A stretch of DNA of 64,000 nucleotides from Cryobacterium levicorallinum (lineage in GTDB: Bacteria; Actinomycetota; Actinomycetes; Actinomycetales; Microbacteriaceae), in the NCBI RefSeq assembly GCF_004402405.1, contig NZ_SOFE01000023.1, forward strand, positions 124,001 through 188,000, written 5' to 3'. Under the pieces are notes generated by a model, which was given only the letters and a program-made list of their open reading frames with translations, had not been told where the DNA came from and made no database searches. This document shows, in pieces, positions 1 through 64,000 of this stretch. The first letter of the stretch is position 1, and each line of letters starts with the position of its first letter. Both the position numbers and the translations under genes were made by a program.

Positions 1-60
1 TCAACGACCGAGCGCGCCCGAGACTTTCTGCCGGACGATGTTCCCGGCCCACCAACGTAG
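1..60 (+). CDS. 3' end of an upstream gene (partial)
   Basis: Reading from the first base gives an open frame ending at a TAG at 58-60, with the C-terminal residues STTERARDFLPDDVPGPPT. It could be the tail of a chromosomal gene that begins outside the window, 12 bases upstream of the glycosyltransferase start. Twenty codons are too few to assign a family. Confidence 0.35.
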   Translation, partial: STTERARDFLPDDVPGPPT

Positions 61-72
61 GGACCACTCCAC

Positions 73-1353
73 TTGTCAGATGTGACCGACTTGCAGAGCA
101 GCCCGACTCCGGGCGTTGCGCCACAGCGTGGCCCGAATGCCTCGGCGAAAAAACCGCCGATTCGGGTGCTCATCGCTGCGGACACGTTTGCTCCCGACGT
201 GAACGGGGCTGCGCGTTTCGCCGAGCGGCTTGCCGCCGGCCTGGTGGAACGGGGCCACGAGGTGCAGATCATGGCGCCCGCTGCATCACGCAAGCACGGC
301 AGCCGGACCGAGATGCACGAGGGCCAGCCCATGGTGGTGCACCGCCTGCACAGCTGGCGCTGGTATCCGCACGACTGGCTGCGGTTTGCGCTGCCGTGGC
401 TGGTTCGCGGCCAGAGCCGTCGCATTCTCGATTCCTACCGCCCAGACGTCGTGCATTTTCAGTCGCACATCAACGTCGGGCGTGGCGTGTCGATCGAGGC
501 GGCGAAGCGGGACATTCGTTTGGTTGGTACGAACCATTTCATGCCCGAGAACATGGTGAAATTTTCCCTGGTTCCGTTGGGTTTTCAGGATCGCGTGATC
601 AAGGCAGCCTGGCGAGCGGCCCGGCGCACGTTCGGACGTGCCGCAGCGGTGACTACGCCCACCCGGCGGGCCGCCCAGTTCCTGGAAAAATACACCGGGC
701 TGACCGGTGTCCACGCCATTTCCTGCGGCATTGACGCTGATAACTACTCGCCGAATTTTGAACCACGCACGGAGAACCGCATTCTGTTTGTGGGGCGGGT
801 CACCGGCGAGAAGCAGATCGACGTGCTGCTCGAAGCGGTGGCGAAGTTGAATCCCGATCTCGATGTGCAGGTCGAAATCGTGGGCGGGGGAGACCAGAGA
901 CGCAACCTGGAGCACCTGGCTGACACCCTCGGCATCCGCTCACGGGTCACGTTTACCGGGTACGTGACGGATGCGGAGCTGCGCGCGGCGTACTCGCGGG
1001 CGACGGTTTTCGCGATGCCGTCGATCGCCGAGCTGCAGAGCATCGCCACCATGGAGGCCATGGCCTCCGGATTACCGATCGTCGCCGCTGACGCCATGGC
1101 GCTCCCGCACCTCGTGCATGACCAGGCGAACGGGTACCTGTTCAAGCCGAGCGATGCGCAAGATCTCGCCGACAAACTCACTCTCGTGCTAACGGCGACG
1201 CCAGAGCTCCTGGAGGCGCTCAAGCGCGAGTCGCTCAAGCTCATTGCCGCGCACGACATCAAGCGCACGTTGAGCACATTCGAATGCCTGTATCGTGGGG
1301 AGCCGGTGGGCGATTTGGTCACCAACGGGGCCTCGGCGCATCTGCCGGAGTAG
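73..1353 (+). CDS. GT4-family glycosyltransferase
   Basis: A 426-residue cytosolic or membrane-peripheral glycosyltransferase of the retaining GT-B fold, family GT4. The N-terminal domain shows the usual opening (RVLIAADTFAPDVNGAARFAERLAAGL, split here: RVLIAADTFAPDVNG near residue 31, then a helix ending LVERGHEVQI). The C-terminal Glycos_transf_1 domain has FVGRVTGEKQIDVLLEA (about residue 238), VEIVGGGDQR and the nucleotide-sugar binding ELQSIATMEAMASGLPIVAAD. Length is normal. In actinobacteria this subgroup includes mannosyl- and glucosyl-transferases acting on polyprenyl or diacylglycerol acceptors; the acceptor cannot be read from sequence. The start is a TTG with no strong ribosome-binding site, so the true start may lie nearer residue 28. 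It lies in chromosome just outside the ICE. Confidence 0.85.
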   Translation: MSDVTDLQSSPTPGVAPQRGPNASAKKPPIRVLIAADTFAPDVNGAARFAERLAAGLVERGHEVQIMAPAASRKHGSRTEMHEGQPMVVHRLHSWRWYPHDWLRFALPWLVRGQSRRILDSYRPDVVHFQSHINVGRGVSIEAAKRDIRLVGTNHFMPENMVKFSLVPLGFQDRVIKAAWRAARRTFGRAAAVTTPTRRAAQFLEKYTGLTGVHAISCGIDADNYSPNFEPRTENRILFVGRVTGEKQIDVLLEAVAKLNPDLDVQVEIVGGGDQRRNLEHLADTLGIRSRVTFTGYVTDAELRAAYSRATVFAMPSIAELQSIATMEAMASGLPIVAADAMALPHLVHDQANGYLFKPSDAQDLADKLTLVLTATPELLEALKRESLKLIAAHDIKRTLSTFECLYRGEPVGDLVTNGASAHLPE

Positions 1354-1391
1354 TCACGTAGTTCTGGCGGGACGTTTTGGTCGCGCTTTTT

Positions 1392-1465
1392 GGGGCGGTA
1401 GCTCAGCTGGTTAGAGCAGCGGACTCATAATCCGTCGGTCCCGGGTTCAAGTCCCGGCCGCCCTA
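1392..1465 (+). tRNA. tRNA with CAT anticodon (Met, or Ile2 if modified)
   Basis: A full cloverleaf can be folded: acceptor GGGGCGG (1392-1398) with CCGCCCT (1458-1464, one G-T end pair) and discriminator A1465; D arm GCTC/GAGC; anticodon stem GCGGA/TCCGT enclosing loop CTCATAA, so the anticodon is CAT; T arm CCGGG/CCCGG with loop TTCAAGT. CAT serves elongator Met or, after lysidine modification, Ile2; the sequence alone does not decide. No CCA is encoded. The 3' half (from 1432) is the ICE attachment site, so after integration the 3' end of this tRNA is supplied by the element and the gene stays intact. Confidence 0.93.
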
Positions 1466-1474
1466 CTGTAAATT
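1432..1474 (+). repeat. attL: 43-bp direct repeat in the tRNA 3' half
   Basis: This segment is identical to 58859-58901. It covers part of the anticodon stem 3' strand, the variable loop, T arm, acceptor strand and nine bases beyond the tRNA. Similarity to the right copy continues imperfectly for about 70 bp past the repeat into the excisionase gene, because a second related element begins there. Tyrosine integrases commonly use tRNA 3' ends of this sort as attB. Confidence 0.93.
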
Positions 1475-1492
1475 TGATCTGATCAGGGTTTC

Positions 1493-1870
1493 TTGTCTTC
1501 ACCGAAAGGGCAAGACTTGACGCACTATCCGTTTATTAACCGTTTATTCAAAAATTTCCGCCTTCTCCGGGTGTTCGTAGAGAAGGTGCACGACCCAGTT
1601 CGAGTCATCTGGAGTGACCTCGATTACCTATGGGTTATGGACAGCGAACGACACTTCGGGCTCGGCCTTGAGCCCGTTTTAACGACAAGCGAGCTCGCCG
1701 AATATCTTGGCGTGCAAGCACAGGCGATCTACGACCTGCGTGCCGGCGGCCGTGGCCCCTCCGGCATCAGAGTAGGCCGAGAGATCCGCTACCGCGTTTC
1801 CGACGTGGTGCGGTGGCTGGACGGCCTCCACGAGCCCGAACCATCCAGCGCCCACGGGGACAGACGCTGA
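1493..1870 (+). CDS. Excisionase-like helix-turn-helix protein
   Basis: A 125-residue protein with an excisionase-family winged helix (about residues 62-112: LTTSELAEYLGVQAQAIYDL, then IRVGREIRYRVSDVVRWLDG). Such proteins bend DNA at att sites and bias the integrase toward excision. It overlaps the integrase start by one base (TGATG), so the two are translationally coupled. The TTG at 1493 is supported because the second copy at 58920 keeps the N-terminal residues (PKGQDL.HYPFI, HDPVRVIW.DL), but an in-frame ATG at 1637 would still include the whole DNA-binding domain. It starts 18 bases after attL. Confidence 0.8.
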   Translation: MSSPKGQDLTHYPFINRLFKNFRLLRVFVEKVHDPVRVIWSDLDYLWVMDSERHFGLGLEPVLTTSELAEYLGVQAQAIYDLRAGGRGPSGIRVGREIRYRVSDVVRWLDGLHEPEPSSAHGDRR

Positions 1871-3057
1871 TGGCCGGACGACCCCGGCTCCCGATCAGCA
1901 CGTTTGGCGCCATTACGACTCAACAGGTCAGTCTCGGGATTTTTCGCTCCGTGACTCGCTTCCGCGACTGGGACGGTCAGACGCGCAAAGTGACAGCGAC
2001 CGGCTCGAGTCGTAATGACGCGCAGGCAGCCCTTAAGTCGGACCTAGCGGCCCGCCTACGAGCCGGCGGTAGCGGCGACTTGCTCACGGCGAGCTCACCA
2101 TTCCTGCTGCTCGCTGCGGCCTGGATGGAGGACGTGATGCTCGACGTTGACCGCTCTCAGGGCACGAAAGACACCTACCAGCGTGAACTGCGCGTGCTTG
2201 TTTTGCCCTTTTTCGAGAACTTCACGATTCGTGAAGTGACCGTTGGGCGGATCGAGCTCTTCCTGAGGCAGCAGCGCGCGCAGTCGTACCCGAGAGCGAA
2301 GCACTCCCGCACGCTGCTCGGCATGATCCTGGCCTTTGCGGTGCGGCGGGAGATCATTCCGCGCAATCTCATGAAGGAGACGTCGCGCATGAAGAAGCCC
2401 CCGCACACCCCGAAGGCGCTCACGACCGAGCAAATCGCTGCGATCCGCCTCGCGGCCCGAGAATGGCGCACGGAAGACGGCAGAATGGGGCCACGATCCG
2501 ACGGCCAGGTGCGGGACATCATCGAGGTGATGCTCGGCACCGCAACTCGCATCGGCGAGGCACTCGCGCTGCGGCAGTGCGACGTCGACATGGACGCCGA
2601 TCCGCCGCGGGTGAACATCAGCGGCACAATCGTCGTGCACAACGGCGCCGGCGTGCACCGTCAAGAGCACCCGAAGACACATGAGTCGAACCGGGTAATC
2701 GGCGTGCCGCAGTTCGCGGCCGACGTGATTCGCCAGCGCTTGGCGCTGCTGGATCCGGAGGACACGGAGCATCTGCTGTTCTACTCCCGGGTGGATACTC
2801 CACTGGCGCCGTACAACGTCAGGCGCACATTCCGGGGGATACTGCGGAATGCCGGCCTTGAGGGCATGGAAATCACTCCGCACTCCTTTCGCCGCACAGG
2901 CGCGACGCTGCTCGCCAACGAACTCGGCATGCAGGCTGCTGCGGACATGCTCGGCCACACCTCCACCTCGACGACGAAGGCCCACTACGCCGAGCCCGAC
3001 CGGAGGGTGAAGCCAGAGCCGGCGGAGGTGCTGCAGCGGCTGGCTCCACCCCAGTGA
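1870..3057 (+). CDS. int: Tyrosine recombinase (ICE integrase)
   Basis: A 395-residue phage-type integrase catalysing att-site recombination. It has an N-terminal arm-binding region, a SAM-like core-binding domain (about 80-165) and a catalytic domain with the expected residues: Arg227 in GTATRIGE, His338-x-x-Arg341 in PHSFRRTG, Gly362-His363 in MLGHTS and nucleophile Tyr373 in HYAEPD. The start at 1870 overlaps the excisionase stop, and the MAGRPRLP opening is conserved in the right-hand copy at 59300 and in a scar at 47935. No inactivating change is visible, unlike the right-hand copy. Confidence 0.93.
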   Translation: MAGRPRLPISTFGAITTQQVSLGIFRSVTRFRDWDGQTRKVTATGSSRNDAQAALKSDLAARLRAGGSGDLLTASSPFLLLAAAWMEDVMLDVDRSQGTKDTYQRELRVLVLPFFENFTIREVTVGRIELFLRQQRAQSYPRAKHSRTLLGMILAFAVRREIIPRNLMKETSRMKKPPHTPKALTTEQIAAIRLAAREWRTEDGRMGPRSDGQVRDIIEVMLGTATRIGEALALRQCDVDMDADPPRVNISGTIVVHNGAGVHRQEHPKTHESNRVIGVPQFAADVIRQRLALLDPEDTEHLLFYSRVDTPLAPYNVRRTFRGILRNAGLEGMEITPHSFRRTGATLLANELGMQAAADMLGHTSTSTTKAHYAEPDRRVKPEPAEVLQRLAPPQ

Positions 3058-3289
3058 GGTGGCGATACTGTGGGCCTTCGTCCAAGCGGAACGGGAACCC
3101 GACGAAGGCTGAGGCGATCAGCGGCCGCCGGGTGAGCTAATCGCGACGTCGGTTCGGGTGCTCGACATCTACGCGGCGGCCGTCCGGAGCGGCGAATACA
3201 AAATGGAGTTTCGAGCAGTCGAATCACAGGTGGTGTTCGTCGACAGCGGATTTAGTCGCCAGGCAGTGCGACCGCGACACGCCGTGCGA

Positions 3290-3480
3290 GAATCCACAGG
3301 GCACTAAGTCGCGTCACGCGGAGACTGTGGATAACTCGAACACTTCTCCTGTATTTCCGCGAGAGCATACAGGCATTGCCTGTGGATAACCATGTGAGCA
3401 GTCGGTGGATAACTACATAAGTGTAATTACTACATGTAGTGGTCCTCAGTTTGTGTCATCACTAGATGTAGAATTAAACC
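3290..3480. other. Candidate replication origin: DnaA boxes beside an AT-rich stretch
   Basis: Two perfect DnaA boxes (TGTGGATAA) lie at 3326-3334 and 3381-3389, a one-mismatch box at 3404-3412 and a weak one in reverse at 3290-3298. Immediately right, 3410-3480 is clearly AT-rich for this genome and holds ctacat/atgtag repeats at 3413, 3430-3439 (palindrome CTACATGTAG) and 3462-3471. Box cluster plus AT-rich segment is the architecture of a DnaA-dependent origin or iteron region. The element also encodes SSB, primase-polymerase and ParB. No initiator gene is adjacent, so function is inferred. Confidence 0.55.
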
Positions 3481-3491
3481 GCTGAGCATGA

Positions 3492-3532
3492 CAACCCCGA
3501 GGTTCCTCGGGTGAGCCGAGGTCTCGGGGTTG
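3492..3532 (+). other. Long double stem-loop
   Basis: Outer arms CAACCCCGAG (3492-3501) and CTCGGGGTTG (3523-3532) enclose an inner stem CCTCGG (3505-3510) and CCGAGG (3516-3521). No T tract follows, so it is a poor intrinsic terminator on the + strand. Its position between the DnaA-box cluster and the small gene at 3646 fits a structured leader, a single-strand initiation site or a boundary hairpin. No sequence feature decides between these. Confidence 0.5.
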
Positions 3533-3645
3533 TGGGCGCCAAACTTTGCGGGAGTGGTGCTTCGATTCTAGACCGTTCAGGTGGGGCAGGGTCAAAAGGA
3601 CCCTCCCCATCGGCTCTTGATGGTCAGTATTGAAAGGAGGGCTCT

Positions 3646-3762
3646 ATGGCCCTACACACCGTTACCTGCCCGAAATGCCGCCGGAAGCTTGGTCCCTTTG
3701 GTGCATATCGCCCTGGGCTCATTCGCTGTGCGCACTGCGGGACGGCGTTCAACCTTCGCTAG
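3646..3762 (+). CDS. 38-residue zinc-ribbon microprotein
   Basis: A strong ribosome-binding site (AAAGGAGG, 3632-3639) precedes ATG at 3646. The product has two CxxC pairs, CPKC near residue 8 and CAHC near residue 28, 16 residues apart, which is the spacing of a zinc ribbon (Com/DksA-like or DNA/RNA-binding knuckle). A strong hairpin follows the stop by nine bases, giving a complete RBS-ORF-terminator unit. Phage Com-like proteins of this size act as translational regulators, but a function here cannot be assigned. It stands between the candidate origin and the leftward SSB/DUF4913 genes. Confidence 0.7.
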   Translation: MALHTVTCPKCRRKLGPFGAYRPGLIRCAHCGTAFNLR

Positions 3763-3771
3763 ATAACCGCG

Positions 3772-3805
3772 AGGCGGCGGACTCTCCTACGGGAGCCCGC
3801 CGCCT
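3772..3805 (+). terminator. Hairpin terminator after the zinc-ribbon gene
   Basis: Arms AGGCGGCGG (3772-3780) and CCGCCGCCT (3797-3805) enclose a second stem CTCC/GGAG closed by a TACG tetraloop. The stem is very stable; the T tract is lacking, as is common for actinobacterial terminators. It begins nine bases after the stop of the small gene. Confidence 0.65.
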
Positions 3806-4114
3806 GATTCCGAATCTCAAGGATTTCTGACGGAAGAAACCGTATTGCCGGGCGATCAGTCCCCGCGTGACGCGCCCAGCGAGTGCAGTATGACTCGAGC
3901 GGGTGCGGCAGGTACGCTCACGGTCGCCGAGCTGTACTTGCGATTCAAGGAACATTCATCGTAGTGGCCAGGTGCGCGCGCCAAGTACGGATGGTGCGAT
4001 CACGCTAGCAGTCGACTTTACTGCCGCGCTCGGTTAGGACGCATCGCGTCGGCGGACCGCTTCGAGGTAGCTCCGCAGGTCCGCCGCCCAGTGGTCGGTG
4101 CCTCTGAGCTGGCG
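3806..4114. other. Intergenic stretch without a supported gene
   Basis: No open frame here has both a credible ribosome-binding site and family-like composition. A 24-codon reading from 3891 (ending HSS before the stop at 3963) resembles an integrase N-terminal fragment (TVAELYLRFKEH) but is too short to call. The stretch separates the rightward small gene from the leftward DUF4913 gene. Confidence 0.4.
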
Positions 4115-4753
4115 CTAGCGGACGGTCTGCTTGTCGCGGGCGAGTTCATCTACTGAGCCTAACAAGGTGGTCTGCGGTAGGTCGTGGGATGATGAATGAG
4201 ACTCGCCGCGAGCATAGAAGTCGGCCTCGGCCTCCCGGCGCTTGGCGACGTCGTCGATGACGAACCGGGCAAAGTCCTTGTCGCGGTCGCCGATCGGGAT
4301 GTCCTCGACCGCGTCCGTGGGCAGTTCTCCTGGCCAGGAGGTCTGTCGAGTGGGGCGGTCGCGGTCAAGGTGCGTGCCGGATGTTGCCGCCCAGTCGTGG
4401 AGGCGTTGGCGGGCGTCGGCGAAGTCGCGGTGCCAGCCGAAGGGGGCTGAGCCGTGCTGGTCGGGGTCGTAGGCGCAGAGCCAGTGAAGGTGGAGGGCGG
4501 AGAGTTCCCAGACGAGTTCAGGGTGCCGGTGCCAGAACGGTGGTACGACGGACGCTGGGAGCCCATACGTCCGTCGTAGCCAGTTCACCCACCGGTTGAG
4601 TTCGATCCATTCGGTTTCGGCTTCGTCCGCGGTGAGGAGGTTCCAATTGATCGGATGCGGCGGCTCTGCGACGAGTGGCCCGTCGAGGTCGTCTGACTCC
4701 TCGCCGAGCGGGGCATCACCGCCGGGCGGCCACTCAATCGGGAGTTCTACCAT
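4115..4753 (-). CDS. DUF4913 domain protein
   Basis: A 212-residue soluble protein. Residues about 53-120 match the DUF4913 pattern found on actinobacterial conjugative plasmids and ICEs: WVNWLRRTYGLP, VPPFWHRHPELVWELSALHLHW, then CAYDPDQHGSAPFGWHRDF. The family has no established biochemical role. It lies eight bases downstream of the SSB gene on the same strand and is probably co-transcribed, which suggests a link to DNA processing or replication. The acidic N-terminal 40 residues look disordered. Confidence 0.75.
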   Translation of the reverse strand: MVELPIEWPPGGDAPLGEESDDLDGPLVAEPPHPINWNLLTADEAETEWIELNRWVNWLRRTYGLPASVVPPFWHRHPELVWELSALHLHWLCAYDPDQHGSAPFGWHRDFADARQRLHDWAATSGTHLDRDRPTRQTSWPGELPTDAVEDIPIGDRDKDFARFVIDDVAKRREAEADFYARGESHSSSHDLPQTTLLGSVDELARDKQTVR

Positions 4754-4761
4754 CGCCGCGC

Positions 4762-5223
4762 TCAGATCCCGAGTACTGAGGAGCCGGTGCGAACGGGCGT
4801 TGCCTCTGCAGAAATGACCTGCTGGACGGCCGACGCGTCCCGCTCGGGACCGGTGGCTGAGCGGCGTGTTTTTCGGTCGACGTCGTAGTTGGTGCGGGCG
4901 AGGTCGTGACCGATTTTCTTCGCGATGAACTCCTCACGCTGGATGATCTCGCCGTCGCGCTCGATCTCAAAGTTGCGAACGTAGCCTTCGGCGATGAAGC
5001 TGTCGCCCTTGGCGAACCGTGTGAGCGCCCGGTCGGCGGTGGCGCGGTAGGCGACGAGGTCGTGGAAGGTCGGCTCGAGCACGGTAAAACTGCCATTGTC
5101 CTCGCGACGAAAGTGCGGCTGGCCGATGCGGACGCTGAAACGGGTTTCACCGTTCTCGGTGACCGATTGCTGCGCCTCCGAGGCGATGAAACCTGACAAC
5201 GATTGCTGTGTGTGAAGTGTCAT
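4762..5223 (-). CDS. ssb: Single-stranded DNA-binding protein
   Basis: A 153-residue OB-fold protein. The start at 5223 is chosen because AGGAGG lies about ten bases upstream; the longer frame lacks one. The core reads FSVRIGQPHF, then FHDLVAYRATADRALTRFAKGD and FIAEGYVRNFEIERDGE, matching SSB beta strands with a lysine/aromatic-rich binding surface. Unlike chromosomal SSBs there is no acidic DDIPF-like tail; the protein ends VRTGSSVLGI, as in many plasmid-borne SSBs. It would coat the transferred strand or the replicating element. Confidence 0.8.
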   Translation of the reverse strand: MTLHTQQSLSGFIASEAQQSVTENGETRFSVRIGQPHFRREDNGSFTVLEPTFHDLVAYRATADRALTRFAKGDSFIAEGYVRNFEIERDGEIIQREEFIAKKIGHDLARTNYDVDRKTRRSATGPERDASAVQQVISAEATPVRTGSSVLGI

Positions 5224-5431
5224 AGGACTGATCCTCCTGTGATTTGGGCGGAAGGTCTTGATCCGCACTCAATAGGAGGTGCGCCGCGCGCTCCCACGGC
5301 GGGAAGGTTCCAACGCAGCGTCCACACATTTCTGACCTCGCTGGTATTCGGTGTGCTGCGCGTCACCATCGGGTTCAGGATCTGCCCGGGCATCCTCGTG
5401 CTGCAGTTGTCGACCTAGATGCTCGCTCGAG

Positions 5432-5455
5432 CGCTCGCTCATATGTCAGCGAGCG
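5432..5455 (-). terminator. Hairpin downstream of the HEPN-like gene
   Basis: Arms CGCTCGCT (5432-5439) and AGCGAGCG (5448-5455) form a perfect 8-bp stem with an 8-base loop. It begins ten bases past the stop of the leftward gene at 5465-6430, so it probably ends that transcript before the ssb gene. No T tract is seen. Confidence 0.5.
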
Positions 5456-5464
5456 TCAAGGAAA

Positions 5465-6430
5465 CTAGTTTCTGACGGAGGCGAGCACGTAATCAAAGAT
5501 GGATCTGGTCATTCCGATAGTGCTCATGTGGCCGAAGGGATCGCCGGGATCATGCGCATGAAAATGCGGAGCGCCAAACCCCGACGCGTGAACCTCATGT
5601 ACATAGGAGTAGATGAGCTGTGACGCAGCAGGGGCCTCGGGGTATAGCAGCGGTTCAAGATCACGCCGCATCGCTGCGAGGTCGTCCAAAGCCACATTCG
5701 CGAGCTGCATAAGCTCCGGGTCTTCTGCCATGGCCCGCACCTCACCCCGAACGGCAGTCTTCGCGTCTGAAGCCGCAAATCGATCACGGCTGAGATTGAT
5801 CGAGACTGCGGCGGAGGTGGTTCCGTCCGCAGCCATTGTGCTCTTCGATCCAAGGGTAGTTAGCCCTTTAGACCCGTGGACCAAAGCGTTTCTCAACGAA
5901 TAGATGATGCGGTAGGCCTGCGACCCGTCGTAGGTCCTATTGAAAATCGCTTTCGCCGATGCTTCCGCGGTCGGATCTTTGCGTTTTTGGATCGTGGTCA
6001 GCACGAACTCTTCGTGCATTCGCACGGCTGAACTCACTGAGACGATTCGATACTCAAGTTCGGGTCCCCAGATCTCAACTTTTCGTGATTCGTCCAGATC
6101 CCCAAGGCGCTGACTGAGATCGATGAATGTTCTCGCCATATCGCGGCGAGCCAATTCTGAGAACGAGGTGGGGCCAGTCAGGACGTCGAGTACAGTCTTG
6201 ATCGCGTGGCGCACGGCGTCGTACTCGTCATCTGACAGCATGCGAATCGGGTGGAACTCAATTTCGCCCGGTCCTTCGCCTTCGTATCCGTAGAGCCACT
6301 TTTCCTGCACAGAAGTCAGTGTCCCGCGTTGGCCAGCCTCAGTGCAACCAATCCTCTCCGCGATAGGCGCAAGGCACCCGAAGTCGACGATGAGTCCACC
6401 GAACCTCGACACCCTCCAATAAATCGACAC
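5465..6430 (-). CDS. Uncharacterised protein with a HEPN-like RNxxxH motif
   Basis: A 321-residue soluble protein I do not recognise as a named family. Around residue 178 it reads SLRNALVHG, giving Arg180-Asn181-x3-His185, the Rx4-6H signature of HEPN ribonucleases. The surrounding segment (YRIIYSLRNALVHGSK) is helical, as expected. The C-terminal part is His-rich (PHFHAHDP). The GTG start at 6430 has only a weak upstream purine run. The gene is bounded by a hairpin downstream and stands apart from the transfer operon, so it looks like independent cargo. HEPN toxins and abortive-infection proteins are the closest analogy; catalytic activity is inferred from one motif. Confidence 0.55.
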   Translation of the reverse strand: MSIYWRVSRFGGLIVDFGCLAPIAERIGCTEAGQRGTLTSVQEKWLYGYEGEGPGEIEFHPIRMLSDDEYDAVRHAIKTVLDVLTGPTSFSELARRDMARTFIDLSQRLGDLDESRKVEIWGPELEYRIVSVSSAVRMHEEFVLTTIQKRKDPTAEASAKAIFNRTYDGSQAYRIIYSLRNALVHGSKGLTTLGSKSTMAADGTTSAAVSINLSRDRFAASDAKTAVRGEVRAMAEDPELMQLANVALDDLAAMRRDLEPLLYPEAPAASQLIYSYVHEVHASGFGAPHFHAHDPGDPFGHMSTIGMTRSIFDYVLASVRN

Positions 6431-6607
6431 CCCCGCTCACGCCGGGGGTATAACCGCGGGAGTGACCGGCCCAATCGTCGTAAGTACTGGATCCACTTCG
6501 GTCAAATACCCGGCACGCCGAGCAGGCAACCAGGAGTGGAACTTCCTAGCCGTGACACCTTGTGGATGGTGGTCGGTCGCGACCTGTGAGCTCGTAGGGT
6601 AACGGAG

Positions 6608-8419
6608 TCACTCCGCAGCGCCGGCCGACTGTTCCGCGGGCTCGTCGGGAGTCGGCGAGCGCATCAATCCTTCGATTTCCTCCCGGTTGGCGCGCAGCGC
6701 CTTTGCGTCGGGGCGTGTGGTCCACATGTGCAGGCTCGCGATGATGGGTGGGGCCGCGCGGAGCATGATGAGTCCGGTGCCGAATGGCAGGGTGCGGATG
6801 GTGTCGGGCGGCATGATCGGGACGCGGCGGATGGAGCGCTGCGCTGACCGTGAACCGCGGTCGCCGATCGTCGTGGAGTCAGTCGCCTCGTCGCGGTCGC
6901 CGATCAGGGTGGAGAGGTCGTGGAGGTCCTTTGAGTTGGATCCTCCGCCGAGCACGATCTTGACGATGGATGAATCCCAGATTGTGCCAGCCGCGTTGTC
7001 GCTCCATTTTGTGCGCGCCTGGGAGAGCGACTGCAGCACCGGCATGGTCGTGATGCCGGTGCCGCCGCCTTCGGCCATGAGGTTCGGAAGGGAGGGGAGA
7101 GGCGCCAGGTTGCCGATCTCGTCGAGCGCAAGCAACAACGGCGGGTCAAGTCGCGCACCCGCGCTGCGCGCGGCGATGCGGCGTGCGGTCTCGACCAGGT
7201 CCTCGACGAAAGCGGATACGAGAGCGGCTGAGTTGTTCGAGCCGGCGCCGGTGGCTAGAAGGTACAGGGTGCCGTTGCTGCGTAAGAAGCCTTCGGGGTC
7301 GAATCCCTCGCCTTCGCTCGGTGAGACGGCATCCAGCACGCGCGGGTCCGCCAGCGCGCCCAACGACAGGGAGACGCCCTGCCAGATGGAGTCGCGCGTG
7401 CGGGGATCGGCTTCGAGCATGGCCTGGAGGGAGTCGCCCCAGCCCGTGGCCGCGCCCGGGGTGCTCATTAGGATGGAGACCGCGTCGTGGGCTGCGGCCG
7501 GATCGAGGGTCCAGCGAAACAGCTCGGCGGGCTGGCAGCCGTCAAGCGCTGCCGCGTGCAGCAGGCATTGCAGGGCTGTGCGGGTTTTGGCTTCCCAGAA
7601 TCCGCCCCCGTCGACTCCGCCGGCGGCTAGTCCGGTGCCGGCGGCGAGTCCTGACGCGCGGATCATCGCCGTGAGTGGGTCTTCGCAGCCGCGGATCGGC
7701 GACCACCGAAGTCCTACAGGCACGCCCGCTGCAAGCCGCTGGGGATCGAATACCGCCACCGGGCCAATCCGCTGCCGAGCGCGAAGAGTTGTCGTCAGGT
7801 TGTCGGGGCGAGTGGACGTGGTCACGACCGGGCCGGGGGCGTCGAGGATGGCATTGATCACGATGTGCGCCCCTTTGCCGGAGCGCGGTGGACCGATGAC
7901 CAGGATGGAGTCTTCGACGCTCGCCCAGACCGTGGTGTTGCGGGATCGGCCGATTCGGTAGCCGACGTCGCGGGGGCCGGCGTTCGTGAGGGAAGGTCGA
8001 AGGTGCGCCGCGCGCTTCATGAGCGCCGAGTGTGACGCGGCCCGTGATACCTCGGCACTCGTTGCGATACCCAGGATGCGGTGCGGGGCGACCTTAGTCG
8101 TGTGGCCCGTGCCTCGGAACACTCGCCATAACCAGAAGGCCGCCGTCACCGCCAGACCGAGTAACAGGATCGTAGTTAGCCAGTAGGCGACGGGGTTCAG
8201 GCCGGGTGCTTGCAGAGCCGCCGACGGATGCCCCGGGTCGAGTAGCACGGCAAGCCCGGTCGCTGGCCCGCCGGCAGGTTGCCGGGTGTTGGTCGCCCAG
8301 GCGGCGACGGCACCCGCGGCGCGGAGCAGGAGGGCGAAGCCCGCCGTACTGATCAGCAGTCCGATGCCCAGGTTGGCAAGCTCATCGCCAAGCGCAGGGT
8401 GCGGTCGCAGAGTGTTCAT
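6608..8419 (-). CDS. Type IV coupling protein (VirD4/TraG-like)
   Basis: A 603-residue membrane ATPase that would recruit the relaxase-DNA complex to the secretion channel. Two N-terminal transmembrane helices (about 15-42 and 78-100) precede the motor domain. Walker A is GPPRSGKG (176-183), and Walker B is LLLALDEIGNLAPL, followed by the TraG motif region ending TKWSDNAAGTIWDSS. The length fits the family. It is the last gene of the leftward transfer operon, 27 bases after dprA. The C-terminal tail is acidic and Ala-rich. Confidence 0.9.
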   Translation of the reverse strand: MNTLRPHPALGDELANLGIGLLISTAGFALLLRAAGAVAAWATNTRQPAGGPATGLAVLLDPGHPSAALQAPGLNPVAYWLTTILLLGLAVTAAFWLWRVFRGTGHTTKVAPHRILGIATSAEVSRAASHSALMKRAAHLRPSLTNAGPRDVGYRIGRSRNTTVWASVEDSILVIGPPRSGKGAHIVINAILDAPGPVVTTSTRPDNLTTTLRARQRIGPVAVFDPQRLAAGVPVGLRWSPIRGCEDPLTAMIRASGLAAGTGLAAGGVDGGGFWEAKTRTALQCLLHAAALDGCQPAELFRWTLDPAAAHDAVSILMSTPGAATGWGDSLQAMLEADPRTRDSIWQGVSLSLGALADPRVLDAVSPSEGEGFDPEGFLRSNGTLYLLATGAGSNNSAALVSAFVEDLVETARRIAARSAGARLDPPLLLALDEIGNLAPLPSLPNLMAEGGGTGITTMPVLQSLSQARTKWSDNAAGTIWDSSIVKIVLGGGSNSKDLHDLSTLIGDRDEATDSTTIGDRGSRSAQRSIRRVPIMPPDTIRTLPFGTGLIMLRAAPPIIASLHMWTTRPDAKALRANREEIEGLMRSPTPDEPAEQSAGAAE

Positions 8420-8446
8420 CGGTCCTGTCCCCGTTTGGCGGAAGAG

Positions 8447-9445
8447 TTAGAACGTTAGGTGAGGGCCGGTTCGGGTGAACCGTCTCGTGGGGGAGTAAGC
8501 GAAGGTCCGGTCTCCGGAGAAGCCGACTGTCGAGTCCAGCAGGTCCGTCACATCCTGTGCATCGGTGATGAGGCTCGCGATCCCTTCCTGGATCAGCCGA
8601 TGGCAGCCGGCACTCGCCGGGCTTGTCACCGGGCCGGGAACAGCGCCGACCGGGCGCCCCAGGGCGTGGGCTTGAGCTGCGACGTTCAGCGAGCCGGCTC
8701 GGTGTCCTGCCTCCACAACGACGGTCGCGCCCGTGAGTGCAGCCAGGATCCGGTTGCGTTGCAGGAATCGCCACCGTGTTGGGGCGGAGCCGGGCGGTAG
8801 TTCGCTGATGAGCAGTCCGCCGCTCTGTTCGATGCGTTCGAAGAGCTGCTCGTGGCCGGTGGGGAAGAGCCGGTCGAGGCCGACGGCGAGCACGGCGATC
8901 GTCGAACCTGGATAGGACACGGTAGCTGCTCGATGCGCTGATTCGTCGATGCCGTAGGCACCCCCGGACACGATCGAGCGGCCTTGCGAGGCGAGATCGG
9001 AGGCGAGTTCGGTGGCGACCTGGCTGCCATAAGCTGTTGCGGCATGGGCGCCGACGATGGTAACTCGGGCGGGCAGCGGCGCCGCGAGTTGATTCGGGTT
9101 GCCCTTGAGCCAGAGCGCGATCGGCGCGCTCGTGCCGAGCTGTTGCAGCTCACCGGGCCAGTCGATGTCCTCTGGCGTCAGCAGCCGCAGATTGTGGCGC
9201 TCCATGTCGGCGCGGATGCGATCGACCTGGCCGGGGTTGAGGCGCGGAGCCAGTCGACGTCGCCACAGTTCGCCCTCTGCCGGGTCGATGCCGTTTGGAA
9301 GGCGCACGCCCGATGTGATTAGCTGCACGGTCTCGGCCGCGCCGAGTCGGGCGATCAAGGTTCCGGTGATGACGTCACCGGGTTCGGACAGCGCCGCGAG
9401 CATCATCCTCGCTTCTCGCTCGTCTTCCAAGACTCTCTCGGCCAT
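8447..9445 (-). CDS. DprA/Smf-like DNA-processing protein
   Basis: A 332-residue Rossmann-fold protein of the DprA family, which binds single-stranded DNA and loads RecA in natural transformation. Visible motifs are VTIVGAHAATAYG, SGGAYGIDESAHRAA, AVLAVGLDRLFPTGHEQLF, PPGSAPTRWRFLQRNRILAAL and the end of the fold VEAGHRAGSLNVAAQA. GAGGAGG sits before the ATG at 9445. It lies inside the transfer operon between the VirB4-like ATPase and the coupling protein. DprA homologues recur in actinobacterial transfer operons, and protection or processing of incoming single strands is a reasonable inference. Confidence 0.88.
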   Translation of the reverse strand: MAERVLEDEREARMMLAALSEPGDVITGTLIARLGAAETVQLITSGVRLPNGIDPAEGELWRRRLAPRLNPGQVDRIRADMERHNLRLLTPEDIDWPGELQQLGTSAPIALWLKGNPNQLAAPLPARVTIVGAHAATAYGSQVATELASDLASQGRSIVSGGAYGIDESAHRAATVSYPGSTIAVLAVGLDRLFPTGHEQLFERIEQSGGLLISELPPGSAPTRWRFLQRNRILAALTGATVVVEAGHRAGSLNVAAQAHALGRPVGAVPGPVTSPASAGCHRLIQEGIASLITDAQDVTDLLDSTVGFSGDRTFAYSPTRRFTRTGPHLTF

Positions 9446-9500
9446 GGCACGGCCTCCTCACTTTGACTGCAAGGTGCGCTTTGGGCACCGCACGCGATTA

Positions 9501-10988
9501 CTAAACTCCGGTCATCCGGGAGGTCGTGTCGAAGGCCGCGAGCTCGTCGGGGTGGAGTTGATGTTGCACAACGAAGCTGCGGCCCTTGATGCGCCAGAGC
9601 CCTTGCCCGGTGCCGAGCGTGGGGAGCAGCTTCTGCTCGGTGCGGGTGAGTCCGAGAGCGGATGCGGTGGAGCCGAGTTGGTCCGGTTCCTGGCGGTAAA
9701 CGATGCGAGTCTCGGCGTTGGCCAGCAGTGACGACGCGAGTGCGCGCATGGCGGATCCTGAGTCGCCGACGTTGTCGAGGTCGCTGAGCTTGTGGAAGAT
9801 GAGCATGTTGGCGATGCCGAAGTGGCGGGCGAGCCGCCACTGGGCATCCATTCGTCGTAGCAGGGCCGGGTACGCCATGAGCCGCCAGGCCTCGTCGTAG
9901 ATGACCCAGCGCTGGCCGCCGGCCGGGTCGGCGAGGGCGGATTCCATCCACGCCGATGAGCATGTCATCAGCACGGAGATGAGGGTCGAGTTTTCGGCCA
10001 CCCGCGACAGGTCGAGCGACACCATCGGAAGCGAGGGGTCAAAGCGCACGGTGGACGGTCCGTCGAAGAGCCCGGCGAGGTCACCGGCCACCAGCCGTCG
10101 CAGCGCATGGCCAACAAGGCGTCCGTCCTCCGCGAGCCGGCCCTCGTCGTCCGTGGGGTTCGGGGCAAGGATGCGATCAACGACCATCGGCAGGATTGGT
10201 ACCTTGGCGCTCCGCACAGCATCCGCTAACGCGAGGTCGATGGCCGTGTGTTCGAGGGGGCCGAGAGGTCGATCGAGCACCGTTTCCGCGAGAGCGCCGA
10301 TCAGGTCGCGGCGCCGCGCGGTCAGTTGCGCCGACCATTCGGCATTGGAAGAGGATGCTGCCCGGTGTCCTTCGTCGAGTGGGTTGAGTCGGTTGCGAAG
10401 CCCATGGCCGAGGATGATTGCCTTGCCGCCGACGGCTTCGGCGACGGCGGTGTGCTCGCCCTTGGGATCGCCGGGCACGTAGACGCGGCGGCCGAAGGGG
10501 AGCGAGCGAGTATAGAGGGACTTCGCCAGGGACGATTTTCCAGAGCCGACGATGCCGGCCAGCACGATGTTCGGGGCGGTGATCAGGCCGCGCTGGTAGA
10601 GCACCCACGGGTCATAGACGAACGAACCGCCCGAGTAGAGGTCTTGCCCGACGAAGACGCCAGCCGAGCCGAGTCCCGCCTCGGCCAGAAACGGGTAGTG
10701 CCCCGAGAGCGTCGCTGATGTGTCCTGGTGCTTGGGGAGCCGAAGCAGCCCGGGCATCCGCAATTGGGCGGGACCCGATTCCCCGCTTGAGGCAAGATAG
10801 GCCCTCGATCGTGCTTCGTCCCGCTCGGCACGCCACCGGGTGTGCGCCTCGAGTTGCTTGGCCTTGCGGGCATCAGCTTCGATCTTGGCTGCAGATTGCC
10901 GACGGGCACGGCGGTCGCGGCGGGGCTCGCCGTGCGGTTCGACCAGCGCGGCTGTGTGCATCCGCTCGTCTGCGTCGGTGTTTCTCAT
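9501..10988 (-). CDS. VirB4-like conjugation ATPase
   Basis: A 495-residue cytoplasmic ATPase powering the type IV secretion channel. I use the ATG at 10988 because it overlaps the upstream stop (ATGA); the longer open frame is only antisense-like arginine/proline-rich sequence. A charged coiled N-terminus (about 20-65) precedes Walker A GIVGSGKSS (145-153), VYVPGDPKGEHTAVA, Walker B RWVIYDEAW and the HKLSDL sensor region, typical of the VirB4/TraE C-terminal domain. The N-terminal VirB4 domain is missing and may be supplied by the SCO6880-family protein two genes upstream. Confidence 0.85.
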   Translation of the reverse strand: MRNTDADERMHTAALVEPHGEPRRDRRARRQSAAKIEADARKAKQLEAHTRWRAERDEARSRAYLASSGESGPAQLRMPGLLRLPKHQDTSATLSGHYPFLAEAGLGSAGVFVGQDLYSGGSFVYDPWVLYQRGLITAPNIVLAGIVGSGKSSLAKSLYTRSLPFGRRVYVPGDPKGEHTAVAEAVGGKAIILGHGLRNRLNPLDEGHRAASSSNAEWSAQLTARRRDLIGALAETVLDRPLGPLEHTAIDLALADAVRSAKVPILPMVVDRILAPNPTDDEGRLAEDGRLVGHALRRLVAGDLAGLFDGPSTVRFDPSLPMVSLDLSRVAENSTLISVLMTCSSAWMESALADPAGGQRWVIYDEAWRLMAYPALLRRMDAQWRLARHFGIANMLIFHKLSDLDNVGDSGSAMRALASSLLANAETRIVYRQEPDQLGSTASALGLTRTEQKLLPTLGTGQGLWRIKGRSFVVQHQLHPDELAAFDTTSRMTGV

Positions 10989-11416
10989 AGCGCGACCGTG
11001 TGCCCTGCCATGTTCGTCGCCCGGTCCCGGGTGGGTGCCCAGATGTCGGCGCCGTGACGCGTTCGAATCGCGGGCGTGGTTGCTGGTGCCGGTGCGGGCT
11101 CCCAGTCGGGTGCGACCGGGTACCGGCGCAGGAGCGAGACGTACCGGAATTGCGTGCTGTAGGTGAGTGCGTACGGGGAGGCGGCGTCTTCGATGGTTCG
11201 GTCGGTCGTTCCGGCCGGAATGTGGTCGTAGACATACCCGTTCGTGAGCGCGGCCTCGGTGGTCTCCTCGCCGTGGTCCCACTCTCGGAGGAATTGGCTG
11301 GCCACGGTGGGTCCACTGCGGTTGATCATGCCGAGCACTTCCTCGGCGTGCTCGCCCTGGAGGAAGATGACGCTGATCCATCGGGAGTTTGGGGGTTGTG
11401 GATGTTGTTCGAACAT
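10985..11416 (-). CDS. Conserved transfer-operon protein, unknown function
   Basis: A 143-residue protein between the SCO6880-family gene and the VirB4-like gene. ATG 11416 follows TTGGAG with good spacing; a longer frame to 11476 would overlap the upstream stop. No transmembrane segment or catalytic motif is visible. It reads SRWISVIFLQGEHAEEVLGMI near the start and YSTQFRYVSLLRRYPVAPDW later. Its stop overlaps the VirB4-like start by four bases, so it is translationally coupled to it. It is probably a structural or accessory T4SS component. Confidence 0.7.
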   Translation of the reverse strand: MFEQHPQPPNSRWISVIFLQGEHAEEVLGMINRSGPTVASQFLREWDHGEETTEAALTNGYVYDHIPAGTTDRTIEDAASPYALTYSTQFRYVSLLRRYPVAPDWEPAPAPATTPAIRTRHGADIWAPTRDRATNMAGHTVAL

Positions 11417-11460
11417 GTCGGCTCCAATCGGGGTTCTCTGCACAACAGGAGTGCCACCGG

Positions 11461-12924
11461 TCACACGCTGCGGCACAGGGGGAGCGCTGCGGCGGTGAAG
11501 GCCTGGGCCTGCTGGCCGACGAGTCGGCGGGTTTCGCAGGATGCCTGGATGGCGGCCTGCTCGATCGACGCCACGGCGGCGTCAAGCTCGTCGAGGGTGG
11601 GCGCGGTCACGCATACGAGTCCGGTCGTGCGCAGTACGCCGTGGCCGGCGGTGAGGTCGGCCTCCTGGTGCAGGAGGTCGTCGTATTCGGCGGTGGCGCC
11701 GGCATCCGCTATTTGGCCGATGCGGGTGCGTTGGTGGGCGTCGCTGATCAGTTCGGTCTTCTTCTTGCGCAGGTCGCGCGCCGCCTGGTCGGTGCGGACG
11801 GGGAGGTAGTGCAGCGCGACTGTGCGGAGGATGCCGTTGGTGAAGACCAGGGGGGAGAGAAAACCGGGGAACACCTGCGACCTCGGCCATTCGCTGATCC
11901 ACAGCACGGCGTGGAAGGCGCTGTCGGTGCGGAGGTGATCCCAGCTCTCGGCGACCGCGACCGGGCCGGCGGTTTCAAGCGAGCGCCCGATATCCGGGTG
12001 ACGTTCCAAGTCGACGCCGACGTCGGGGTCGTACGCCGTGCGCAGTATTCTCGCGAGTTCGTCTGCGGTGAGCCAGGTACCCACGGTAAGGTCCGCTGCG
12101 CGCAGGGCCGCGGTGAGTGCGGTCATTTCCTGGCGCAGCACGGCTGCCGCGCCGCGCATACCGCCGCCTTGCGTGCGGACCTGACGGGAGGCTGCGGTGA
12201 GGTCGAGGGAGAGGCTGATTGTGGTCGCGTGGCGTTCGTTGGTGGGTCCGGCGCGCGCGATGAGTTCGCGGTAGGTGGCGGCTGCCCAACTGTCGTCGTT
12301 GCTGCCATGTCGTTCCCACCATTCGGTGAGTCCGGTGCCGGAATCGGGCAGCGTGCGTTCCGATACCTGGAGGCGTGCGATTCGCCCGGACCGGCAGGCG
12401 CCGGCGAGCACGCGGCCCCACCCGGCGACTCGGCGATGCTGTTCGCCGGGGTCGAGCAGGGCGAATGCTGGGTGCGATACCGCCACGACCGCGGTGAGAG
12501 TGCGCGCGTGCGGGTCGTGGATCATGACGGCGCCTGACTCGGGGTCGTTCCATTCGCGCAGAGCGGATGCGTCGCCTGGCAGAGACAGGGTGCCGACCGG
12601 TCGTGGGCGCACGATGCGGCGCCGGTAGGTGAGCTGCTCAGTGCCGGCGCGGAGCATCCACCGGCAGACGATCGGCACCCACTCGACGATCTTTCGGCCC
12701 CCGAGGGGAATGAGGGCGATCAACGCGGCGGTGCCCCACAGGGGAGCAGTCCAGGGAATGCCGGAGCCGCCAGTCGTGTAGAGCACGGTGACGATGGTGA
12801 GCGTGCCGATGGACAGAGCGATCAATTGCGGGACCGATAGGCCAAGCATGATGCCTCGTTTGGTGAGGCGTGAAAACTGCACGGCTGGCAGTGGGTATTC
12901 GGTGCGGGTATTTTCGGTGTCCAT
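11461..12924 (-). CDS. SCO6880-family type IV secretion protein (PrgI/VirB3-VirB4 N-terminal-like)
   Basis: A 487-residue protein with two N-terminal transmembrane helices (about 30-50 and 58-75), preceded by the basic sequence FSRLTKRGIMLGLSVPQL typical of SCO6880 proteins. The soluble remainder shows TLTAVVAVSHPAFALLDP and RIARLQVSERTLPDSG, matching the family found next to VirB4-like ATPases in Streptomyces-type conjugative elements. No Walker motif is present. It starts two bases after the TrbL-like gene stop. It probably anchors the ATPase to the inner-membrane channel. Confidence 0.82.
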   Translation of the reverse strand: MDTENTRTEYPLPAVQFSRLTKRGIMLGLSVPQLIALSIGTLTIVTVLYTTGGSGIPWTAPLWGTAALIALIPLGGRKIVEWVPIVCRWMLRAGTEQLTYRRRIVRPRPVGTLSLPGDASALREWNDPESGAVMIHDPHARTLTAVVAVSHPAFALLDPGEQHRRVAGWGRVLAGACRSGRIARLQVSERTLPDSGTGLTEWWERHGSNDDSWAAATYRELIARAGPTNERHATTISLSLDLTAASRQVRTQGGGMRGAAAVLRQEMTALTAALRAADLTVGTWLTADELARILRTAYDPDVGVDLERHPDIGRSLETAGPVAVAESWDHLRTDSAFHAVLWISEWPRSQVFPGFLSPLVFTNGILRTVALHYLPVRTDQAARDLRKKKTELISDAHQRTRIGQIADAGATAEYDDLLHQEADLTAGHGVLRTTGLVCVTAPTLDELDAAVASIEQAAIQASCETRRLVGQQAQAFTAAALPLCRSV

Positions 12925-12926
12925 GA

Positions 12927-14255
12927 CTACACGTCCTTGCCTGGTGGGGAGGAGGTCTCGGATGATGGCCGAGATGTGCTCGGGGCGGCGGCGTTGCTCG
13001 AAGACTGGCTGTGAGCATCCGCTACCTGGCCGACCGTGCTGGCCATGTTCGGGCCAGCCTGGGCAGCGGCCTTGACGACTTCCGCGACGACGGAGACGCC
13101 CGCGGTCGCCGCCCCTGCTGCGGCACCTGCGCCGGCCGTCCCAGCCTTGGCGGATGCGCCCTTGCTTGCAGCGGAACCGGCGCCCGATCCGCCGCTCGAC
13201 GATGTGGGACCAGGCACTCCACCGCTCGATGAGGTTGTCGGGGCGGGGCCGCCTTGTGGTGCCTTTCCGTTTCCGCCGTCACCGTTAGGCTCGAGGATCT
13301 TCTTCGGGTCGTCGACCATCGGTGCTTTCGGTAACGGGACGGGCCGGTTCATCGCCGACTTCGCTTCCTGTTCGCTGGACATCGCGTGGTACATGTCGAC
13401 CCCCAAGAAGTTGAGGAACTTGTAGGTGATATACGGGGCGAAGGCGGCGATGAACATCAAGACAATGCCGGCGATCGGATCGCTAACGGAGGCCAGGTCG
13501 GCATCGATCGGTGCCGAGACTTGCGCGACCGCCACCAGGAAGATCACGACGAGCACGAGTTTCGAGAGGATGAGGGCCATCACGAACGCGACCCATTTCG
13601 AGAACCATCCTTTGGCGGCATCCCAGGTCGCGCCGGCGAGCGCGATGGGCCCGAAGACGATCGCCACCAGCAAGAGCGCCTTGCGGATGAGGAGGGAGAA
13701 CCAGACGATGGCCGCGCCGGTGATCGCGAGTGAGGACAGGAAGATGGTGACGATGGCGCCGACGCCGGGGGCTCCGAGGCTGATGGCTGTGAGGCCGGTG
13801 GCGAGGAGGGCGATGCGGTCGCCCATGCCTTCCATCGTGTTGCCGCTCGCGACGACGACTCCGATCGTGAGCTGATCCGTGATTTCGAGGAGCAGGCCAG
13901 TGATGGTGATGATGACAAATGATCCGAGTATCGACTTGGCGACGCCGATCGCGGCGCGGGAGAGCGCTGTCGGGTCGCGGTGAACGAGGCCGGTGAGAAG
14001 TTGAAGGCAGAACAACACCAGGGTGACGAAGACGGCCACGCCGAAGAGCACGTTGTAGACGTCGATGTACGCCGGGTCGGTGACGTCGACGAGCGTGGTG
14101 GAATCAAAAGCTGCCCAGACGGACTCGAACAGCCAGGCTGCGGCTGAGCCCATCGCATGCGCAAGCCAATCGAACGGCGCCGCGACCAATGCAGCGGCGC
14201 CTTCACCCGCAGTCCTGCAGACGTCGGCGATTACCGGCACGTCGCACACGCTCAT
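12927..14255 (-). CDS. TrbL/VirB6-like conjugation channel protein
   Basis: A 442-residue polytopic membrane protein. About six transmembrane helices span residues 60-290 (for example VLFGVAVFVTLVLFCLQLL, ILGSFVIITITGLLLEI, ALLLVAIVFGPIALAG, LVLVVIFLVAVAQV and IAGIVLMFIAAFAPYITYKF). The ending PYITYKFLNFLGVD is typical of TrbL-like proteins in actinobacterial T4SS. The C-terminal 120 residues are a Gly/Ser/Ala/Pro-rich, low-complexity cytoplasmic tail. It lies directly after the pilin-like gene and before the SCO6880-family gene. Confidence 0.85.
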   Translation of the reverse strand: MSVCDVPVIADVCRTAGEGAAALVAAPFDWLAHAMGSAAAWLFESVWAAFDSTTLVDVTDPAYIDVYNVLFGVAVFVTLVLFCLQLLTGLVHRDPTALSRAAIGVAKSILGSFVIITITGLLLEITDQLTIGVVVASGNTMEGMGDRIALLATGLTAISLGAPGVGAIVTIFLSSLAITGAAIVWFSLLIRKALLLVAIVFGPIALAGATWDAAKGWFSKWVAFVMALILSKLVLVVIFLVAVAQVSAPIDADLASVSDPIAGIVLMFIAAFAPYITYKFLNFLGVDMYHAMSSEQEAKSAMNRPVPLPKAPMVDDPKKILEPNGDGGNGKAPQGGPAPTTSSSGGVPGPTSSSGGSGAGSAASKGASAKAGTAGAGAAAGAATAGVSVVAEVVKAAAQAGPNMASTVGQVADAHSQSSSNAAAPSTSRPSSETSSPPGKDV

Positions 14256-14284
14256 CTGGAGCCCCGTTCAGGTGGGAATCGGGG

Positions 14285-14554
14285 TCAGACGGCTTGGCCG
14301 ACGGTCCAGAAGAAGTTCACCAATGTGACGGCTGAGCCGCAGATGATGGCGGCGCCGCAGGCGACCAGCACGCCCACCTTGCCGCGCGAGGCGAGGTGCG
14401 GGTTGGACGAATTGGCGCCGAAGCCCCACACGATCGCCGCGATGATCAGCGCGAGCACGCTCAGGATCAGTCCGACGGTCATCACGGCGCCGACAATGAT
14501 GCGCAGTTGCTCGATGCCGGGAAGCCCAGTCCCGTTCGGAATAATGTCAACCAC
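14285..14554 (-). CDS. DUF6112 pilin-like membrane protein, copy 1
   Basis: An 89-residue protein with two transmembrane helices (about 19-45 and 62-82) and a short cytoplasmic loop (NSSNPHLASRGKVG). Topology and neighbourhood match VirB2/DUF6112 pilin-like subunits that precede TrbL-like genes in actinobacterial transfer operons. A paralogue with the same architecture lies at 17472-17738; both share the V(L/G)(L/V)WVACGAA-like second-helix start. The two are separated by the inserted 14.8-17.5 kb module. Confidence 0.75.
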   Translation of the reverse strand: MVDIIPNGTGLPGIEQLRIIVGAVMTVGLILSVLALIIAAIVWGFGANSSNPHLASRGKVGVLVACGAAIICGSAVTLVNFFWTVGQAV

Positions 14555-14790
14555 AATCAGCTCCCTCAGTCGGTTGATGGGTACGACTGGGAGGTGCGCA
14601 GGCGTTACCGTGTTCGCGCAGGTGGGCGCCGAGCGTTCAAATTCTCAGCCCGGCTCTCCTAGACCGTCCTCAAGTCGAGCGCTTCTCGAAATTCATGGGT
14701 TGCGCGACGCAAGCGGGGCACGAGTTGCACTTACCGATTGCTTCGGTTGGCGGATTGGCAATCGCGGGAACGCTTCTAAGGCGCATTGCG

Positions 14791-15027
14791 TCAATACCGT
14801 CGCCAAGCGGCGATGGTTTTGCTACATGCCCACGCGACCGAGCTGGTAGCCGTCGAAATTGTTGTCACGGCCCCTACGAGAGCGTCGGGAACTTTCGAGC
14901 AGTTGCTTGCCGCCTCGCGCCAGGCATCATGAACCTCAGTGTCTGACAAAAAGCGAATTGCATGCTGTCCGAGGGTGATGAGCCGGGTCAGGTCGATCAG
15001 ATTTCGAGGGGTGTGGAGCATTGTCAT
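14791..15027 (-). CDS. Small hypothetical protein
   Basis: A possible 78-residue product starting at ATG 15027, with AAGG about nine bases upstream. It is helical, with no recognisable motif (residues 8-30 NLIDLTRLITLGQHAIRFL). It lies between the first pilin-like gene and the NYN-domain gene in a region of lower GC that looks inserted. The flanking 14555-14790 stretch holds no supported gene. It may be cargo or spurious. Confidence 0.35.
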   Translation of the reverse strand: MTMLHTPRNLIDLTRLITLGQHAIRFLSDTEVHDAWREAASNCSKVPDALVGAVTTISTATSSVAWACSKTIAAWRRY

Positions 15028-15114
15028 TGTGAACCTTTGTTTATGAGGAGCAGCCGACCTCTGGTTGGTCGGTGAGGTGTCGAATTGAACGTCAGGTTGC
15101 CATCCGTCGTCCGC

Positions 15115-15621
15115 TCAACCAGCGGCGCGGAATTCGGTGCGGACATTGGGGAGATGCGTCACCGTCGTCGCGGCGAGGCGCAGCGATTTGCTGAGATGGG
15201 TGGCATGGCTGATGACGTGGAGGTTAACGTGCGCAGCGAGTGGGATGAATGAATGGTCCCCACTGGCGACAACGATGTCCGTGGCGCCGCAGATTATGAA
15301 ATCTCGCGCCGCTTCGAAAAGTGCGTCATCAGCTGCATCGGGTTTTGTCTCGACGAGTGTCAGCCCCCAATGTTGGAGGCCGACCAGATCCATGTAAGGG
15401 CGTAGCACGTTGATGCCCGTTGCCAGGCGAACGGGCATTCCGGACACCTGTGTGCCAATGGCGTTCAGGAGCACATGCATGTGTGCTGGCGACACATGCT
15501 CACCGGAAAAGATCGCGACGTTCTCAAGATCTACGATCGCGGCGAACTTCCGGTGCGTGCTCGGGAGGGACTCCGCGCCTGAGCGCGTAACGTCCTTTCT
15601 CGTTATCAGAGTTGTCATCAT
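15115..15621 (-). CDS. NYN-domain (PIN-like) nuclease
   Basis: A 168-residue protein with a NYN/LabA-type PIN-like fold. Acidic metal-binding positions are recognisable in FAAIVDLENVAIFSG (about 26-40), ETKPDAADDALFEAARDFI (about 91-109) and TDIVVASGDHSFIPLAAHV (about 113-131). Such proteins are usually RNases or toxin-like nucleases. Two adjacent ATGs occur at the start. It lies on the transfer-operon strand but within the inserted block between the two pilin-like genes, so it is probably accessory rather than a T4SS part. Confidence 0.75.
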   Translation of the reverse strand: MMTTLITRKDVTRSGAESLPSTHRKFAAIVDLENVAIFSGEHVSPAHMHVLLNAIGTQVSGMPVRLATGINVLRPYMDLVGLQHWGLTLVETKPDAADDALFEAARDFIICGATDIVVASGDHSFIPLAAHVNLHVISHATHLSKSLRLAATTVTHLPNVRTEFRAAG

Positions 15622-15718
15622 CTATCCCCATATCCTTATGTGCAGCGTGTTTAGCAATTAACTTGTGGGAACAATAGCATGAAATCCTTACTGTCGCCGC
15701 TTATAAGTGAGGTAGGAT

Positions 15719-17461
15719 ATGGCCATGACCCCCCAAGACGTAGTCGCCAATACTTCGCGGCTTCTCCGCTTCCAAAACGAGGTTGCTTATCTCGATCGGA
15801 TGTGGCCGCCGGATGAAGAGGTGTTCTCGGACAACGACCTGTTGAACTCAAGAAATGGCGCGTTGATCGTCGCCTGGCTTTGGCCGACTTCGGACTACCG
15901 GCCAGAATTCGATCCGTTCGCTGACGCCTTGCGAGGGGACTGGGAGGAGAAACTGGGGAAGGAAACATTCGGAATCCGGCCTTCAGCTAGCACTGAGGAT
16001 GGTCTCGAAGCAGCAAGCCGCGCAATCGACCATTCCCGTGAGAGTCGGCGCCTCATTGCCGCTAGACGCTTCGAGAGGATCATTGAGTCCACGGCCCGGG
16101 AAGCCGACCGCACAGCGGGCGAGGTTAAGACCCACCTCGTTTGGTCCGTCCCCTTGGCTCCACAGGAATTGGAACGACTGCTGGCCGGGGTGACTGCCTT
16201 CCCGTTCGCCATCATCGTCGGCATATGCGACGCACTTCGGCTCAAGTTCACAGATGGTTGGGACCTCGATGATGCGCGGCTCTTGGCGCGTCATATCGAC
16301 CTCTCGGTTCGTGCCAGTGGGATCGCCAATCGCTTGCGCTTCCTCACGCTGGACAATCTGACGAGTGTCGAAAGTCGGCTTCCTCGACGAACCATTGATG
16401 CCGGGCAGTCGCAGGATCTTGACACTTATCGCGCCCCCGAGCTTGGTGGTCGATACTCGTCGCTCTACGAGGCACTCGCGGCCGATGAGCGGGACAGTCC
16501 TCAGTACTCCTTGGCCGAAATTAACCAACTACTTCTTGATGCAGGCGAACTGGGCTTGCCTGTTAGTGCACGGAAGGGCAGATCCTGGTGGGCAGGAAGT
16601 GGCACGAAGAGTGAAGGTCGCCCGCAGGTCAGCGCTTGGTGGGGGGCTGGTTACCGGGTTGAAAGTGTCTCAACCGAGCCCATCGATGGCGAAGTTCTGG
16701 ATGTCAAATTTGAGGCGCTCCCAGGGCGGGCCGTATGGGTTGCCGACCCAGACGGGCGTCCATTGAGGGAGTATCGACCCCCCGGCCCCGTCAACGTCCG
16801 GATCTACCCGGATCCGGAGACATTAGACAATAAGCAGGCAGACCTTGACGAAAGGGTCTTGGCGATCGCTTCTCGATTCGACTTCGACCGCTTTCGAGAA
16901 GCGATGGTACCGGTTCTTGAAAACTTAGATAATTGGGCTCGGTTATACGTACCTGACGACCCCGAATTACGGTCCTTGACAGAGTTCCTTGACAGCGTTG
17001 GCGAGGCCGACCGCTTTCAGATCGAGCGTCACTTCATTCAGGTCAGGAACGAACCCGTCGCCGCGGCGTGGATAACGAATCTGTTGACGAGAGCCAGACG
17101 CCACGACTGGATCACCAACAAGGGCACGCGGAAGCGACCGCGATGGGCGGCGCTTCGGCTCAGAGCCTTGCTGCTCGATGGCATAGCCGAGAATCTCCGG
17201 CTGCCGGCCCCAGCCATAAATCCGAAGGATGCCGTTCCAGTGGATTTTCTCCTCCGTGTCGCGGAGTCTGTCGATCTACCGACTTCAGGTTCTTCCGTCA
17301 CGGACGTCGCTCGTATGATCATTGAGTCGAAAGGTGGCGCGTGGCGATCTGGGTTTGAATCTGCGGACGAATCTGTGACGAGTTTGGGTCTGAAGGCGAT
17401 TCTGGATGTGGTTGGCATGCGAATGCCTCCTGACGACGAAATCAAGTGGATTCGCGGGTGA
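15719..17461 (+). CDS. Uncharacterised 580-residue protein with an embedded DUF7662-like domain
   Basis: A rightward gene inside the leftward transfer operon. GAGGTAGG precedes ATGs at 15719 and 15725; the second has better spacing. The N-terminal 200 residues are helical and unrecognised. Around 245-315 the sequence (YSSLYEAL, then YSLAEINQLLLDAGELGLP, then SWWAG and AWWGAGYRVESV) resembles the small DUF7662 domain often found in actinobacterial and phage-defence contexts. The C-terminal part contains VRNEPVAAAWITNLL and TNKGTRKRPRWAALRLRALL. Its orientation, lower GC and position between pilin paralogues mark it as inserted cargo. Function unknown. Confidence 0.7.
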   Translation: MAMTPQDVVANTSRLLRFQNEVAYLDRMWPPDEEVFSDNDLLNSRNGALIVAWLWPTSDYRPEFDPFADALRGDWEEKLGKETFGIRPSASTEDGLEAASRAIDHSRESRRLIAARRFERIIESTAREADRTAGEVKTHLVWSVPLAPQELERLLAGVTAFPFAIIVGICDALRLKFTDGWDLDDARLLARHIDLSVRASGIANRLRFLTLDNLTSVESRLPRRTIDAGQSQDLDTYRAPELGGRYSSLYEALAADERDSPQYSLAEINQLLLDAGELGLPVSARKGRSWWAGSGTKSEGRPQVSAWWGAGYRVESVSTEPIDGEVLDVKFEALPGRAVWVADPDGRPLREYRPPGPVNVRIYPDPETLDNKQADLDERVLAIASRFDFDRFREAMVPVLENLDNWARLYVPDDPELRSLTEFLDSVGEADRFQIERHFIQVRNEPVAAAWITNLLTRARRHDWITNKGTRKRPRWAALRLRALLLDGIAENLRLPAPAINPKDAVPVDFLLRVAESVDLPTSGSSVTDVARMIIESKGGAWRSGFESADESVTSLGLKAILDVVGMRMPPDDEIKWIRG

Positions 17462-17471
17462 TACCGACCTT

Positions 17472-17738
17472 TCAGAGGGTCGAGCCGACGCCGAGCAGGA
17501 AGTTGACCCAGGCGACGCCGGCGCCCGCGAGGGCTGCTGCGCCACAGGCGACCCAGAGTCCGACCCGGGCTCGCGAGGCGGTCTGGAAATTGCCATTCGC
17601 CGACGCGAGTGCCCAAGTGACGCCGCTGATGATCATCATGAGTACTGACATGATCAGCACGAAGGTCAGCATCGCGCCGACGACGTTCTGCAATTCTGCT
17701 GCGCCGCCGACGGCTCCGAAGTCGGGGAATACGTCCAT
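17472..17738 (-). CDS. DUF6112 pilin-like membrane protein, copy 2
   Basis: An 88-residue protein with two transmembrane helices (about 20-45 and 62-83) joined by NGNFQTASRARVG. It is a paralogue of the protein at 14285-14554, with similar length, topology and second helix (LWVACGAAALAGAGVAWVNF). It lies one base after the M23 peptidase stop. Two pilin-like genes suggest either a major/minor pilin pair or an ancestral tandem duplication later split by cargo. Confidence 0.75.
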   Translation of the reverse strand: MDVFPDFGAVGGAAELQNVVGAMLTFVLIMSVLMMIISGVTWALASANGNFQTASRARVGLWVACGAAALAGAGVAWVNFLLGVGSTL

Positions 17739-17739
17739 C

Positions 17740-18900
17740 TCAGTTCACCTTTCCGCATCCGGCCGCGCGGACCCCGGCGCCGGCCAAGCCGGCGGCACCG
17801 TGCTCGGTTAGCCAGTCCACGGCGTTGACTGCGGGTTTGCTCGCCCCGCCGGGGTGGATCTCGAGGTGGAGGTGCGGGCCGGTTGACTTGCCGGCAGAAC
17901 CGACGTCGCCGATGTGTTGCCCGGCGGCCACCGTGTCGCCGGCCTCGACGTGAATTCCATAGTCGTAGAGGTGGGCGTAGTACGAGGTGACACGCACGCC
18001 GCCGACCGTGTGCTCGATGGTGATCAGCCCGCCGTAGGTGCCGCGTCGCGCCGCGAAACTGACGACACCGTCGGCGACCGCGAGGATGGGAGTGCCCAGC
18101 GGTGCCGCGAGGTCGCTGCCCGCGTGGAACTTCCGCGCGCCGCTGTAGGGGTCGGTGCGCCACCCGAAGCTGTCGGTGTTTGTGTACGTGCCGGAGGGAA
18201 GCGGGAACACCACGCGCGAGGTCTCGGCAATGGTCAACCCGGGGCCAACTGCGCTCGCCAAGGGCGCCCGCGTCAGTGCGGCGAGGACCGACTCGGCGAC
18301 GGGCTGGAAGTTCTGGTACCGATCGGGGTAGGCGCTGACCTCGACCATCTGCGCGACCGCGCCCGGGTCGAGCGCCTGCCAGCCTGCGATATCGAGCAGC
18401 CCGCGTGGCGATCCGGCGTTGGGGCCAGAGGGCCCACCGAAGAATGCCTGTGCCTGGTACTCCGGGCGCATGAGTTCGGCGACTGTTCCCCAGCCCGACA
18501 CCGGGCGCATTTGGAAGAGGCCCAGGGAGTCGTGATCGAAGCCGACCCCGTCGTTCGGGTACGCCGCGGACTCCGGATACGCGCTGGGGTTGGCGAGCAT
18601 GCGCAGCGCCGAATCGGTGAGCGCGGCCATCAGCGCGATGAGCACTCCTGGTCGACCCACGTCGGCATACCGGGCGCCGATGGTCGTGATCGTGGCGGCA
18701 TGGGTCAGCTGGGCACTTTTCAGGGTGATCGATCGGCCGTCTCGCGTTCGAGCGGACAGCGACTCGGGGATGATGCGGACGACGAGCGACCCCGATCCGC
18801 AGGAGGTCGCGGCCGGATTGGTGAGAGCGGCCACGCCCACCAGTCCGATGAGTGGGCCGGCGAGCATGAGCGCCGCGACGAGACCGATGAGCTTCTGCAT
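17740..18900 (-). CDS. M23-family peptidoglycan endopeptidase of the transfer apparatus
   Basis: A 386-residue secreted or anchored protein. An N-terminal signal/transmembrane segment (4-27) is followed by a helical segment resembling bacterial lysozyme-like NlpC/P60 partners (DHDSLGLFQMRPVSGWGTV, about 115-140), then an M23/LytM domain (about 245-360). The zinc ligands are visible in FHAGSDLAAP (His-x3-Asp) and GPHLHLEIHP (HxH). It would open the cell wall for channel assembly, the role of the VirB1-like component. The DSLGLFQMRP sequence is lysozyme/SLT-like, so it may be a two-domain muralytic enzyme. Confidence 0.85.
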   Translation of the reverse strand: MQKLIGLVAALMLAGPLIGLVGVAALTNPAATSCGSGSLVVRIIPESLSARTRDGRSITLKSAQLTHAATITTIGARYADVGRPGVLIALMAALTDSALRMLANPSAYPESAAYPNDGVGFDHDSLGLFQMRPVSGWGTVAELMRPEYQAQAFFGGPSGPNAGSPRGLLDIAGWQALDPGAVAQMVEVSAYPDRYQNFQPVAESVLAALTRAPLASAVGPGLTIAETSRVVFPLPSGTYTNTDSFGWRTDPYSGARKFHAGSDLAAPLGTPILAVADGVVSFAARRGTYGGLITIEHTVGGVRVTSYYAHLYDYGIHVEAGDTVAAGQHIGDVGSAGKSTGPHLHLEIHPGGASKPAVNAVDWLTEHGAAGLAGAGVRAAGCGKVN

Positions 18901-18909
18901 CGCTCGGCC

Positions 18910-19563
18910 TTACTCCAAAGGTTGGTCGGGCTGAGACAGCCGGAGCAGTGTGCACGTCTTCTTGGCCGGGCACACGACGAAAACCGTGAACGCCACCTGT
19001 CGCTCCGTGTTCAGGGCTTGCGTCTTCCAGGTGCCGGTGCGATGACGGGTTCCCGTTACGGTGAGTGCCGTGGCACCCTGTGGTATCTGCCCCGGCGCTG
19101 CCTGTTCGAGCGCGGTCGCCCAGGCCTCGGGCACACCCACCGACTCGATTTCGATCCATTGCCGAGTGCCGTACGTGCTGAGTCGCTGCCACATCTGAGC
19201 GGCGGGGAGATAGTCCCGAACATCGGAGGCCACGGCGGGTGCTTCATTCGTGTCGGCGACGTCGACGATCACCTGCGCCCAGTCGGAGAGGCCAACTTGG
19301 TCATGCGTGTCCCAATTGAAGAGCGCACCCGCGACGCTGCGTGCGAACTTCTCGGGGTCTCTCGTCGCAAGAATCGGCGGCGGCTGATCAGGGCGGGCCG
19401 TGGGCACCGGTGAAGCGGATGCTGCGGGCGCCGGCCGCGCGGCCTCGCTCGGTTTTTCGGGCCCACGGAGAAGTCCGAACAAGCCGACGACGATGAGAAC
19501 GATCAGGGCGATGCCGCTGCTGACGATTGCGATGACCAGGCGGCGCCGGTGGGCGAAATGCAT
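18910..19563 (-). CDS. Conjugal transfer protein, TcpC-like
   Basis: A 217-residue bitopic membrane protein. GAGGAG precedes ATG 19563. A single helix (about 9-33: VIAIVSSGIALIVLIVVGLF) is followed by a Pro/Ala-rich linker and a periplasmic-side NTF2-like domain (FARSVAGALFNWDTHDQVG, DYLPAAQMWQRLSTYGTRQW, ATALTVTGTRHRTG). VirB8/TcpC-type channel proteins of Gram-positive systems have this architecture. Its place between ParB and the M23 peptidase supports that role. Confidence 0.72.
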   Translation of the reverse strand: MHFAHRRRLVIAIVSSGIALIVLIVVGLFGLLRGPEKPSEAARPAPAASASPVPTARPDQPPPILATRDPEKFARSVAGALFNWDTHDQVGLSDWAQVIVDVADTNEAPAVASDVRDYLPAAQMWQRLSTYGTRQWIEIESVGVPEAWATALEQAAPGQIPQGATALTVTGTRHRTGTWKTQALNTERQVAFTVFVVCPAKKTCTLLRLSQPDQPLE

Positions 19564-19594
19564 TGTGATCTCCTCAGGGTTAGGGCGGGGTGCC

Positions 19595-20674
19595 TCATCG
19601 GGAAAGCGATCGTGTCGATACCCGAGCAACTGCAGGGGAGTCGTCACGAAGAGAGCGCATCCGTTCGGCGAACGCGATGGTGCCGGCAAGTGTCGCTTCG
19701 AACTGATCCCATTGCTCATCGGTGAGCTGGGAAACGATCTCGTCGTCGTAGCGGAGCCACCATTCGCGGAGGTCGTTCCAGAGAAACACGAACGAACGCA
19801 CGGGCAGATTGGAGTCGTTGGGGGTGGCTGGCCGGGCGTTTTTGGCCTTCGTCGCTGTCTTGGCTCGGGAGAGCGCTTCTCGGGCCAGCTGTTCGAGCTC
19901 GATGTCGCTTTGGGTGGTCTCGGCGGCGTGCACTCGTGAAGTTCCTGCCGACGCGGCGTGGCGGATGAGCGCGGGTTGCGCGGCATCCGCTGCCAGCTGC
20001 TCGAGTTCGGCGAAAGCCAGCTGAGTCTTCATGCGGCGGTGCGCAGCCGTGACCGAGCCGCCATTGCTAATCAGGTCGAGCTCAATGGTCGCGAGGCGGC
20101 GGAGTGCCTCGTCGAGATTCTCATCGGCAACGATGCCCTGCAGGTAGCCGATGCGTTCGAGCGTCGTGTACGAGCGTGTCCCGGTCACCAGTAGCGCGGC
20201 CCGTGCCCGGGCGTAGCCATCGAGGGAGGTCACCGGTGCTGCCACGGTGGCAGCACCGTCTGATTGGGGGGTCCCCTTCTTCGCGCCGAATCGTGACGCG
20301 ATTTGACGCCGACGTGCGTCCTCCGCCAGGAGCATCTTCACCTCGCGATACAGGGTGGCCGCTTCGGTCGGGCTGAGGGTCTTGTGGAGGGCGTTGTCGT
20401 CTTGTTCTGCGAGCAGTTGGGCTAGTCCGTCCGAGATGCCGGAGCGAACCCACACGTTGAGCTTGCGTACCCCGAGCTGCCGGAGAGCGGCCAGGCGGCG
20501 GGCGCCGCAGACGAGGGTGCCGTCGGGCGTGACGGTGATCGGCTGCAGGAGCCCCTGCTTCTCGATCGAGGCGGCGAGGGCGTCGATGTCGCCGAGGTCG
20601 GTGCGATGCCGCGATCCGATCCGGATGGAGTCGATCGACCGCTCAAGTTCAATGTGACCCGGCGTGCTGGTCAT
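19595..20674 (-). CDS. ParB-like partition/nuclease-domain protein
   Basis: A 359-residue protein starting at ATG 20674, which overlaps the upstream stop (ATGA). The N-terminal ParB/Srx fold is clear: LGDIDALAASIEKQGLLQPITV (about 27-48), then LVCGARRLAALRQLG (ParB box II, GxRR) and the helix-turn-helix KTLSPTEAATLYREV. The C-terminal half is helical. No ParA partner is seen in the window, so it may act as a CTP-dependent DNA clamp for element maintenance or as a regulator. parS-like sites were not identified. Confidence 0.82.
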   Translation of the reverse strand: MTSTPGHIELERSIDSIRIGSRHRTDLGDIDALAASIEKQGLLQPITVTPDGTLVCGARRLAALRQLGVRKLNVWVRSGISDGLAQLLAEQDDNALHKTLSPTEAATLYREVKMLLAEDARRRQIASRFGAKKGTPQSDGAATVAAPVTSLDGYARARAALLVTGTRSYTTLERIGYLQGIVADENLDEALRRLATIELDLISNGGSVTAAHRRMKTQLAFAELEQLAADAAQPALIRHAASAGTSRVHAAETTQSDIELEQLAREALSRAKTATKAKNARPATPNDSNLPVRSFVFLWNDLREWWLRYDDEIVSQLTDEQWDQFEATLAGTIAFAERMRSLRDDSPAVARVSTRSLSR

Positions 20675-21501
20675 ACCCGCGCTCCGGGAGCGTTGTTGAC
20701 GATGTCGGCGACCAGGTCGTCGTCGTGGAACAAGGCGCGAAGTGGCTCGCCGAGGAGCAAACGAAGCAGGATGCCGTGGCCGGCTTTGGTGTGCGCCTGC
20801 AGGGGGTTGCCGCTGCCCAGGAGTGCTCGGAGCATTGCCATCCACGCTCGCTGCGGAACGTCGAGGAGCGCACGGGCGGGGTAGTCACGACGTAGGGACT
20901 CGTACGCGGAGGCACGTGATGGTGCGTCCGCGAGTCGGCCGCAGACGTACTCGACGCCGTTGCGGGCGCGGTCGACCGGCCAATCGAGCAGGGTGAACAT
21001 CATGATCGCGTCTTCGACCGCCGCCGCGACCTCGACCCGTGGTGGTTCGTCGGGCTGCGAGTCGGCCGGACTGGTTCTGAACGCGGGGTGGTAGTCCGTG
21101 AGAACGTGCTCGCGATCGCTGAAGCGTTCGGCGTCGTGGAAGGCCGAGACCTTGGGCCGGCGCGCCTGGTGCACGGAGCACAGGAGGCCTTGGGCGCGTT
21201 CCTCTGCGATGCAGGTAACCTGCACTGCTCGGGTGACCATTGCCCAGGGGTCGTCGGCGCGGAGTGTCGACGACGCCCGCATTGCATCGTATGCAGCAGC
21301 GGCGGCCTCCCAGGGATCCAGACCGTGCTTTCGCGCCAACCCCGCGTAGCGCCGGGCGGCGAACCGCATGAGTTCGGATGCCTCGGGGTCCGTCCGCCAC
21401 TTGACGCCGCCATTCGCTTGAAGTCGGGCGAGCAAGATTCGCAGGCCTTCCGACTCGCGGAATGACTTCGATTCCTTTTCCCGCTGTGGCTGCCAGTCCA
21501 T
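20671..21501 (-). CDS. Uncharacterised ICE-maintenance protein
   Basis: A 276-residue soluble protein, start chosen at ATG 21501 behind AGGAGG. I do not recognise the family. It is helical, with DPWEAAAAAYDAMR and DPWAMVTRAVQVTCIAEERAQGLL near residues 60-110; this layout (Asp-Pro-Trp, Ala-rich helix) recurs in replication or regulatory proteins of Streptomyces-type integrative elements. The stop overlaps the ParB-like start, so it is probably a functional partner. Confidence 0.65.
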   Translation of the reverse strand: MDWQPQREKESKSFRESEGLRILLARLQANGGVKWRTDPEASELMRFAARRYAGLARKHGLDPWEAAAAAYDAMRASSTLRADDPWAMVTRAVQVTCIAEERAQGLLCSVHQARRPKVSAFHDAERFSDREHVLTDYHPAFRTSPADSQPDEPPRVEVAAAVEDAIMMFTLLDWPVDRARNGVEYVCGRLADAPSRASAYESLRRDYPARALLDVPQRAWMAMLRALLGSGNPLQAHTKAGHGILLRLLLGEPLRALFHDDDLVADIVNNAPGARV

Positions 21502-21557
21502 CGCGCTACCTCCTGTCAAATTGGTGTGTGTTGCCGTCCTCAACAGGATGCTCATCG

Positions 21558-21932
21558 TCAGCGCCGCCCGAGCCCGTGCCGGGACATTGGTGGACGCTCG
21601 CCCGACTGTCCGAACTCGGAGAGGGGAGGGAGTCGGTCGGCTCGTTCGCGCCTTGCCCGACGGATGGTGGTGGGCGCTCGCCGTAGCCGCCGAGCGAGCT
21701 CAGCCTGGAAATCAATGCCGCGACCGGCAACACGGGCACCGCCGATGCTGAGCAAATCCGAGGGCCGAACCCATTCGAGGCCGTTGCGGACGCCACGCCT
21801 CTCGGGCATCGTTGCGCGAGTGCGACGGGGATCGGTGATGCCGCCGTGAGTCAACGCGACGTGAGGCGAGGCCTCCCCGTCGATGGCGAGGCCCGGTGCG
21901 CGGTGTGACGCCTCGAAGTCGTCTTCGTCCAT
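21558..21932 (-). CDS. Small basic protein of the transfer/maintenance operon
   Basis: A 124-residue product from ATG 21932 behind GAGGGAGAG. The central part GLEWVRPSDLLSIGGARVAGRGIDFQAELARRLR (given here as two parts: LEWVRPSDLLSIGGARVAG, then RGIDFQAELARRLR) reads like a short DNA-binding or mobilisation accessory protein, and the C-terminus is Arg-rich. Two other frames are open over part of the same bases, so the call rests on the ribosome-binding site and position in the operon. Confidence 0.55.
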   Translation of the reverse strand: MDEDDFEASHRAPGLAIDGEASPHVALTHGGITDPRRTRATMPERRGVRNGLEWVRPSDLLSIGGARVAGRGIDFQAELARRLRRAPTTIRRARRERADRLPPLSEFGQSGERPPMSRHGLGRR

Positions 21933-22012
21933 GGCTTGTGCTCTCCCTCACATCGTTGTTCTGTACAGCAGGAGTGTTGACGCTTCCCTACGCGGGTTCG
22001 ACGGATGCTCCG

Positions 22013-22912
22013 TCACGCCCGGCATGGTCCGTCGCCTTGTCTGCTCCCTGGGGATGTTCGGTCGCGCCATTGGCTTTCTGGCCGACCATGCGGGCCTTCG
22101 CCAGACCGTCGGTTCGCGGACCTGATCGTGGCGGTGATCTCCGTCTCCGGGAGGCCGGCGCTCTGGGCAGCCGGGGCGAGTGCTGCTTCGACAGCGGCGG
22201 GTGTGTAGCCGGCTTCGGTGAGGCGGCAGGCGGCCCAGTATAATCCGCTGTTCCGCTCGCCTTCCTGCAGCCTGCCCACCCACTGCGCCAGCCGGGTCGG
22301 CTCGGGCACGCCCGCTGTCTCCGGCCGTGATGCCGTTCGAAGCGCGTGCGGGTCGACGAGACTTCGCAGGGCCGCGGCATCCACTGGCTTGGAGCCTGCA
22401 GCGGACAGCGTGACGAGGCAGTAGCCGACTCGGCCATTCTCCCGCAGTAGGGTCGAGGGCGGCACGACCACATACCCGCCGTTGCCACGAAAATCGATGT
22501 GCGCCGCGGCAGACTGCCAACAGCGTTGCGGGCGGGTAGCGGATGCGGGGAAGTAGACGTGCATGCCTCCGGAGGGAGTGCGCACCCGGGCCAGATCTCC
22601 GTCGACGAGGCCGGCGGCGCTGGCGCGATCGAAAGCGTCGAAGCCCGAAATGGTCTGTGCGACGTCGATGTCGACGACGTCGACACCAGACACGTTGCCG
22701 GTGGGCATCCCGATGTTCGCGTTGGGCCAGCGAGCCCACCACGCGCCTACCTGATTGCTGTCAAAGGTTGCGTCGTTGAATCCCGAGGCGGTCAGCGGGC
22801 GCTTACCGTCACGCGCACAGGGGAAGATCGGGATGCCCGCCCGGGCGAAGACGAGCGCGGCGTCCCGGGTGGGGAGTCGGTACGAGTTCATGAGCACCTC
22901 GGCGATATCCAT
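22013..22912 (-). CDS. Bifunctional DNA primase/polymerase (prim-pol domain)
   Basis: A 299-residue protein. The N-terminal prim-pol domain (about 15-190) opens AALVFARAGIPIFPCARDGKRPLT, given as two parts (AALVFARAGIPIFPC, ARDGKRPLT), and continues with NIGMPTGNVSGVDVVDID, which carries the catalytic acidic pair (DVVDID), RTPSGGMHVYF and DFRGNGGYVVVPPS. It lacks a helicase domain, as in many plasmid and ICE primases. Its start overlaps the upstream stop (TGATG). It would prime lagging-strand or post-transfer synthesis. Confidence 0.88.
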   Translation of the reverse strand: MDIAEVLMNSYRLPTRDAALVFARAGIPIFPCARDGKRPLTASGFNDATFDSNQVGAWWARWPNANIGMPTGNVSGVDVVDIDVAQTISGFDAFDRASAAGLVDGDLARVRTPSGGMHVYFPASATRPQRCWQSAAAHIDFRGNGGYVVVPPSTLLRENGRVGYCLVTLSAAGSKPVDAAALRSLVDPHALRTASRPETAGVPEPTRLAQWVGRLQEGERNSGLYWAACRLTEAGYTPAAVEAALAPAAQSAGLPETEITATIRSANRRSGEGPHGRPESQWRDRTSPGSRQGDGPCRA

Positions 22913-23967
22913 CAGAGACTCCGGGCTCCGAGCCGCACACCCGACAGTTCGCTGGAGGCCCTCGCGACGGCGAGATTCTGGGTGGGCTTCTCACGATCAA
23001 ACACCACGGGATCGCCGGCGCCCATCTGATCGGTCTGGAGTTGGTCGAGGATCGCCACGGCCACGCGACGCACGCGCTCACCCGTCTCCTGGGCGACCTC
23101 GGTAGCAGTCTTGCCCGGCACCGAACTCGCCCAGGCGGACACGTACGGGATCGTGTAGGCGCTCGTATCCATGCCATGGACCGCGCCGATCATCAGGGCG
23201 ACCGACTCGGCTTCAACCTCGCCGATTCCGCGGTGAGCTTGCGCATCGGCGTCGGGCCGATGCATCCGGATGTGAGCCAGCTCGTGGGCGAGTGTCTTCA
23301 CCTGAGCGGCGGCATCCATATCGGCGCGCACTGAGGCTGTTCGCCCGTGGAACTCGGTGCGCCCGTTCGCGCCGCCGAGCGACGCGGCATCCGCTGTCGA
23401 TAGCAGGGTGAACCCGGCGTCCCGGACCAACGCGGAGAGGCCATCCCAGAGACCGTTGGGCGCCTCGCCGCTGAGGAGTCTCGGCGCGGGACGTTCATGG
23501 ATCGGCGCACCGGCGGTCTGCGAGACGTCCCAGACGTATGCCGGTCGGGTGCCGACCATCTGCTGGCGCACGAGCTCACCGGCGCGAGGTCGCTCGCTTT
23601 GGTTGAGCCTCCGCCAAGAACGCACGTCGGCGGGGGAGGATGATGCAAAGCGCGCGGTGACGGGCGCGAGGATCATGTAGCCCTTCTGGCCGGCGACCAC
23701 GTGACGCCCGAGCGCATTCCACTGTCGGAAGCCGGCGACGTAGCCGGGGAGCTCCGCCGACACGAGTCCGCGTTCGTGCGCTGCGGAATGCTGCGCCCAG
23801 ATCAGGAGAGTGTTGTTGAACGAGCGTGTGCGGAAGCGGGCGGCGAACACGAGCGCCTGTTTCCACTCGTTGCCGGTGACTAGGGCCTCGACGGAGGCGA
23901 CCAGACGTTCGTGAAGCTCGGTGAGCTTCTGCTCTCGCTCCTGTCGCTTGTGCGATTCCAAAGACAC
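22912..23967 (-). CDS. ArdC-like antirestriction/metallopeptidase protein
   Basis: A 351-residue protein. The N-terminal ArdC-type ssDNA-binding region (about 1-110) reads TELHERLVASVEALVTGNEWKQ and ends in a VAGFRQWNALGRHV-like motif. A zincin domain follows with TLAHELAHIRMH (HExxH) and a later GEVEAESVALM glutamate helix. I use GTG 23967, preceded by GGGAAGG. It is the first gene of the leftward operon and would enter the recipient early to protect incoming DNA, as ArdC is reported to do. Confidence 0.83.
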   Translation of the reverse strand: MSLESHKRQEREQKLTELHERLVASVEALVTGNEWKQALVFAARFRTRSFNNTLLIWAQHSAAHERGLVSAELPGYVAGFRQWNALGRHVVAGQKGYMILAPVTARFASSSPADVRSWRRLNQSERPRAGELVRQQMVGTRPAYVWDVSQTAGAPIHERPAPRLLSGEAPNGLWDGLSALVRDAGFTLLSTADAASLGGANGRTEFHGRTASVRADMDAAAQVKTLAHELAHIRMHRPDADAQAHRGIGEVEAESVALMIGAVHGMDTSAYTIPYVSAWASSVPGKTATEVAQETGERVRRVAVAILDQLQTDQMGAGDPVVFDREKPTQNLAVARASSELSGVRLGARSL

Positions 23968-24059
23968 AATGACCACCTTCCCGAGTGGATGCCACGCCCA
24001 CGTGGATGACAGAGAGGTGCACCTCGCCGTGCCAGTGCGTTCAGCGAGGGGCATCGTGT

Positions 24060-24141
24060 TTGAGCATGCTCAATTTTTGATTCAGGGATTGGTTTACCAC
24101 CAGATTTGAGCATGCGCAACCCTTGCGTTGATCATGCTCAA
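24060..24141. promoter_or_regulatory. Three palindromic operators between divergent operons
   Basis: A perfect 14-bp palindrome TTGAGCATGCTCAA lies at 24060-24073, with one-mismatch copies at 24106-24119 (TTGAGCATGCGCAA) and 24128-24141 (TTGATCATGCTCAA). Centres are 46 and 22 bases apart. The third lies exactly between the -35 and -10 of the rightward promoter, and the second just upstream of it. The first lies toward the leftward transfer operon. Most likely they are bound by the regulator encoded at 24197. Confidence 0.8.
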
Positions 24142-24151
24142 CGGGTATATT
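24123..24151 (+). promoter_or_regulatory. Promoter for the regulator/ImmA operon
   Basis: TTGCGT (24123-24128) and TATATT (24146-24151) are separated by 17 bases, close to sigma-70 consensus. An operator palindrome fills the spacer, so binding would exclude RNA polymerase and give autorepression. The TATATT is among the most AT-rich short elements in this part of the window. Confidence 0.7.
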
Positions 24152-24196
24152 AGGCACTCTCAACGACCCGAGCATCCGCTCATCGCCAGAGGAGCC

Positions 24197-24664
24197 ATGG
24201 TTCCGCACATGATCGAAGACGACAGCACGACAGCCGCAGAGGATCTCGCAAAGCGCCTCCGGCTGCTGCTCGACGTCGCCGAAGCTGAGACGGGCAGCGA
24301 GCCCACGTTTACACAGATTGCCGCGTTCCTCGAAGAGCGCGGAACGAACCTCTCGCGGTCGAGATGGACCTACGTGGTGAACGGCCACCGGTACGTGCAA
24401 GACCGCCTACTCTTCGAAGGGCTCGCCGCGTTCTTCGACGTGGACACTGAGTTCCTCGTCGGCTCGGACGGCGCCGAGATCCCTGCCAAGGTGAGCGCTC
24501 AACTCGATCTCGTGCGGGCAATGCGCTCCGCGCGTGTCAAAACGTATGCGGCCCGTACCCTCGGCGACATTTCCCCGAACGCGCTTCAGGCGATCACCAA
24601 ATTCCTAGATGCGGAGATCTCGCAAGACTTGGCAGAAGCAAGCGAGCGCGCCAAGGCAGATTGA
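24197..24664 (+). CDS. HTH (XRE-type) ICE regulator, ImmR-like
   Basis: A 155-residue helix-turn-helix regulator. An ATG at 24128 is excluded because it lies inside the promoter; ATGs at 24197 and 24209 remain, with AGAGGAG at 24188-24194 spaced oddly for both. The HTH spans about residues 35-85 (FTQIAAFLEERGTNLSRSRW and YVQDRLLFEGLAAFFDVD), followed by a helical dimerisation tail. The stop overlaps the start of the metallopeptidase gene. Location beside three operators and an ImmA/IrrE partner suggests it represses the transfer operon until cleaved. Confidence 0.78.
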   Translation: MVPHMIEDDSTTAAEDLAKRLRLLLDVAEAETGSEPTFTQIAAFLEERGTNLSRSRWTYVVNGHRYVQDRLLFEGLAAFFDVDTEFLVGSDGAEIPAKVSAQLDLVRAMRSARVKTYAARTLGDISPNALQAITKFLDAEISQDLAEASERAKAD

Positions 24665-25161
24665 GCCATACACAGGTCCCGGAGGGAAGTGACACGGCAG
24701 TGAACAACGAAGTGAGCGTGCCGGCGCTGGCCGAGCTCGCCCTGGGCGAGACATTCACCTTCGATGAGTTGGTCGGTGCAGTGCAGCGAAGTAGGCAGCG
24801 TGGCCTGCGCATCGTCGAACTCGCGGAACTGGGCGTTCATGACGGCTTATGCGCCGTTTCGCTCATGAGGGATGGCGAAGATTTGATTCTTCATGCGCAC
24901 AGTGATTCGGCGCTGCATCGGCAGCAGTTCGTGCTGCACGAATTGGCGCACTTGATCTTGGGTCACGATGTCGACGACGATCCTGACACGCGCGACTATC
25001 TGCTGCCGGACATCCCGCCGCAGACCCTGCGCCGACTGCTCAAGCGCCAAAATCTCAACACCGACAAAGAAGTCCAAGCTGAGACCCTCGCCGACCAGCT
25101 CGCCGCGGCAATTAGGGGATCGACATTGCATTCCTCCCGGTACTTGGAGATCTTCGGATGA
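24661..25161 (+). CDS. ImmA/IrrE-family metallopeptidase
   Basis: A 166-residue zincin of the ImmA/IrrE family (DUF955). The HExxH is at 93-97 (VLHELAHLILGH), with a downstream EVQAETLADQLAAAI helix that should carry the third ligand. ImmA-type proteases cleave their cognate repressor to trigger ICE excision in ICEBs1. The TTG start at 24661 overlaps the regulator stop, so the pair is stoichiometrically coupled. A later GTG at 24700 is an alternative start. Confidence 0.85.
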   Translation: MSHTQVPEGSDTAVNNEVSVPALAELALGETFTFDELVGAVQRSRQRGLRIVELAELGVHDGLCAVSLMRDGEDLILHAHSDSALHRQQFVLHELAHLILGHDVDDDPDTRDYLLPDIPPQTLRRLLKRQNLNTDKEVQAETLADQLAAAIRGSTLHSSRYLEIFG

Positions 25162-26177
25162 TTGCCGTCCTGGTCTCCGCCCTCATGTGGCTGCTTGTCG
25201 CGAGCCTGCTTATCCTTCGGCGGGGTCGTGCCGAGCGCAACATCAGCTACGCCGCGCTGACGATCGCGATCGCGATGACGCTGAATACGGATCAGGTCTA
25301 CTGGGCGCTCGACCCGCTCGCTGGCGGCTCCAACCTGGTAACCCTCGTGGCGGACGCTACGTTGATGGTCGGCGTCTTCTTCCTAGGGCGCGGAGTGATG
25401 AGGGCATCCGAGCATCAAACGTGGGCCGTCCGGCTCGCACTCGGCCGGTTCACACTCGTCGCCGCGCTCATCGGCGCGATCGGAACGTTCCTGCTCATCC
25501 ATCGTGGCGGCACCACCACCAGCTTCATGCTTGAGCTTGGCGAACAACCCGCTGCCGCCGCCTACTCGATGATCCAATTCATTTACTACGGGATCGTCCT
25601 CGCAGCGATGGCCGCGCTCGCTGGACGGCAGCTCCGAAGCAGCGAGGGCGCCCAGCGGTTACCGCCGGTATCTCTGATCCTCGGAAGCACCTTCGGGGTC
25701 GCGTTGAGCGTCGTCGTCATCATCATGGATCTCGCCCATGTGGTCGGCGAACTCGACCTGATGGCAGCAGTCGCCGTCGCGTATGAACCGCTCCACATCC
25801 TGACCTTCCTCCTCCTCTGCCTCGGCTTCGCCAGTCAGCCCGCAGCCCGCACTTTCCAGGCCAGATCTCGCGAACGGACGACCCGGAGGCTCGTCGGCGA
25901 ACTCGAACCGATCTGGGCCAAAGCGACAACCGTACGACCGGGAATCAGCCAGAACGAGCATGTTGCGTTCGACGCCGGCGGGCCCGAGACTCTGCTCCAT
26001 CGCCAAGTCGTTGAGATCCGCGATGCGATGATCGATACGCGGGTGTCATTCGACGTGAGCGACTACGACAAGGAGCTAGTCGAGCGCGCCGAACGCCACC
26101 TACTCGGAGCCGGGCCGACCGGCTCGGTGCCCACCGTTTCTCCGGCGACGACCGGAGACGGGCTGCGCCAACGATGA
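25158..26177 (+). CDS. Seven-helix membrane protein, MAB_1171c/DUF6545-like
   Basis: A 339-residue protein with about seven transmembrane helices in residues 1-230 (for example VLVSALMWLLVASLLIL, LVTLVADATLMVGVFFL, FTLVAALIGAIGTFLLI, ILGSTFGVALSVVVIIM, ILTFLLLCLGFASQ) and a soluble C-terminal 110 residues. Layout and neighbours (XRE regulator, ImmA) match the actinobacterial MAB_1171c family, which has no established function. The four-base overlap with both neighbours (ATGA) makes it part of a strict operon. A sensor or transporter role would be speculation. Confidence 0.7.
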   Translation: MIAVLVSALMWLLVASLLILRRGRAERNISYAALTIAIAMTLNTDQVYWALDPLAGGSNLVTLVADATLMVGVFFLGRGVMRASEHQTWAVRLALGRFTLVAALIGAIGTFLLIHRGGTTTSFMLELGEQPAAAAYSMIQFIYYGIVLAAMAALAGRQLRSSEGAQRLPPVSLILGSTFGVALSVVVIIMDLAHVVGELDLMAAVAVAYEPLHILTFLLLCLGFASQPAARTFQARSRERTTRRLVGELEPIWAKATTVRPGISQNEHVAFDAGGPETLLHRQVVEIRDAMIDTRVSFDVSDYDKELVERAERHLLGAGPTGSVPTVSPATTGDGLRQR

Positions 26178-27322
26178 AAGCCGCCTGGGCCCTGGCTGGC
26201 GCGCTGGCCGGCGCAAGCGTGGCGCTCGGAGGGCTCGGGTTCCTGATCGCGCGGCGACTGACCGCCCCGGCAAGCGGGCGAAAATACGACTTGACAATTA
26301 GAGACGTGGATCACACGGGGGAGCGACCCATCGTCGTCCTTGATCGTTCACCGCGCACCGCCGCACCCGGCGACTACTGCCTCATTGTCGAGAACGGCGG
26401 CTGGGTTCAGCTGTCCCCGGAAGTCGAAGATCGCGGGCCGCATCTCGTCGGACGCGAGGTCGTGGGGGAGGCATGGCACGGCCTGGCCTCCGGCCAACGA
26501 GCATCCTGGAGTGGCATCTATTTTCAGACTCCAGCAGATGCCGGCCTCCAAACAACGGATGTCGAAATACAAACGGATGTCGGCCCCGCGCCCGCCTGGC
26601 TCATCACGCCCCGAGATGCTCCGTCGACCACGTGGGCCATCCATATTCACGGGCTCGGAAGCGCGCGTGCCGGAACGTTGCGTGGTGTGCAGGTCGCCTC
26701 GGAAGCTGGGTTGACGTCGCTCGTTGTGACGTATCGCAACGACGGTGAAGGCCCCAGGGTGGGGACCGGTAGGTCCGAGCTTGGCGCCGCCGAGGTCGAT
26801 GACGTGCGCGCGGCCGTGCGCTTCGCCTGCGAGAACGGCGCACGCAGCGTCGTGCTTTTTGGGTGGTCGATGGGCGCAGCCATCGCGCTGCAACTCGCAG
26901 CAGGGCCTGGGCTTCGAGGCATCGTTGCCGGGCTCGTGCTCGAATCGCCCGTGCTCGACTGGGTCTCGACGATCAAGGCGAACTGCGCGCGGTCGGGCCT
27001 GCCTGGCTGGACCGGCGCGCTTGCCCTGCCGTGGCTCAACGTCCGGCCGCTGGCTCGAATGACCGGTCTAGCTAACCCCATCGGTCTGCGCGGCTTCGAC
27101 TGGATCGCGCGCGCCGACGATTTGACCGTGCCGTCGCTCATCCTTCATGGAACACTCGACACGTCGTCGCCCTTCGAACTCTCGACTCGCCTCAGCGCCC
27201 TGCGTCCTGACATGGTCGACCTTGAGGCCTTCGACGCGGATCACACGATGAGCTGGAACTCGGCTCGCCAGCGATGGCGGGCAGTCCTCACGTCTTGGCT
27301 GGCACCTGGAACAGTAGGTTGA
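26174..27322 (+). CDS. Membrane-anchored alpha/beta hydrolase
   Basis: A 382-residue protein with an N-terminal membrane anchor (3-29) and an alpha/beta hydrolase fold. The nucleophile elbow is LFGWSMGAAIAL (GxSxG), the acid is probably in SLILHGTLDTSSPFE and the histidine in FDADHTMSWN. An oxyanion-type HGLG occurs at AIHIHGLGSAR. The substrate is unknown. It is the last gene of the four-gene operon and overlaps the membrane-protein stop by four bases. Confidence 0.82.
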   Translation: MKAAWALAGALAGASVALGGLGFLIARRLTAPASGRKYDLTIRDVDHTGERPIVVLDRSPRTAAPGDYCLIVENGGWVQLSPEVEDRGPHLVGREVVGEAWHGLASGQRASWSGIYFQTPADAGLQTTDVEIQTDVGPAPAWLITPRDAPSTTWAIHIHGLGSARAGTLRGVQVASEAGLTSLVVTYRNDGEGPRVGTGRSELGAAEVDDVRAAVRFACENGARSVVLFGWSMGAAIALQLAAGPGLRGIVAGLVLESPVLDWVSTIKANCARSGLPGWTGALALPWLNVRPLARMTGLANPIGLRGFDWIARADDLTVPSLILHGTLDTSSPFELSTRLSALRPDMVDLEAFDADHTMSWNSARQRWRAVLTSWLAPGTVG

Positions 27323-27605
27323 ACGAATTCCATCCACATCGATTGGGCTTTGCCTCTCGCAGGGCTGTGGACACCGACAGCCCGGCTTTCTGGGCCTGCA
27401 GGCAAATCCGCCATGCTTCCTTCGACCAGTAAAAAACCCGGCCAAGCCGGACATCCCCGGCCAAACCTAGTCCGCTCCGGTAGCATCGCAGAGGTAGACC
27501 TACTCGGGGCCTGCCAAATAAATGGGGGCGTTGTGACCGAGCCTTGGCAGTCCGCGAACAAGATCCCTGCCGGCCCCGACTGTGACGAGGCGGGGGACTA
27601 ACAGC
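27323..27605. other. Intergenic region before the restriction operon
   Basis: It holds no supported gene. A GGCCAAGCCGG-type short inverted repeat near 27435-27465, followed by no T tract, could end the hydrolase operon. A CGGTAGCATCG segment at about 27478-27488 resembles a -10 box (TAGCAT) and could drive the restriction operon. Both are weak readings. Confidence 0.3.
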
Positions 27606-30600
27606 ATGCGCATCATTGATAACGTAACCGATCTGCTCGGTGACGACCTCAAGTCGGAGATCACATCAGGATCGAAGGTCCGGATAGCCGCGTCGACATT
27701 TTCAATCTTCGCATTCGAGGCGCTCCGTAAAGAACTGGAGCAGGTCTCTGAGGTCGAGTTCATCTTCACCTCGCCATCGTTCGTGACTGAGAATGTCACC
27801 GACAAGCTCCGCAAGGAAAAGCGCGAGTTCTTCATCCCCGCTGGGCAGGCCGAGTCGAGCTTGTACGGCAGTGAGTTCGAAATCAAACTCCGCAACAAGC
27901 TCACCCAGCGGGCCATCGCCAAGGAGTGTGCCGATTGGGTACGCCGCAAGGTGACATTTCGATCTAACGCGACGGGCAACCCGATGCAACCACTCGCCGT
28001 GGTTGATGGCAGAGCGGCATACTTCCCGATCCAGGGATTCACGACGACGGACCTCGGCTATGAAAGCGGCCCCGCAGTCTCAAACGTCGTGACGAAGTTC
28101 GAGAGCCAGACGGAGACGAAGCGGTTCCTCGACTTGTTCGACCAGATTTGGAACAATCCAGGACAACTCCACGACGTTACTCAGGCCGTCAGCGACCATA
28201 TAGCTAACGTGTACGCCGAAAACTCGCCTGCGCGCATCTACTTCCTTATCCTGTACAACCTGTTTGCGGAGTTTCTCGACGAAATCAATGAAGATGTTCT
28301 GCCAAATGACCGCACCGGCTACCAAGAGACAAAGGTCTGGCAGAGCCTCTACAACTTCCAGCGCGACGGTGCGACCGGCATCATCAACAAATTGGAGACC
28401 TACAACGGCTGCATCCTTGCCGACTCGGTGGGTTTGGGGAAGACGTTCACAGCGTTGGCCGTCATTAAATACTACGAGTTGCGCAACAAGTCAGTTCTGG
28501 TTCTTTGCCCGAAGAAGCTCGCCGAGAACTGGACAAATTACAACGCCAACCTCACGACGAACATCTTCGCCGCCGACCGGTTCAACTACGACGTCCTCGC
28601 TCATACTGACCTCTCACGCACGAAAGGCGAGTCGCTAGGACTCCGGCTGGATCGTATCAATTGGGGAAATTACGACTTGGTCGTGATCGATGAGTCACAC
28701 AACTTTCGGAATGCTGACTACGCCGAGGAGAAGGAATCGCGCTATCAGCGACTCATGCGGAAAGTCATGCGCGAGGGAGTCAAGACTAAAGTGCTGATGC
28801 TTTCGGCCACTCCCGTGAACAACCGGTTCAATGACCTGAAGAACCAGCTGCAACTTGCCTACGAAGGTGAGTCGGAAAACCTGGCTCAACATCTGAATCT
28901 CTCCACGAGCGTGGAGAAGGTCTTCTCTGATGCGCAACGGGTGTTCAATGAATGGTCCAAGCTGGGCCCCGAGCATCGAACGACGGAACGCATTCTTCAG
29001 ATGCTGGACTTCGATTTCTTTGAGCTGCTCGACGCGGTCACCATCGCCCGATCCCGCAAACACATCCAGGCGTTCTACGACACTTCTGAGATAGGCGCGT
29101 TCCCGGAACGCAGAGCCCCCCTATCGATCCGAGCACCACTTACTGACTTGGGGGATGTCCCGGGCTTCAACGTTATCTTCGAGCAGCTCCAAGCTCTCAC
29201 TCTCGCCGTCTACACTCCTCTGGCCTACGTGTTCCCGAGCAGGCGCGCCAAGTACGAAGACCTCTACAACGTCACCGCCGGAAGTGCCCGCTCCAATCTC
29301 GGGCAGGCCGGTCGCGAGCAGGGTTTGAAGAAGCTCATGACGGTCAACCTCCTCAAACGGCTCGAGAGCTCGGTCGAAGCTTTCCGATTAACGCTGGAAA
29401 GAATAGAACGCACGGTTGACGAGAGATTCCAAAGTCTTTCGATCCACAATGGGCCGATAGTAGATGCCGCTGATTTGATCGATTACGACTTTGACCTCGA
29501 TGACGAGGACGACGCGAACGTGGAGGCGATTTCGTTCGGAGAGAAGATCAAGATCGACCTCGACGATATCGACATCGATTCGTGGCAGCGGGATTTGTGG
29601 AATGACCGCGAGACACTCCGAGAGCTGCTCGATGAGATGCGCAAGGTCACCCCAGGCAATGACCGCAAGCTCGCCGAGCTCAAACGCCTGATTGAACGCA
29701 AGGCCGAGAACCCGATCAACAGCGGCAATCGCAAGGTGCTGGTGTTTTCAGCGTTCGCTGACACCGCCGGATACCTCTACCGAGAACTCGCGCCAGTGCT
29801 TGCGGAAGCCGGGCTGGAGACGGCCGTCATCACCGGTGGGAGCCACGGAGCGAAGACCACACTCGGCACGGGCTTCGACTTCCAGCAGGTCATGGCGATG
29901 TTCTCCCCGCGGTCAAAGCAGAGGGATCTGACCATGCCGAACGAGACTCGCCAACTTGATGTGCTCATTGGCACCGATGTCATCAGTGAGGGGCAAAACC
30001 TTCAGGACTGCGACTACCTGATCAACTACGACATCCACTGGAACCCAGTTCGTATCATCCAGCGGTTCGGGCGAATTGATCGTATCGGCTCCCAGAACGC
30101 GCAGATTCAACTGGTAAATTTTTGGCCAGACATTTCCCTCGACGAGTACATTAACCTCAAGGAACGCGTCGAAAACCGAATGGTGATGGCCGACCTTGCC
30201 AGCACCGCCGACGACAACGTCCTTACCCTTGAGCACTCCGATGCAGGGTTCCGCAGAGAGCAGCTGCGTAAGCTCCAAGACGATGTCATCGAGCTTGAGG
30301 ACGTCCGCACGGGCGTCTCCATCACAGACCTCGGACTCAACGATTTCCGAATGGACTTGCTCGCCTACGTCAAAGAATACGGCGACCTTGCCGCCGCGCC
30401 GAAGGGGCTGCACGCCGTGGTGCCAGCCGATGCGAGTAAGGGGCTCGTGCCAGGCGTGATCTTTGCGCTTCGGAATGTGGATGCTGACGACAACTTGAAC
30501 CGTGGCAACAGGCTGCACCCGCATTATCTTGTGTACCTCGATGATCGAGGTGAAGTTGTGGCTGATCACACCGAGGCCAAGCGTCTACTTGACCTGCTCC

Positions 30601-30878
30601 GTGCTGGATGCCGGGTCTACGAGGAACCCCTGACCGATGTAGTGCAGGCTTTCAACACTGCGACGGGCGAAGGCGCGCACATGGGTAAGTATTCTCAACT
30701 GCTCACCGACGCGATCCACTCGATGATCGATGTTTCTGAGGAACGCGACATCGACAGTCTCTTCACTGGAGGTCAAACCACCGCCCTGAACGGAACGATT
30801 GCGGGGCTAGACGACTTTGAACTCATCGCGTTTGTCGTCATTGTTGACCCCGTGCAGGCGGTGACAGCCGATGGTTGA
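27606..30878 (+). CDS. PLD-like/SNF2-family helicase of an expanded Type III R-M locus
   Basis: A 1090-residue protein; ATG 27606 is preferred over an upstream ATG because the conserved-looking N-terminus MRIIDNVTDLL begins there. Residues 1-190 resemble a phospholipase D-like domain (FIFTSP and ALRKELEQ segments) without a clear HKD. The SNF2/RapA-like motor follows: Walker A DSVGLGKTFTA (about 273), DESHNF (about 360), LSATPVNN (about 399) and INYDIHWNPVRIIQRFGRID (about 810). It is the first gene of a five-gene operon and overlaps DUF4391 by eight bases. It probably translocates on DNA to assist recognition or destruction of unmodified invaders. Confidence 0.83.
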   Translation: MRIIDNVTDLLGDDLKSEITSGSKVRIAASTFSIFAFEALRKELEQVSEVEFIFTSPSFVTENVTDKLRKEKREFFIPAGQAESSLYGSEFEIKLRNKLTQRAIAKECADWVRRKVTFRSNATGNPMQPLAVVDGRAAYFPIQGFTTTDLGYESGPAVSNVVTKFESQTETKRFLDLFDQIWNNPGQLHDVTQAVSDHIANVYAENSPARIYFLILYNLFAEFLDEINEDVLPNDRTGYQETKVWQSLYNFQRDGATGIINKLETYNGCILADSVGLGKTFTALAVIKYYELRNKSVLVLCPKKLAENWTNYNANLTTNIFAADRFNYDVLAHTDLSRTKGESLGLRLDRINWGNYDLVVIDESHNFRNADYAEEKESRYQRLMRKVMREGVKTKVLMLSATPVNNRFNDLKNQLQLAYEGESENLAQHLNLSTSVEKVFSDAQRVFNEWSKLGPEHRTTERILQMLDFDFFELLDAVTIARSRKHIQAFYDTSEIGAFPERRAPLSIRAPLTDLGDVPGFNVIFEQLQALTLAVYTPLAYVFPSRRAKYEDLYNVTAGSARSNLGQAGREQGLKKLMTVNLLKRLESSVEAFRLTLERIERTVDERFQSLSIHNGPIVDAADLIDYDFDLDDEDDANVEAISFGEKIKIDLDDIDIDSWQRDLWNDRETLRELLDEMRKVTPGNDRKLAELKRLIERKAENPINSGNRKVLVFSAFADTAGYLYRELAPVLAEAGLETAVITGGSHGAKTTLGTGFDFQQVMAMFSPRSKQRDLTMPNETRQLDVLIGTDVISEGQNLQDCDYLINYDIHWNPVRIIQRFGRIDRIGSQNAQIQLVNFWPDISLDEYINLKERVENRMVMADLASTADDNVLTLEHSDAGFRREQLRKLQDDVIELEDVRTGVSITDLGLNDFRMDLLAYVKEYGDLAAAPKGLHAVVPADASKGLVPGVIFALRNVDADDNLNRGNRLHPHYLVYLDDRGEVVADHTEAKRLLDLLRAGCRVYEEPLTDVVQAFNTATGEGAHMGKYSQLLTDAIHSMIDVSEERDIDSLFTGGQTTALNGTIAGLDDFELIAFVVIVDPVQAVTADG

Positions 30879-31536
30879 TCTTTTGTACAAGTGGCCTGCC
30901 GCCGCCAAGTTTGGCAGTCGTGTGCCCAAGGAGAAGTTTTACGAGTACGGCAGTGTCAGCACCGCTGTGCGTGAGAAGTTTGTGTCCGAGGTCCAGCGCA
31001 TTACCTGGGCCTATAAGCTTGCCGAATCCACCATCAACCTCCCCGGCAGCACGAGCGTTCCTGAGATCCAGGTCTTTCATATCGACACCAAGACCGGCGA
31101 CGTCGCCGATCAGGTGCTGTCCGCAATCGACAAGGCCATCCAGTACCCGATTATCTTCGAGATCACGCGCGCAACAGCTGGCGAACCTCAGGTCCGGATG
31201 GTCGCAGCACACAAGCAGCTCAGCTCGGGTGCCTCGAAACTCAGTGCCTACTACTCGACCGGATGGCTCTCTGCTGACGCAGAACGGCAATCGCTCCCGA
31301 CAGCTATTGGCTTGCCCACCCTCTACGCGGCGATCCTGGAGCCGCTGACGCCGGTGACGGTGCGGCCCGGTGAGGAGATGTCAGAGGTTGCCGACAGACT
31401 GGCGACCGTGCGGAAACTCGAACGCGAGATCACCGCCTTGGAGCGCAGGCTCCGCACCGAACCGCAGCTCAACCGCAAGATCGAGCTGCGCCGCACCCTC
31501 AAAACTAGACAACAAGAACTCGAACAGCAGAGGTAA
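30871..31536 (+). CDS. DUF4391 protein
   Basis: A 221-residue protein matching DUF4391: YKWPAAAKFGSRVPKEKFYE at the N-terminus, ITWAYKLAESTINLPG and IQVFHIDTKT, then IFEITR and VRMVAAHKQ, and a C-terminal coiled coil (about 170-221, leucine/glutamate/arginine-rich). DUF4391 members are regularly sited between SNF2 helicases and Type III methylases, but no activity is established. The coiled coil suggests that it bridges the helicase and Mod subunits. Confidence 0.78.
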   Translation: MVDLLYKWPAAAKFGSRVPKEKFYEYGSVSTAVREKFVSEVQRITWAYKLAESTINLPGSTSVPEIQVFHIDTKTGDVADQVLSAIDKAIQYPIIFEITRATAGEPQVRMVAAHKQLSSGASKLSAYYSTGWLSADAERQSLPTAIGLPTLYAAILEPLTPVTVRPGEEMSEVADRLATVRKLEREITALERRLRTEPQLNRKIELRRTLKTRQQELEQQR

Positions 31537-31539
31537 CCC

Positions 31540-33423
31540 GTGGAGAAACTACGAATGACGTCGCCAGACCTGACAGACTCCAATATCGGCAAGCTCGCCG
31601 ACCTATTCCCGACCGTCGTCACTGAGTCCGTCGACGCTGACGGCAATTTCAAGATGGCCGTCGACTTCGATCTGCTGCGCCAGGAACTCTCCGACCACGT
31701 CGTTGACGGGCCGCAGGAGAGGTACCAGCTCGACTGGCCAGGTAAGCGTGCCGCCACATTCGCCGCTAACGCGCCGATCGCCAAGACGCTGCGTCCCGTC
31801 CGCGAAGAGTCGGTGGATTTTGAAACCACAAAGAACCTCTTCATCGAAGGTGACAACCTCGACGCTCTCAAATTACTGCAGGAGTCCTACCTCGGCAAAG
31901 TCAAACTCATCTACATTGACCCGCCTTACAATACAGGCAGCGACTTCGTCTACTCGGACACGTTCTCACAGACCTCCGCTGAGTACCTGCGCAACTCTGG
32001 TCAGGCTGACGACAACGGAGTTCGTCTCATTGCGAACACAGAAGCAAACGGCCGCTTCCATTCCGACTGGCTGAGCATGATTTACCCGCGCCTGAAGTTG
32101 TCAAGGAATCTGCTCACCGATGACGGCGTGATCTTCATTTCTATCGATGACAATGAGATTGGGCAGCTTCGTCGGATCTGTGACGAGATCTTCGGTGAGG
32201 CAAACTTTCTCGCGCAAGTCGTCTGGCAGAAGCGGACTTCACCAGAGGCTCGGAAACGTATCGGTGCGGGGCATGAATACGTCGTGATGTATGCGCGGGA
32301 TCGAGCGAATGTGGAAGCGGCGCTCGCGCCACTGCCGCTGGACGAAAAGGATCGCGCGGCTTTCAATAACCCGGACGACGACCCGCGCGGGCGGTGGGTA
32401 TCGTCAGACTTTACTGCGCCAGGCTATCGACCAAATCAGATGTATGAAATTGTCACGCCTTCCGGTTTGACGGTTGGCCCGCCCCCGGGGCGTTGCTGGA
32501 TGAACATCGAGTCCGAATACAAGAGTCAAGTTTCAGAAGGGCGCTTCTGGTTCGGGCCTGATGGGAAAGGCATCCCGCGCCGGAAGACGTACCTGGCTGA
32601 GCGTGACGGTAAGTCCGCTTGGACATGGTGGCCCAACTCGGAAGTCGGTCACACCCAAGAGGGAACTCGCGAAGTCCGTGCCCTTTTCGACAAGAACGGA
32701 CCGACTTACTTCGACTATCCGAAGCCCGTCCGCCTCTTGCGAAGGATTATTCAACTCGCAACGCATCCCGACGCTGATGAAGTGATTCTTGACTTCTTTG
32801 CGGGCTCGGGAAGCATGGCTCACGCGGTTTTGGCTCAAAACGCAGCGGATGAAGGTTCACGTCGCTTCATCATGGTCCAGATCGACGAAGTACCGGCATC
32901 GCAATCCGATGCGGCGAAGGCGGGGTATGGGTCGATCGCGGAGATATCACGAGACCGAATCCGACGAGCGGGCGCAAGCGTGTTAAAAGGCGCAGCACTC
33001 ACGAGCGTAGGGCTGGACACTGGGTTCAGGAGCTTCAAGATCGACTCGACCAACATGGCGGACGTCCTTCGTGCCCCAGACGATACTGACCAGCTTGCTC
33101 TCGATCAGCTCGAAGGAAGTGTAAAACCGGACCGTTCCGGAGAAGACCTGCTGTTTCAAGTTCTTCTCGACTGGGGCCTCGAACTAACGATGCCCATCAG
33201 CGTCGAGCAGATCGACGGCAATGAGGTTTTCGTCGTCGAGGATGGTGCTCTGATCGCATGCTTCGACGAACTCGTCAGTCCAGTGGTTGTGCATTCGATC
33301 GCGAAGCGTCAGCCGTTACGTGCTGTGTTCCGTGATTCCGGCTTCACGTCCGATGCCGCGCGTATCAACGCCGAGCAGGTCTTTCGCGAGGTATCTCCGG
33401 CGACCGACGTAAAGGCAATCTGA
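31540..33423 (+). CDS. Type III-like DNA adenine/cytosine-N4 methyltransferase (Mod)
   Basis: A 627-residue beta-class amino-methyltransferase. Motif IV DPPYNTGSDF is at 127-136 and motif I DFFAGSGSMAHAV at 418-430; the intervening 280 residues hold the target-recognition domain, the order expected for Type III Mod. ATG 31555 (GGAG nine bases upstream) is an alternative to GTG 31540. Its stop overlaps the Res start by one base. The specificity cannot be read. It modifies self DNA and probably supplies recognition for Res. Confidence 0.9.
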   Translation: MEKLRMTSPDLTDSNIGKLADLFPTVVTESVDADGNFKMAVDFDLLRQELSDHVVDGPQERYQLDWPGKRAATFAANAPIAKTLRPVREESVDFETTKNLFIEGDNLDALKLLQESYLGKVKLIYIDPPYNTGSDFVYSDTFSQTSAEYLRNSGQADDNGVRLIANTEANGRFHSDWLSMIYPRLKLSRNLLTDDGVIFISIDDNEIGQLRRICDEIFGEANFLAQVVWQKRTSPEARKRIGAGHEYVVMYARDRANVEAALAPLPLDEKDRAAFNNPDDDPRGRWVSSDFTAPGYRPNQMYEIVTPSGLTVGPPPGRCWMNIESEYKSQVSEGRFWFGPDGKGIPRRKTYLAERDGKSAWTWWPNSEVGHTQEGTREVRALFDKNGPTYFDYPKPVRLLRRIIQLATHPDADEVILDFFAGSGSMAHAVLAQNAADEGSRRFIMVQIDEVPASQSDAAKAGYGSIAEISRDRIRRAGASVLKGAALTSVGLDTGFRSFKIDSTNMADVLRAPDDTDQLALDQLEGSVKPDRSGEDLLFQVLLDWGLELTMPISVEQIDGNEVFVVEDGALIACFDELVSPVVVHSIAKRQPLRAVFRDSGFTSDAARINAEQVFREVSPATDVKAI

Positions 33424-36400
33424 TGGGGATGAAACTACAGTTCAAGGTCCAGCGGTATCAGACCGACGCCGTCGACTCGGTCGTGGACGTCTTTGCAGGT
33501 CAGCCCAAGCATGACGGCATCTCCTATCGAATCGACCCCGGCAAGGTAGTACCTGCCTCGAACCCGACGCTGTTCGAGACGAACGATATGCCCGACTCCG
33601 GTCTTCGGAACGCCGACATCGCGCTCTCCTCGACTCAGCTGCTGGAGAACCTTCATAAGGTCCAGCGGTCTCGCAACCTGCCGCTGTCGACGACGCTTAT
33701 CGATAGCAAGGCGGCCCCGGGGGCTCCGAACTTGGACGTGGAAATGGAGACCGGAACCGGGAAGACCTACGTCTACATCAAGACCATCTTGGAGCTTCAC
33801 AAGCGGTATGGCTGGTCGAAGTACATCATCGTGGTGCCCTCGCTCGCTATCCGTGAAGGCGTCAAGAAATCGTTCGACGTCACTTCCGAACATTTCCAAC
33901 AGCTTTACGGGACGAAGCCGCGATCCTTCATCTACAACTCCTCGCAACTGCACGAGATCGAGCGTTTCAGCTCCGATGCCGGGGTGCAGGTGATGATCAT
34001 CAACATCCAGGCGTTCAACGCCACAGGTAAAGACAACCGTCGCATCTACGACGTACTCGATGACTTCCAGTCGCGGCGTCCGATCGACGTGATCGCGGCG
34101 AACCGACCTATCGTGATCATTGACGAGCCGCAGAAGATTGGTGCTGCGAAGTCCCTCGATGCGCTTTCGCGCTTCCATGGCCTGATGATGCTGCGTTACT
34201 CGGCAACACACAAGGTGGAGCACACGAAGGTACACCGCCTCGATGCTTTGGACGCATACAACCAGAAGTTGGTCAAGAAGATCGCGGTGCGCGGCATCAC
34301 AGTGAAGGGCCTTGCCGGATCCACCGCATACCTTTATCTGGAAGCTATCGAGATCGCCAAGGGCGCGAAGCCACGTGCTCGGATTGAGATCGAAGTGCAG
34401 ACCCAGACTGGGATCAAACGTCAGGTCAAGCGCCTCGACGTCGGTGCGAACTTGCACGATGTGTCGAACGGAATTGAGGCTTACAAGGGCTTGTTCATCA
34501 CTGAGATCGACGCGAGCCGCGATGTTATCGAGCTAAGCAATGGCGACGTCGTCATCGCCGGGCAGCTCGCTGACCGCGACGTCACAGAGGAGACGAAGCG
34601 GCGCATCCAGATTCGCGAGGTCATCCGAGCACATTTGGACAAGGAACGAGAATTGTTTAGCCAGGGCATCAAAGTGCTCTCACTATTCTTTATCGACGAG
34701 GTCGCCAAGTACCGCGACTACGGCCGTGAAGACACCCTCGGTGACTATGCCCGCGTGTTCGAGGAAGAGTTTGCCGCAATCCGCGACGAGGTACTCGGCG
34801 AGCTGGCGATAGATAACATGACGGAGGAGTTCCAGCATTACTTGCAACGCGATGAGGTCCGACGGGTGCACGAGGGATACTTCTCGATCGACAAGAAATC
34901 CAAGCATCAAGTTGACGGCAATGTCTCCGGCCGTGGCGACGACAAGGGCCAGTCCAACGACATCGATGCGTACGACCTGATCCTGAAGGACAAAGAGCGA
35001 CTGCTCTCGTTCACAGAGCCAGTCCGGTTCATCTTCTCCCACTCCGCGCTGCGCGAGGGCTGGGATAATCCCAACGTGTTTGTCATGGGAATGCTCAAGA
35101 AGAGCGACAACACGGTGTCCCGCCGCCAAGAGATCGGCCGCGGCCTGCGCCTCGCCGTCGACCAGCGCGGTGAACGCATGGACAACCCCGTCACTGTGCA
35201 TGACATCAACGAACTGACAGTGGTCACCGACGAGTCGTACACCGACTTCGTTGCCGGACTCCAGAAGGAGATTTCGGAGTCCCTAGCTGCCCGACCGCGC
35301 AAGGCCACCCCCGAATACTTCGCCGGCAAGATCGTCGAGGACGTTCCGACCGGAACCATTCACACGATCACGCCGGACGAGGCAAAGCAACTCCAGTACT
35401 GGCTAACGGTTAACGCCTTTATCGACTACGAGCAGCACCTCACCGACAAGTGGCTCGCTCGTGCCGGATTGCCAGAGATGCCCGAGTTGCCAGCCTCGCT
35501 GCAGCCGTATTTTTACCAGGTTGCCGAACTCGTTGACGCTCTACATATCGCGGCGCCGGAGATCACCGACGATCGCAAGCCGAAGAGGATCCCTCTCAAC
35601 GAGGCGAACTTCGCCAAGAAGGAGTTTCAGGCGCTCTGGGGTCGGATCAACCACAAGGCTGTCTACCAAGTCGAGTTCGACTCGGCCGAACTTATCCACA
35701 TGTCGATTGGGCATCTGGACAAGCACCTGAACGTCGCCGCGATGCAGTACGTCGTCCAAGCAGGACAGCAGCGCGAAAAGTTGGAGGCTGACGACCTGGC
35801 GGGCGGCTCGGGGTTCGTGGTGTCTACTACCCAAACTCACACCGAGACCATGAGTGCGGGATCACAGGTGAAGTACGACTTGCTTGGTGAGATCACCGAA
35901 AAGACTCAGCTCACCCGTCGCACGGTTGCCGCTATCCTGCGAGGCGTGGCGCCGGGCACGTTCGGGAAGTTTCGGCTTAACCCGGAGCAGTTCATCACTG
36001 AGGCGGCGCGGCTGATCAACGAGCAAAAGGCAACCGTCATTGTCGAGCATCTGATCTACGACGCGCTGGAAGATCGGTTCGACTCCGCGATCTTCACAGA
36101 GAATCAAACCGCGCAGGATTTCAGTAAGGCGGGGCACAAGCTCAAGAAACACATCTACGACTTTGTCGTGACTGACTCGAAGATCGAGCGTGCGTTCGTC
36201 ACCGAGCTGGACACAAGTACGGAGGTCGCTGTTTACGCCAAGCTTCCTCGTGGTTTTTTCATCCCGACTCCGGTGGGTGACTACAACCCCGACTGGGCGA
36301 TCGCGTTCACAGAGGGCAGTGTCAAGCACGTTTACTTTGTTGCCGAGACCAAGGGCTCGCTTTCGACCCTGCAGCTCAAGGGCATCGAGGACGCAAAGAT

Positions 36401-36509
36401 CGAGTGTGCCCGCAAATTCTTCGCGTCCATGAGTGCGAAGAACGGCCACGACGTGACCTACAAGGTAGTTACCGACTTCACCGAGCTGATGCAGCTCGTC
36501 ACCGCGTAG
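33423..36509 (+). CDS. Type III restriction endonuclease subunit (Res)
   Basis: A 1028-residue SF2 helicase-nuclease. Walker A METGTGKTYV (GTGKT at 111-115), DEPQKIG (about 234), YSATHK, the RQEIGRGLRLAV motif VI region and a C-terminal PD-(D/E)xK site: YNPDWAIAF (about 953) followed by FVAETKG. This is the standard Type III Res layout and length. It starts within the Mod stop (TGATG). All catalytic motifs are intact. Confidence 0.92.
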   Translation: MGMKLQFKVQRYQTDAVDSVVDVFAGQPKHDGISYRIDPGKVVPASNPTLFETNDMPDSGLRNADIALSSTQLLENLHKVQRSRNLPLSTTLIDSKAAPGAPNLDVEMETGTGKTYVYIKTILELHKRYGWSKYIIVVPSLAIREGVKKSFDVTSEHFQQLYGTKPRSFIYNSSQLHEIERFSSDAGVQVMIINIQAFNATGKDNRRIYDVLDDFQSRRPIDVIAANRPIVIIDEPQKIGAAKSLDALSRFHGLMMLRYSATHKVEHTKVHRLDALDAYNQKLVKKIAVRGITVKGLAGSTAYLYLEAIEIAKGAKPRARIEIEVQTQTGIKRQVKRLDVGANLHDVSNGIEAYKGLFITEIDASRDVIELSNGDVVIAGQLADRDVTEETKRRIQIREVIRAHLDKERELFSQGIKVLSLFFIDEVAKYRDYGREDTLGDYARVFEEEFAAIRDEVLGELAIDNMTEEFQHYLQRDEVRRVHEGYFSIDKKSKHQVDGNVSGRGDDKGQSNDIDAYDLILKDKERLLSFTEPVRFIFSHSALREGWDNPNVFVMGMLKKSDNTVSRRQEIGRGLRLAVDQRGERMDNPVTVHDINELTVVTDESYTDFVAGLQKEISESLAARPRKATPEYFAGKIVEDVPTGTIHTITPDEAKQLQYWLTVNAFIDYEQHLTDKWLARAGLPEMPELPASLQPYFYQVAELVDALHIAAPEITDDRKPKRIPLNEANFAKKEFQALWGRINHKAVYQVEFDSAELIHMSIGHLDKHLNVAAMQYVVQAGQQREKLEADDLAGGSGFVVSTTQTHTETMSAGSQVKYDLLGEITEKTQLTRRTVAAILRGVAPGTFGKFRLNPEQFITEAARLINEQKATVIVEHLIYDALEDRFDSAIFTENQTAQDFSKAGHKLKKHIYDFVVTDSKIERAFVTELDTSTEVAVYAKLPRGFFIPTPVGDYNPDWAIAFTEGSVKHVYFVAETKGSLSTLQLKGIEDAKIECARKFFASMSAKNGHDVTYKVVTDFTELMQLVTA

Positions 36510-36517
36510 GTCGATCT

Positions 36518-37786
36518 GTGGCGCTATTCTCGGAGCACTTTCAGTGGCCATCGACCTTGGTCGAATTTGAGTCGATCGGTGGTGGCGCACGCGACGGCAC
36601 AGCCGAAGTTGTTGAACGCGGCGGGCGGTGGATCCTCAAGTCACCGCGTAGCTTCTCGTATGCGACAGGGCAGCCTGGCGTACGAGTCCTCACGGCATCT
36701 CTTGACGGGACACCGACGCTCATACGTGGAACAGTCTTCGGGATCGACGGTGACCTGGGGTTGCGAGTCGATGAACTCAGGGTCGGATCAACCGTGGATG
36801 ATGCTCAATACACAACCGTGACGGCGACATTCGAACACCTGGCGTCGGCCTGTTCGTACCGCCACGAGGACGGAGCAGCCCGAGGCCCCTCGCAGGCACT
36901 GTTGTTTCCCGAGGTCGACGGAGCGCCACAGATGGAAGTGACGCTACGCGGTGGAGAGAACTCGATCACGTTAGTTGCGCCGGAGCCGGTTCCGTTGGAG
37001 GACTTTGAGACTCAGCTCGCCGTCTTTCAGACGATGCTCACATTCGCTGCTGACCTGCCATGCGGGCAACTCACCCTAATAGCGACTGAGGCGTCCGGGC
37101 AGACCGTGAACGTCTTTGGGCGAGATAAGTACGCGCCGTTTGAGCGTTCGACGCGCGCACCGGTTGAGTACTCGCTGAGGTTCGCTGGTGACTGGATTCA
37201 GCACACGATCGAGCGGTGGTGGGCGGCGTACAGCGAGTGGAAGCCGGTCCTCTATATCCTCGCTGGGTTGCGGTACCAGCCTGGTTATGTTGACGCAGAC
37301 GTGATCCTCAGCTCTGCGGCAATTGAGTCAGTCGCAACAGCGCTTCAACTGCACGAAGCCCCGCGACTAAGTTCCGACGAATCTAGGCCGATTCTCGAAG
37401 CTCTGGAATCGTTGACGGGCCTGGACCACGCGCAGAAGGAGGCCGTGGCGCAGCTCAAGGGCGATCTTGGGAGGACCACATTTCGTTCGAAAGTGGAGCA
37501 GCTCATCCGACAGGTCGATGACGATGTCTGGCAGCGAGCGCGGGTGTCCGTTAAAGAATGGACGAAGCAGTTCCTCAAGGCTCGAAATGCCATTGCGCAC
37601 GCGGCATCTAGCGGCATCTGGGAAGATGGCGTCTTGCTGCGCGGCATCCGGGACGCCAACTGGATCGTGCTTACTCTCGTGATCTTGACGCACGTGGGCA
37701 TTCCAGATGCGGCGATTGACCGTGCAGCGGAACGACTCGGCACCCGATACGGTCCGCGCTACCGCGATATAGAGATTTTCACCTGA
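36518..37786 (+). CDS. ApeA-like HEPN-domain abortive-infection protein
   Basis: A 422-residue protein. I use GTG 36518, eight bases after the Res stop, rather than the longer frame that overlaps Res. The N-terminal part (FQWPSTLVEFESIGGG, later SQALLFPEV) resembles the ApeA N-terminal domain. The C-terminal HEPN domain carries the Rx4H site in FLKARNAIAHAAS (about residue 370), preceded by helices with SSAAIESVATAL. HEPN RNases of this kind act by degrading host RNA on infection. Immediate linkage to a Type III R-M operon suggests a back-up response if restriction fails. Confidence 0.72.
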   Translation: MALFSEHFQWPSTLVEFESIGGGARDGTAEVVERGGRWILKSPRSFSYATGQPGVRVLTASLDGTPTLIRGTVFGIDGDLGLRVDELRVGSTVDDAQYTTVTATFEHLASACSYRHEDGAARGPSQALLFPEVDGAPQMEVTLRGGENSITLVAPEPVPLEDFETQLAVFQTMLTFAADLPCGQLTLIATEASGQTVNVFGRDKYAPFERSTRAPVEYSLRFAGDWIQHTIERWWAAYSEWKPVLYILAGLRYQPGYVDADVILSSAAIESVATALQLHEAPRLSSDESRPILEALESLTGLDHAQKEAVAQLKGDLGRTTFRSKVEQLIRQVDDDVWQRARVSVKEWTKQFLKARNAIAHAASSGIWEDGVLLRGIRDANWIVLTLVILTHVGIPDAAIDRAAERLGTRYGPRYRDIEIFT

Positions 37787-37865
37787 ATTTGTACACCTTC
37801 TGAGCCACCACGCCTCTTGCAGATCGAGGCGGCGCACCTCCGTGACGAAAGCGGAGGAGCGCGCG

Positions 37866-40800
37866 GTGACGGTGTCGATGCGGGTTATGAGTGCCGGCGA
37901 CGGGTACAAGTACCTGCTGCGCACGGTCGCCGCTGGTGACGGAAATCGCTCTTTATCGACGCCGCTTACCCGTTACTACACCGCGCAGGGCACGCCGCCG
38001 GGCCGGTGGATGGGCGGTGGACTTCCGGGTCTCGGCGGCGGTCTCGTCATCGAGGGTGACGTCGTCACGGAAGAGCAGCTGCAGCGGCTAATCGGATTGG
38101 GCCGCGACCCGGTAACAGGTGAGGCTCTCGGGCGGGCGTACCCGGTGTATCGGACTGCCGCAGATCGAGCCGCCCTCGGCCGGAGTGAAGACGGCGTCGA
38201 GCCGGGGTCCGGCGAGGGAGCATCCGCAGAGGAGGAGTCAGCTGGACAACGGCGCAGGGCAGTCGCCGGGTACGACTTCACGTTCTCGATTCCAAAGTCG
38301 GCGAGCGTCCTCTGGGGAATTGCCGACGCACCGACGCAGGCGCGCATCGCGGAGGCTCACCACGCGGCGGTTGCCGAGGTGATCGCGTTCATGGAGCGCG
38401 AGGTTGCGGCGACCAGAACCGGCACGACGGCGCAGGGCGGCGCCGTTGCGCAAGTCGATGTGACCGGACTGATCGCGACGGCCTTCGACCATTTCGACAG
38501 CCGGGCCGGCGACCCTCATCTGCACACGCACGTCGTGATCAGCAACAAAGTGCAGACCGTGCTCGACGGCAAGTGGCGCTCGCTCGATGGCCGGCCCATG
38601 CACGAGGCCGTGGTTGCGCTCTCCGAACTGCACGAGACCCTGTTCGCAGACGCACTTACGCGATCGATGGGCGTGCAGTGGGAGAAGCGGGAGCGCGGTC
38701 GGGACCGCCACCCCGCGTGGGCGGTCAGCGTTGTTCCCGAAGCGCTCGTCGCGGAATTCTCGTCGAGATCCCGGCACATCGATGTCGAGACCGACCGGTT
38801 GATCGAGGCATACATGGCGAGCCACGGGCGTCGCCCGAACCCGGTGACAATCATGAAACTGCGCGCGCAGGCCACGCTTTCCACTCGGCCGGTCAAGCAA
38901 GTGCACTCCCTGGCAGACCTCACGGCTGCGTGGCGAGCACGCGCAAAGCTCGTGCTCGGGCGCGACGCGTCGGCGTTGGCGAGTGCGGCATCCGCTCACC
39001 CGTCTGCGCTGGTGCTGCGCGCCGAGGACGTGCCTCGCGAGGAGGTCGATGCGCTGGCGTTCAGCGTGATGACGGCCGTCAGTGAGAAGCGCGCAACCTG
39101 GCGGCACTGGAACCTCACGGCCGAGGCAGCGCGCCAAACGATGCAGTACCGCTTCGCATCCGCTTCGGATCGAGAGGCTGTTGTCGGGCTCATAACGGAT
39201 GCTGCCGAGCGCGCGTCGTTGCGCATCACACCACCCGAGCTGGCCTCGAGCCCTGCCGCATTCCAACGTGACGACCTCACGTCCGTCTTTCGACCAAAGC
39301 ACTCCACCGTGTTTACCTCGACTGAGTTGCTCGACGCGGAGTCTCGGCTGCTCGAGCGGGCCGCTGACGAGAACGGACCACGAGTCGCGGCGACGACACT
39401 GCGGTCGGCCGCGCGCACGAAGCTGCCGGGCGGGGGAGTGCTCGCCGACGGCCAGCTTGCGGCGCTGTTGTCGATCGTCGGCTCGGGTCGAGTGATTGAT
39501 GTGCTCGTGGGGCCGGCTGGCGCAGGCAAGACGACGGCCATGTGCGTGCTTCGGCTCGCATGGGAGGAGGCGCACGGTGCGGGCTCTGTGGTCGGCCTTG
39601 CACCCTCGGCGGCGGCCGCGACGGTATTGGCGACTGACCTCGGAATCACGACTGAGAACCTGGCGAAGTGGTGGCAGACCCATCGCGACCATGGAGAGAC
39701 GTTTCGGGCCGGGCAGCTCGTGATCATCGACGAGGCATCGTTGGCGGGCACGCTGCCACTGGATCGAATCACCGCGCTGGCCGCTAATGCCAACGCGAAG
39801 GTTCTGCTGGTGGGCGACTACGCCCAGCTTCAGTCGGTTGATGCTGGCGGCGCGTTTTCGATGCTGGTGCATGATCGACCGGATGCGCCAGAGCTCATTG
39901 ACGTGCACCGGTTCGCGCACGAGTGGGAGAAGACGGCGTCCCTCGGACTGCGTCAGGGCAACTCCGAGGTGATCGATCTTTATGGCGTGCACGACCGCCT
40001 GCGCGATGGCACCACCGAAGCGATGGCGGATGCCGCCTATGAGGCCTGGCGCACAGACACCCGAGCCGGCAAGGAGACCGTGCTGATCAGTGACTCAAAC
40101 GAGGCGGTCGCATCACTGAATGTGCGCGCTCGAACGGAACTGATCCTAGAGGGTCAGGTCGATGCGCTGCGCGAAGTCGCGCTACATGACGGAACCCGTG
40201 CCGCGGTCGGGGACACGGTGATCACGCGCCGGAACGATCGCCGGCTCTACGCGTCCCGAACGTGGGTGCGCAACGGCGACCGGTGGGCCGTGATCGACGT
40301 GCACCGGAACGGTTCGGTCGAAGTGCGGCGGCACGGGCGGCGGTGGGGGAGCACCGTGCTGCTTCCCGCCGAGTACGTGCGCGAACACCTTGAACTGGGC
40401 TACGCGGTCACCTCCCACCGTGCGCAGGGAATCACGACCGATACTGCGCACGTCGTCGTTGCGCCAACCATGCCACGAGAGAACCTCTACGTCGCGATGA
40501 CGCGCGGTCGCGAGGCGAACACCGCCTACGTCGCCGTCGACCGGCCCGATGTCGCCCACGTGGGGCCGCGCCCCGGTGACGATGGCGACGTGACGGCGCG
40601 CAGCATCCTCTTCGGCATTCTGCAGCACGTCGGTGCCGAGCTGTCCGCACACGAAAGCATCGCCGCGGAGCAGGACGCGTGGGGATCGGTGGCGCAACTC
40701 GCGGCAGAGTATGAGACCATCGCGGCGGCCGCGCAGCACGACCGATGGGTGTCGGTGGTGCGCGCGAGCGGGCTCTCGCCGGGCCAGGCCGACGCGGTCA

Positions 40801-41411
40801 TCCACTCGGATGCCTTCGGGCCATTCACCGCAGAGCTCCGGCGAGCCGAGGCCCACTATGTCGACATTGCAAACCTCCTGCCGCGCGTGGTTGCGGCCCG
40901 CGGGTTCGAGGATGCCAAGGACATCGCGGCGGTTCTGCGAGCCAGAGTGGCAGCGGTCTTGTCTCGGAACGGCGGAGCGGGGCGATCGCGCCGCGCTCCG
41001 CGCCTTATCGCCGGGCTGATCCCTCGTGCGATCGGGCCAATGGATGCCGCCATGCACCAGGCGTTGGTTGAGCGAAACGACCTGATCGAGTCGCGAGCGA
41101 GCGCAGTGCTTGACGAGGCGTTGCTCGCGGGGGAGCCGTGGACTCGAGCGCTCGGCACCGCGCCGCGCGGGTCTGCAGCCGTCGCGTGGCACCAAAACGG
41201 ATGCGCTGTCGCGGCCTACCGCGACCGCTACGGCATCGTTGGCGCCAGGGCGCTCGGTGCGGTACCGGAATCGACGGCACAGAAGCTGGATGCCGCGCGC
41301 GCTCGTGCCGCGCTCGAAGGTGCGCAGCGCCTCGCGGAAGAACGCTCCGCCCGCGATGTGCCCCGACCCGCCGTCAATTTAAAGCTTCCGCGGGCGGGCA
41401 TCCGGTTCTAA
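37866..41411 (+). CDS. traA: MobF-family relaxase-helicase (TraA/TrwC-like)
   Basis: A 1181-residue conjugative relaxase. GTG 37866 is chosen because GGAGGAG (37853-37859) precedes it by six bases; a GTG at 37842 is less likely. The TrwC domain has a Tyr pair near 37-38 (RYYTAQG), FSIPKSASVLWG and the HxHxH-type metal site DPHLHTHVV (about 216-224). The helicase half has Walker A VGPAGAGKTT, DEASLAG and SHRAQGIT (UvrD C2-like). It nicks oriT, stays attached to the transferred strand and unwinds DNA. It is separated from the T4SS operon by the restriction cargo. Confidence 0.93.
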   Translation: MTVSMRVMSAGDGYKYLLRTVAAGDGNRSLSTPLTRYYTAQGTPPGRWMGGGLPGLGGGLVIEGDVVTEEQLQRLIGLGRDPVTGEALGRAYPVYRTAADRAALGRSEDGVEPGSGEGASAEEESAGQRRRAVAGYDFTFSIPKSASVLWGIADAPTQARIAEAHHAAVAEVIAFMEREVAATRTGTTAQGGAVAQVDVTGLIATAFDHFDSRAGDPHLHTHVVISNKVQTVLDGKWRSLDGRPMHEAVVALSELHETLFADALTRSMGVQWEKRERGRDRHPAWAVSVVPEALVAEFSSRSRHIDVETDRLIEAYMASHGRRPNPVTIMKLRAQATLSTRPVKQVHSLADLTAAWRARAKLVLGRDASALASAASAHPSALVLRAEDVPREEVDALAFSVMTAVSEKRATWRHWNLTAEAARQTMQYRFASASDREAVVGLITDAAERASLRITPPELASSPAAFQRDDLTSVFRPKHSTVFTSTELLDAESRLLERAADENGPRVAATTLRSAARTKLPGGGVLADGQLAALLSIVGSGRVIDVLVGPAGAGKTTAMCVLRLAWEEAHGAGSVVGLAPSAAAATVLATDLGITTENLAKWWQTHRDHGETFRAGQLVIIDEASLAGTLPLDRITALAANANAKVLLVGDYAQLQSVDAGGAFSMLVHDRPDAPELIDVHRFAHEWEKTASLGLRQGNSEVIDLYGVHDRLRDGTTEAMADAAYEAWRTDTRAGKETVLISDSNEAVASLNVRARTELILEGQVDALREVALHDGTRAAVGDTVITRRNDRRLYASRTWVRNGDRWAVIDVHRNGSVEVRRHGRRWGSTVLLPAEYVREHLELGYAVTSHRAQGITTDTAHVVVAPTMPRENLYVAMTRGREANTAYVAVDRPDVAHVGPRPGDDGDVTARSILFGILQHVGAELSAHESIAAEQDAWGSVAQLAAEYETIAAAAQHDRWVSVVRASGLSPGQADAVIHSDAFGPFTAELRRAEAHYVDIANLLPRVVAARGFEDAKDIAAVLRARVAAVLSRNGGAGRSRRAPRLIAGLIPRAIGPMDAAMHQALVERNDLIESRASAVLDEALLAGEPWTRALGTAPRGSAAVAWHQNGCAVAAYRDRYGIVGARALGAVPESTAQKLDAARARAALEGAQRLAEERSARDVPRPAVNLKLPRAGIRF

Positions 41412-41523
41412 AATGGTGTCAGGCAACCTCTATGCGCGCTATCGCTCGGTGTGATGGCATGACTCCCGTTCGGCGGGCAGTCCTTTCAAGTTTCTTGTTG
41501 CCGGACTTCTGGAAGGCTGCATC

Positions 41524-41916
41524 ATGTTCGGACTCATCTTGGACGTCACTGCCCGCATTCACTACGCTCTGCGCGGGTTGATGCCGACCAACGTCCTGCT
41601 CGACGCGCTTCACACTCGTCGCGGTCTCAAGTGGGGCGTGCCGGCGATGCTGCTCGCGGTCCCGTACGCACTCGCAGCCGTTTTCTGCACCAGCCAGGTC
41701 GAAGCCGGCGGCTCCGGCTGGTTCAACTTGCTCGCACTGATCTTCGCGTGGAATGCGCTGAAGTTCCTCGTCGCCGGACCCCTGACCTTGATGCGTCTGC
41801 TCTGGGTGCTTGGCCGCGAGGCCAACGCGCGGCGTCGGGCGGCGCGGGCACTTCTCGGCGAAGGATTCGGCCCGGAGCTAGTCGAGGAGCCGGTGCTCAC
41901 TTCGCGTCGAGCCTGA
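41524..41916 (+). CDS. Small membrane protein downstream of the relaxase
   Basis: A 130-residue protein with two predicted transmembrane helices (about 37-57 and 66-87: WGVPAMLLAVPYALAAVF, WFNLLALIFAWNALKFLV). The GGVP-linked basic N-terminus and cytoplasmic Arg-rich tail match small proteins common next to actinobacterial relaxase genes. ATG 41524 has AAGG upstream. Function unknown; a link to transfer is inferred from place. Confidence 0.68.
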   Translation: MFGLILDVTARIHYALRGLMPTNVLLDALHTRRGLKWGVPAMLLAVPYALAAVFCTSQVEAGGSGWFNLLALIFAWNALKFLVAGPLTLMRLLWVLGREANARRRAARALLGEGFGPELVEEPVLTSRRA

Positions 41917-42019
41917 GCTGGCACAGAACTCGGTCAGGTTCGCTCGGCCGGTCACCAACGGCGTACCTCTTGTTCGGGCAGTATTGGCTCACACCCGTCG
42001 ACCAGTAGGAGGCTTCATC

Positions 42020-42286
42020 ATGACGATCCCCCAAGAACAGTTCGATGATCTGCTCAGTCGCGCCGCGCTCGCTTCGCTCTTCTACTATGCGGAGATCGCG
42101 GTGGATGATGGAGAGTACAACCTGCAGAACGACATCGCGTATTGCCTGGAACCCGTCGCCGCGATCGCGGACGACGATGCCGACCGGCTCCGCGTCGCTG
42201 TCGGACGTGTGATTACGAATCCGACGGCGCATCGCTCTGAACTCCTTGCTCTGGTTATCGAACTAGCCCCGCCGCCTGCCACGTAG
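42020..42286 (+). CDS. Small hypothetical protein
   Basis: An 88-residue acidic helical protein from ATG 42020 with AGGAGG at about 42007; a longer frame from 41984 lacks this support. It reads QFDDLLSRAALASLFYYAEIA and RLRVAVGRVITNP. I recognise no family. It lies eight bases upstream of the 410-residue gene and is probably co-transcribed with it. Confidence 0.6.
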   Translation: MTIPQEQFDDLLSRAALASLFYYAEIAVDDGEYNLQNDIAYCLEPVAAIADDDADRLRVAVGRVITNPTAHRSELLALVIELAPPPAT

Positions 42287-42294
42287 GAGCGATC

Positions 42295-43527
42295 ATGAAC
42301 GACTCATCTCAGGAGAACGCGGCGTCGCGGAAGTCACTGGCGGAGCATCCGTCTGACAGTGATGCGGAGGCCGAGAAGAGGCGCCAGTATGTGGCGGCGA
42401 ACCGCGACCGCATTCGCGAGATGAACCGGCTCTGGCGAGCGGAACACCTTGAGCGCGCTCGGCAGATCAATCGCGACTCGGAGCGTCGAGCCGCGGCACG
42501 CCGGCATCGCGAGACGGAAGTGCGTGCCCGGGGGAGGGAACGTGCGAAACGCTGGCGGGAAGTGCACCCCGACCGCCGGCGCGAGTATCAGCAGCGGTGG
42601 GTGGAGGAGAATCGCGCGAAGGTCAGGGAGTATTACAACCGCTACTACGAGGCCCACCGCGACGACGTGAACGCCCGGGCCGCGGCCAGGCGGGATGCGG
42701 ATCCCGACCGCACGAAGCAGATCAGCAAGGAGTGGGCCGACCGCAACAAGGAGCGCCGTGCCGAGTTGCAGCGAACCCGGCGTAGCGACCCGGAGACTTA
42801 CCAGTCGGAACTGGAAGTCAACGCCGCAGCGAGACGACTCAAGCGCAGTCTGAGCCGGGCCGGCCTCCCGCCGAAGCGACTCCATCCGACGACGGCCGCC
42901 GAGCGGCGTGTAGACGAGCGCGAGGCTGACGCCTATTTCAATGACCTGTCGCGGCCCGAGCACCTACGGCAGTTCACGGTGTTCGCCGAATCGCTGACCG
43001 AGCACATGCTCAAGAACGGCGCCCGTATGCGCGAATTCGCCGAAGCCTACGTGGAGAACCGGGCGCGCATTGGGCTCCCGACGGTGCCGGTGGAGAACAT
43101 CGTCTATGCCCGCGCTGTCGAGCTCGTCGTCGAGTGGATGCGCCGGGTCGACCTCCTGACGAGCCGCGACGTCGCCGCGGCCGTGCGAAGTACGAAGGCC
43201 GAGGTCCGGCGTGCAGAGCGCCAACAGCAGTTCGATCGACTTGTGAAGACTGTCGTGGCGCAGGTGCAACGCAACAGTGCACGGTACGTCGTCGATGCTG
43301 AGATCGAGAACCGGGCACGGGCTCACCAGGGTAAACCGCGTGCGTCGGTCGAGTCCTTGGTTGTGCAGCTTGCCATGGAGGAAGTCATTGAGCGCGTGCC
43401 TACGAGCAGTCTGACGATCGAGGATGCTCGGACGGCAGCGCGTGTTGCGAGGCTGCGAGTCTCGATTTCGGACCAAGCCCGCCTGAATGCGGGTGTCGAT
43501 CGGATTCAGCGACAGCCGTTCGGGTAG
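42295..43527 (+). CDS. Arg/Glu-rich repeat protein of the ICE
   Basis: A 410-residue, very charged protein. Residues 20-175 are built of about seven repeats of roughly 22-26 residues with the pattern Tyr/Trp-x5-8-Asn/His-Arg-x3-Arg-Glu (for example RERAKRWREVHPDRRREYQQ, YYNRYYEAHRDDVNARA). The C-terminal half is a structured helical domain with paired motifs (PTVPVENIVYARAVELVVEW and PRASVESLVVQLAMEEVIE). A diverged copy of its last 75 codons lies at 48083-48319. DNA or RNA binding is plausible from charge; no function is known to me. Confidence 0.6.
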   Translation: MNDSSQENAASRKSLAEHPSDSDAEAEKRRQYVAANRDRIREMNRLWRAEHLERARQINRDSERRAAARRHRETEVRARGRERAKRWREVHPDRRREYQQRWVEENRAKVREYYNRYYEAHRDDVNARAAARRDADPDRTKQISKEWADRNKERRAELQRTRRSDPETYQSELEVNAAARRLKRSLSRAGLPPKRLHPTTAAERRVDEREADAYFNDLSRPEHLRQFTVFAESLTEHMLKNGARMREFAEAYVENRARIGLPTVPVENIVYARAVELVVEWMRRVDLLTSRDVAAAVRSTKAEVRRAERQQQFDRLVKTVVAQVQRNSARYVVDAEIENRARAHQGKPRASVESLVVQLAMEEVIERVPTSSLTIEDARTAARVARLRVSISDQARLNAGVDRIQRQPFG

Positions 43528-43952
43528 CTGACCAGTGCCGTGTCAAACTGCTTCAACGCAGCGGGACGATCGGACCGGAGGCCGACAATTCGCCGATCGG
43601 TGCGTCCACGATCGAATGGTAATTCTGGGACAGACGGTTCAGGCAGGCCTGGTTCAGCCTGCTCGGTCTATCGGTGGCGCCTTCGTGCGGCAACGTCCCA
43701 TGAGTGTCGACGTGCTGGGCACTCCACTGGCGGCCGACCTTACTTGTCGGATAAGCGGGTCAAAGAATCGAGCGTTATGGATGCGCCAAGAGCCGTCGTG
43801 AACCGATTTCGAGGTACCGTACTGCCGCATCAAACAGACGGTATGGACGGGTCGCCAGTTGGACTTGTCCTCAGGACGGCCAATCCAACTGCATGATGGG
43901 CTCTGCGTCGCTGTTTCGATGTAGTCCATCGATCGTCGGGCGTTCGTGTGGC
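43528..43952. other. Intergenic region between convergent genes
   Basis: No frame here is supported by a ribosome-binding site or family-like sequence on either strand. The stretch separates the rightward 410-residue gene from the leftward Avs-like gene and is the left edge of a cargo insertion. Confidence 0.35.
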
Positions 43953-46900
43953 CTAGTTGAATTTCGCTAGTGCCGCGGCTCGATTCAGGTCCCATTCCAA
44001 CGCCAACAAGCCGGCGGCCGTGATCTCAGCGATTCCGTTAGCGGAATCGGTCAGGACACCGGCGACAAGCGCCGATGCAAGGTTCTGCGACTTGGCGTCA
44101 TCAACTGCAAGCGTGAGCTGGTCAATCAGGTTGAAAATCGCCTGAATGACAGAATCGTTCGCTATCGCCTTGATGGCATCAGTTGCTCCCGCCAGCGCGT
44201 CGTTTGCTTCAGTTTTCTTGTCCGCGATCAAGGGAATCTGAAACTGAGCTTGGGGAAGGTCCCTCATCGAGTACAACTGAGAAAGCGCATCTACTGCTAG
44301 TCGAAATTGAGTTGAGAGCGGAGTCTCCGCGAGAGGTAGCAAAATATCCGCGAGCTCCGCACCTGGCCAAGCCTTTCCGCGGTACACGCGGACTTGCATG
44401 CCCCCAAGAACTTCTCCTTTGTACGTCGGCACGACGATACAGTCGACGCCAATCGATTCAGCATGGTCTGTTAACAGCGAGACGACTTGTTCGAGGTGAA
44501 GTGGCCATTCCGAGATACTCGGTGTCTCGTAGAGAACGGTCCGTGATCGAGGACTCCAAGGCTCTCGATCGACGAAAAGTGCGCTGGCGGCGGGTAGCGC
44601 CGAAAGCACGCTCTCGAATTGGCTGTTATCTCGTTCAACGGCAAGCCTGGAAAGGCGACGCGCTTCCTCGGCCCCACGGCCGAGGGCCCACTCGCGGCGT
44701 GCGGAGCGGGCGCGATTAAGGATGCTAGCGGCACTCGTTGGCTCGCGACCGCACTCATACAAGACGGCATGAAGTTGACGAAGGATCTCCTCTAGCTCGT
44801 CAAGCTCGGGTGGGTACGACGAGAGGCCTACAAGCGACCAACGTTGAGACTTCATCCCCGATATTGATTTACTAAGGATGGCGTCTTGAAGGTGCGCCGC
44901 AAGCGAGACAAATCCGTCCGGGCTCTCGGCCAGCCGGCGAAATAGGTTTTCGGTCAAGTCTGTGATGAAACCCGACACATGGTCGACTATTTCCAGATTT
45001 CCGGCCGCATCCAGGCGAGAGCTGTATTCGGGCCCGATGTTACTGGCCTCAGAGCCAATGCCGTTGATCGCGGCAGCGAGGTCGTGGGGGTCTGTGCTCC
45101 CGAGGCCACCTGCCACCGTTGACTGCGAAATCGCCCGGGTCGGTTCAACGAGTCGACGTATCAGGCCAAGTGCCGTTTGCAGGCGCGATGTGTCGCTCTG
45201 AGCGACGAGGATCTTGGATCGAAGAATTCGCTCTCGGTTCCACAAAACTTCCCTCTCTGTGACATCATTTCGACGAGTCAGACCAGTCGAAGCGAAGTTG
45301 TGATCGTCGATTAGAAGCTCGTGACCGCCCGGCAGTAGGACCTTGACGTCGACCGCGTCGATCTCCGGGAAGAGTCGGAGCATTCGTCGACCTGTCGCTA
45401 CGGTTTGGGAATGATCGTCCTGGTCTGGGTCGGAGTGCTGCAATATGCGCGCGAATCCCACCTCGGCACCGGAGACTCGATCGATCCGGGACTCCAGAAT
45501 CCATGGTGTCTCTTCCCCGAACCGTTTGAGCAGGGTAGCCCGCCCGCCCGCAGCATCGCCCAAAGCGATGGCAAGCTCTGTATCTACAGTCATTGCTGCG
45601 GCAATGATCTCGCTGACGTGCTCGAGAGTTGCCCCGCGAATCCTCGTGGAGAACTGTGGTGATTTTGTGGCGGCGATCAGTCCCGCCACATGTGCTCCAT
45701 CGGCCTCACGCAACTCGGAAAGTAGTTGTGCAATCTCGGAAAGGCCTGCGTTAGTTAAGAGGGTCCCCAGCGCATCCGGTTCGAGCCTGCTCAACAGGAC
45801 CTCGGCAAATCCATCGGCCGAAATACTCACCATCTCTTCAATGGCCACTCGCAACCGCTCTGGAAAGATGCCCACATCGATTCTCGAGATGGCTAGTTGG
45901 AAGAGGAGGGCCTGCTTCGATCGTTCGATTTTGTGCGCATTTGCAATTTCAACCCATCGGATAGCGAGGCGCGAAAAGGACGCGAGGCGAAGGCCGTGAA
46001 GGTATTCCATGAACCGGGTTGGATTGGCGGCATCCTGTACTGCCATGCCGACCACGACCTGGGCGAGGTCGGGCAAGTCCGTGATCATGTCGGCGGTGAA
46101 TCGGGCTATTTCGGTCGTGGCCATTGCGGTTAGTGCCCGCCGTACCGAGTCGCTTATCGTTGGGGGCGGGTTGCGGTGGACCGCGGAGGTTATCGCAACT
46201 GAGCGGAGTCGGTGTAGGGCAGTTAGGTGACCGGCATCTTCGATGAGCATGTGTTCTGTGGCGAGACGCTCGATGGCACGACGAATATCAAAAGTTGATG
46301 CCTGGAGTTGTTCGCGCAGTTGATCTACGGGCATAGAGGCACCCCATCTCCCAGCGACACCGCAGACGGCAAGAATATCCAGCTCGATGTCCCGGCCAGC
46401 CTCGAGACGGTCGCGGATCTGGTCGTCGATTACTTGTTGGAGCCGAGCGCCTCGAGTGAGGATATGAGTGAACTCCATGGTGAGACCGCGACTTGCTTCG
46501 AATGCCTCCGCCCAGTGGGCGACGTCAGTCGCGCCAGAGTTTACCAAGCCCTCGAATATCTGCGCGGCCATCTGCTCGCTCAGAACTACCTCTACAGCAA
46601 CACAGCCTCTCAAATCGCCTAAGATGCGGAGGTCTTCGTTCCGGGCAGTCGCCACCAGATATAGGCCGGGCATGGCGCTGGCTTCCCTGAGGAGGTCGCG
46701 CCACCCGCCGAACTGGCCGATGCCCGCGGTATCAATCAGGAAGCCGACTGGGCTCGCAGCATCGGCTCCCCATGCTCGGGCCAATCTGACGATGTCGTCA
46801 ACATCGGTTTGGAGGAGCCGACGAATTCGGAACCAGAGAATACCCGGTGCCGCGCTTGCAACCGACCAGAGTGCTGCACTCTTCCCGACGCCTGAGGGAC

Positions 46901-47879
46901 CGTGCAGTATGACAGCTCCGGCCTCCGAGCACCCGGTCAATACGGCCTGATTCGTTTCATCAGATGGCACCACCAGTCCGGAGGCGACGTGGGAGGGCTG
47001 CGTTCCGATTCCTTCGTAGTACCTGAGCCCGTCCATGCTTTGGGCCGCCGCATCCACGGGTTCGCAGATGCCGTCCCGGATCGCGGACTCGAGGCTCGTG
47101 AGATCGACAAGTTCGATGGTCTTTGAGATCAAGGAGGCAATTGTTGTCCGCGACAGGGCCGCGCGATCGTATAGCGATCGGCTGGCATTTTCAGCGGCTG
47201 CCTCCTGCACGGCGGCAGTGAGTTCTCGTTCAACCAGCCTCAACACGCCGGTCGGTGTTGTGGTATGCCGTTGCTGAAGACGAACCGTGATCTCTGACGC
47301 GGCTTCGGACCACGGTAATGCCATGATCCATACCTTCGTGGAGACGAGTTCCACTTCCGACGCCGCCAAACCCTGCTTGTCCGCTAAAGCGGCAAGGGCC
47401 GACAGAAAAACGGCCGAACCGTCAATGGAAGCGATCGACGTCCCAAATCGTCGCGGGAGCACACAGCCATCGATGTCACGTTCCAATACGACCACGAGCT
47501 GGTCGTCCGGTCGGTTGCGTGAACGGTGAGCGTTCCAAGTGGCTAGGACTGCTGCGGCAGCCTCGCGGGGAGAAAATGGACCCCGCCGGTCGATTCGCGA
47601 CTTGACCTGTATCTGGAATGATACCGAGCCATCGATTGACAGGTCCTCGAGGCCCTCCGGCACCAACTGGGCCCCTTCGACATCGCCCGAATGGATTCCC
47701 GCAGCGAGCCAGGCGCCGATAAGATGCTGAAACGTGAACCCACGCCCGGCCCGAGCTCCGTGGCGTGTCTCGTCCCACTCGGCTTCGTCCTCTCGGTGCA
47801 GGAGAATCTTGTCAGGCTGAGATTTCTTGGTCGAACGCTTTTGTGATCGTCGTTTATCTTTTCCGCCCCTGTGCGCCAT
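43953..47879 (-). CDS. Avs-like STAND NTPase with Cap4-like nuclease domain
   Basis: A 1308-residue protein. Residues 45-200 resemble a Cap4/dsDNA nuclease domain: GFTFQHLIGAWLAA, ...GLEDLSIDGSVSF, then the DxxK-like QIQVKSR (K93). A STAND/AAA+ NTPase follows: Walker A GPSGVGKSA (K333), Walker B-like GFLIDTAGIGQ (about 383), ATARNEDL and a winged-helix region. The C-terminal 700 residues are a long helical sensor-like region without obvious motif repeats. Architecture matches antiviral STAND proteins in which binding of a phage protein activates a nuclease. It lies alone on the minus strand, with lower GC than the ICE core. Confidence 0.7.
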   Translation of the reverse strand: MAHRGGKDKRRSQKRSTKKSQPDKILLHREDEAEWDETRHGARAGRGFTFQHLIGAWLAAGIHSGDVEGAQLVPEGLEDLSIDGSVSFQIQVKSRIDRRGPFSPREAAAAVLATWNAHRSRNRPDDQLVVVLERDIDGCVLPRRFGTSIASIDGSAVFLSALAALADKQGLAASEVELVSTKVWIMALPWSEAASEITVRLQQRHTTTPTGVLRLVERELTAAVQEAAAENASRSLYDRAALSRTTIASLISKTIELVDLTSLESAIRDGICEPVDAAAQSMDGLRYYEGIGTQPSHVASGLVVPSDETNQAVLTGCSEAGAVILHGPSGVGKSAALWSVASAAPGILWFRIRRLLQTDVDDIVRLARAWGADAASPVGFLIDTAGIGQFGGWRDLLREASAMPGLYLVATARNEDLRILGDLRGCVAVEVVLSEQMAAQIFEGLVNSGATDVAHWAEAFEASRGLTMEFTHILTRGARLQQVIDDQIRDRLEAGRDIELDILAVCGVAGRWGASMPVDQLREQLQASTFDIRRAIERLATEHMLIEDAGHLTALHRLRSVAITSAVHRNPPPTISDSVRRALTAMATTEIARFTADMITDLPDLAQVVVGMAVQDAANPTRFMEYLHGLRLASFSRLAIRWVEIANAHKIERSKQALLFQLAISRIDVGIFPERLRVAIEEMVSISADGFAEVLLSRLEPDALGTLLTNAGLSEIAQLLSELREADGAHVAGLIAATKSPQFSTRIRGATLEHVSEIIAAAMTVDTELAIALGDAAGGRATLLKRFGEETPWILESRIDRVSGAEVGFARILQHSDPDQDDHSQTVATGRRMLRLFPEIDAVDVKVLLPGGHELLIDDHNFASTGLTRRNDVTEREVLWNRERILRSKILVAQSDTSRLQTALGLIRRLVEPTRAISQSTVAGGLGSTDPHDLAAAINGIGSEASNIGPEYSSRLDAAGNLEIVDHVSGFITDLTENLFRRLAESPDGFVSLAAHLQDAILSKSISGMKSQRWSLVGLSSYPPELDELEEILRQLHAVLYECGREPTSAASILNRARSARREWALGRGAEEARRLSRLAVERDNSQFESVLSALPAASALFVDREPWSPRSRTVLYETPSISEWPLHLEQVVSLLTDHAESIGVDCIVVPTYKGEVLGGMQVRVYRGKAWPGAELADILLPLAETPLSTQFRLAVDALSQLYSMRDLPQAQFQIPLIADKKTEANDALAGATDAIKAIANDSVIQAIFNLIDQLTLAVDDAKSQNLASALVAGVLTDSANGIAEITAAGLLALEWDLNRAAALAKFN

Positions 47880-47934
47880 GAGTCAAGTCTGGCAGTGCTC
47901 GAAGCCGTCTTGAACGACCCCAGAGGAAGCGATG

Positions 47935-48075
47935 ATGGCCGGACGACCAGGACTGCCGATCAGCTCGTTCGGTTCGATCAATGCAACCGCACTCGGCATC
48001 GGGCGGTACCGGGGCGCAGGCGCGCGTCCGCGACTGGGACGGCTGAGCACGGCAAGTCACTGGGGTCGGTTCGAG
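47935..48075 (+). pseudogene. Integrase 5' remnant (frameshifted)
   Basis: Begins MAGRPGLPISSFGSI, matching the start of the integrase at 1870 (MAGRPRLPISTFGAI). About 30 codons on, the frame shifts: bases near 48033-48046 read RVRDWDG in another frame, as in the intact RFRDWDG. Similarity ends near 48075 at the equivalent of TGSS (residue 45). No excisionase gene precedes it. It is a relic of a related element. Confidence 0.65.
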
Positions 48076-48082
48076 ATACGGC

Positions 48083-48319
48083 ATGGACGCTGAAATTGAG
48101 AACCGGGCACGAGCCGGTCACGGAAAAACACGTGAGCCAGTCGAGGCGCTGGTCATGCGGCTGGCGATGCAAGAGGTAATTGAGCACGTGCCCACGACGC
48201 GTCTCACGATCGAGGATGCAAGAAGCGCTGTTCGCGTCGCGATGCTGCGCATACGGATGCCCTTTCAGGTTCGCTCGGACGCGGTCGACGACCGGGTTCA
48301 TCGAGGGCCGGTCAGGTAG
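48083..48319 (+). pseudogene. 3' remnant of a homologue of the 42295-43527 gene
   Basis: The 78-residue reading DAEIENRARAGHGKTREPVE, then MRLAMQEVIEHVPTTRLTIE aligns without gaps to the last 75 residues of the 410-residue protein (DAEIENRARAHQGKPRASVE, VQLAMEEVIERVPTSSLTIE). Identity is moderate at DNA level (roughly 70 percent by eye), so it derives from a related element, not a recent duplication. It directly follows the integrase 5' remnant on the same strand. Confidence 0.72.
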
Positions 48320-48457
48320 CCCACTCGGCATATCCGGCTCCTTCCACCAGAAAGGAGGCCGCAGGAATTCAGGGACGGTCCAGCGCTCGTTGCGATGGGT
48401 TCACCGCATTAGAGCAAGCCCGCCCACGCCTTCGATTTCGAGTTCGGAGCGGTAGCG
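48320..48457. other. Leader of the nuclease-repeat gene
   Basis: An AAAGGAGG-like run occurs at 48352-48358 but no start codon follows at usable spacing. The bases before the TTG at 48458 include GGTAGCGT, a possible -10 box (48451-48456), which would make the mRNA nearly leaderless. No other feature is visible. Confidence 0.3.
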
Positions 48458-51400
48458 TTGGCACATGTTTGTATCGACGACGACCCTGGGCCTCCACCGA
48501 TTGGGGCGTGGGCGGGGCATTCCCGAGCGGCCGCTGGTCTCGCGGTACGACTCGTGAGCCTCACAGAGCACCTGGCGGATTCCGGCTCACCGGTACGCGC
48601 GTACATCGACGGAATCTCGCCGATTCTTTTGGCCTTACAGGGCGGAACTGGCGGGTCGCGTGCAGCGGCCGACACGCTGGGCCTTATCGAACTTGCGGCG
48701 AGCAGCGCGATCATCCCGCCCCTCCCCGGAGTGGATGTCGCACGAGCGGGAACGGCAGTCGACTTCCGTGTACGCATCGCGCTCGGTGGATTCGATGCTC
48801 ATGACTCGGTCGCAGCCCTTGGCATCGATGAGCTGTCGCTGCGCCAGGGTGAATTCGAAAACGGCGCCCACCGGGCGAAGGTCCTCTCTGAGGCGTTCGA
48901 CGTGGCCGTGCAGATTCTCGAGAATCCCTCCAGCGAAGCCGACCTCGACCGTGCGGCGCTCTTGCTCGCCCACTGCGAACAGATCCATCGCGACATGATC
49001 GAAGTGCTGAAAGGGTCTGTCGGGAAGGCCAGCGATCTTGCGACCGACGGACAGGACTTCGCGGTCGGCCTCGACACGCCCTCTCTGGCAGACCTTCGCT
49101 CGATGATGGAGTCCAACAGCGCTCAGATCGACTTATGGCGGGAGCAGATAGCCAACGGTGACCGCTTCGAGCCGAACCCTGTATTCGCGGGCTCGAGGCT
49201 CGTTGGTGGCGCGGATGCCGACTGGCTCGTCGGGGGCGTACTCATTGACAGCAAGGCCTACGCGGAGCTCACCGTTCCGAAGCTGCGAGCCTTCCTAAGG
49301 CAGCTTCTCGGCTACGTCATGCTCGACCTCGATGACTCCCTACACATCCGGACCGTAGGCGTCTGGCTCCCCAGGCAAGGCCTGACGAGGACGTGGGAGC
49401 TCGAGATGCTGCTCGGTGGAGACCCTGAGGAGCTATTGCTAGCGCTTCGGCAGAGGTTTGCGAAGGCTGCAGGCGGTCAGCAGATCGGGATCCGCGTCCC
49501 GGTCACCCAGCACCGCAAGGACCAGATCCTCGCCGACAACAAGAACACACCACGCCACATGCTCATCGACTTGGCTCGGAGCATCGACGCGGGCATCCGC
49601 TTCCGCATCGGGCGGAACGCGATGGTCCCCGAGGAGACGATGCGAGAACTCGCTCGGGACAGGTACGCCTCAGTCCGCGAAGGCGTGGCGGGGAATGAAA
49701 GCGCACCGACGGATGTGCTCGCAGCGCTCTCCCAAGACAACAGCGTCGTCGTCCGACGGACGGTCGCCGCCAACCCCCGCACGCCAAAACCTCAACTAAA
49801 GGCGTTGGGGCAGGCTCCCGTCGACGGAAGTTCTTCCGAGACGCAGCTTGCCATCGAGTCGGTGACCGGCGATGAGGTCGCTCAGCCCCGCTCGTCGGGG
49901 CGCGCCGTCGTGCGCGTCGCGCAGGACCGCGATGACCTGGCGCTCGAAACGCGATGGTTTATGGAGTTCCTAGCTCTATCGAGGGGCGGCTTCCCGAGAG
50001 GCCTCGGCGTCCGCATCCCTCTCCCGATGGCCAGTCAGTACTGGGCATCGGTACTGGGACGATCGACCTACGCCCCCGATTGGCTGACGGCGGGCTTCCC
50101 CGACATAGTGAAGAACGACCTCATGCGTACGGACCGCCCGGCGTGGGTGCGGCAGATATTCGCCCTGGAGTTGCCCGTCTCGGACTCCTCAGTTCGGGAC
50201 AGGCTCCTCGCGGACGCCGATCCCTTGATCCGCTGGTCGGCGCTTCAGCGCACGGTCGACGTCCCGGACGATGTCCTCGGCGCTCTGCTCGGTGAGCTCG
50301 CCGCTTCTCGGAAGGAGCGCATCCGGTTCCGGACGGAGGGAGACCGGCCGATGTGGGCGCGCACCCGCACCCCGGCCGAGTACGACAAGGAGACCCTGCG
50401 ACTCGTCGCAACCCACCCCTCGACGCCTCTCGCGGAGCTCCGAGAGCTCTTGGGAACGAAATCGGTTGACGTCCTCGTGGGACTGATCGAGAACCCGTCT
50501 CTTCCTACCGACGACCTCGCCCTTATCTTGCCACGACTGCGCTCAACAAAGTCCTTTGAGCCCCGCGAACGACTCGCTGCCTCGAGCAGGATCCCCTCCG
50601 CAGCCGCGAGACTGCTCGTCGACGACCGAGATGCCCGAGTACGCATAGCGCTCTCGCGGAACGAAGCAGCGCCCTCCGAGGCACTGGTTAGCCTGGCAGA
50701 GGACCAGGAACCGTCCGTCCGCTTGGCTGTTATATCAAACCCGAGTGCGCCCGTCGCCCTCGCGGCCTCCATTGCTGGGCCCCTCCTCGAGACAAGCACG
50801 GACGAGGAGTTGTTCGACGTGCTAAACGCGGTCGCGACACGCACCGACATTGAGCTGACCGACGAACTGTTTGAGGACGCGCTCGGAAGACTGTCCAAAA
50901 GCCGCGTTCGCGACCCGGACATGCGCCGGATCGCAGCCGACGACGAACGCACAGGAGCTCGGACCCTGGCGCGGCTCGCCAAGAGTACCGACGAGTCCGT
51001 GCGCAGCGCCGTCGCGGGTAATTCTCGCACGCCGTCTGAGACTCTTTCAGTGCTGGCTGCCGATCCGGTTCATAATGTGCGAGCGGCCGCAGCGGGCAAC
51101 GAGGGACTGGACACCGCCCTGCTTGTTACGCTCGCGTACGATGACGATCCTTTGGTGCGGGCACGAGCCGCGGGATGCCCGCGGCTCGGTACTGCTGTGC
51201 TGGGCGCATTGCTCTTAGACGACGACAGATCCGTGCGGTCAGCCGCGTTCAAGAACCCCGCGACGAGCACCGAGGACCGCGATCACGCCGGGGCCGCTTG
51301 GGAGCAGGCGTATCTGGCCTCGGGCCCGAGCAGAGCCGACCTCGAGGAGACGGTCGCCAGCAAGCGCGCGGAAGTGCGGATACAGGTCGCATTTGACCGA

Positions 51401-51808
51401 CGCACGCCCTCAGATTTTCTCGTTCTCCTCGGCGGGGAGCGGCGTAGCGCCCAAGTGCGGCGCGCAGTCGCGGCGAACCCGAACACGCCTGCGACCTTCC
51501 TGGCGTCGCTCGCCGACGACGCGGACACAGAGGTGCGCCAGGCGGTTGCATTCAACAGCGCGACGCCGCGCGAAGTCCTCGCCAAGCTCGCCGGCACCAG
51601 CATCGACCTTGCGCTCTTGGTCGCGATGAATCCGGACGCGCCGCTTGGACTCATCGACGCCCTCGTCGAGGATGGCGATCCGCTTGTAGGCTACGTCGCC
51701 GCAGGAGTTCGGGCTACTCGTGCAGCTTTGACCGAAGGCGGGGTACCGGGCACGTCGAGAGCCGACGCACACAAGCATGAAACAGGCCACCCAATGATCC
51801 TGCCTTGA
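48458..51808 (+). CDS. PD-(D/E)xK-like protein with leucine-rich-variant repeats
   Basis: An 1116-residue protein. Residues 235-300 carry a restriction-endonuclease-like motif: SRLVGGADADWLVGG (D253, D255), then VLIDSKAY (D264-x-K266) and FLRQLLGYVMLDLDD, whose Gln282 sits where many PD-(D/E)xK nucleases have a helix Gln/Tyr. From about 395 to 1090 there are about 25 variant leucine-rich repeats of roughly 24 residues (for example VREGVAGNESAPTDVLAAL, VRRTVAANPRTPKPQLKAL, VRSAVAGNSRTPSETLSVL). The N-terminal 230 residues are unrecognised. The TTG start lacks a ribosome-binding site. It sits between an Avs-like gene and Gabija, so defence is inferred. Confidence 0.7.
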   Translation: MAHVCIDDDPGPPPIGAWAGHSRAAAGLAVRLVSLTEHLADSGSPVRAYIDGISPILLALQGGTGGSRAAADTLGLIELAASSAIIPPLPGVDVARAGTAVDFRVRIALGGFDAHDSVAALGIDELSLRQGEFENGAHRAKVLSEAFDVAVQILENPSSEADLDRAALLLAHCEQIHRDMIEVLKGSVGKASDLATDGQDFAVGLDTPSLADLRSMMESNSAQIDLWREQIANGDRFEPNPVFAGSRLVGGADADWLVGGVLIDSKAYAELTVPKLRAFLRQLLGYVMLDLDDSLHIRTVGVWLPRQGLTRTWELEMLLGGDPEELLLALRQRFAKAAGGQQIGIRVPVTQHRKDQILADNKNTPRHMLIDLARSIDAGIRFRIGRNAMVPEETMRELARDRYASVREGVAGNESAPTDVLAALSQDNSVVVRRTVAANPRTPKPQLKALGQAPVDGSSSETQLAIESVTGDEVAQPRSSGRAVVRVAQDRDDLALETRWFMEFLALSRGGFPRGLGVRIPLPMASQYWASVLGRSTYAPDWLTAGFPDIVKNDLMRTDRPAWVRQIFALELPVSDSSVRDRLLADADPLIRWSALQRTVDVPDDVLGALLGELAASRKERIRFRTEGDRPMWARTRTPAEYDKETLRLVATHPSTPLAELRELLGTKSVDVLVGLIENPSLPTDDLALILPRLRSTKSFEPRERLAASSRIPSAAARLLVDDRDARVRIALSRNEAAPSEALVSLAEDQEPSVRLAVISNPSAPVALAASIAGPLLETSTDEELFDVLNAVATRTDIELTDELFEDALGRLSKSRVRDPDMRRIAADDERTGARTLARLAKSTDESVRSAVAGNSRTPSETLSVLAADPVHNVRAAAAGNEGLDTALLVTLAYDDDPLVRARAAGCPRLGTAVLGALLLDDDRSVRSAAFKNPATSTEDRDHAGAAWEQAYLASGPSRADLEETVASKRAEVRIQVAFDRRTPSDFLVLLGGERRSAQVRRAVAANPNTPATFLASLADDADTEVRQAVAFNSATPREVLAKLAGTSIDLALLVAMNPDAPLGLIDALVEDGDPLVGYVAAGVRATRAALTEGGVPGTSRADAHKHETGHPMILP

Positions 51809-52047
51809 GGCGCTCACCCTACTCATCGTCCAAGATACGCGCAGAGATCGACCCTACCTATCCAATTTTCGACGGCGGAGCCGCTCATGAAACATGGCTC
51901 TTTGAGCGTCCTGGTGTCCAACTGGCCGTGGCCGGTGACAGGACCAGCGAATCTCGTCGGTCGCGGTTGCAGATGGCCGCCGGTGACTTCGCAAGGATGG
52001 CCGTTGACATTCTTAGCTCACCGTCCGAGAAATCTGAGCTCCGATAG
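51805..52047 (+). CDS. Small hypothetical protein coupled to the repeat protein
   Basis: An 80-residue reading whose TTG start overlaps the preceding stop. It contains IDPTYPIFDGGAAHETWLF and RSRLQMAAGDFARMAVDIL, which look protein-like rather than random. No ribosome-binding site or family match is visible. It may be a small partner or a gene remnant. Confidence 0.3.
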   Translation: MRRSPYSSSKIRAEIDPTYPIFDGGAAHETWLFERPGVQLAVAGDRTSESRRSRLQMAAGDFARMAVDILSSPSEKSELR

Positions 52048-52223
52048 CTCAGTCGTAATAGTGTCAGCGGTGTGCTTGGCGGGCATCGACGAGAAGTCTG
52101 CGCAGGGTTGGGGTACCACGTTTCCCGATACCGCTGGAGTGTTGTGTCGCTCACTTGACCCGTAGGTGTCAAGGCCGCTCTACTCCTGACGACCTAGCGA
52201 AAAGGACATCGGGTGTGAAACAG
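52048..52223. other. Intergenic region between convergent genes
   Basis: No gene supported. It separates the rightward repeat-protein gene from the leftward Gabija operon and probably holds terminators; no convincing hairpin was found by eye. Confidence 0.3.
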
Positions 52224-53966
52224 TTACAGGGAGAGCTCGGTGACGAAGCGACTGACTGGATTCAGGTGCTTCCTGCCATAGCGATCCTGGGTGTACCCGC
52301 TCCAGAGCAGGTATACATGATCGCGTGCGCGTGTAACTGAAACGTAGAACTTACTCCGTTCCTCCGCAAGTTCCGCGTTGTTCTTGGTCGCGTAGTAGTG
52401 AGGTATTCGACCGTCCTCAAGGCCGAGTACGAATGTTCTGTCAAACTCCAGTCCCTTACTAGAAGTCAGAGTTGTGACATAGCACTTGCCTAAACTGACT
52501 CGCTTCTCTCCGAGCTCGGCAATTGTCTGGCCGACAAGTGAGCCGTCGCGTAACTCAGAAATAATCCCGAGCGATTCCTCTTCGATTTGTCTTCTTGCCT
52601 CCACCGCCGCCTCAAGCATTATTGAATCAAGAACCGTCTCGAGGAATTCAAGCGCGCCACTACCCGGAGCGGCGGCAAAGCCCACGGGCCAAATACCTCC
52701 AACACCGACCTCGCTTAGGCCCGGTATTGTTCTTTGGATGTCAGCGATGACTTCCGAGAGCGCGTGGCCCGACGAGTCCTGGCCATGAGCTACCCATGCG
52801 CATATTCGCTCCAAATCGATCGAGAGGGGCGTCTCCCAGCTGTCTTGTGCACGAAACCAGGCGGGCACACCCTGACGGTTCAGCGCAGAAGTAGTCTCTG
52901 CGGCGATGTCGTTGGTCGCACAGAAGATTCCGATCTCATGCAGAGACATCCCTTGCGCGGCAAGCGGCGCGATCTGAGCCGCTGCGAAGTTTGCTTGACC
53001 TAGTATTCCTCCAGCCACCTTATGCACAGTAATACTGCCACCGTCTCGCGGAGTGACGGGCATTTCACGCTCACCGAGGAGGCGACGGGTGGCCTTAACT
53101 AGTTGTTCGCCCGACCGGTAATTAGTGTTCAGTTTCCTTTTTGTGATTCCGGAGAGTTCCGCGAGCTCAAGCAGAAGTTTTGGGTTAGTCCCAGTCCAGC
53201 GGTAAATTGCTTGATCAGCGTCTCCGACCGCGAATAAAATCGAGCTTTCAGTATCGCTTGCGAACGAGAGGCTCCGCACTATCCGGTCAAGTCCTGGGGC
53301 GAGGTCCTGATACTCGTCTACATAGATGCGCGGGAACATTGAGCGAAGTCCTGTGGCTATCGAAGGCTCGCCCTCGACAAACTTGACAGCAGCCTCGACC
53401 ATGCCGTGGAAATCAATCACTCCCGCATGATTCATTTGACGGAAGAATGCATCGCGAGCCAATATTGGATATTTTCCCAAGCGCGACCACTCCGCGTCGT
53501 CAACGAGCAGACTTCGGAATTTGTTCACAGTCGACCGAAGGTTGGAGCGTTCGTCTGATGGCACCTTCGCCGAATCCAGGGCGTCGACCCAGAGGGCATC
53601 CAACTCCGCGCTCCGACAGATACGAACAGTGGCAAGACCGGGCTCACCAGCAGCGTGCGCAAATGGTCTGACGATGCGATTGAGCGCAAAGGAGTGGACG
53701 GTGCCCACAAAGAGGTTGGTACGCCTGTCGGAACTGATCGCCCCGAATCTTTGGCGCATCTCTAACGCGGCACCATTGGTCAGGGTGATACATGCCGCGC
53801 CCTGAGGCGCCGCGACCTCAGCTACGAGTGATTGCGCAAGCCGCGTGACAAGGAGCTTAGTCTTGCCACTTCCAGGCGGGGCCAGAACTACGCAATGGGA
53901 CTTCACATCGAAAGCATCTCGCTGCCAGCTATCCAGCTCTGATATTGCTGTCTCCAGCGGGTTCAT
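52224..53966 (-). CDS. gajB: Gabija GajB-like UvrD helicase
   Basis: A 580-residue SF1 UvrD/PcrA-type helicase. Walker A is APPGSGKTKLL (residues about 29-39), motif II RIYVDEYQDLAPG, motif IV-like NTNYRSGEQL, and motif V/VI TLTSSKGLEFDRTFVLGLE and FYVSVTRARDHVYLL. The ATG at 53966 overlaps the stop of the OLD-type nuclease gene (ATGA). In Gabija, GajB partners GajA and senses DNA termini or ssDNA. Gene order is gajA then gajB, the usual order. Confidence 0.87.
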   Translation of the reverse strand: MNPLETAISELDSWQRDAFDVKSHCVVLAPPGSGKTKLLVTRLAQSLVAEVAAPQGAACITLTNGAALEMRQRFGAISSDRRTNLFVGTVHSFALNRIVRPFAHAAGEPGLATVRICRSAELDALWVDALDSAKVPSDERSNLRSTVNKFRSLLVDDAEWSRLGKYPILARDAFFRQMNHAGVIDFHGMVEAAVKFVEGEPSIATGLRSMFPRIYVDEYQDLAPGLDRIVRSLSFASDTESSILFAVGDADQAIYRWTGTNPKLLLELAELSGITKRKLNTNYRSGEQLVKATRRLLGEREMPVTPRDGGSITVHKVAGGILGQANFAAAQIAPLAAQGMSLHEIGIFCATNDIAAETTSALNRQGVPAWFRAQDSWETPLSIDLERICAWVAHGQDSSGHALSEVIADIQRTIPGLSEVGVGGIWPVGFAAAPGSGALEFLETVLDSIMLEAAVEARRQIEEESLGIISELRDGSLVGQTIAELGEKRVSLGKCYVTTLTSSKGLEFDRTFVLGLEDGRIPHYYATKNNAELAEERSKFYVSVTRARDHVYLLWSGYTQDRYGRKHLNPVSRFVTELSL

Positions 53967-55666
53967 TTTGACGCCAATAGGTAGTCCAGCGACGCTTTGA
54001 CGTAACCCGGCACTTCGACCAGCTCTGATGCCAGGCGCTGCGCGAACCTCCCCTTGCCGCCAGCAACCACCACTTCACTTATGAGGCTGGACTTGGACGG
54101 CTTGCCATTCCATGCGCCGACCCGCGACCCGGTATTGCTACTACCCAATTCGACGAGGACTGAATCGACGATGGAGCCGTTTGCGCCCGTCGCGTATAGA
54201 TCAAGCTCGAGCGTATCGTCGCCGACGAACATCCCCAGGCTGGCGGGCGATGCGCCGCCGTAGTTATTCGCGCTGAAACGTGTGACTCGTGCCTGCCCTG
54301 CCGACACTGACTGCGCGTCGAGATCGCCGTCTGTCAAAAGGGCCCACGGAATTCCGAGTGCATCACAGAATTTAAGGTACGACTCGAAATGGGTTCCGTG
54401 GATTGCGCAGACCGATATTCCTTCCTTATCAAGATCGATATTCAGAATCGCGGCGAAGGCCGGTAGCAGTACCTCCTCCGCATAGCCCTCCACGAGCAGA
54501 ACTTTGTCCGCAAACACCATCTCTGCCTGGGTCGCATTTAGATAACGGTTCATGTCATCCCACTCTCGGCTTGAGAGCGCAGCACTTCGCGCCGAGAAAC
54601 CTGTCGATCCCGTCAACCCAGATTTGAGTCGAATCAGGTGTCGAGCATCAACTGCCGAAGCCACATGGGGAGAATGAGTGGTGACCACCATCGACGTCTG
54701 CCCGTCACGCGGAGTCAGATTTTCGAGAACCGCACGCTGCATATGTGGATGAAGGTGCGCCTCCGGCTCTTCCACCAGCAAAAGCGTGTGGCTCACAACC
54801 TTCTGAAGAATCTGTGCACGAAAGCCCATCTGCAAGAGCGCAAAGTAGAGGATGTTTTGCCCACCTAGACTCGCTGCAGATAAGCGTCGAGCGCGATCAC
54901 CGTCAATGTAAAGCTGCATCGCTCGCACAAGCCCTAAAGGTTCCGGCGGCGTGGATCGTAGCGTTGCGCCAAGTGACTGCCGGCGACCGACCGACCCTAA
55001 CAGCTCGGATTCCAAATCGGTAGATATCTGTTGGATCGGGCTCATGGATTGCAAAGTTGAATTTGCACTCTCGAGGTTCGCTCTGATCTGCTCCAACTGC
55101 TGCGGATCAAGCGCTTCGCTGGCTCCCTCAAGCAAAGACTTCAAAGGCGACTTTCTCCAAGAGCGAATGTCCCCCTCGACATCGCGTAACGCATGAAGAA
55201 ACGCGACGAAGATTTCTTCTCGTAAATCCGGGCCTACCCTTTTACCGGACCCGTTGCTTCCGAAATATACACCGTCGCGATACTTGTTTCCCTTGGTCGG
55301 ATCCGGAGCCCAGACGTAGGTCATTTCGGCACGAACGGGGGTCGTGGTTACTAACCCCTGAAACAGCACTGCTGCAATGCGTCCGTCATTTTGGAAGTCT
55401 GCGAACTGCAGTGTGATCGAAATTGTTTCGAGCGCCTTCATCGGCTCGTACGTAGGATCCCCTTTACGTAATCCATCCCAAAAATCGTCCGATGTCAACT
55501 TGCGTTCGGCATACGGCATAGCTGGATCAAGAACCAAGCGAATGGCATTTATGAGGTTGGTCTTCCCTGTGCGATTCTCGCCTACGACCACACTCACCTG
55601 CCCGAGCTCCAGATCGAGCCCATGAATGTTTCGGTAGTTGTGGACACGCACTCTTGAAAGTCGCAT
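53963..55666 (-). CDS. gajA: Gabija GajA-like OLD-family ATPase-Toprim nuclease
   Basis: A 567-residue protein. I use ATG 55666 (MRLSRVRVHNYRNIHGLDLE) since OLD proteins start there; the longer frame adds unrelated residues. The ABC/SMC-like ATPase has Walker A VVGENRTGKTNLINAI and signature/Walker B LLLVEEPEAHLHPH, then HSPHVASAV. The Toprim half has LLVEGYAEEVLLPAF (catalytic Glu) and LLTDGDLD (DxD). Length is close to the described GajA. It is a sequence-directed nicking nuclease activated when NTP falls. The two-gene operon is complete and intact. Confidence 0.9.
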   Translation of the reverse strand: MRLSRVRVHNYRNIHGLDLELGQVSVVVGENRTGKTNLINAIRLVLDPAMPYAERKLTSDDFWDGLRKGDPTYEPMKALETISITLQFADFQNDGRIAAVLFQGLVTTTPVRAEMTYVWAPDPTKGNKYRDGVYFGSNGSGKRVGPDLREEIFVAFLHALRDVEGDIRSWRKSPLKSLLEGASEALDPQQLEQIRANLESANSTLQSMSPIQQISTDLESELLGSVGRRQSLGATLRSTPPEPLGLVRAMQLYIDGDRARRLSAASLGGQNILYFALLQMGFRAQILQKVVSHTLLLVEEPEAHLHPHMQRAVLENLTPRDGQTSMVVTTHSPHVASAVDARHLIRLKSGLTGSTGFSARSAALSSREWDDMNRYLNATQAEMVFADKVLLVEGYAEEVLLPAFAAILNIDLDKEGISVCAIHGTHFESYLKFCDALGIPWALLTDGDLDAQSVSAGQARVTRFSANNYGGASPASLGMFVGDDTLELDLYATGANGSIVDSVLVELGSSNTGSRVGAWNGKPSKSSLISEVVVAGGKGRFAQRLASELVEVPGYVKASLDYLLASK

Positions 55667-55968
55667 GAATCTCAACATAGTGGGCGGATTGCTCCGATGT
55701 AGTACCCGGGGTATCGGCGCTAAGGATCCCCCACAAGTCTTTGGACCCGTGCAACGCTGACCCCAGCATGGCAACGTCACTTCAAAGCGCCAACCTGCCC
55801 TGGGCTCTGATTCAGCATTCGACGCGGCTGTGCCGATCAGTACGAGCCGACTATCGACGATTCCAAATCGTGATCGTCCGACGATTCCGATGGGAAGTCG
55901 ATCAATTGCGGCCGAGATGTCAAGCGGCGGGCCGGTCCCTGCCCCGGCGTGGCATTGAACTCAAAGCC
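55667..55968. other. Upstream region of the Gabija operon
   Basis: Holds the Gabija promoter on the minus strand, not resolvable by eye, and no supported gene. An open plus-strand frame from 55741 has no ribosome-binding site and Arg-rich composition for its first 75 codons. Confidence 0.3.
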
Positions 55969-56433
55969 GTGATCGCGGCTGGACTGCTGTGGCTTTCGGC
56001 AAGCGCTCTCATTCTGTTTGCAGAGGAGCTAGCCTTCCGCATCGTTGGAGTGGTCTCTTTCGCCGCAGCGATTCCATCGGCAATCGCTGCGGCCGCGGCT
56101 TTCGCGACCGTCGCTGATGGCTCCGCTTGCGGGCACTTCGTCCGCGTCCGTAGCTTGTTGCAGTTGGCCCTTCGGGTGCCCATTGAGCTCCCGGATTGCG
56201 GAAATTGCGGGCACGTTCAACGGGTTGACGCCAGCAGTCTGTTCAATTGCGGACATCGCACCGTAAATCTGAAAACAGGGGTGCTTTTTCCGAAGCTCAA
56301 CCCCCACGCCGAATTCTTCGGTTGGCCTCACATCTCCCGACGGCGTCCTCGCGACTACTGCCGCCGCGCACCGAAGCGTGCGAAGGTAGGACTATGTCTC
56401 GTCGGCGCCGGCTTTCGCCCTGGTATTGGGTGA
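55969..56433 (+). CDS. Possible small membrane protein with Cys-rich tail
   Basis: From GTG 55969 a 154-residue reading opens with two hydrophobic helices (IAAGLLWLSASALILFAEEL, VVSFAAAIPSAIAAAAAFA) and then a Cys-rich part DCGNCGHVQ and FNCGHRTVN. The membrane part looks real, the C-terminal part less so, because it overlaps the better-supported gene at 56394. No strong ribosome-binding site. Confidence 0.25.
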   Translation: MIAAGLLWLSASALILFAEELAFRIVGVVSFAAAIPSAIAAAAAFATVADGSACGHFVRVRSLLQLALRVPIELPDCGNCGHVQRVDASSLFNCGHRTVNLKTGVLFPKLNPHAEFFGWPHISRRRPRDYCRRAPKRAKVGLCLVGAGFRPGIG

Positions 56434-56657
56434 TGCTGGGAGCGCTAGTTGTGGTGGGTGTGTTGTGGGTGTCGGACCTTGTAGTCGGCTGGGCACCCAG
56501 GTCGCTGCTACCAGTGGTCATGGTCATCGTGCTTGCGTCAAACGTCTTCACCTTCCGCCTGTTGTGGAAGCAATCGGATCACCCTGCTTTTCACAAAGAT
56601 CCGCGAGGCTCGGATTCGAAGCCGCACGCGCCGGGTGATAGCGAATCCGGTCGTTAG
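56394..56657 (+). CDS. Small two-helix membrane protein
   Basis: An 87-residue product from ATG 56394, preceded by AAGGTAGGA. Basic start MSRRRRLSPWYW, two transmembrane helices (about 12-31 and 37-58: YWVMLGALVVVGVLWVSDLV and SLLPVVMVIVLASNVFTF), then a charged, Ser/Pro-rich tail. No family is recognised. It stands alone near the right end of the ICE. Confidence 0.55.
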   Translation: MSRRRRLSPWYWVMLGALVVVGVLWVSDLVVGWAPRSLLPVVMVIVLASNVFTFRLLWKQSDHPAFHKDPRGSDSKPHAPGDSESGR

Positions 56658-56926
56658 CCGCCGCCGATGTCTCCGGCTCGGCTTTCTATTGGTGGTCGTC
56701 GCCACCGACTTAACCTAGATCCAGCGCCTGAAGCGGCCGACAGGATAGCCCGCGATTCCTCCCTCTTCCTGGACGATGGGATTCCGGGATGAGTGCTTTC
56801 AGGGTCCCCCTATCGGGCGGCGCCTTTCCTCGTTTGGTGATGAGCGCGAACCGGCTTCCGCCCTCGAGCCAGGTGACGGACGACTTCTCTCACGGGATCT
56901 CGGAACGCTTGGCTGCAGTCAGCGAT
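56658..56926. other. Intergenic stretch with no supported gene
   Basis: Long open frames here on both strands are Arg/Pro-rich shadows without ribosome-binding sites. It lies between convergent genes. Confidence 0.3.
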
Positions 56927-57043
56927 TCAGGGAAGCCGCGCGCGACCCGGTCGGCGATGCTCGGCGGGATCGTGCAACCCCGTCAGCAACGTTGCTGCTA
57001 CGGCGAGGGCGGCGAATGCGCCACCGAAGACAAGTACCCTCAT
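56927..57043 (-). CDS. 38-residue hydrophobic peptide coupled to the membrane gene
   Basis: ATG 57043 overlaps the stop of the upstream membrane gene (ATGA). The peptide has one hydrophobic helix (residues 2-23: RVLVFGGAFAALAVAATLL) and a charged tail ending RRPGRARLP. Overlap coupling supports translation; function is unknown. It is too short for normal gene callers. Confidence 0.45.
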   Translation of the reverse strand: MRVLVFGGAFAALAVAATLLTGLHDPAEHRRPGRARLP

Positions 57044-57723
57044 GGGTGTGGTGCTTCCTTCCCTGCGCCCGGTCTGTGCAGCGGCGATGTCGAACCGCTG
57101 ATGGAGATGGTGTTGCCCTCGCGCTCGCCCTCGAATCGGTACTCGCCCCAGCGGATCGTTTGTGACTGCTCGTGCTCGACCGCGGCCCAATCCCACCCGG
57201 TAAGAGCAGGGGAGTCGGCGCCGCATTGGGGCGGGTAGGACTCCATGATCGTCGTGCAGAACACCGGTCCGTCTCCATCATCGAGCACCATGCCGGCGAA
57301 CGATTCCTCGGCGGGGCCGCTCAACGCGATCCGCAGCGCGAGGATCGCGAGCGCGAGGGCGACCGGTGTCATTGCATACCGCTCTGGTTTGGACCGGGAG
57401 ATCGCATTCATCACCAAACCGAGGGTGAGGTATCCAACGACCACCCAGATTCCCACTTGCGAGAATGCGTTCGGAAACACGTCAGCGACACCCGCCCGGT
57501 CGAGGGCGAGCAGGGCGATGAACCCGTAGATCAGGATGGAGACGCCGGAGGCGATCCGATACCCGAGCGGAAGCACGCCGGGATACTGCCCGCCCCACGC
57601 GAATCGTCCCCACGGCGCGCCGAACGCGAGGGAGAGCTGGAAGAGAACCAGCAGGCCAATCAGAGTGACGAAGGCGATGGCGGCGATCACGGATGCAAGC
57701 ATACGGGGCGCAGGTAGACCCAT
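57040..57723 (-). CDS. Uncharacterised four-helix membrane protein
   Basis: A 227-residue product from ATG 57723 (ATG 57702 is an alternative). Four transmembrane helices (for example SVIAAIAFVTLIGLLVLFQL, SGVSILIYGFIALLALDRAG, VGIWVVVGYLTLGLVMNAI, VALALAILALRIAL) precede an extracytoplasmic C-terminal domain with two Cys (VFCTTIMESYPPQCG), probably a disulfide. Such hybrid proteins are frequent in Microbacteriaceae; no function is established. Confidence 0.65.
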   Translation of the reverse strand: MGLPAPRMLASVIAAIAFVTLIGLLVLFQLSLAFGAPWGRFAWGGQYPGVLPLGYRIASGVSILIYGFIALLALDRAGVADVFPNAFSQVGIWVVVGYLTLGLVMNAISRSKPERYAMTPVALALAILALRIALSGPAEESFAGMVLDDGDGPVFCTTIMESYPPQCGADSPALTGWDWAAVEHEQSQTIRWGEYRFEGEREGNTISISGSTSPLHRPGAGKEAPHP

Positions 57724-57947
57724 CCTTGCCAGCAGGGAGCACGTCTGCCGCGCTGTGTTCTGTTGCGCTGCCACTATGCACGCAACTGTCGATACTGCTC
57801 GGCCAAGACGAATCCCGAAAAACAACGCGTGCCGCTGGAAACAGTGCTTCCCCTCATTCAACGGACAGTGCGGCGAGGAGCGCCGGTGCCGCGGTGAGAG
57901 TCCTGCTCTCTTGCGGTGGAAGATCCCACCGATCGATCAGCAGTGAG

Positions 57948-58412
57948 TCATCGAGCGGCGGGACGGCGGGCAGATGCGACAGCCGATCGCGGGGCGCCCG
58001 TCGTGCTGCGGATTCTTCCCGCAGCGCCGGGGTCAGTAGGGAGAATGGTGGCTGCCGCAGCCTGGGAAACGATGGCACGGGCGCGCTTGTTCTTGGCGCT
58101 GATCAGGCGCCACAATTCGTTGCAATTCGGGTTCGAGCACTCGAAGCGCACGACGTTCCCGACACGCGTCATGTCGCGGCGCTGGTGGCAGCGGTAGCAG
58201 TCCGGCCGGCCCATGACGATAAGCAGCTCGGGGTCGATGAGCTCCTCAAACGTGGGGTGGAAACGCTTGGGGCAGGTATCACGCACGCAGGCCCACTCGT
58301 GGACGCGATGGTGCATGACTTCTTCCATCGGTAGCTCGCATTCGGAACAGATTGGCGGAGGAGCCTTGGAATTGAACGCGGCGACTCCTGTGGCGTCATG
58401 AGCGTCAGTCAT
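57948..58412 (-). CDS. Double zinc-ribbon protein
   Basis: A 154-residue reading from ATG 58412. Two metal-binding clusters are visible: CSEC with a CVRDTC pair 24 residues later (about 22-53), and CYRC with CSNPNC (about 72-95). The C-terminal 40 residues are basic and low complexity. The start has no good ribosome-binding site, so a different in-frame start is possible. DNA or RNA binding is the usual role of such ribbons. Confidence 0.5.
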   Translation of the reverse strand: MTDAHDATGVAAFNSKAPPPICSECELPMEEVMHHRVHEWACVRDTCPKRFHPTFEELIDPELLIVMGRPDCYRCHQRRDMTRVGNVVRFECSNPNCNELWRLISAKNKRARAIVSQAAAATILPTDPGAAGRIRSTTGAPRSAVASARRPAAR

Positions 58413-58714
58413 GGGGGATGGGGTAGCGCTGTGGTGGTCGGTATGGCTACGGGTTGCGGTAGGTGCTGCGCATAGCTGGTGTCTCGCAACTGTGATGGGA
58501 CCCTTCGTGTATTGGGTGATTGAACCGCACAGTTGCGAGACCTCGTGCGGATCACCATCACCGGCGTCGACCTGTTGATCCTCGGCGACTTCGCGCTCGA
58601 TCTGGTGGTTGAGCAGGTGCACCTATTGCTGCGGACGCCCTTAGGTGTGCGACATAGAGGAAGGAGCTGCCATTCAAGACTTGACGCGCGCACGCTTATT
58701 CAACGTTTATTGCC
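58413..58714. other. Gene-poor right end of the ICE
   Basis: No full gene is supported. It contains the inverted repeat at 58481-58541. A short plus-strand reading from 58533 includes VDLLILGDFALD, which resembles the Walker B region of IS21-type IstB ATPases; similarity ends after about 22 residues, so a transposon relic is possible but not shown. Confidence 0.35.
58481..58541. repeat. 14-bp perfect inverted repeat
   Basis: GTCTCGCAACTGTG (58481-58494) and CACAGTTGCGAGAC (58528-58541) are exact inverted copies separated by 33 bases. This could be two insertion-sequence end fragments, a non-autonomous element or an RNA hairpin. No target duplication is seen around it. Confidence 0.6.
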
Positions 58715-58814
58715 TCGAGACACATCGAGATGGGTCGAGGTGTTGAGATAATGGTGACGACATCTCACACAAGAAGGTCCTGATCAGGTCGAGATAAGTC
58801 GAGAATAACCGAGG
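58715..58814 (+). promoter_or_regulatory. Phased TCGAGA site array inside attR
   Basis: TCGAGA or one-mismatch hexamers lie at 58715, 58725, 58735 and (off phase) 58743, then at 58789, 58799 and 58809. Within each group the spacing is exactly 10 bp, one helical turn, so proteins would bind one face. Two groups of about three sites, 74 bp apart, within 150 bp of the attachment core, fit excisionase or integrase arm sites. Confidence 0.6.
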
Positions 58815-58858
58815 TATCAGTCCGCGCTTGGTCTGGTCCAAAAGAGCCCTGGCGCAGA

Positions 58859-58901
58859 CCGTCGGTCCCGGGTTCAAGTCCCGGCCGCCCTACTGTAAAT
58901 T
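58859..58901 (+). repeat. attR: 43-bp direct repeat
   Basis: Identical to 1432-1474. Here the repeat is preceded by non-tRNA sequence, so it is only the 3' tRNA half. The right side continues with 18 bases similar to those after attL and then a second excisionase gene, showing that this copy was also the attL of an older, tandemly integrated element. Confidence 0.93.
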
Positions 58902-58919
58902 GATTCTTATCAGGATTTC

Positions 58920-59300
58920 TTGTCTGTACCGAAAGGGCAAGACTTGATGCACTATCCGTTTATTGGTCTTTTATTAAAAAATATCCACCATCTCCGGCCT
59001 CTCGTACGGAAGGTGCACGACCCGGTTCGGGTCATCTGGAATGACCTCGATCACCTATGGGTTATGGACAGCGAACGACACTTTGGGCTCGGCCTCGAGC
59101 TGGTTTTAACGACGAGCGAGCTCGCCGAGTACCTCGGCGTGCAGACGCAGGCGATCTACGATCTGCGTACCGACAGACGTGGTCCCTCGGGCATTCGAGT
59201 GGGCAGGGAGATTCGCTTCCGCGTTTCCGACGTGGTGCGGTGGCTCGATGGGCTCCACGAGCCAGAGACTCCCGTCGTCGACGAAGGGGCCAGGGGCTGA
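58920..59300 (+). CDS. Second excisionase-like protein (relic element)
   Basis: A 126-residue homologue of the protein at 1493 with the same HTH (LTTSELAEYLGVQTQAIYDL, IRVGREIRFRVSDVVRWLDG). The frame is intact and its stop overlaps the ATG of the truncated integrase. Differences are spread through the N-terminus (for example LLKNIHHLRPLVRKVHD), so it is a diverged element rather than a recent duplicate. It may still act on the shared att region. Confidence 0.78.
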   Translation: MSVPKGQDLMHYPFIGLLLKNIHHLRPLVRKVHDPVRVIWNDLDHLWVMDSERHFGLGLELVLTTSELAEYLGVQTQAIYDLRTDRRGPSGIRVGREIRFRVSDVVRWLDGLHEPETPVVDEGARG

Positions 59301-60074
59301 TGGCCGGACGACCACGTCTGCCAGTCAGCACGTTCGGCGCCATCACGACTCAACAAGTCGGTCCGGGAATCTTCCGGGCCATAACTCGCTTCCGGGACTG
59401 GGATGGTCAAACGCGGAGAGTGACGGCGACCGGACCGAGTCGTAACGCTCCGCAGGCGTCCCTCAAAGCAGAACTTGTCGACCGGCTGAGAGCCGGCGGC
59501 AGTGGCGACGCGCTCACGGCGAGTTCACCATTTGCGTTGCTCGCGGCCGCGTGGATGGAGGACGTGATGCTCGATGTCGACCGTTCCCAGGGCACGAAGG
59601 ACACCTATCAACGTCAGTTGCGCGTGCTTGTGCTGCCCTACTTCGAGAACTTTGCGATTCGGGAGGTGACCGTCGGTCGTATAGAGCTCTTCCTCAGGAA
59701 GCAGCGAGCGCAGTCGTATGCGCGGGCAAAGCACTCCCGCACAATCCTGGGCATGATCCTGGCGTTCGCGACGCGGCGGGAGATCATTCCGCGAAATCCG
59801 ATGAAGGAGACGTCGCGCATGAAGAGCCCTCCGCACACGCCGAAGGCGCTCACCCCCGACCAGATTGCCGCTATCCGCCTCGCAGCCCGTGAATGGCGCA
59901 CGGAGGAAGGCAGGATGGGGCCGCGGTCCGACGGCCAGGTGCGCGACATCATCGAGGTGATGCTCGGCACCGCCACGCGCATCGGAGAAGTGCTCGCCAT
60001 TCGGCAGTGCGACGTCGACTTGAAAGCCGACCCGCCGCGGGTGACCATCAGCGGCACGCTTGTCGTGCACAACA
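59300..60074 (+). pseudogene. Truncated second tyrosine integrase
   Basis: It matches the integrase at 1870 for about 258 residues (MAGRPRLPVSTFGAITTQQV to ISGTLVVHN), including the first catalytic Arg (GTATRIGE), and then homology stops. The HxxR and Tyr segments are gone, so it is inactive. The frame happens to stay open to 61369 because it runs antisense to the aldehyde dehydrogenase gene; that extension is not protein-like. A deletion joined the element to the chromosome near 60074. Confidence 0.88.
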
Positions 60075-60129
60075 AAGCACTAACAGGCGCAGTCCAACAC
60101 GTCGGCGGTTGGCATCGCACGGCTGCGCT

Positions 60130-60171
60130 AAAAAAGGGTGACCTCTGCGGCCTGTGCTGTCGCCGTCACCC
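60130..60171 (-). terminator. Intrinsic terminator of the aldehyde dehydrogenase operon
   Basis: On the minus strand, GGGTGAC (60171-60165) pairs with GTCACCC (60142-60136) and is followed by six T (60135-60130). This is a classic hairpin plus T tract, about 40 bases after the stop at 60212. The ICE relic boundary (near 60074) is just beyond it. Confidence 0.8.
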
Positions 60172-60211
60172 GTTGTTGTCGCGCTTGCGGAGGCGCATAT
60201 GGCGAATCGGG

Positions 60212-61711
60212 TCAGCGGATGCGGCGGTGCACCGACTGCACGCTGAGATACGCGCGCAGGCCCTCCGGACCGAATTCAGCCCCGAGGCCCGAGTCGTGGC
60301 GGCCAGCGAACGGCGCCGCGTGATTCGAGGCGAAGAACCCGAGGCCGACCGAGCCTGTGTCGAGCCGCGGAACCAGGGCGAACGCGGCATCGGGATCTTC
60401 GGAGAAGATCGTGCCGCCGAGGCCAAACGGGGTGTTGTTGGCGATCTGCACGGCCTCATCAACGGAGGAGTACCGCATGATCGAGAGCACCGGACCGAAA
60501 ATCTCCTCCTGGGCGATGCGCATGCCTGGCGTGACGTCGGCGAACACGGTGGGCTTGACGAAGAACCCCCGGTCAAAGCCGGAGGGAACATCGCCCCCGG
60601 TGGTGGCGCGAGCACCCTCGGCGAGGCCGCTGCGAATGTACCCGCGCACGACCTGTTCCTGGGCACGGGTAGCGGAGGGGCCGAACACCGTCGCGGGGTC
60701 CATCGGGTCGCCCTGAGGCGCTGCCGCAATCGTCGCGGTGACCATGTCGATGAGTTCGTCGTAACGTTCTGCCGGCGCGAGGATGCGCGTCGAGATATAG
60801 CAGGTCTGTCCGGTGTTGCGCATGCAACTGCGGATCAGCACCTCCGACATGGCCTCGAGGTCGACATCCGGCAGCACAAGCGCCGAGGACTTGCCCCCGA
60901 GCTCGAGCGTCACCGGGCGCAGCAGGGTTCCACACGCCGCCGCGATCGAGCGGCCGACGGGCGTGGACCCGGTGAAGGCGACTTTGTTGATGCCCGGGTG
61001 CTTCACGAGGGCGTCGCCGAAACTGCCCGGCCCGGTCACGAGGTTGATGACACCGGCCGGGATGCCGGCGGCGTCCGCGGCGTCGAGGATGAGCCGAACC
61101 GAGAGCGGCGTCGGAGAGGCCGGCTTGATCACGACGGTGCAGCCGGCCATCAGCGCCGGCGCGAGTTTGGCCACGACGAGGTTGATCGGAAAGTTCCAGG
61201 GCGCGATCAGCGCACAGACCCCGACCGGGTCGAGACGCACCATGGTTTCGGCCGATCCGTCGGGAAACGGGCGGATGTCGGGCCTCTCGAGCATCGGCGC
61301 GAGCGACGCGAAGTAGCGAAAGATCGAGGCTGCGTTCGCCGCCGCCTTCGACGTCTCCGAGACCGGTGACCCGTTCTCCCAAGTGTTGGTGTGCGAGATG
61401 GCCTCGGAACGCTTCTCGACTTCCGACGCCAGCCGGCGCACCAGCCTGGCGCGCTCCGCTGGAGCGACGTCGCGCCATCCGCTGCCTCCCGCGTTCGAAA
61501 TAGAGCTGTCGTTGCCTGTGAACGCGCGGCGGGCTGCGGCGACGGCCGCGTCGAGGTCGGCAACGGATGCCTGCGGCACCGACGCCCAGACCTCCCCGGT
61601 CGCCGGGTTGGTCACCTCGGTGCGCCCCACGCCGGTGGAGCGCTGCCAGGCACCGTCGATGAAGTGGTCGTCGGTGTGGGTGTACGGAAGTGTTGCCTGC
61701 AGCAGGGCCAT
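60212..61711 (-). CDS. NAD(P)-dependent aldehyde dehydrogenase
   Basis: A 499-residue ALDH oxidising aldehydes to acids in the cytosol. Motifs: PWNFPINL, cofactor region VIKPASPTPLS, catalytic Glu in LELGGKSSALV and nucleophile Cys in NTGQTCYIST, then EEIFGPVLSI. Length is standard. Its ATG overlaps the upstream HD gene stop (TGATG). It is the last gene of a ferredoxin / ferredoxin reductase / HD / ALDH operon, a set often linked to a cytochrome P450 or oxygenase outside the window. Confidence 0.92.
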   Translation of the reverse strand: MALLQATLPYTHTDDHFIDGAWQRSTGVGRTEVTNPATGEVWASVPQASVADLDAAVAAARRAFTGNDSSISNAGGSGWRDVAPAERARLVRRLASEVEKRSEAISHTNTWENGSPVSETSKAAANAASIFRYFASLAPMLERPDIRPFPDGSAETMVRLDPVGVCALIAPWNFPINLVVAKLAPALMAGCTVVIKPASPTPLSVRLILDAADAAGIPAGVINLVTGPGSFGDALVKHPGINKVAFTGSTPVGRSIAAACGTLLRPVTLELGGKSSALVLPDVDLEAMSEVLIRSCMRNTGQTCYISTRILAPAERYDELIDMVTATIAAAPQGDPMDPATVFGPSATRAQEQVVRGYIRSGLAEGARATTGGDVPSGFDRGFFVKPTVFADVTPGMRIAQEEIFGPVLSIMRYSSVDEAVQIANNTPFGLGGTIFSEDPDAAFALVPRLDTGSVGLGFFASNHAAPFAGRHDSGLGAEFGPEGLRAYLSVQSVHRRIR

Positions 61712-62355
61712 CAGAGCACCGCGGTGCGCAGCAGGGATTCGGAGCGTTCGAGTTCAGAGACGGCCATTTCGCGGCCGGCCGCGGTGATCAGTTCCGGCAG
61801 GATATCGGTGCGCAGCCGGGCGCAGTACGACGAAGGCGTCTGCCCGAACCAACCGGACGCGAGCGCGATGCCCGCCGTCGTGAAGCGCCAGAGCCGGTCA
61901 GAGTCGCGCACGAGGGAGTCCTCGAACGAGTGCGACACCGGGCGGGTGTCGTGGCCGTCGATGATGTCGGTCACGCGGGTCACGAACTCGGCGCTGTAGC
62001 CGAGGCCGGGCAGCACCTCGCGGGCGATGTCGCAGCCTTTCACCTCGTGTTCATAGCGGATGTCGGCGTGTCGCCAATTGGCGCCGAACCCCTCCGAGAT
62101 GATCTTCGTCTCGTCCACGCGGGCCCAGCCCGTGTCGTGCAGCAGAATCGCCACGCGCACCACTAGGGCGTCGGCCTCGGGATAGACACGGCAGAGCCGC
62201 TCGGCGAAGGCGAACGAGATGGGAATGTGGATGTCGTTTCCACGGGTGCGCATCTCGGTTTCGACGGCCCGCCACAGCGGGTCGAGGTCGGTGAGCAGTG
62301 AGTCTGCCTGGCTGATCGGCGAGGTGTCGACTTCGTGGATCGTCTGCAGCGTCAT
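61711..62355 (-). CDS. HD-domain hydrolase
   Basis: A 214-residue protein with an HD metal site in AILLHDTGW (about 88-96), an upstream His in the helix before it and DIIDGHDTRPV, DSLVRDSDRLWRF downstream, the last carrying the distal Asp. HD proteins are phosphohydrolases, nucleotidases or lyases for small molecules; the partners suggest a catabolic or repair role. Short gap of three bases to the reductase gene. Confidence 0.82.
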   Translation of the reverse strand: MTLQTIHEVDTSPISQADSLLTDLDPLWRAVETEMRTRGNDIHIPISFAFAERLCRVYPEADALVVRVAILLHDTGWARVDETKIISEGFGANWRHADIRYEHEVKGCDIAREVLPGLGYSAEFVTRVTDIIDGHDTRPVSHSFEDSLVRDSDRLWRFTTAGIALASGWFGQTPSSYCARLRTDILPELITAAGREMAVSELERSESLLRTAVL

Positions 62356-62358
62356 GGG

Positions 62359-63657
62359 TTACTTTCCGGCCAGCGCGGGAACCGCGGACACGAGCTTCTT
62401 GAGCGGGATGGTCACGTCGCCGGCCAGGTCGGCCGGCACGTTTTGGCCGTGGTGCAGGGCACCGCGCACGGCGAGGAAGTCGAGGGGCTTGTTGATAGAG
62501 TCAGCGGCGATCAGCTCACCGGCGCGGTAGTACAGCACCGAGAACTTCTCGCTGTCTGGGTCACCGCGCAGCACGATCTGGTCGTGCCCGCCGCTGAGGC
62601 CGGCGATCTGTAGTTTGAGGTCGGCCTGGTCGCTCCAGAACCAGGGCACGGTGGAGTACTCGGCGGGCAGGCCGAGCAGGGTCGCGGCGGCGATCTTGGC
62701 CTGTTCGACCGCGTTCTGCACGCTCTCAAGGCGCAGCCGGCCCACGCCGCCCGGGGTGATCGAGGGGTTGGGCAGATTGGCGCAGTCGCCGGCCGCCACG
62801 GTGAGGCCGTCGGAGCAGCGAGCGCCGGAGTCGACGACGATGCCGTTGTCGAGGGCCAGTCCGAGCTGCTCGGCGAGTTCGGTGCGGGGAAGCACACCGA
62901 CACCGATCAGCACGACATCGGCGGGCACGACGGTTCCGTCGCCGAGTTCGACGCCGGTCACCCGATCGTGCTCGCCGAGAAACCGCACGACCTGTGCGTT
63001 CAACACCACACGGATGCCGCGGCGCCGGTGTGCCTGCAGGTAGAACTCGCTAGTCTGCTCGCTCACCGCGCGACCCACGAGGCGCGGGGCGGCCTCGAGC
63101 ACCGTGACCGTCGCGCCGGCTGCGTTCGCGCCGGCCGCCACCTCGAGCCCGATGAATCCACCTCCGACGACGACCACGTTGCGGGCGGCGGTGAGTTCCA
63201 GTTCGAGCTGCGCGGCATCCGTTGCCGTGCGCAGGTAGCCAACGCCCTCGAGTCCGGAGCCGTCGAACGCAATCTGGCGCGGAACGGCCCCTGTCGTGAG
63301 GGCAAGGCGGTCGAAGTCGAACCGGCGGCCCGATTCGGCGACCGCCGTGCCGCCGAAAGCGTCGCGGGAGACGCTGACGATGCGCTCGCGGGTGACGAGC
63401 TCGATGTTATGTTCGCGGTAAAAGTCGTGGGTGCGGAAGGTCAGCGAATCGGCCGTGACCTCTCCCTTCAGGAACGCCTTGGAAAGCGGCGGCCGCTGGT
63501 ACGGCGCGTGCGGCTCCTCACCCACGAGCACGATCGGGTCGGTGTCGCCGAGCTCGCGCAGCGAACACGCGAGCTGCACGCCGGCCTGGCAATTGCCGAT
63601 AATGAGGGTTCCCCGCAACGCGGGGCGAGCGGATGTTGCGGTGTCGGTCATGGTCAC
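62359..63657 (-). CDS. FAD-dependent ferredoxin reductase
   Basis: A 432-residue NAD(P)H:ferredoxin reductase of the rhodocoxin/putidaredoxin-reductase type. The second dinucleotide motif is VVVGGGFIGLEVAAG, and the third region VAAGDCANLPNP binds FAD. The first motif reads IIGNCQAGVQLA, with Cys in place of the middle Gly of GxGxxG. It overlaps the ferredoxin stop by four bases and would pass electrons from NAD(P)H to it. Confidence 0.9.
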   Translation of the reverse strand: MTMTDTATSARPALRGTLIIGNCQAGVQLACSLRELGDTDPIVLVGEEPHAPYQRPPLSKAFLKGEVTADSLTFRTHDFYREHNIELVTRERIVSVSRDAFGGTAVAESGRRFDFDRLALTTGAVPRQIAFDGSGLEGVGYLRTATDAAQLELELTAARNVVVVGGGFIGLEVAAGANAAGATVTVLEAAPRLVGRAVSEQTSEFYLQAHRRRGIRVVLNAQVVRFLGEHDRVTGVELGDGTVVPADVVLIGVGVLPRTELAEQLGLALDNGIVVDSGARCSDGLTVAAGDCANLPNPSITPGGVGRLRLESVQNAVEQAKIAAATLLGLPAEYSTVPWFWSDQADLKLQIAGLSGGHDQIVLRGDPDSEKFSVLYYRAGELIAADSINKPLDFLAVRGALHHGQNVPADLAGDVTIPLKKLVSAVPALAGK

Positions 63658-63965
63658 ACCTGCGTTTCCGGGGTAGTCACGCGAATATTTGCGTCGCCGA
63701 GCTTCAGCTGGCAGGAGAGCCGCGAGTTCTCCTCACGGTCGATGGCGGTGCCGTCGAGCATGTCGTCTTCGAGGTCCTCCATCGGGGCGAAGACGCTGTC
63801 GGGGCAGACGAAGACGTGGCAGGTGGCGCAGCTGAGGCTGCCGCCGCACTCGGCGACGATACCGGGCACGCCGTTGCGCACGGCGGTCTCCATGACGGAG
63901 TCGCCTGGGAATCCCGCGACGGCGGTTTCAGTGCCCGTAGCGGATATATAGGTAACGGAAGGCAT
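63654..63965 (-). CDS. [2Fe-2S] ferredoxin
   Basis: A 103-residue plant/adrenodoxin-type ferredoxin. Cluster ligands are in AECGGSLSCATCHVFV (three Cys, about 40-48) and RLSCQLKL (fourth Cys, about 85). ATG 63965 follows AAGGAG. It receives electrons from the adjacent reductase and probably feeds a P450 or Rieske oxygenase encoded nearby. Confidence 0.93.
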   Translation of the reverse strand: MPSVTYISATGTETAVAGFPGDSVMETAVRNGVPGIVAECGGSLSCATCHVFVCPDSVFAPMEDLEDDMLDGTAIDREENSRLSCQLKLGDANIRVTTPETQV

Positions 63966-64000
63966 GGTCTTCTCCTTACAGAAACTGACGGCCACCGTCG

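What the first reader, a model, noticed from the sequence alone, without database searches (positions are those of the whole stretch)
48458..51808. Candidate new defence protein: PD-(D/E)xK-like site joined to a long leucine-rich-variant repeat array
The sequence shows D253/D255 and IDSK266 with a following RQLLGY helix, the arrangement of restriction-like nucleases. About 25 units of roughly 24 residues (AVA-N-TP-L pattern) follow. I know of no described antiphage system with this order. It lies between an Avs-like gene and Gabija. Nuclease activity and a repeat-based sensor role are inferred.
Basis: partly seen in the sequence, partly recalled or inferred. Interest (0 to 1): 0.8.

Follow-up and report, generated by a model that had tools for sequence, protein, structure and literature searches.

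The report
Nuclease fused to leucine-repeat solenoid
A rare gene found among bacterial antivirus genes encodes a predicted DNA-cutting domain joined to a long repeat scaffold, a combination not seen in the defence catalogue searched here, and is a good candidate for an untested single-gene antiphage system.

Summary
The observation largely holds. The gene probably runs 48554-51808 (+), from GTG 48554 rather than TTG 48458. D255, D/E264, K266, Q282 and Y286 are kept in every family row that covers them (39-40 rows); D253 varies. This is the (D)...(D/E)xK...QxxxY signature of RecB/Cas4-type PD-(D/E)xK nucleases. Four of four stand-alone relatives tested match PADLOC's RT-associated PD-(D/E)xK model (E 1e-3 to 7e-6; window copy 0.044). 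The rest matches Pfam LRV (3e-24); 25 units is not confirmed. The structure prediction of the nuclease part failed (pLDDT 39).

The domain also occurs alone and C-terminal to UvrD-type helicases. The LRV fusion looks single in origin (100/99); I found 7 intact and 4 broken copies in two genera of one family. Defence genes lie near 6 of 11 fusion copies (not all were scanned) and near 7 of 7 close stand-alone relatives. AAA_13 occurs in 5 of 18 carrier genomes, one gene each, all within 4 kb.

Best reading: a single-gene defence effector; the solenoid senses or grips a target and the nuclease cuts DNA. Activity, trigger and target are untested.

The parts
48554..51808 (+). Whole gene with the corrected start (GTG 48554; 1084 aa, stop at 51806-51808)
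   Evidence: L109, L113, L116, L119, L001 and L004 have ATG/GTG-AGCCT at this place; open frame
48554..49492 (+).
   Evidence: Alignments A1, A2; same unit found alone and at the end of UvrD-type helicases
49205..49255 (+). GGADADWLVGGVLIDSK: motif with D255, D264 (D or E) and K266
   Evidence: D255 in 39 of 39 rows with a letter there; D or E at 264 and K at 266 in 40 of 40
49301..49315 (+). QLLGY, the QxxxY motif of RecB/Cas4-type nucleases (name recalled)
   Evidence: Q282 and Y286 in 40 of 40 rows with a letter there; lines up with the Q..Y of RecB/AddB-type PDDEXK_1 in a profile alignment
49526..49792 (+). First LRV block (about residues 357-445)
   Evidence: Unit-HMM hits at 329-341 (weak), 374-397 and 400-412 in 1084-aa numbering; many short LRV proteins match about residues 356-437; not resolved in the model
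49793..50257 (+). Middle stretch without clear LRV units (about residues 446-600)
   Evidence: No unit-HMM hit above zero bits; low pLDDT; highest dN/dS of the three parts in 2 of 3 pairs
50258..51733 (+). Main LRV solenoid (about residues 601-1092)
   Evidence: PF01816 and PF25591; helical solenoid, block pLDDT 57-85 over model residues 611-1060 except 781-800; 1lrv among the structural matches, Z 11.1
52224..53966 (-). Neighbour: GajB (Gabija helicase)
   Evidence: PADLOC GajB E=5.6e-130
53963..55780 (-). Neighbour: GajA (Gabija; model match begins at residue 39)
   Evidence: PADLOC GajA E=1.6e-160; OLD-like TOPRIM PF20469
43953..47879 (-). Neighbour: 1308-aa P-loop protein, Avs-like only by general make-up
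   Evidence: AAA_16 E=0.004, below its cut-off; no Avs model listed at E<=1

Best explanation
A single-gene accessory defence protein. The N-terminal domain is a RecB/Cas4-type PD-(D/E)xK DNA nuclease (shown: conserved signature, weak profile links; inferred: activity, and DNA as substrate, the latter from the joining of the same domain to UvrD-type helicases). The C-terminal LRV alpha-solenoid (shown: family match, near-constant length) binds an infection-borne or foreign component and holds the nuclease off, or places it on its target, so that binding lets the nuclease cut DNA (inferred). In this genome it stands as its own transcription unit next to Gabija.
For: Signature kept in every family row that covers it, 39-40 rows; RTasPDDEXK matches at 6.8e-6, 8.9e-6, 1.2e-5 and 1.1e-3 in 4 of 4 stand-alone relatives given, PDC-S61 at 1.4e-6 in one; profile alignment to PDDEXK_1 scores 24.8 against a maximum of 18.7 in 40 column shuffles and pairs the D-x-K and Q..Y motifs; LRV family match; fusions in one clade, 100/99; dN/dS 0.12-0.31 (nuclease) and 0.20-0.29 (LRV part with the middle stretch) in three pairs; patchy presence, 5 of 57 in its genus and 17 of 247 in a second genus, 8 of these distant; defence genes near 6 of 11 fusion copies and near 7 of 7 close stand-alone relatives; AAA_13 genes in carrier genomes lie within 4 kb of the nuclease gene, 5 of 5.
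Against: No reliable fold: the nuclease model has pLDDT 38.7. The window copy itself scores only E=0.044 against RTasPDDEXK. The profile alignment has a probability of just 3.1% and spans 44 columns. Of the three families counted in carrier genomes, 18 of 21 GmrSD_N copies and 5 of 7 OLD-TOPRIM matches are not near the gene, and the families were picked after being seen nearby. No known defence gene was found near five fusion copies: L119 (two large neighbours scanned, none matched), L001 (short contig, one neighbour scanned), and L113, L114, L112 (no neighbour scanned). LRV proteins are common: most of the 136 matching genomes of 398 hold only short LRV stretches. No relative was found in phage or viral collections, apart from a weak link to an uncharacterised phage family.
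Confidence: 0.55

Rival explanations
1. The protein is one part of a larger system and works with a separate ABC-type ATPase (PDC-S06 AAA_13 family or a Gabija-like OLD ATPase), which senses the infection; the LRV array is a docking scaffold for that partner.
For: PDC-S06 lies near 5 carriers with gaps of 12, 139, 221, 525 and 3310 bases. The stand-alone row nearest the LRV clade, L082, lies 139 bases upstream of its PDC-S06 gene on the same strand. Gabija lies near the window copy and near L065.
Against: The arrangement differs: divergent in two, convergent in one, same strand in two of which one is two genes apart. 13 of 18 carrier genomes have no AAA_13 match. The gene in the window has no same-strand partner: the large genes on both sides are on the other strand.
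Confidence: 0.2
2. An accessory DNA-processing or repair nuclease of mobile elements that is carried in islands without a defence role; the LRV part is a general binding scaffold.
For: The same domain is joined to UvrD-type helicases on Streptomyces linear plasmids, in L033 and L035 about 1 kb from the record end. Serine recombinases, judged by eye from the protein starts, lie near L113, L116 and L120; a relaxase and an integrase-like ORF lie in the window.
Against: Where neighbours of the LRV clade and its close relatives were scanned, they mostly include defence genes; 4 of 11 fusion copies are broken, which fits a costly accessory gene but does not prove defence.
Confidence: 0.17
3. A nuclease-type fold without DNA cleavage, or one that acts on RNA, used for binding or regulation.
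For: No confident fold and no activity data.
Against: The catalytic letters are kept across sequences as low as about 25-30% identity, which is hard to explain without catalysis.
Confidence: 0.08

Closest known systems
PADLOC RTasPDDEXK (PDLC03797), filed under DRT (defence reverse transcriptases)
   Same: Weak but repeated profile match over the catalytic part: E 6.8e-6, 8.9e-6, 1.2e-5 and 1.1e-3 in four stand-alone relatives, 0.009-0.052 in three LRV fusions including the window
   Different: No reverse-transcriptase model was listed for the neighbours scanned, but not every neighbour was scanned; here the domain is joined to an LRV array or stands alone
RecB/AddB-type nuclease domains (PF12705, PDDEXK_1)
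   Same: (D/E)xK followed by a QxxxY motif; domain placed after a UvrD-type helicase in Streptomyces, as recalled for RecB/AddA
   Different: No Pfam match; own N-terminal region with G98, D102, R106 and R178 kept in 26 of 26 rows
LRV proteins (PF01816; solved example 1lrv)
   Same: Repeat family and probable alpha-solenoid fold
   Different: Here an N-terminal nuclease-type domain precedes the array; no title or abstract start listed in eight paper searches described such a fusion
phrog_34041 (phage family of unknown function)
   Same: E=1.5e-5 with the stand-alone relative L006 over its residues 203-331, catalytic part included
   Different: Window copy only E=0.052; function unknown; not followed up
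Gabija (GajAB), direct neighbour
   Same: Same island; Gabija also lies near the stand-alone relative in L065
   Different: Different proteins; no OLD or helicase family in this protein
PDC-S06 (AAA_13 candidate defence ATPase of PADLOC)
   Same: Recurrent neighbour, 5 carriers
   Different: Not found in the window and not in 13 of 18 carrier genomes

Membership tests
PD-(D/E)xK nuclease superfamily | Catalytic D...(D/E)xK signature | tested here: met
   D255 in 39 of 39, D or E at 264 and K266 in 40 of 40 rows with a letter there; 43 domain hits examined, the rest are fragments without these columns
PD-(D/E)xK nuclease superfamily | Statistical relation to a known member family | tested here: inconclusive
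   RTasPDDEXK E down to 6.8e-6 in relatives but 0.044 for the window copy; hhalign to PDDEXK_1 above 40 of 40 shuffles but probability 3.1%; no Pfam match
PD-(D/E)xK nuclease superfamily | Alpha/beta core fold | tested here: inconclusive
   AlphaFold2 on 3 sequences, pLDDT 38.7; strand-helix-strand-strand order from residue 224 of the model is as expected but not trustworthy, and is absent from the full-length model
PD-(D/E)xK nuclease superfamily | Metal-dependent nuclease activity | not testable with these tools
   Needs purified protein
RecB/Cas4-type branch | QxxxY motif after (D/E)xK | tested here: met
   Q282 and Y286 in 40 of 40 rows with a letter there
Leucine-rich repeat variant (LRV, PF01816) | Profile match above the curated cut-off | tested here: met
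   83.9 bits, cut-off 21.6; 7 stretches
Leucine-rich repeat variant (LRV, PF01816) | Alpha-solenoid fold like 1lrv | tested here: inconclusive
   1lrv Z 11.1, rmsd 14.3 over 221 residues, among many other helical repeats of like score
Avs/STAND NTPases | P-loop NTPase domain between effector and repeats | tested here: not met
   No NTPase family listed for this protein at E<=1
Antiphage defence system | Located among known defence genes more than by chance | tested here: met
   10 of 33 genes or matches of three families in 18 carrier genomes within 10 kb, about 0.2 expected at random positions; the families were chosen after the fact
Antiphage defence system | Protects cells from phage | not testable with these tools
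   Needs a phage challenge
DRT (defence reverse transcriptase) systems | Reverse transcriptase gene in the same locus | tested here: inconclusive
   None listed for the neighbours scanned, but not every neighbour was scanned; in distant relative L058 the gene just upstream looks by eye like a group II intron reverse transcriptase, not a defence one

The most novel reading that the evidence does not exclude
A previously undescribed one-protein immune sensor: the LRV solenoid itself recognises a phage component (or a DNA end or structure) and directly switches on the fused RecB-like nuclease, with no NTPase and no second gene. It would give long LRV arrays a function, and be one branch of a nuclease family that defence islands have reused alone, with helicases and with solenoids.
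Probability: 0.3. Interest if true: 0.78.

Novelty: new variant of a known kind. Interest (0 to 1): 0.58.

Why it matters
If true, defence islands hold an unannotated nuclease family (no Pfam or NCBIfam match) that has been joined to different partners, and LRV arrays, common in bacteria and mostly without known function (recalled), gain a testable role as sensors. The gene is compact and stands alone, so a phage challenge with catalytic mutants would decide quickly.

Tried and rejected
Structure route: both AlphaFold2 jobs had only 3-4 permitted rows; the nuclease part is unusable, so no fold search was made with it. Viral scans with A1 and A2 found no confirmed relative (0 of 356 and 0 of 5 pattern matches); the INPHARED phages gave none for two queries. 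PDB sequence searches: none for the protein; one chance-level helical hit at E=0.82 for A2. LRV-only matches in plasmids (Deinococcus, Allomeiothermus, Synechocystis, Aeromonas, Nostoc) were looked at; the two proteins scanned (Deinococcus, Synechocystis) listed no nuclease family; two loci (Allomeiothermus, Synechocystis) also carry MoxR and VWA-like genes; not followed. The eLife 2020 conflict-systems paper (PMC7159879; a term search with one passage shown) has no occurrence of LRV. For all other papers I saw search listings only; no listed title or abstract start described this fusion; most subscription papers are outside the library. Variable repeat number rejected: seven intact copies keep similar length (1040-1084 aa) and register, though the LRV part is less conserved than the nuclease part in 21 of 21 pairs, with or without the middle stretch. 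Promoter scan: 0 found, 0.4 expected; terminators 2 found, 2.2 expected.

Limits of the counts: I chose by eye which neighbours went to the family models; neighbours of L113, L114 and L112 were not given, and those of the distant relatives (L083-L088, L121-L128, Streptomyces loci) were not scanned. L112 is a remnant without an LRV part; I count it with the fusions because its nuclease remnant resembles the window copy. L064, counted among the stand-alone copies, is itself broken. Of 43 domain hits, 26 rows entered the alignment and 17 shorter or weaker ones were dropped; one search went back to these. The Poisson value of 3e-14 assumes families chosen beforehand and independent genomes; neither holds (G1286 and G1295 are near-copies), so I do not use it. 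The large genome searches scored only the best 2-9 first-look candidates per genome, so weak relatives may be missed.
Full report
What is there. The likely start is GTG 48554: six of six relatives printed (L109, L113, L116, L119, L001, L004) have ATG or GTG followed by AGCCT at that position. The protein is then 1084 aa. Large neighbours on both sides are on the other strand, so it stands as its own unit.

Nuclease domain. Residues 33-345 match no Pfam or NCBIfam family. Of 43 domain hits in the loci held, 26 well-covered rows (window included) were aligned: D253, D255, K266, Q282, Y286 and D290 are the same in 26 of 26, and position 264 is D in 22 and E in 4. Adding back the 17 dropped rows, D255 is kept in 39 of 39 rows with a letter there, D/E264, K266, Q282 and Y286 in 40 of 40, while D253 is D in 30 of 38. 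So D255, not D253, is the likely catalytic aspartate. The pattern D...(D/E)xK followed by QxxxY is that of RecB/Cas4-type PD-(D/E)xK nucleases (recalled). Four of four stand-alone relatives given match PADLOC's RTasPDDEXK, E 6.8e-6, 8.9e-6, 1.2e-5 and 1.1e-3, one also PDC-S61 at 1.4e-6; three LRV fusions score 0.009 to 0.052, the window copy 0.044. The stand-alone relative L006 also matches phrog_34041, a phage family of unknown function, at 1.5e-5; the window copy at 0.052. A profile-profile alignment with RecB/AddB-type domains (PF12705 matches fetched) pairs D-x-K with D-x-K and Q..Y with Q..Y, score 24.8, against at most 18.7 in 40 column shuffles and 15.0 reversed; its own probability is only 3.1%. 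AlphaFold2 gave pLDDT 38.7, so the fold is unproven.

Repeats. PF01816 matches at 3.4e-24 with 7 stretches. A unit HMM made from 16 strict units gives 14 hits in the window copy, 6 of them above 8 bits, and 11-14 hits in seven intact copies. The full-length model is of use only over the solenoid (block pLDDT 57-85 over residues 611-1060 except 781-800; 31 helices in 607-1061), which resembles helical repeats including 1lrv (Z 11.1); helical repeats commonly score like that. Length is nearly constant between copies (1040-1084 aa). In 21 of 21 pairs the LRV part is less identical than the nuclease part, with or without the middle stretch. dN/dS in three pairs is 0.12-0.31 for the nuclease part and 0.20-0.29 for the LRV part including the middle stretch; the middle stretch alone has 0.30-0.64. 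Both main parts are under purifying selection.

Family. The same domain occurs alone and C-terminal to UvrD-type helicases in Streptomyces and relatives. A tree of the 26 rows puts the 9 LRV fusions in one clade (100/99) and four helicase-type rows in another (96/95); the nearest stand-alone row to the LRV clade is L082 (98/96). Long branches make distant placements unsure. Frequency: 5 of 57 genomes of the window's genus; 17 of 247 of a second genus, 9 strong and 8 distant; 14 of 394 drawn from the class; 9 of 396 from the order; 8 of 396 from the phylum; these samples overlap. Named carriers of the fusion are Cryobacterium sp. MLB-32 and PH31-AA6, both broken copies. Of 11 copies counted as fusions, 7 are intact (window, G164, G1143, G1350, G1295, G1304, G1294) and 4 are split, truncated or remnant (L001, L002, L114, L112); L112 retains no LRV part.

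Surroundings. Fusion copies: the window has Gabija; L052 has PDC-S06 and DUF3800; L002 has PDC-S06, a NACHT protein and a caspase-type protein; L109 has Dsr1 and AbiD; L115 has PDC-S06; L116 has NsnA/PD-T4-2_A (GmrSD_N), HEPN and a cytosine methylase. That is 6 of 11. In L119 two large neighbours gave no match, in L001 one neighbour gave none on a short contig, and neighbours of L113, L114 and L112 were not scanned. Close stand-alone copies: L064 (itself broken) and L082 PDC-S06, L065 Gabija; L081 type I restriction and GmrSD_N; L117 Fic and PIN-TPR-GreABC, L118 DUF1156 and DUF499, L120 GmrSD_N with HNH, Mrr and EcoRI-type methylase: 7 of 7, counting Fic, PIN-TPR-GreABC and DUF499/DUF1156 as defence-like on recalled knowledge.

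Count against position. In 18 carrier genomes AAA_13 was found in 5, one gene each (six match rows, two of them in one gene), and all 5 lie near the nuclease gene, with gaps of 12, 139, 221, 525 and 3310 bases. GmrSD_N: 3 of 21 copies within 10 kb. OLD-TOPRIM: 2 of 7 matches. Together 10 of 33, where about 0.2 would be expected at random positions. The families were chosen after I had seen them nearby and defence genes cluster anyway, so this supports residence in defence islands, not a partnership.

Mechanism. Most likely the LRV solenoid recognises something that infection brings and the nuclease then cuts DNA. DNA is inferred from the helicase-joined copies and the RecB-like signature. The main rival is that a separate ATPase (PDC-S06 or an OLD protein) senses the infection and the LRV part docks to it; the variable arrangement and the lack of an AAA_13 match in 13 of 18 carrier genomes argue against an obligate pair. 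A non-defence DNA-processing role cannot be excluded.

Novelty. No model of PADLOC 2023, Pfam, NCBIfam or PHROGs covers the fusion as a whole, and no title or abstract start listed in eight paper searches describes it (the library lacks most subscription journals). It is a new variant: a known kind of nuclease with a known kind of repeat in a combination I did not find described.

Noticed in passing
window 43285-43528 and 48077-48320: A 244-base stretch from the end of the 410-aa ORF 42295-43527 (no Pfam family) recurs at 69% identity just upstream of the nuclease-LRV gene, so related sequence flanks the 1308-aa P-loop gene on both sides.
   Followed up: partly
window 27582-61369: Island make-up: HKD+Snf2-type helicase, type III restriction-modification (31540-36509), MobF/TrwC relaxase (37842-41411), Gabija, and an ORF with a phage-integrase central-domain match (59057-61369, partly overlapping an aldehyde dehydrogenase on the other strand, so its full extent is uncertain). 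It may be an integrated mobile element.
   Followed up: partly
L117:8625-9320 and L065:10651-11349: Two stand-alone nuclease copies are followed on the same strand by the same gene of about 232 aa with no family match, 76% identical over 225 residues: a possible two-gene unit.
   Followed up: partly
L033, L035, L036, L053-L055: UvrD-type helicase with this nuclease domain at its C-terminus in Streptomyces and relatives; L033 and L035 lie about 1 kb from linear plasmid ends. In L035 helicase and nuclease lie in two overlapping ORFs.
   Followed up: partly
L067:6890-10474 and L068:6356-14720: LRV proteins on plasmids near MoxR ATPase and VWA-like genes (Allomeiothermus; Synechocystis pSYSA, there also close to cas genes).
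   Followed up: no
L001:486-3820 and L002:10192-11637: In Cryobacterium MLB-32 the fusion gene is split into two ORFs that overlap by four bases; the PH31-AA6 copy loses frame at about the same place but is also truncated.
   Followed up: partly
L006:1504-2454: This stand-alone relative matches phrog_34041, a phage protein family of unknown function (E=1.5e-5), so phages may carry the domain although the viral and phage scans found no relative.
   Followed up: no
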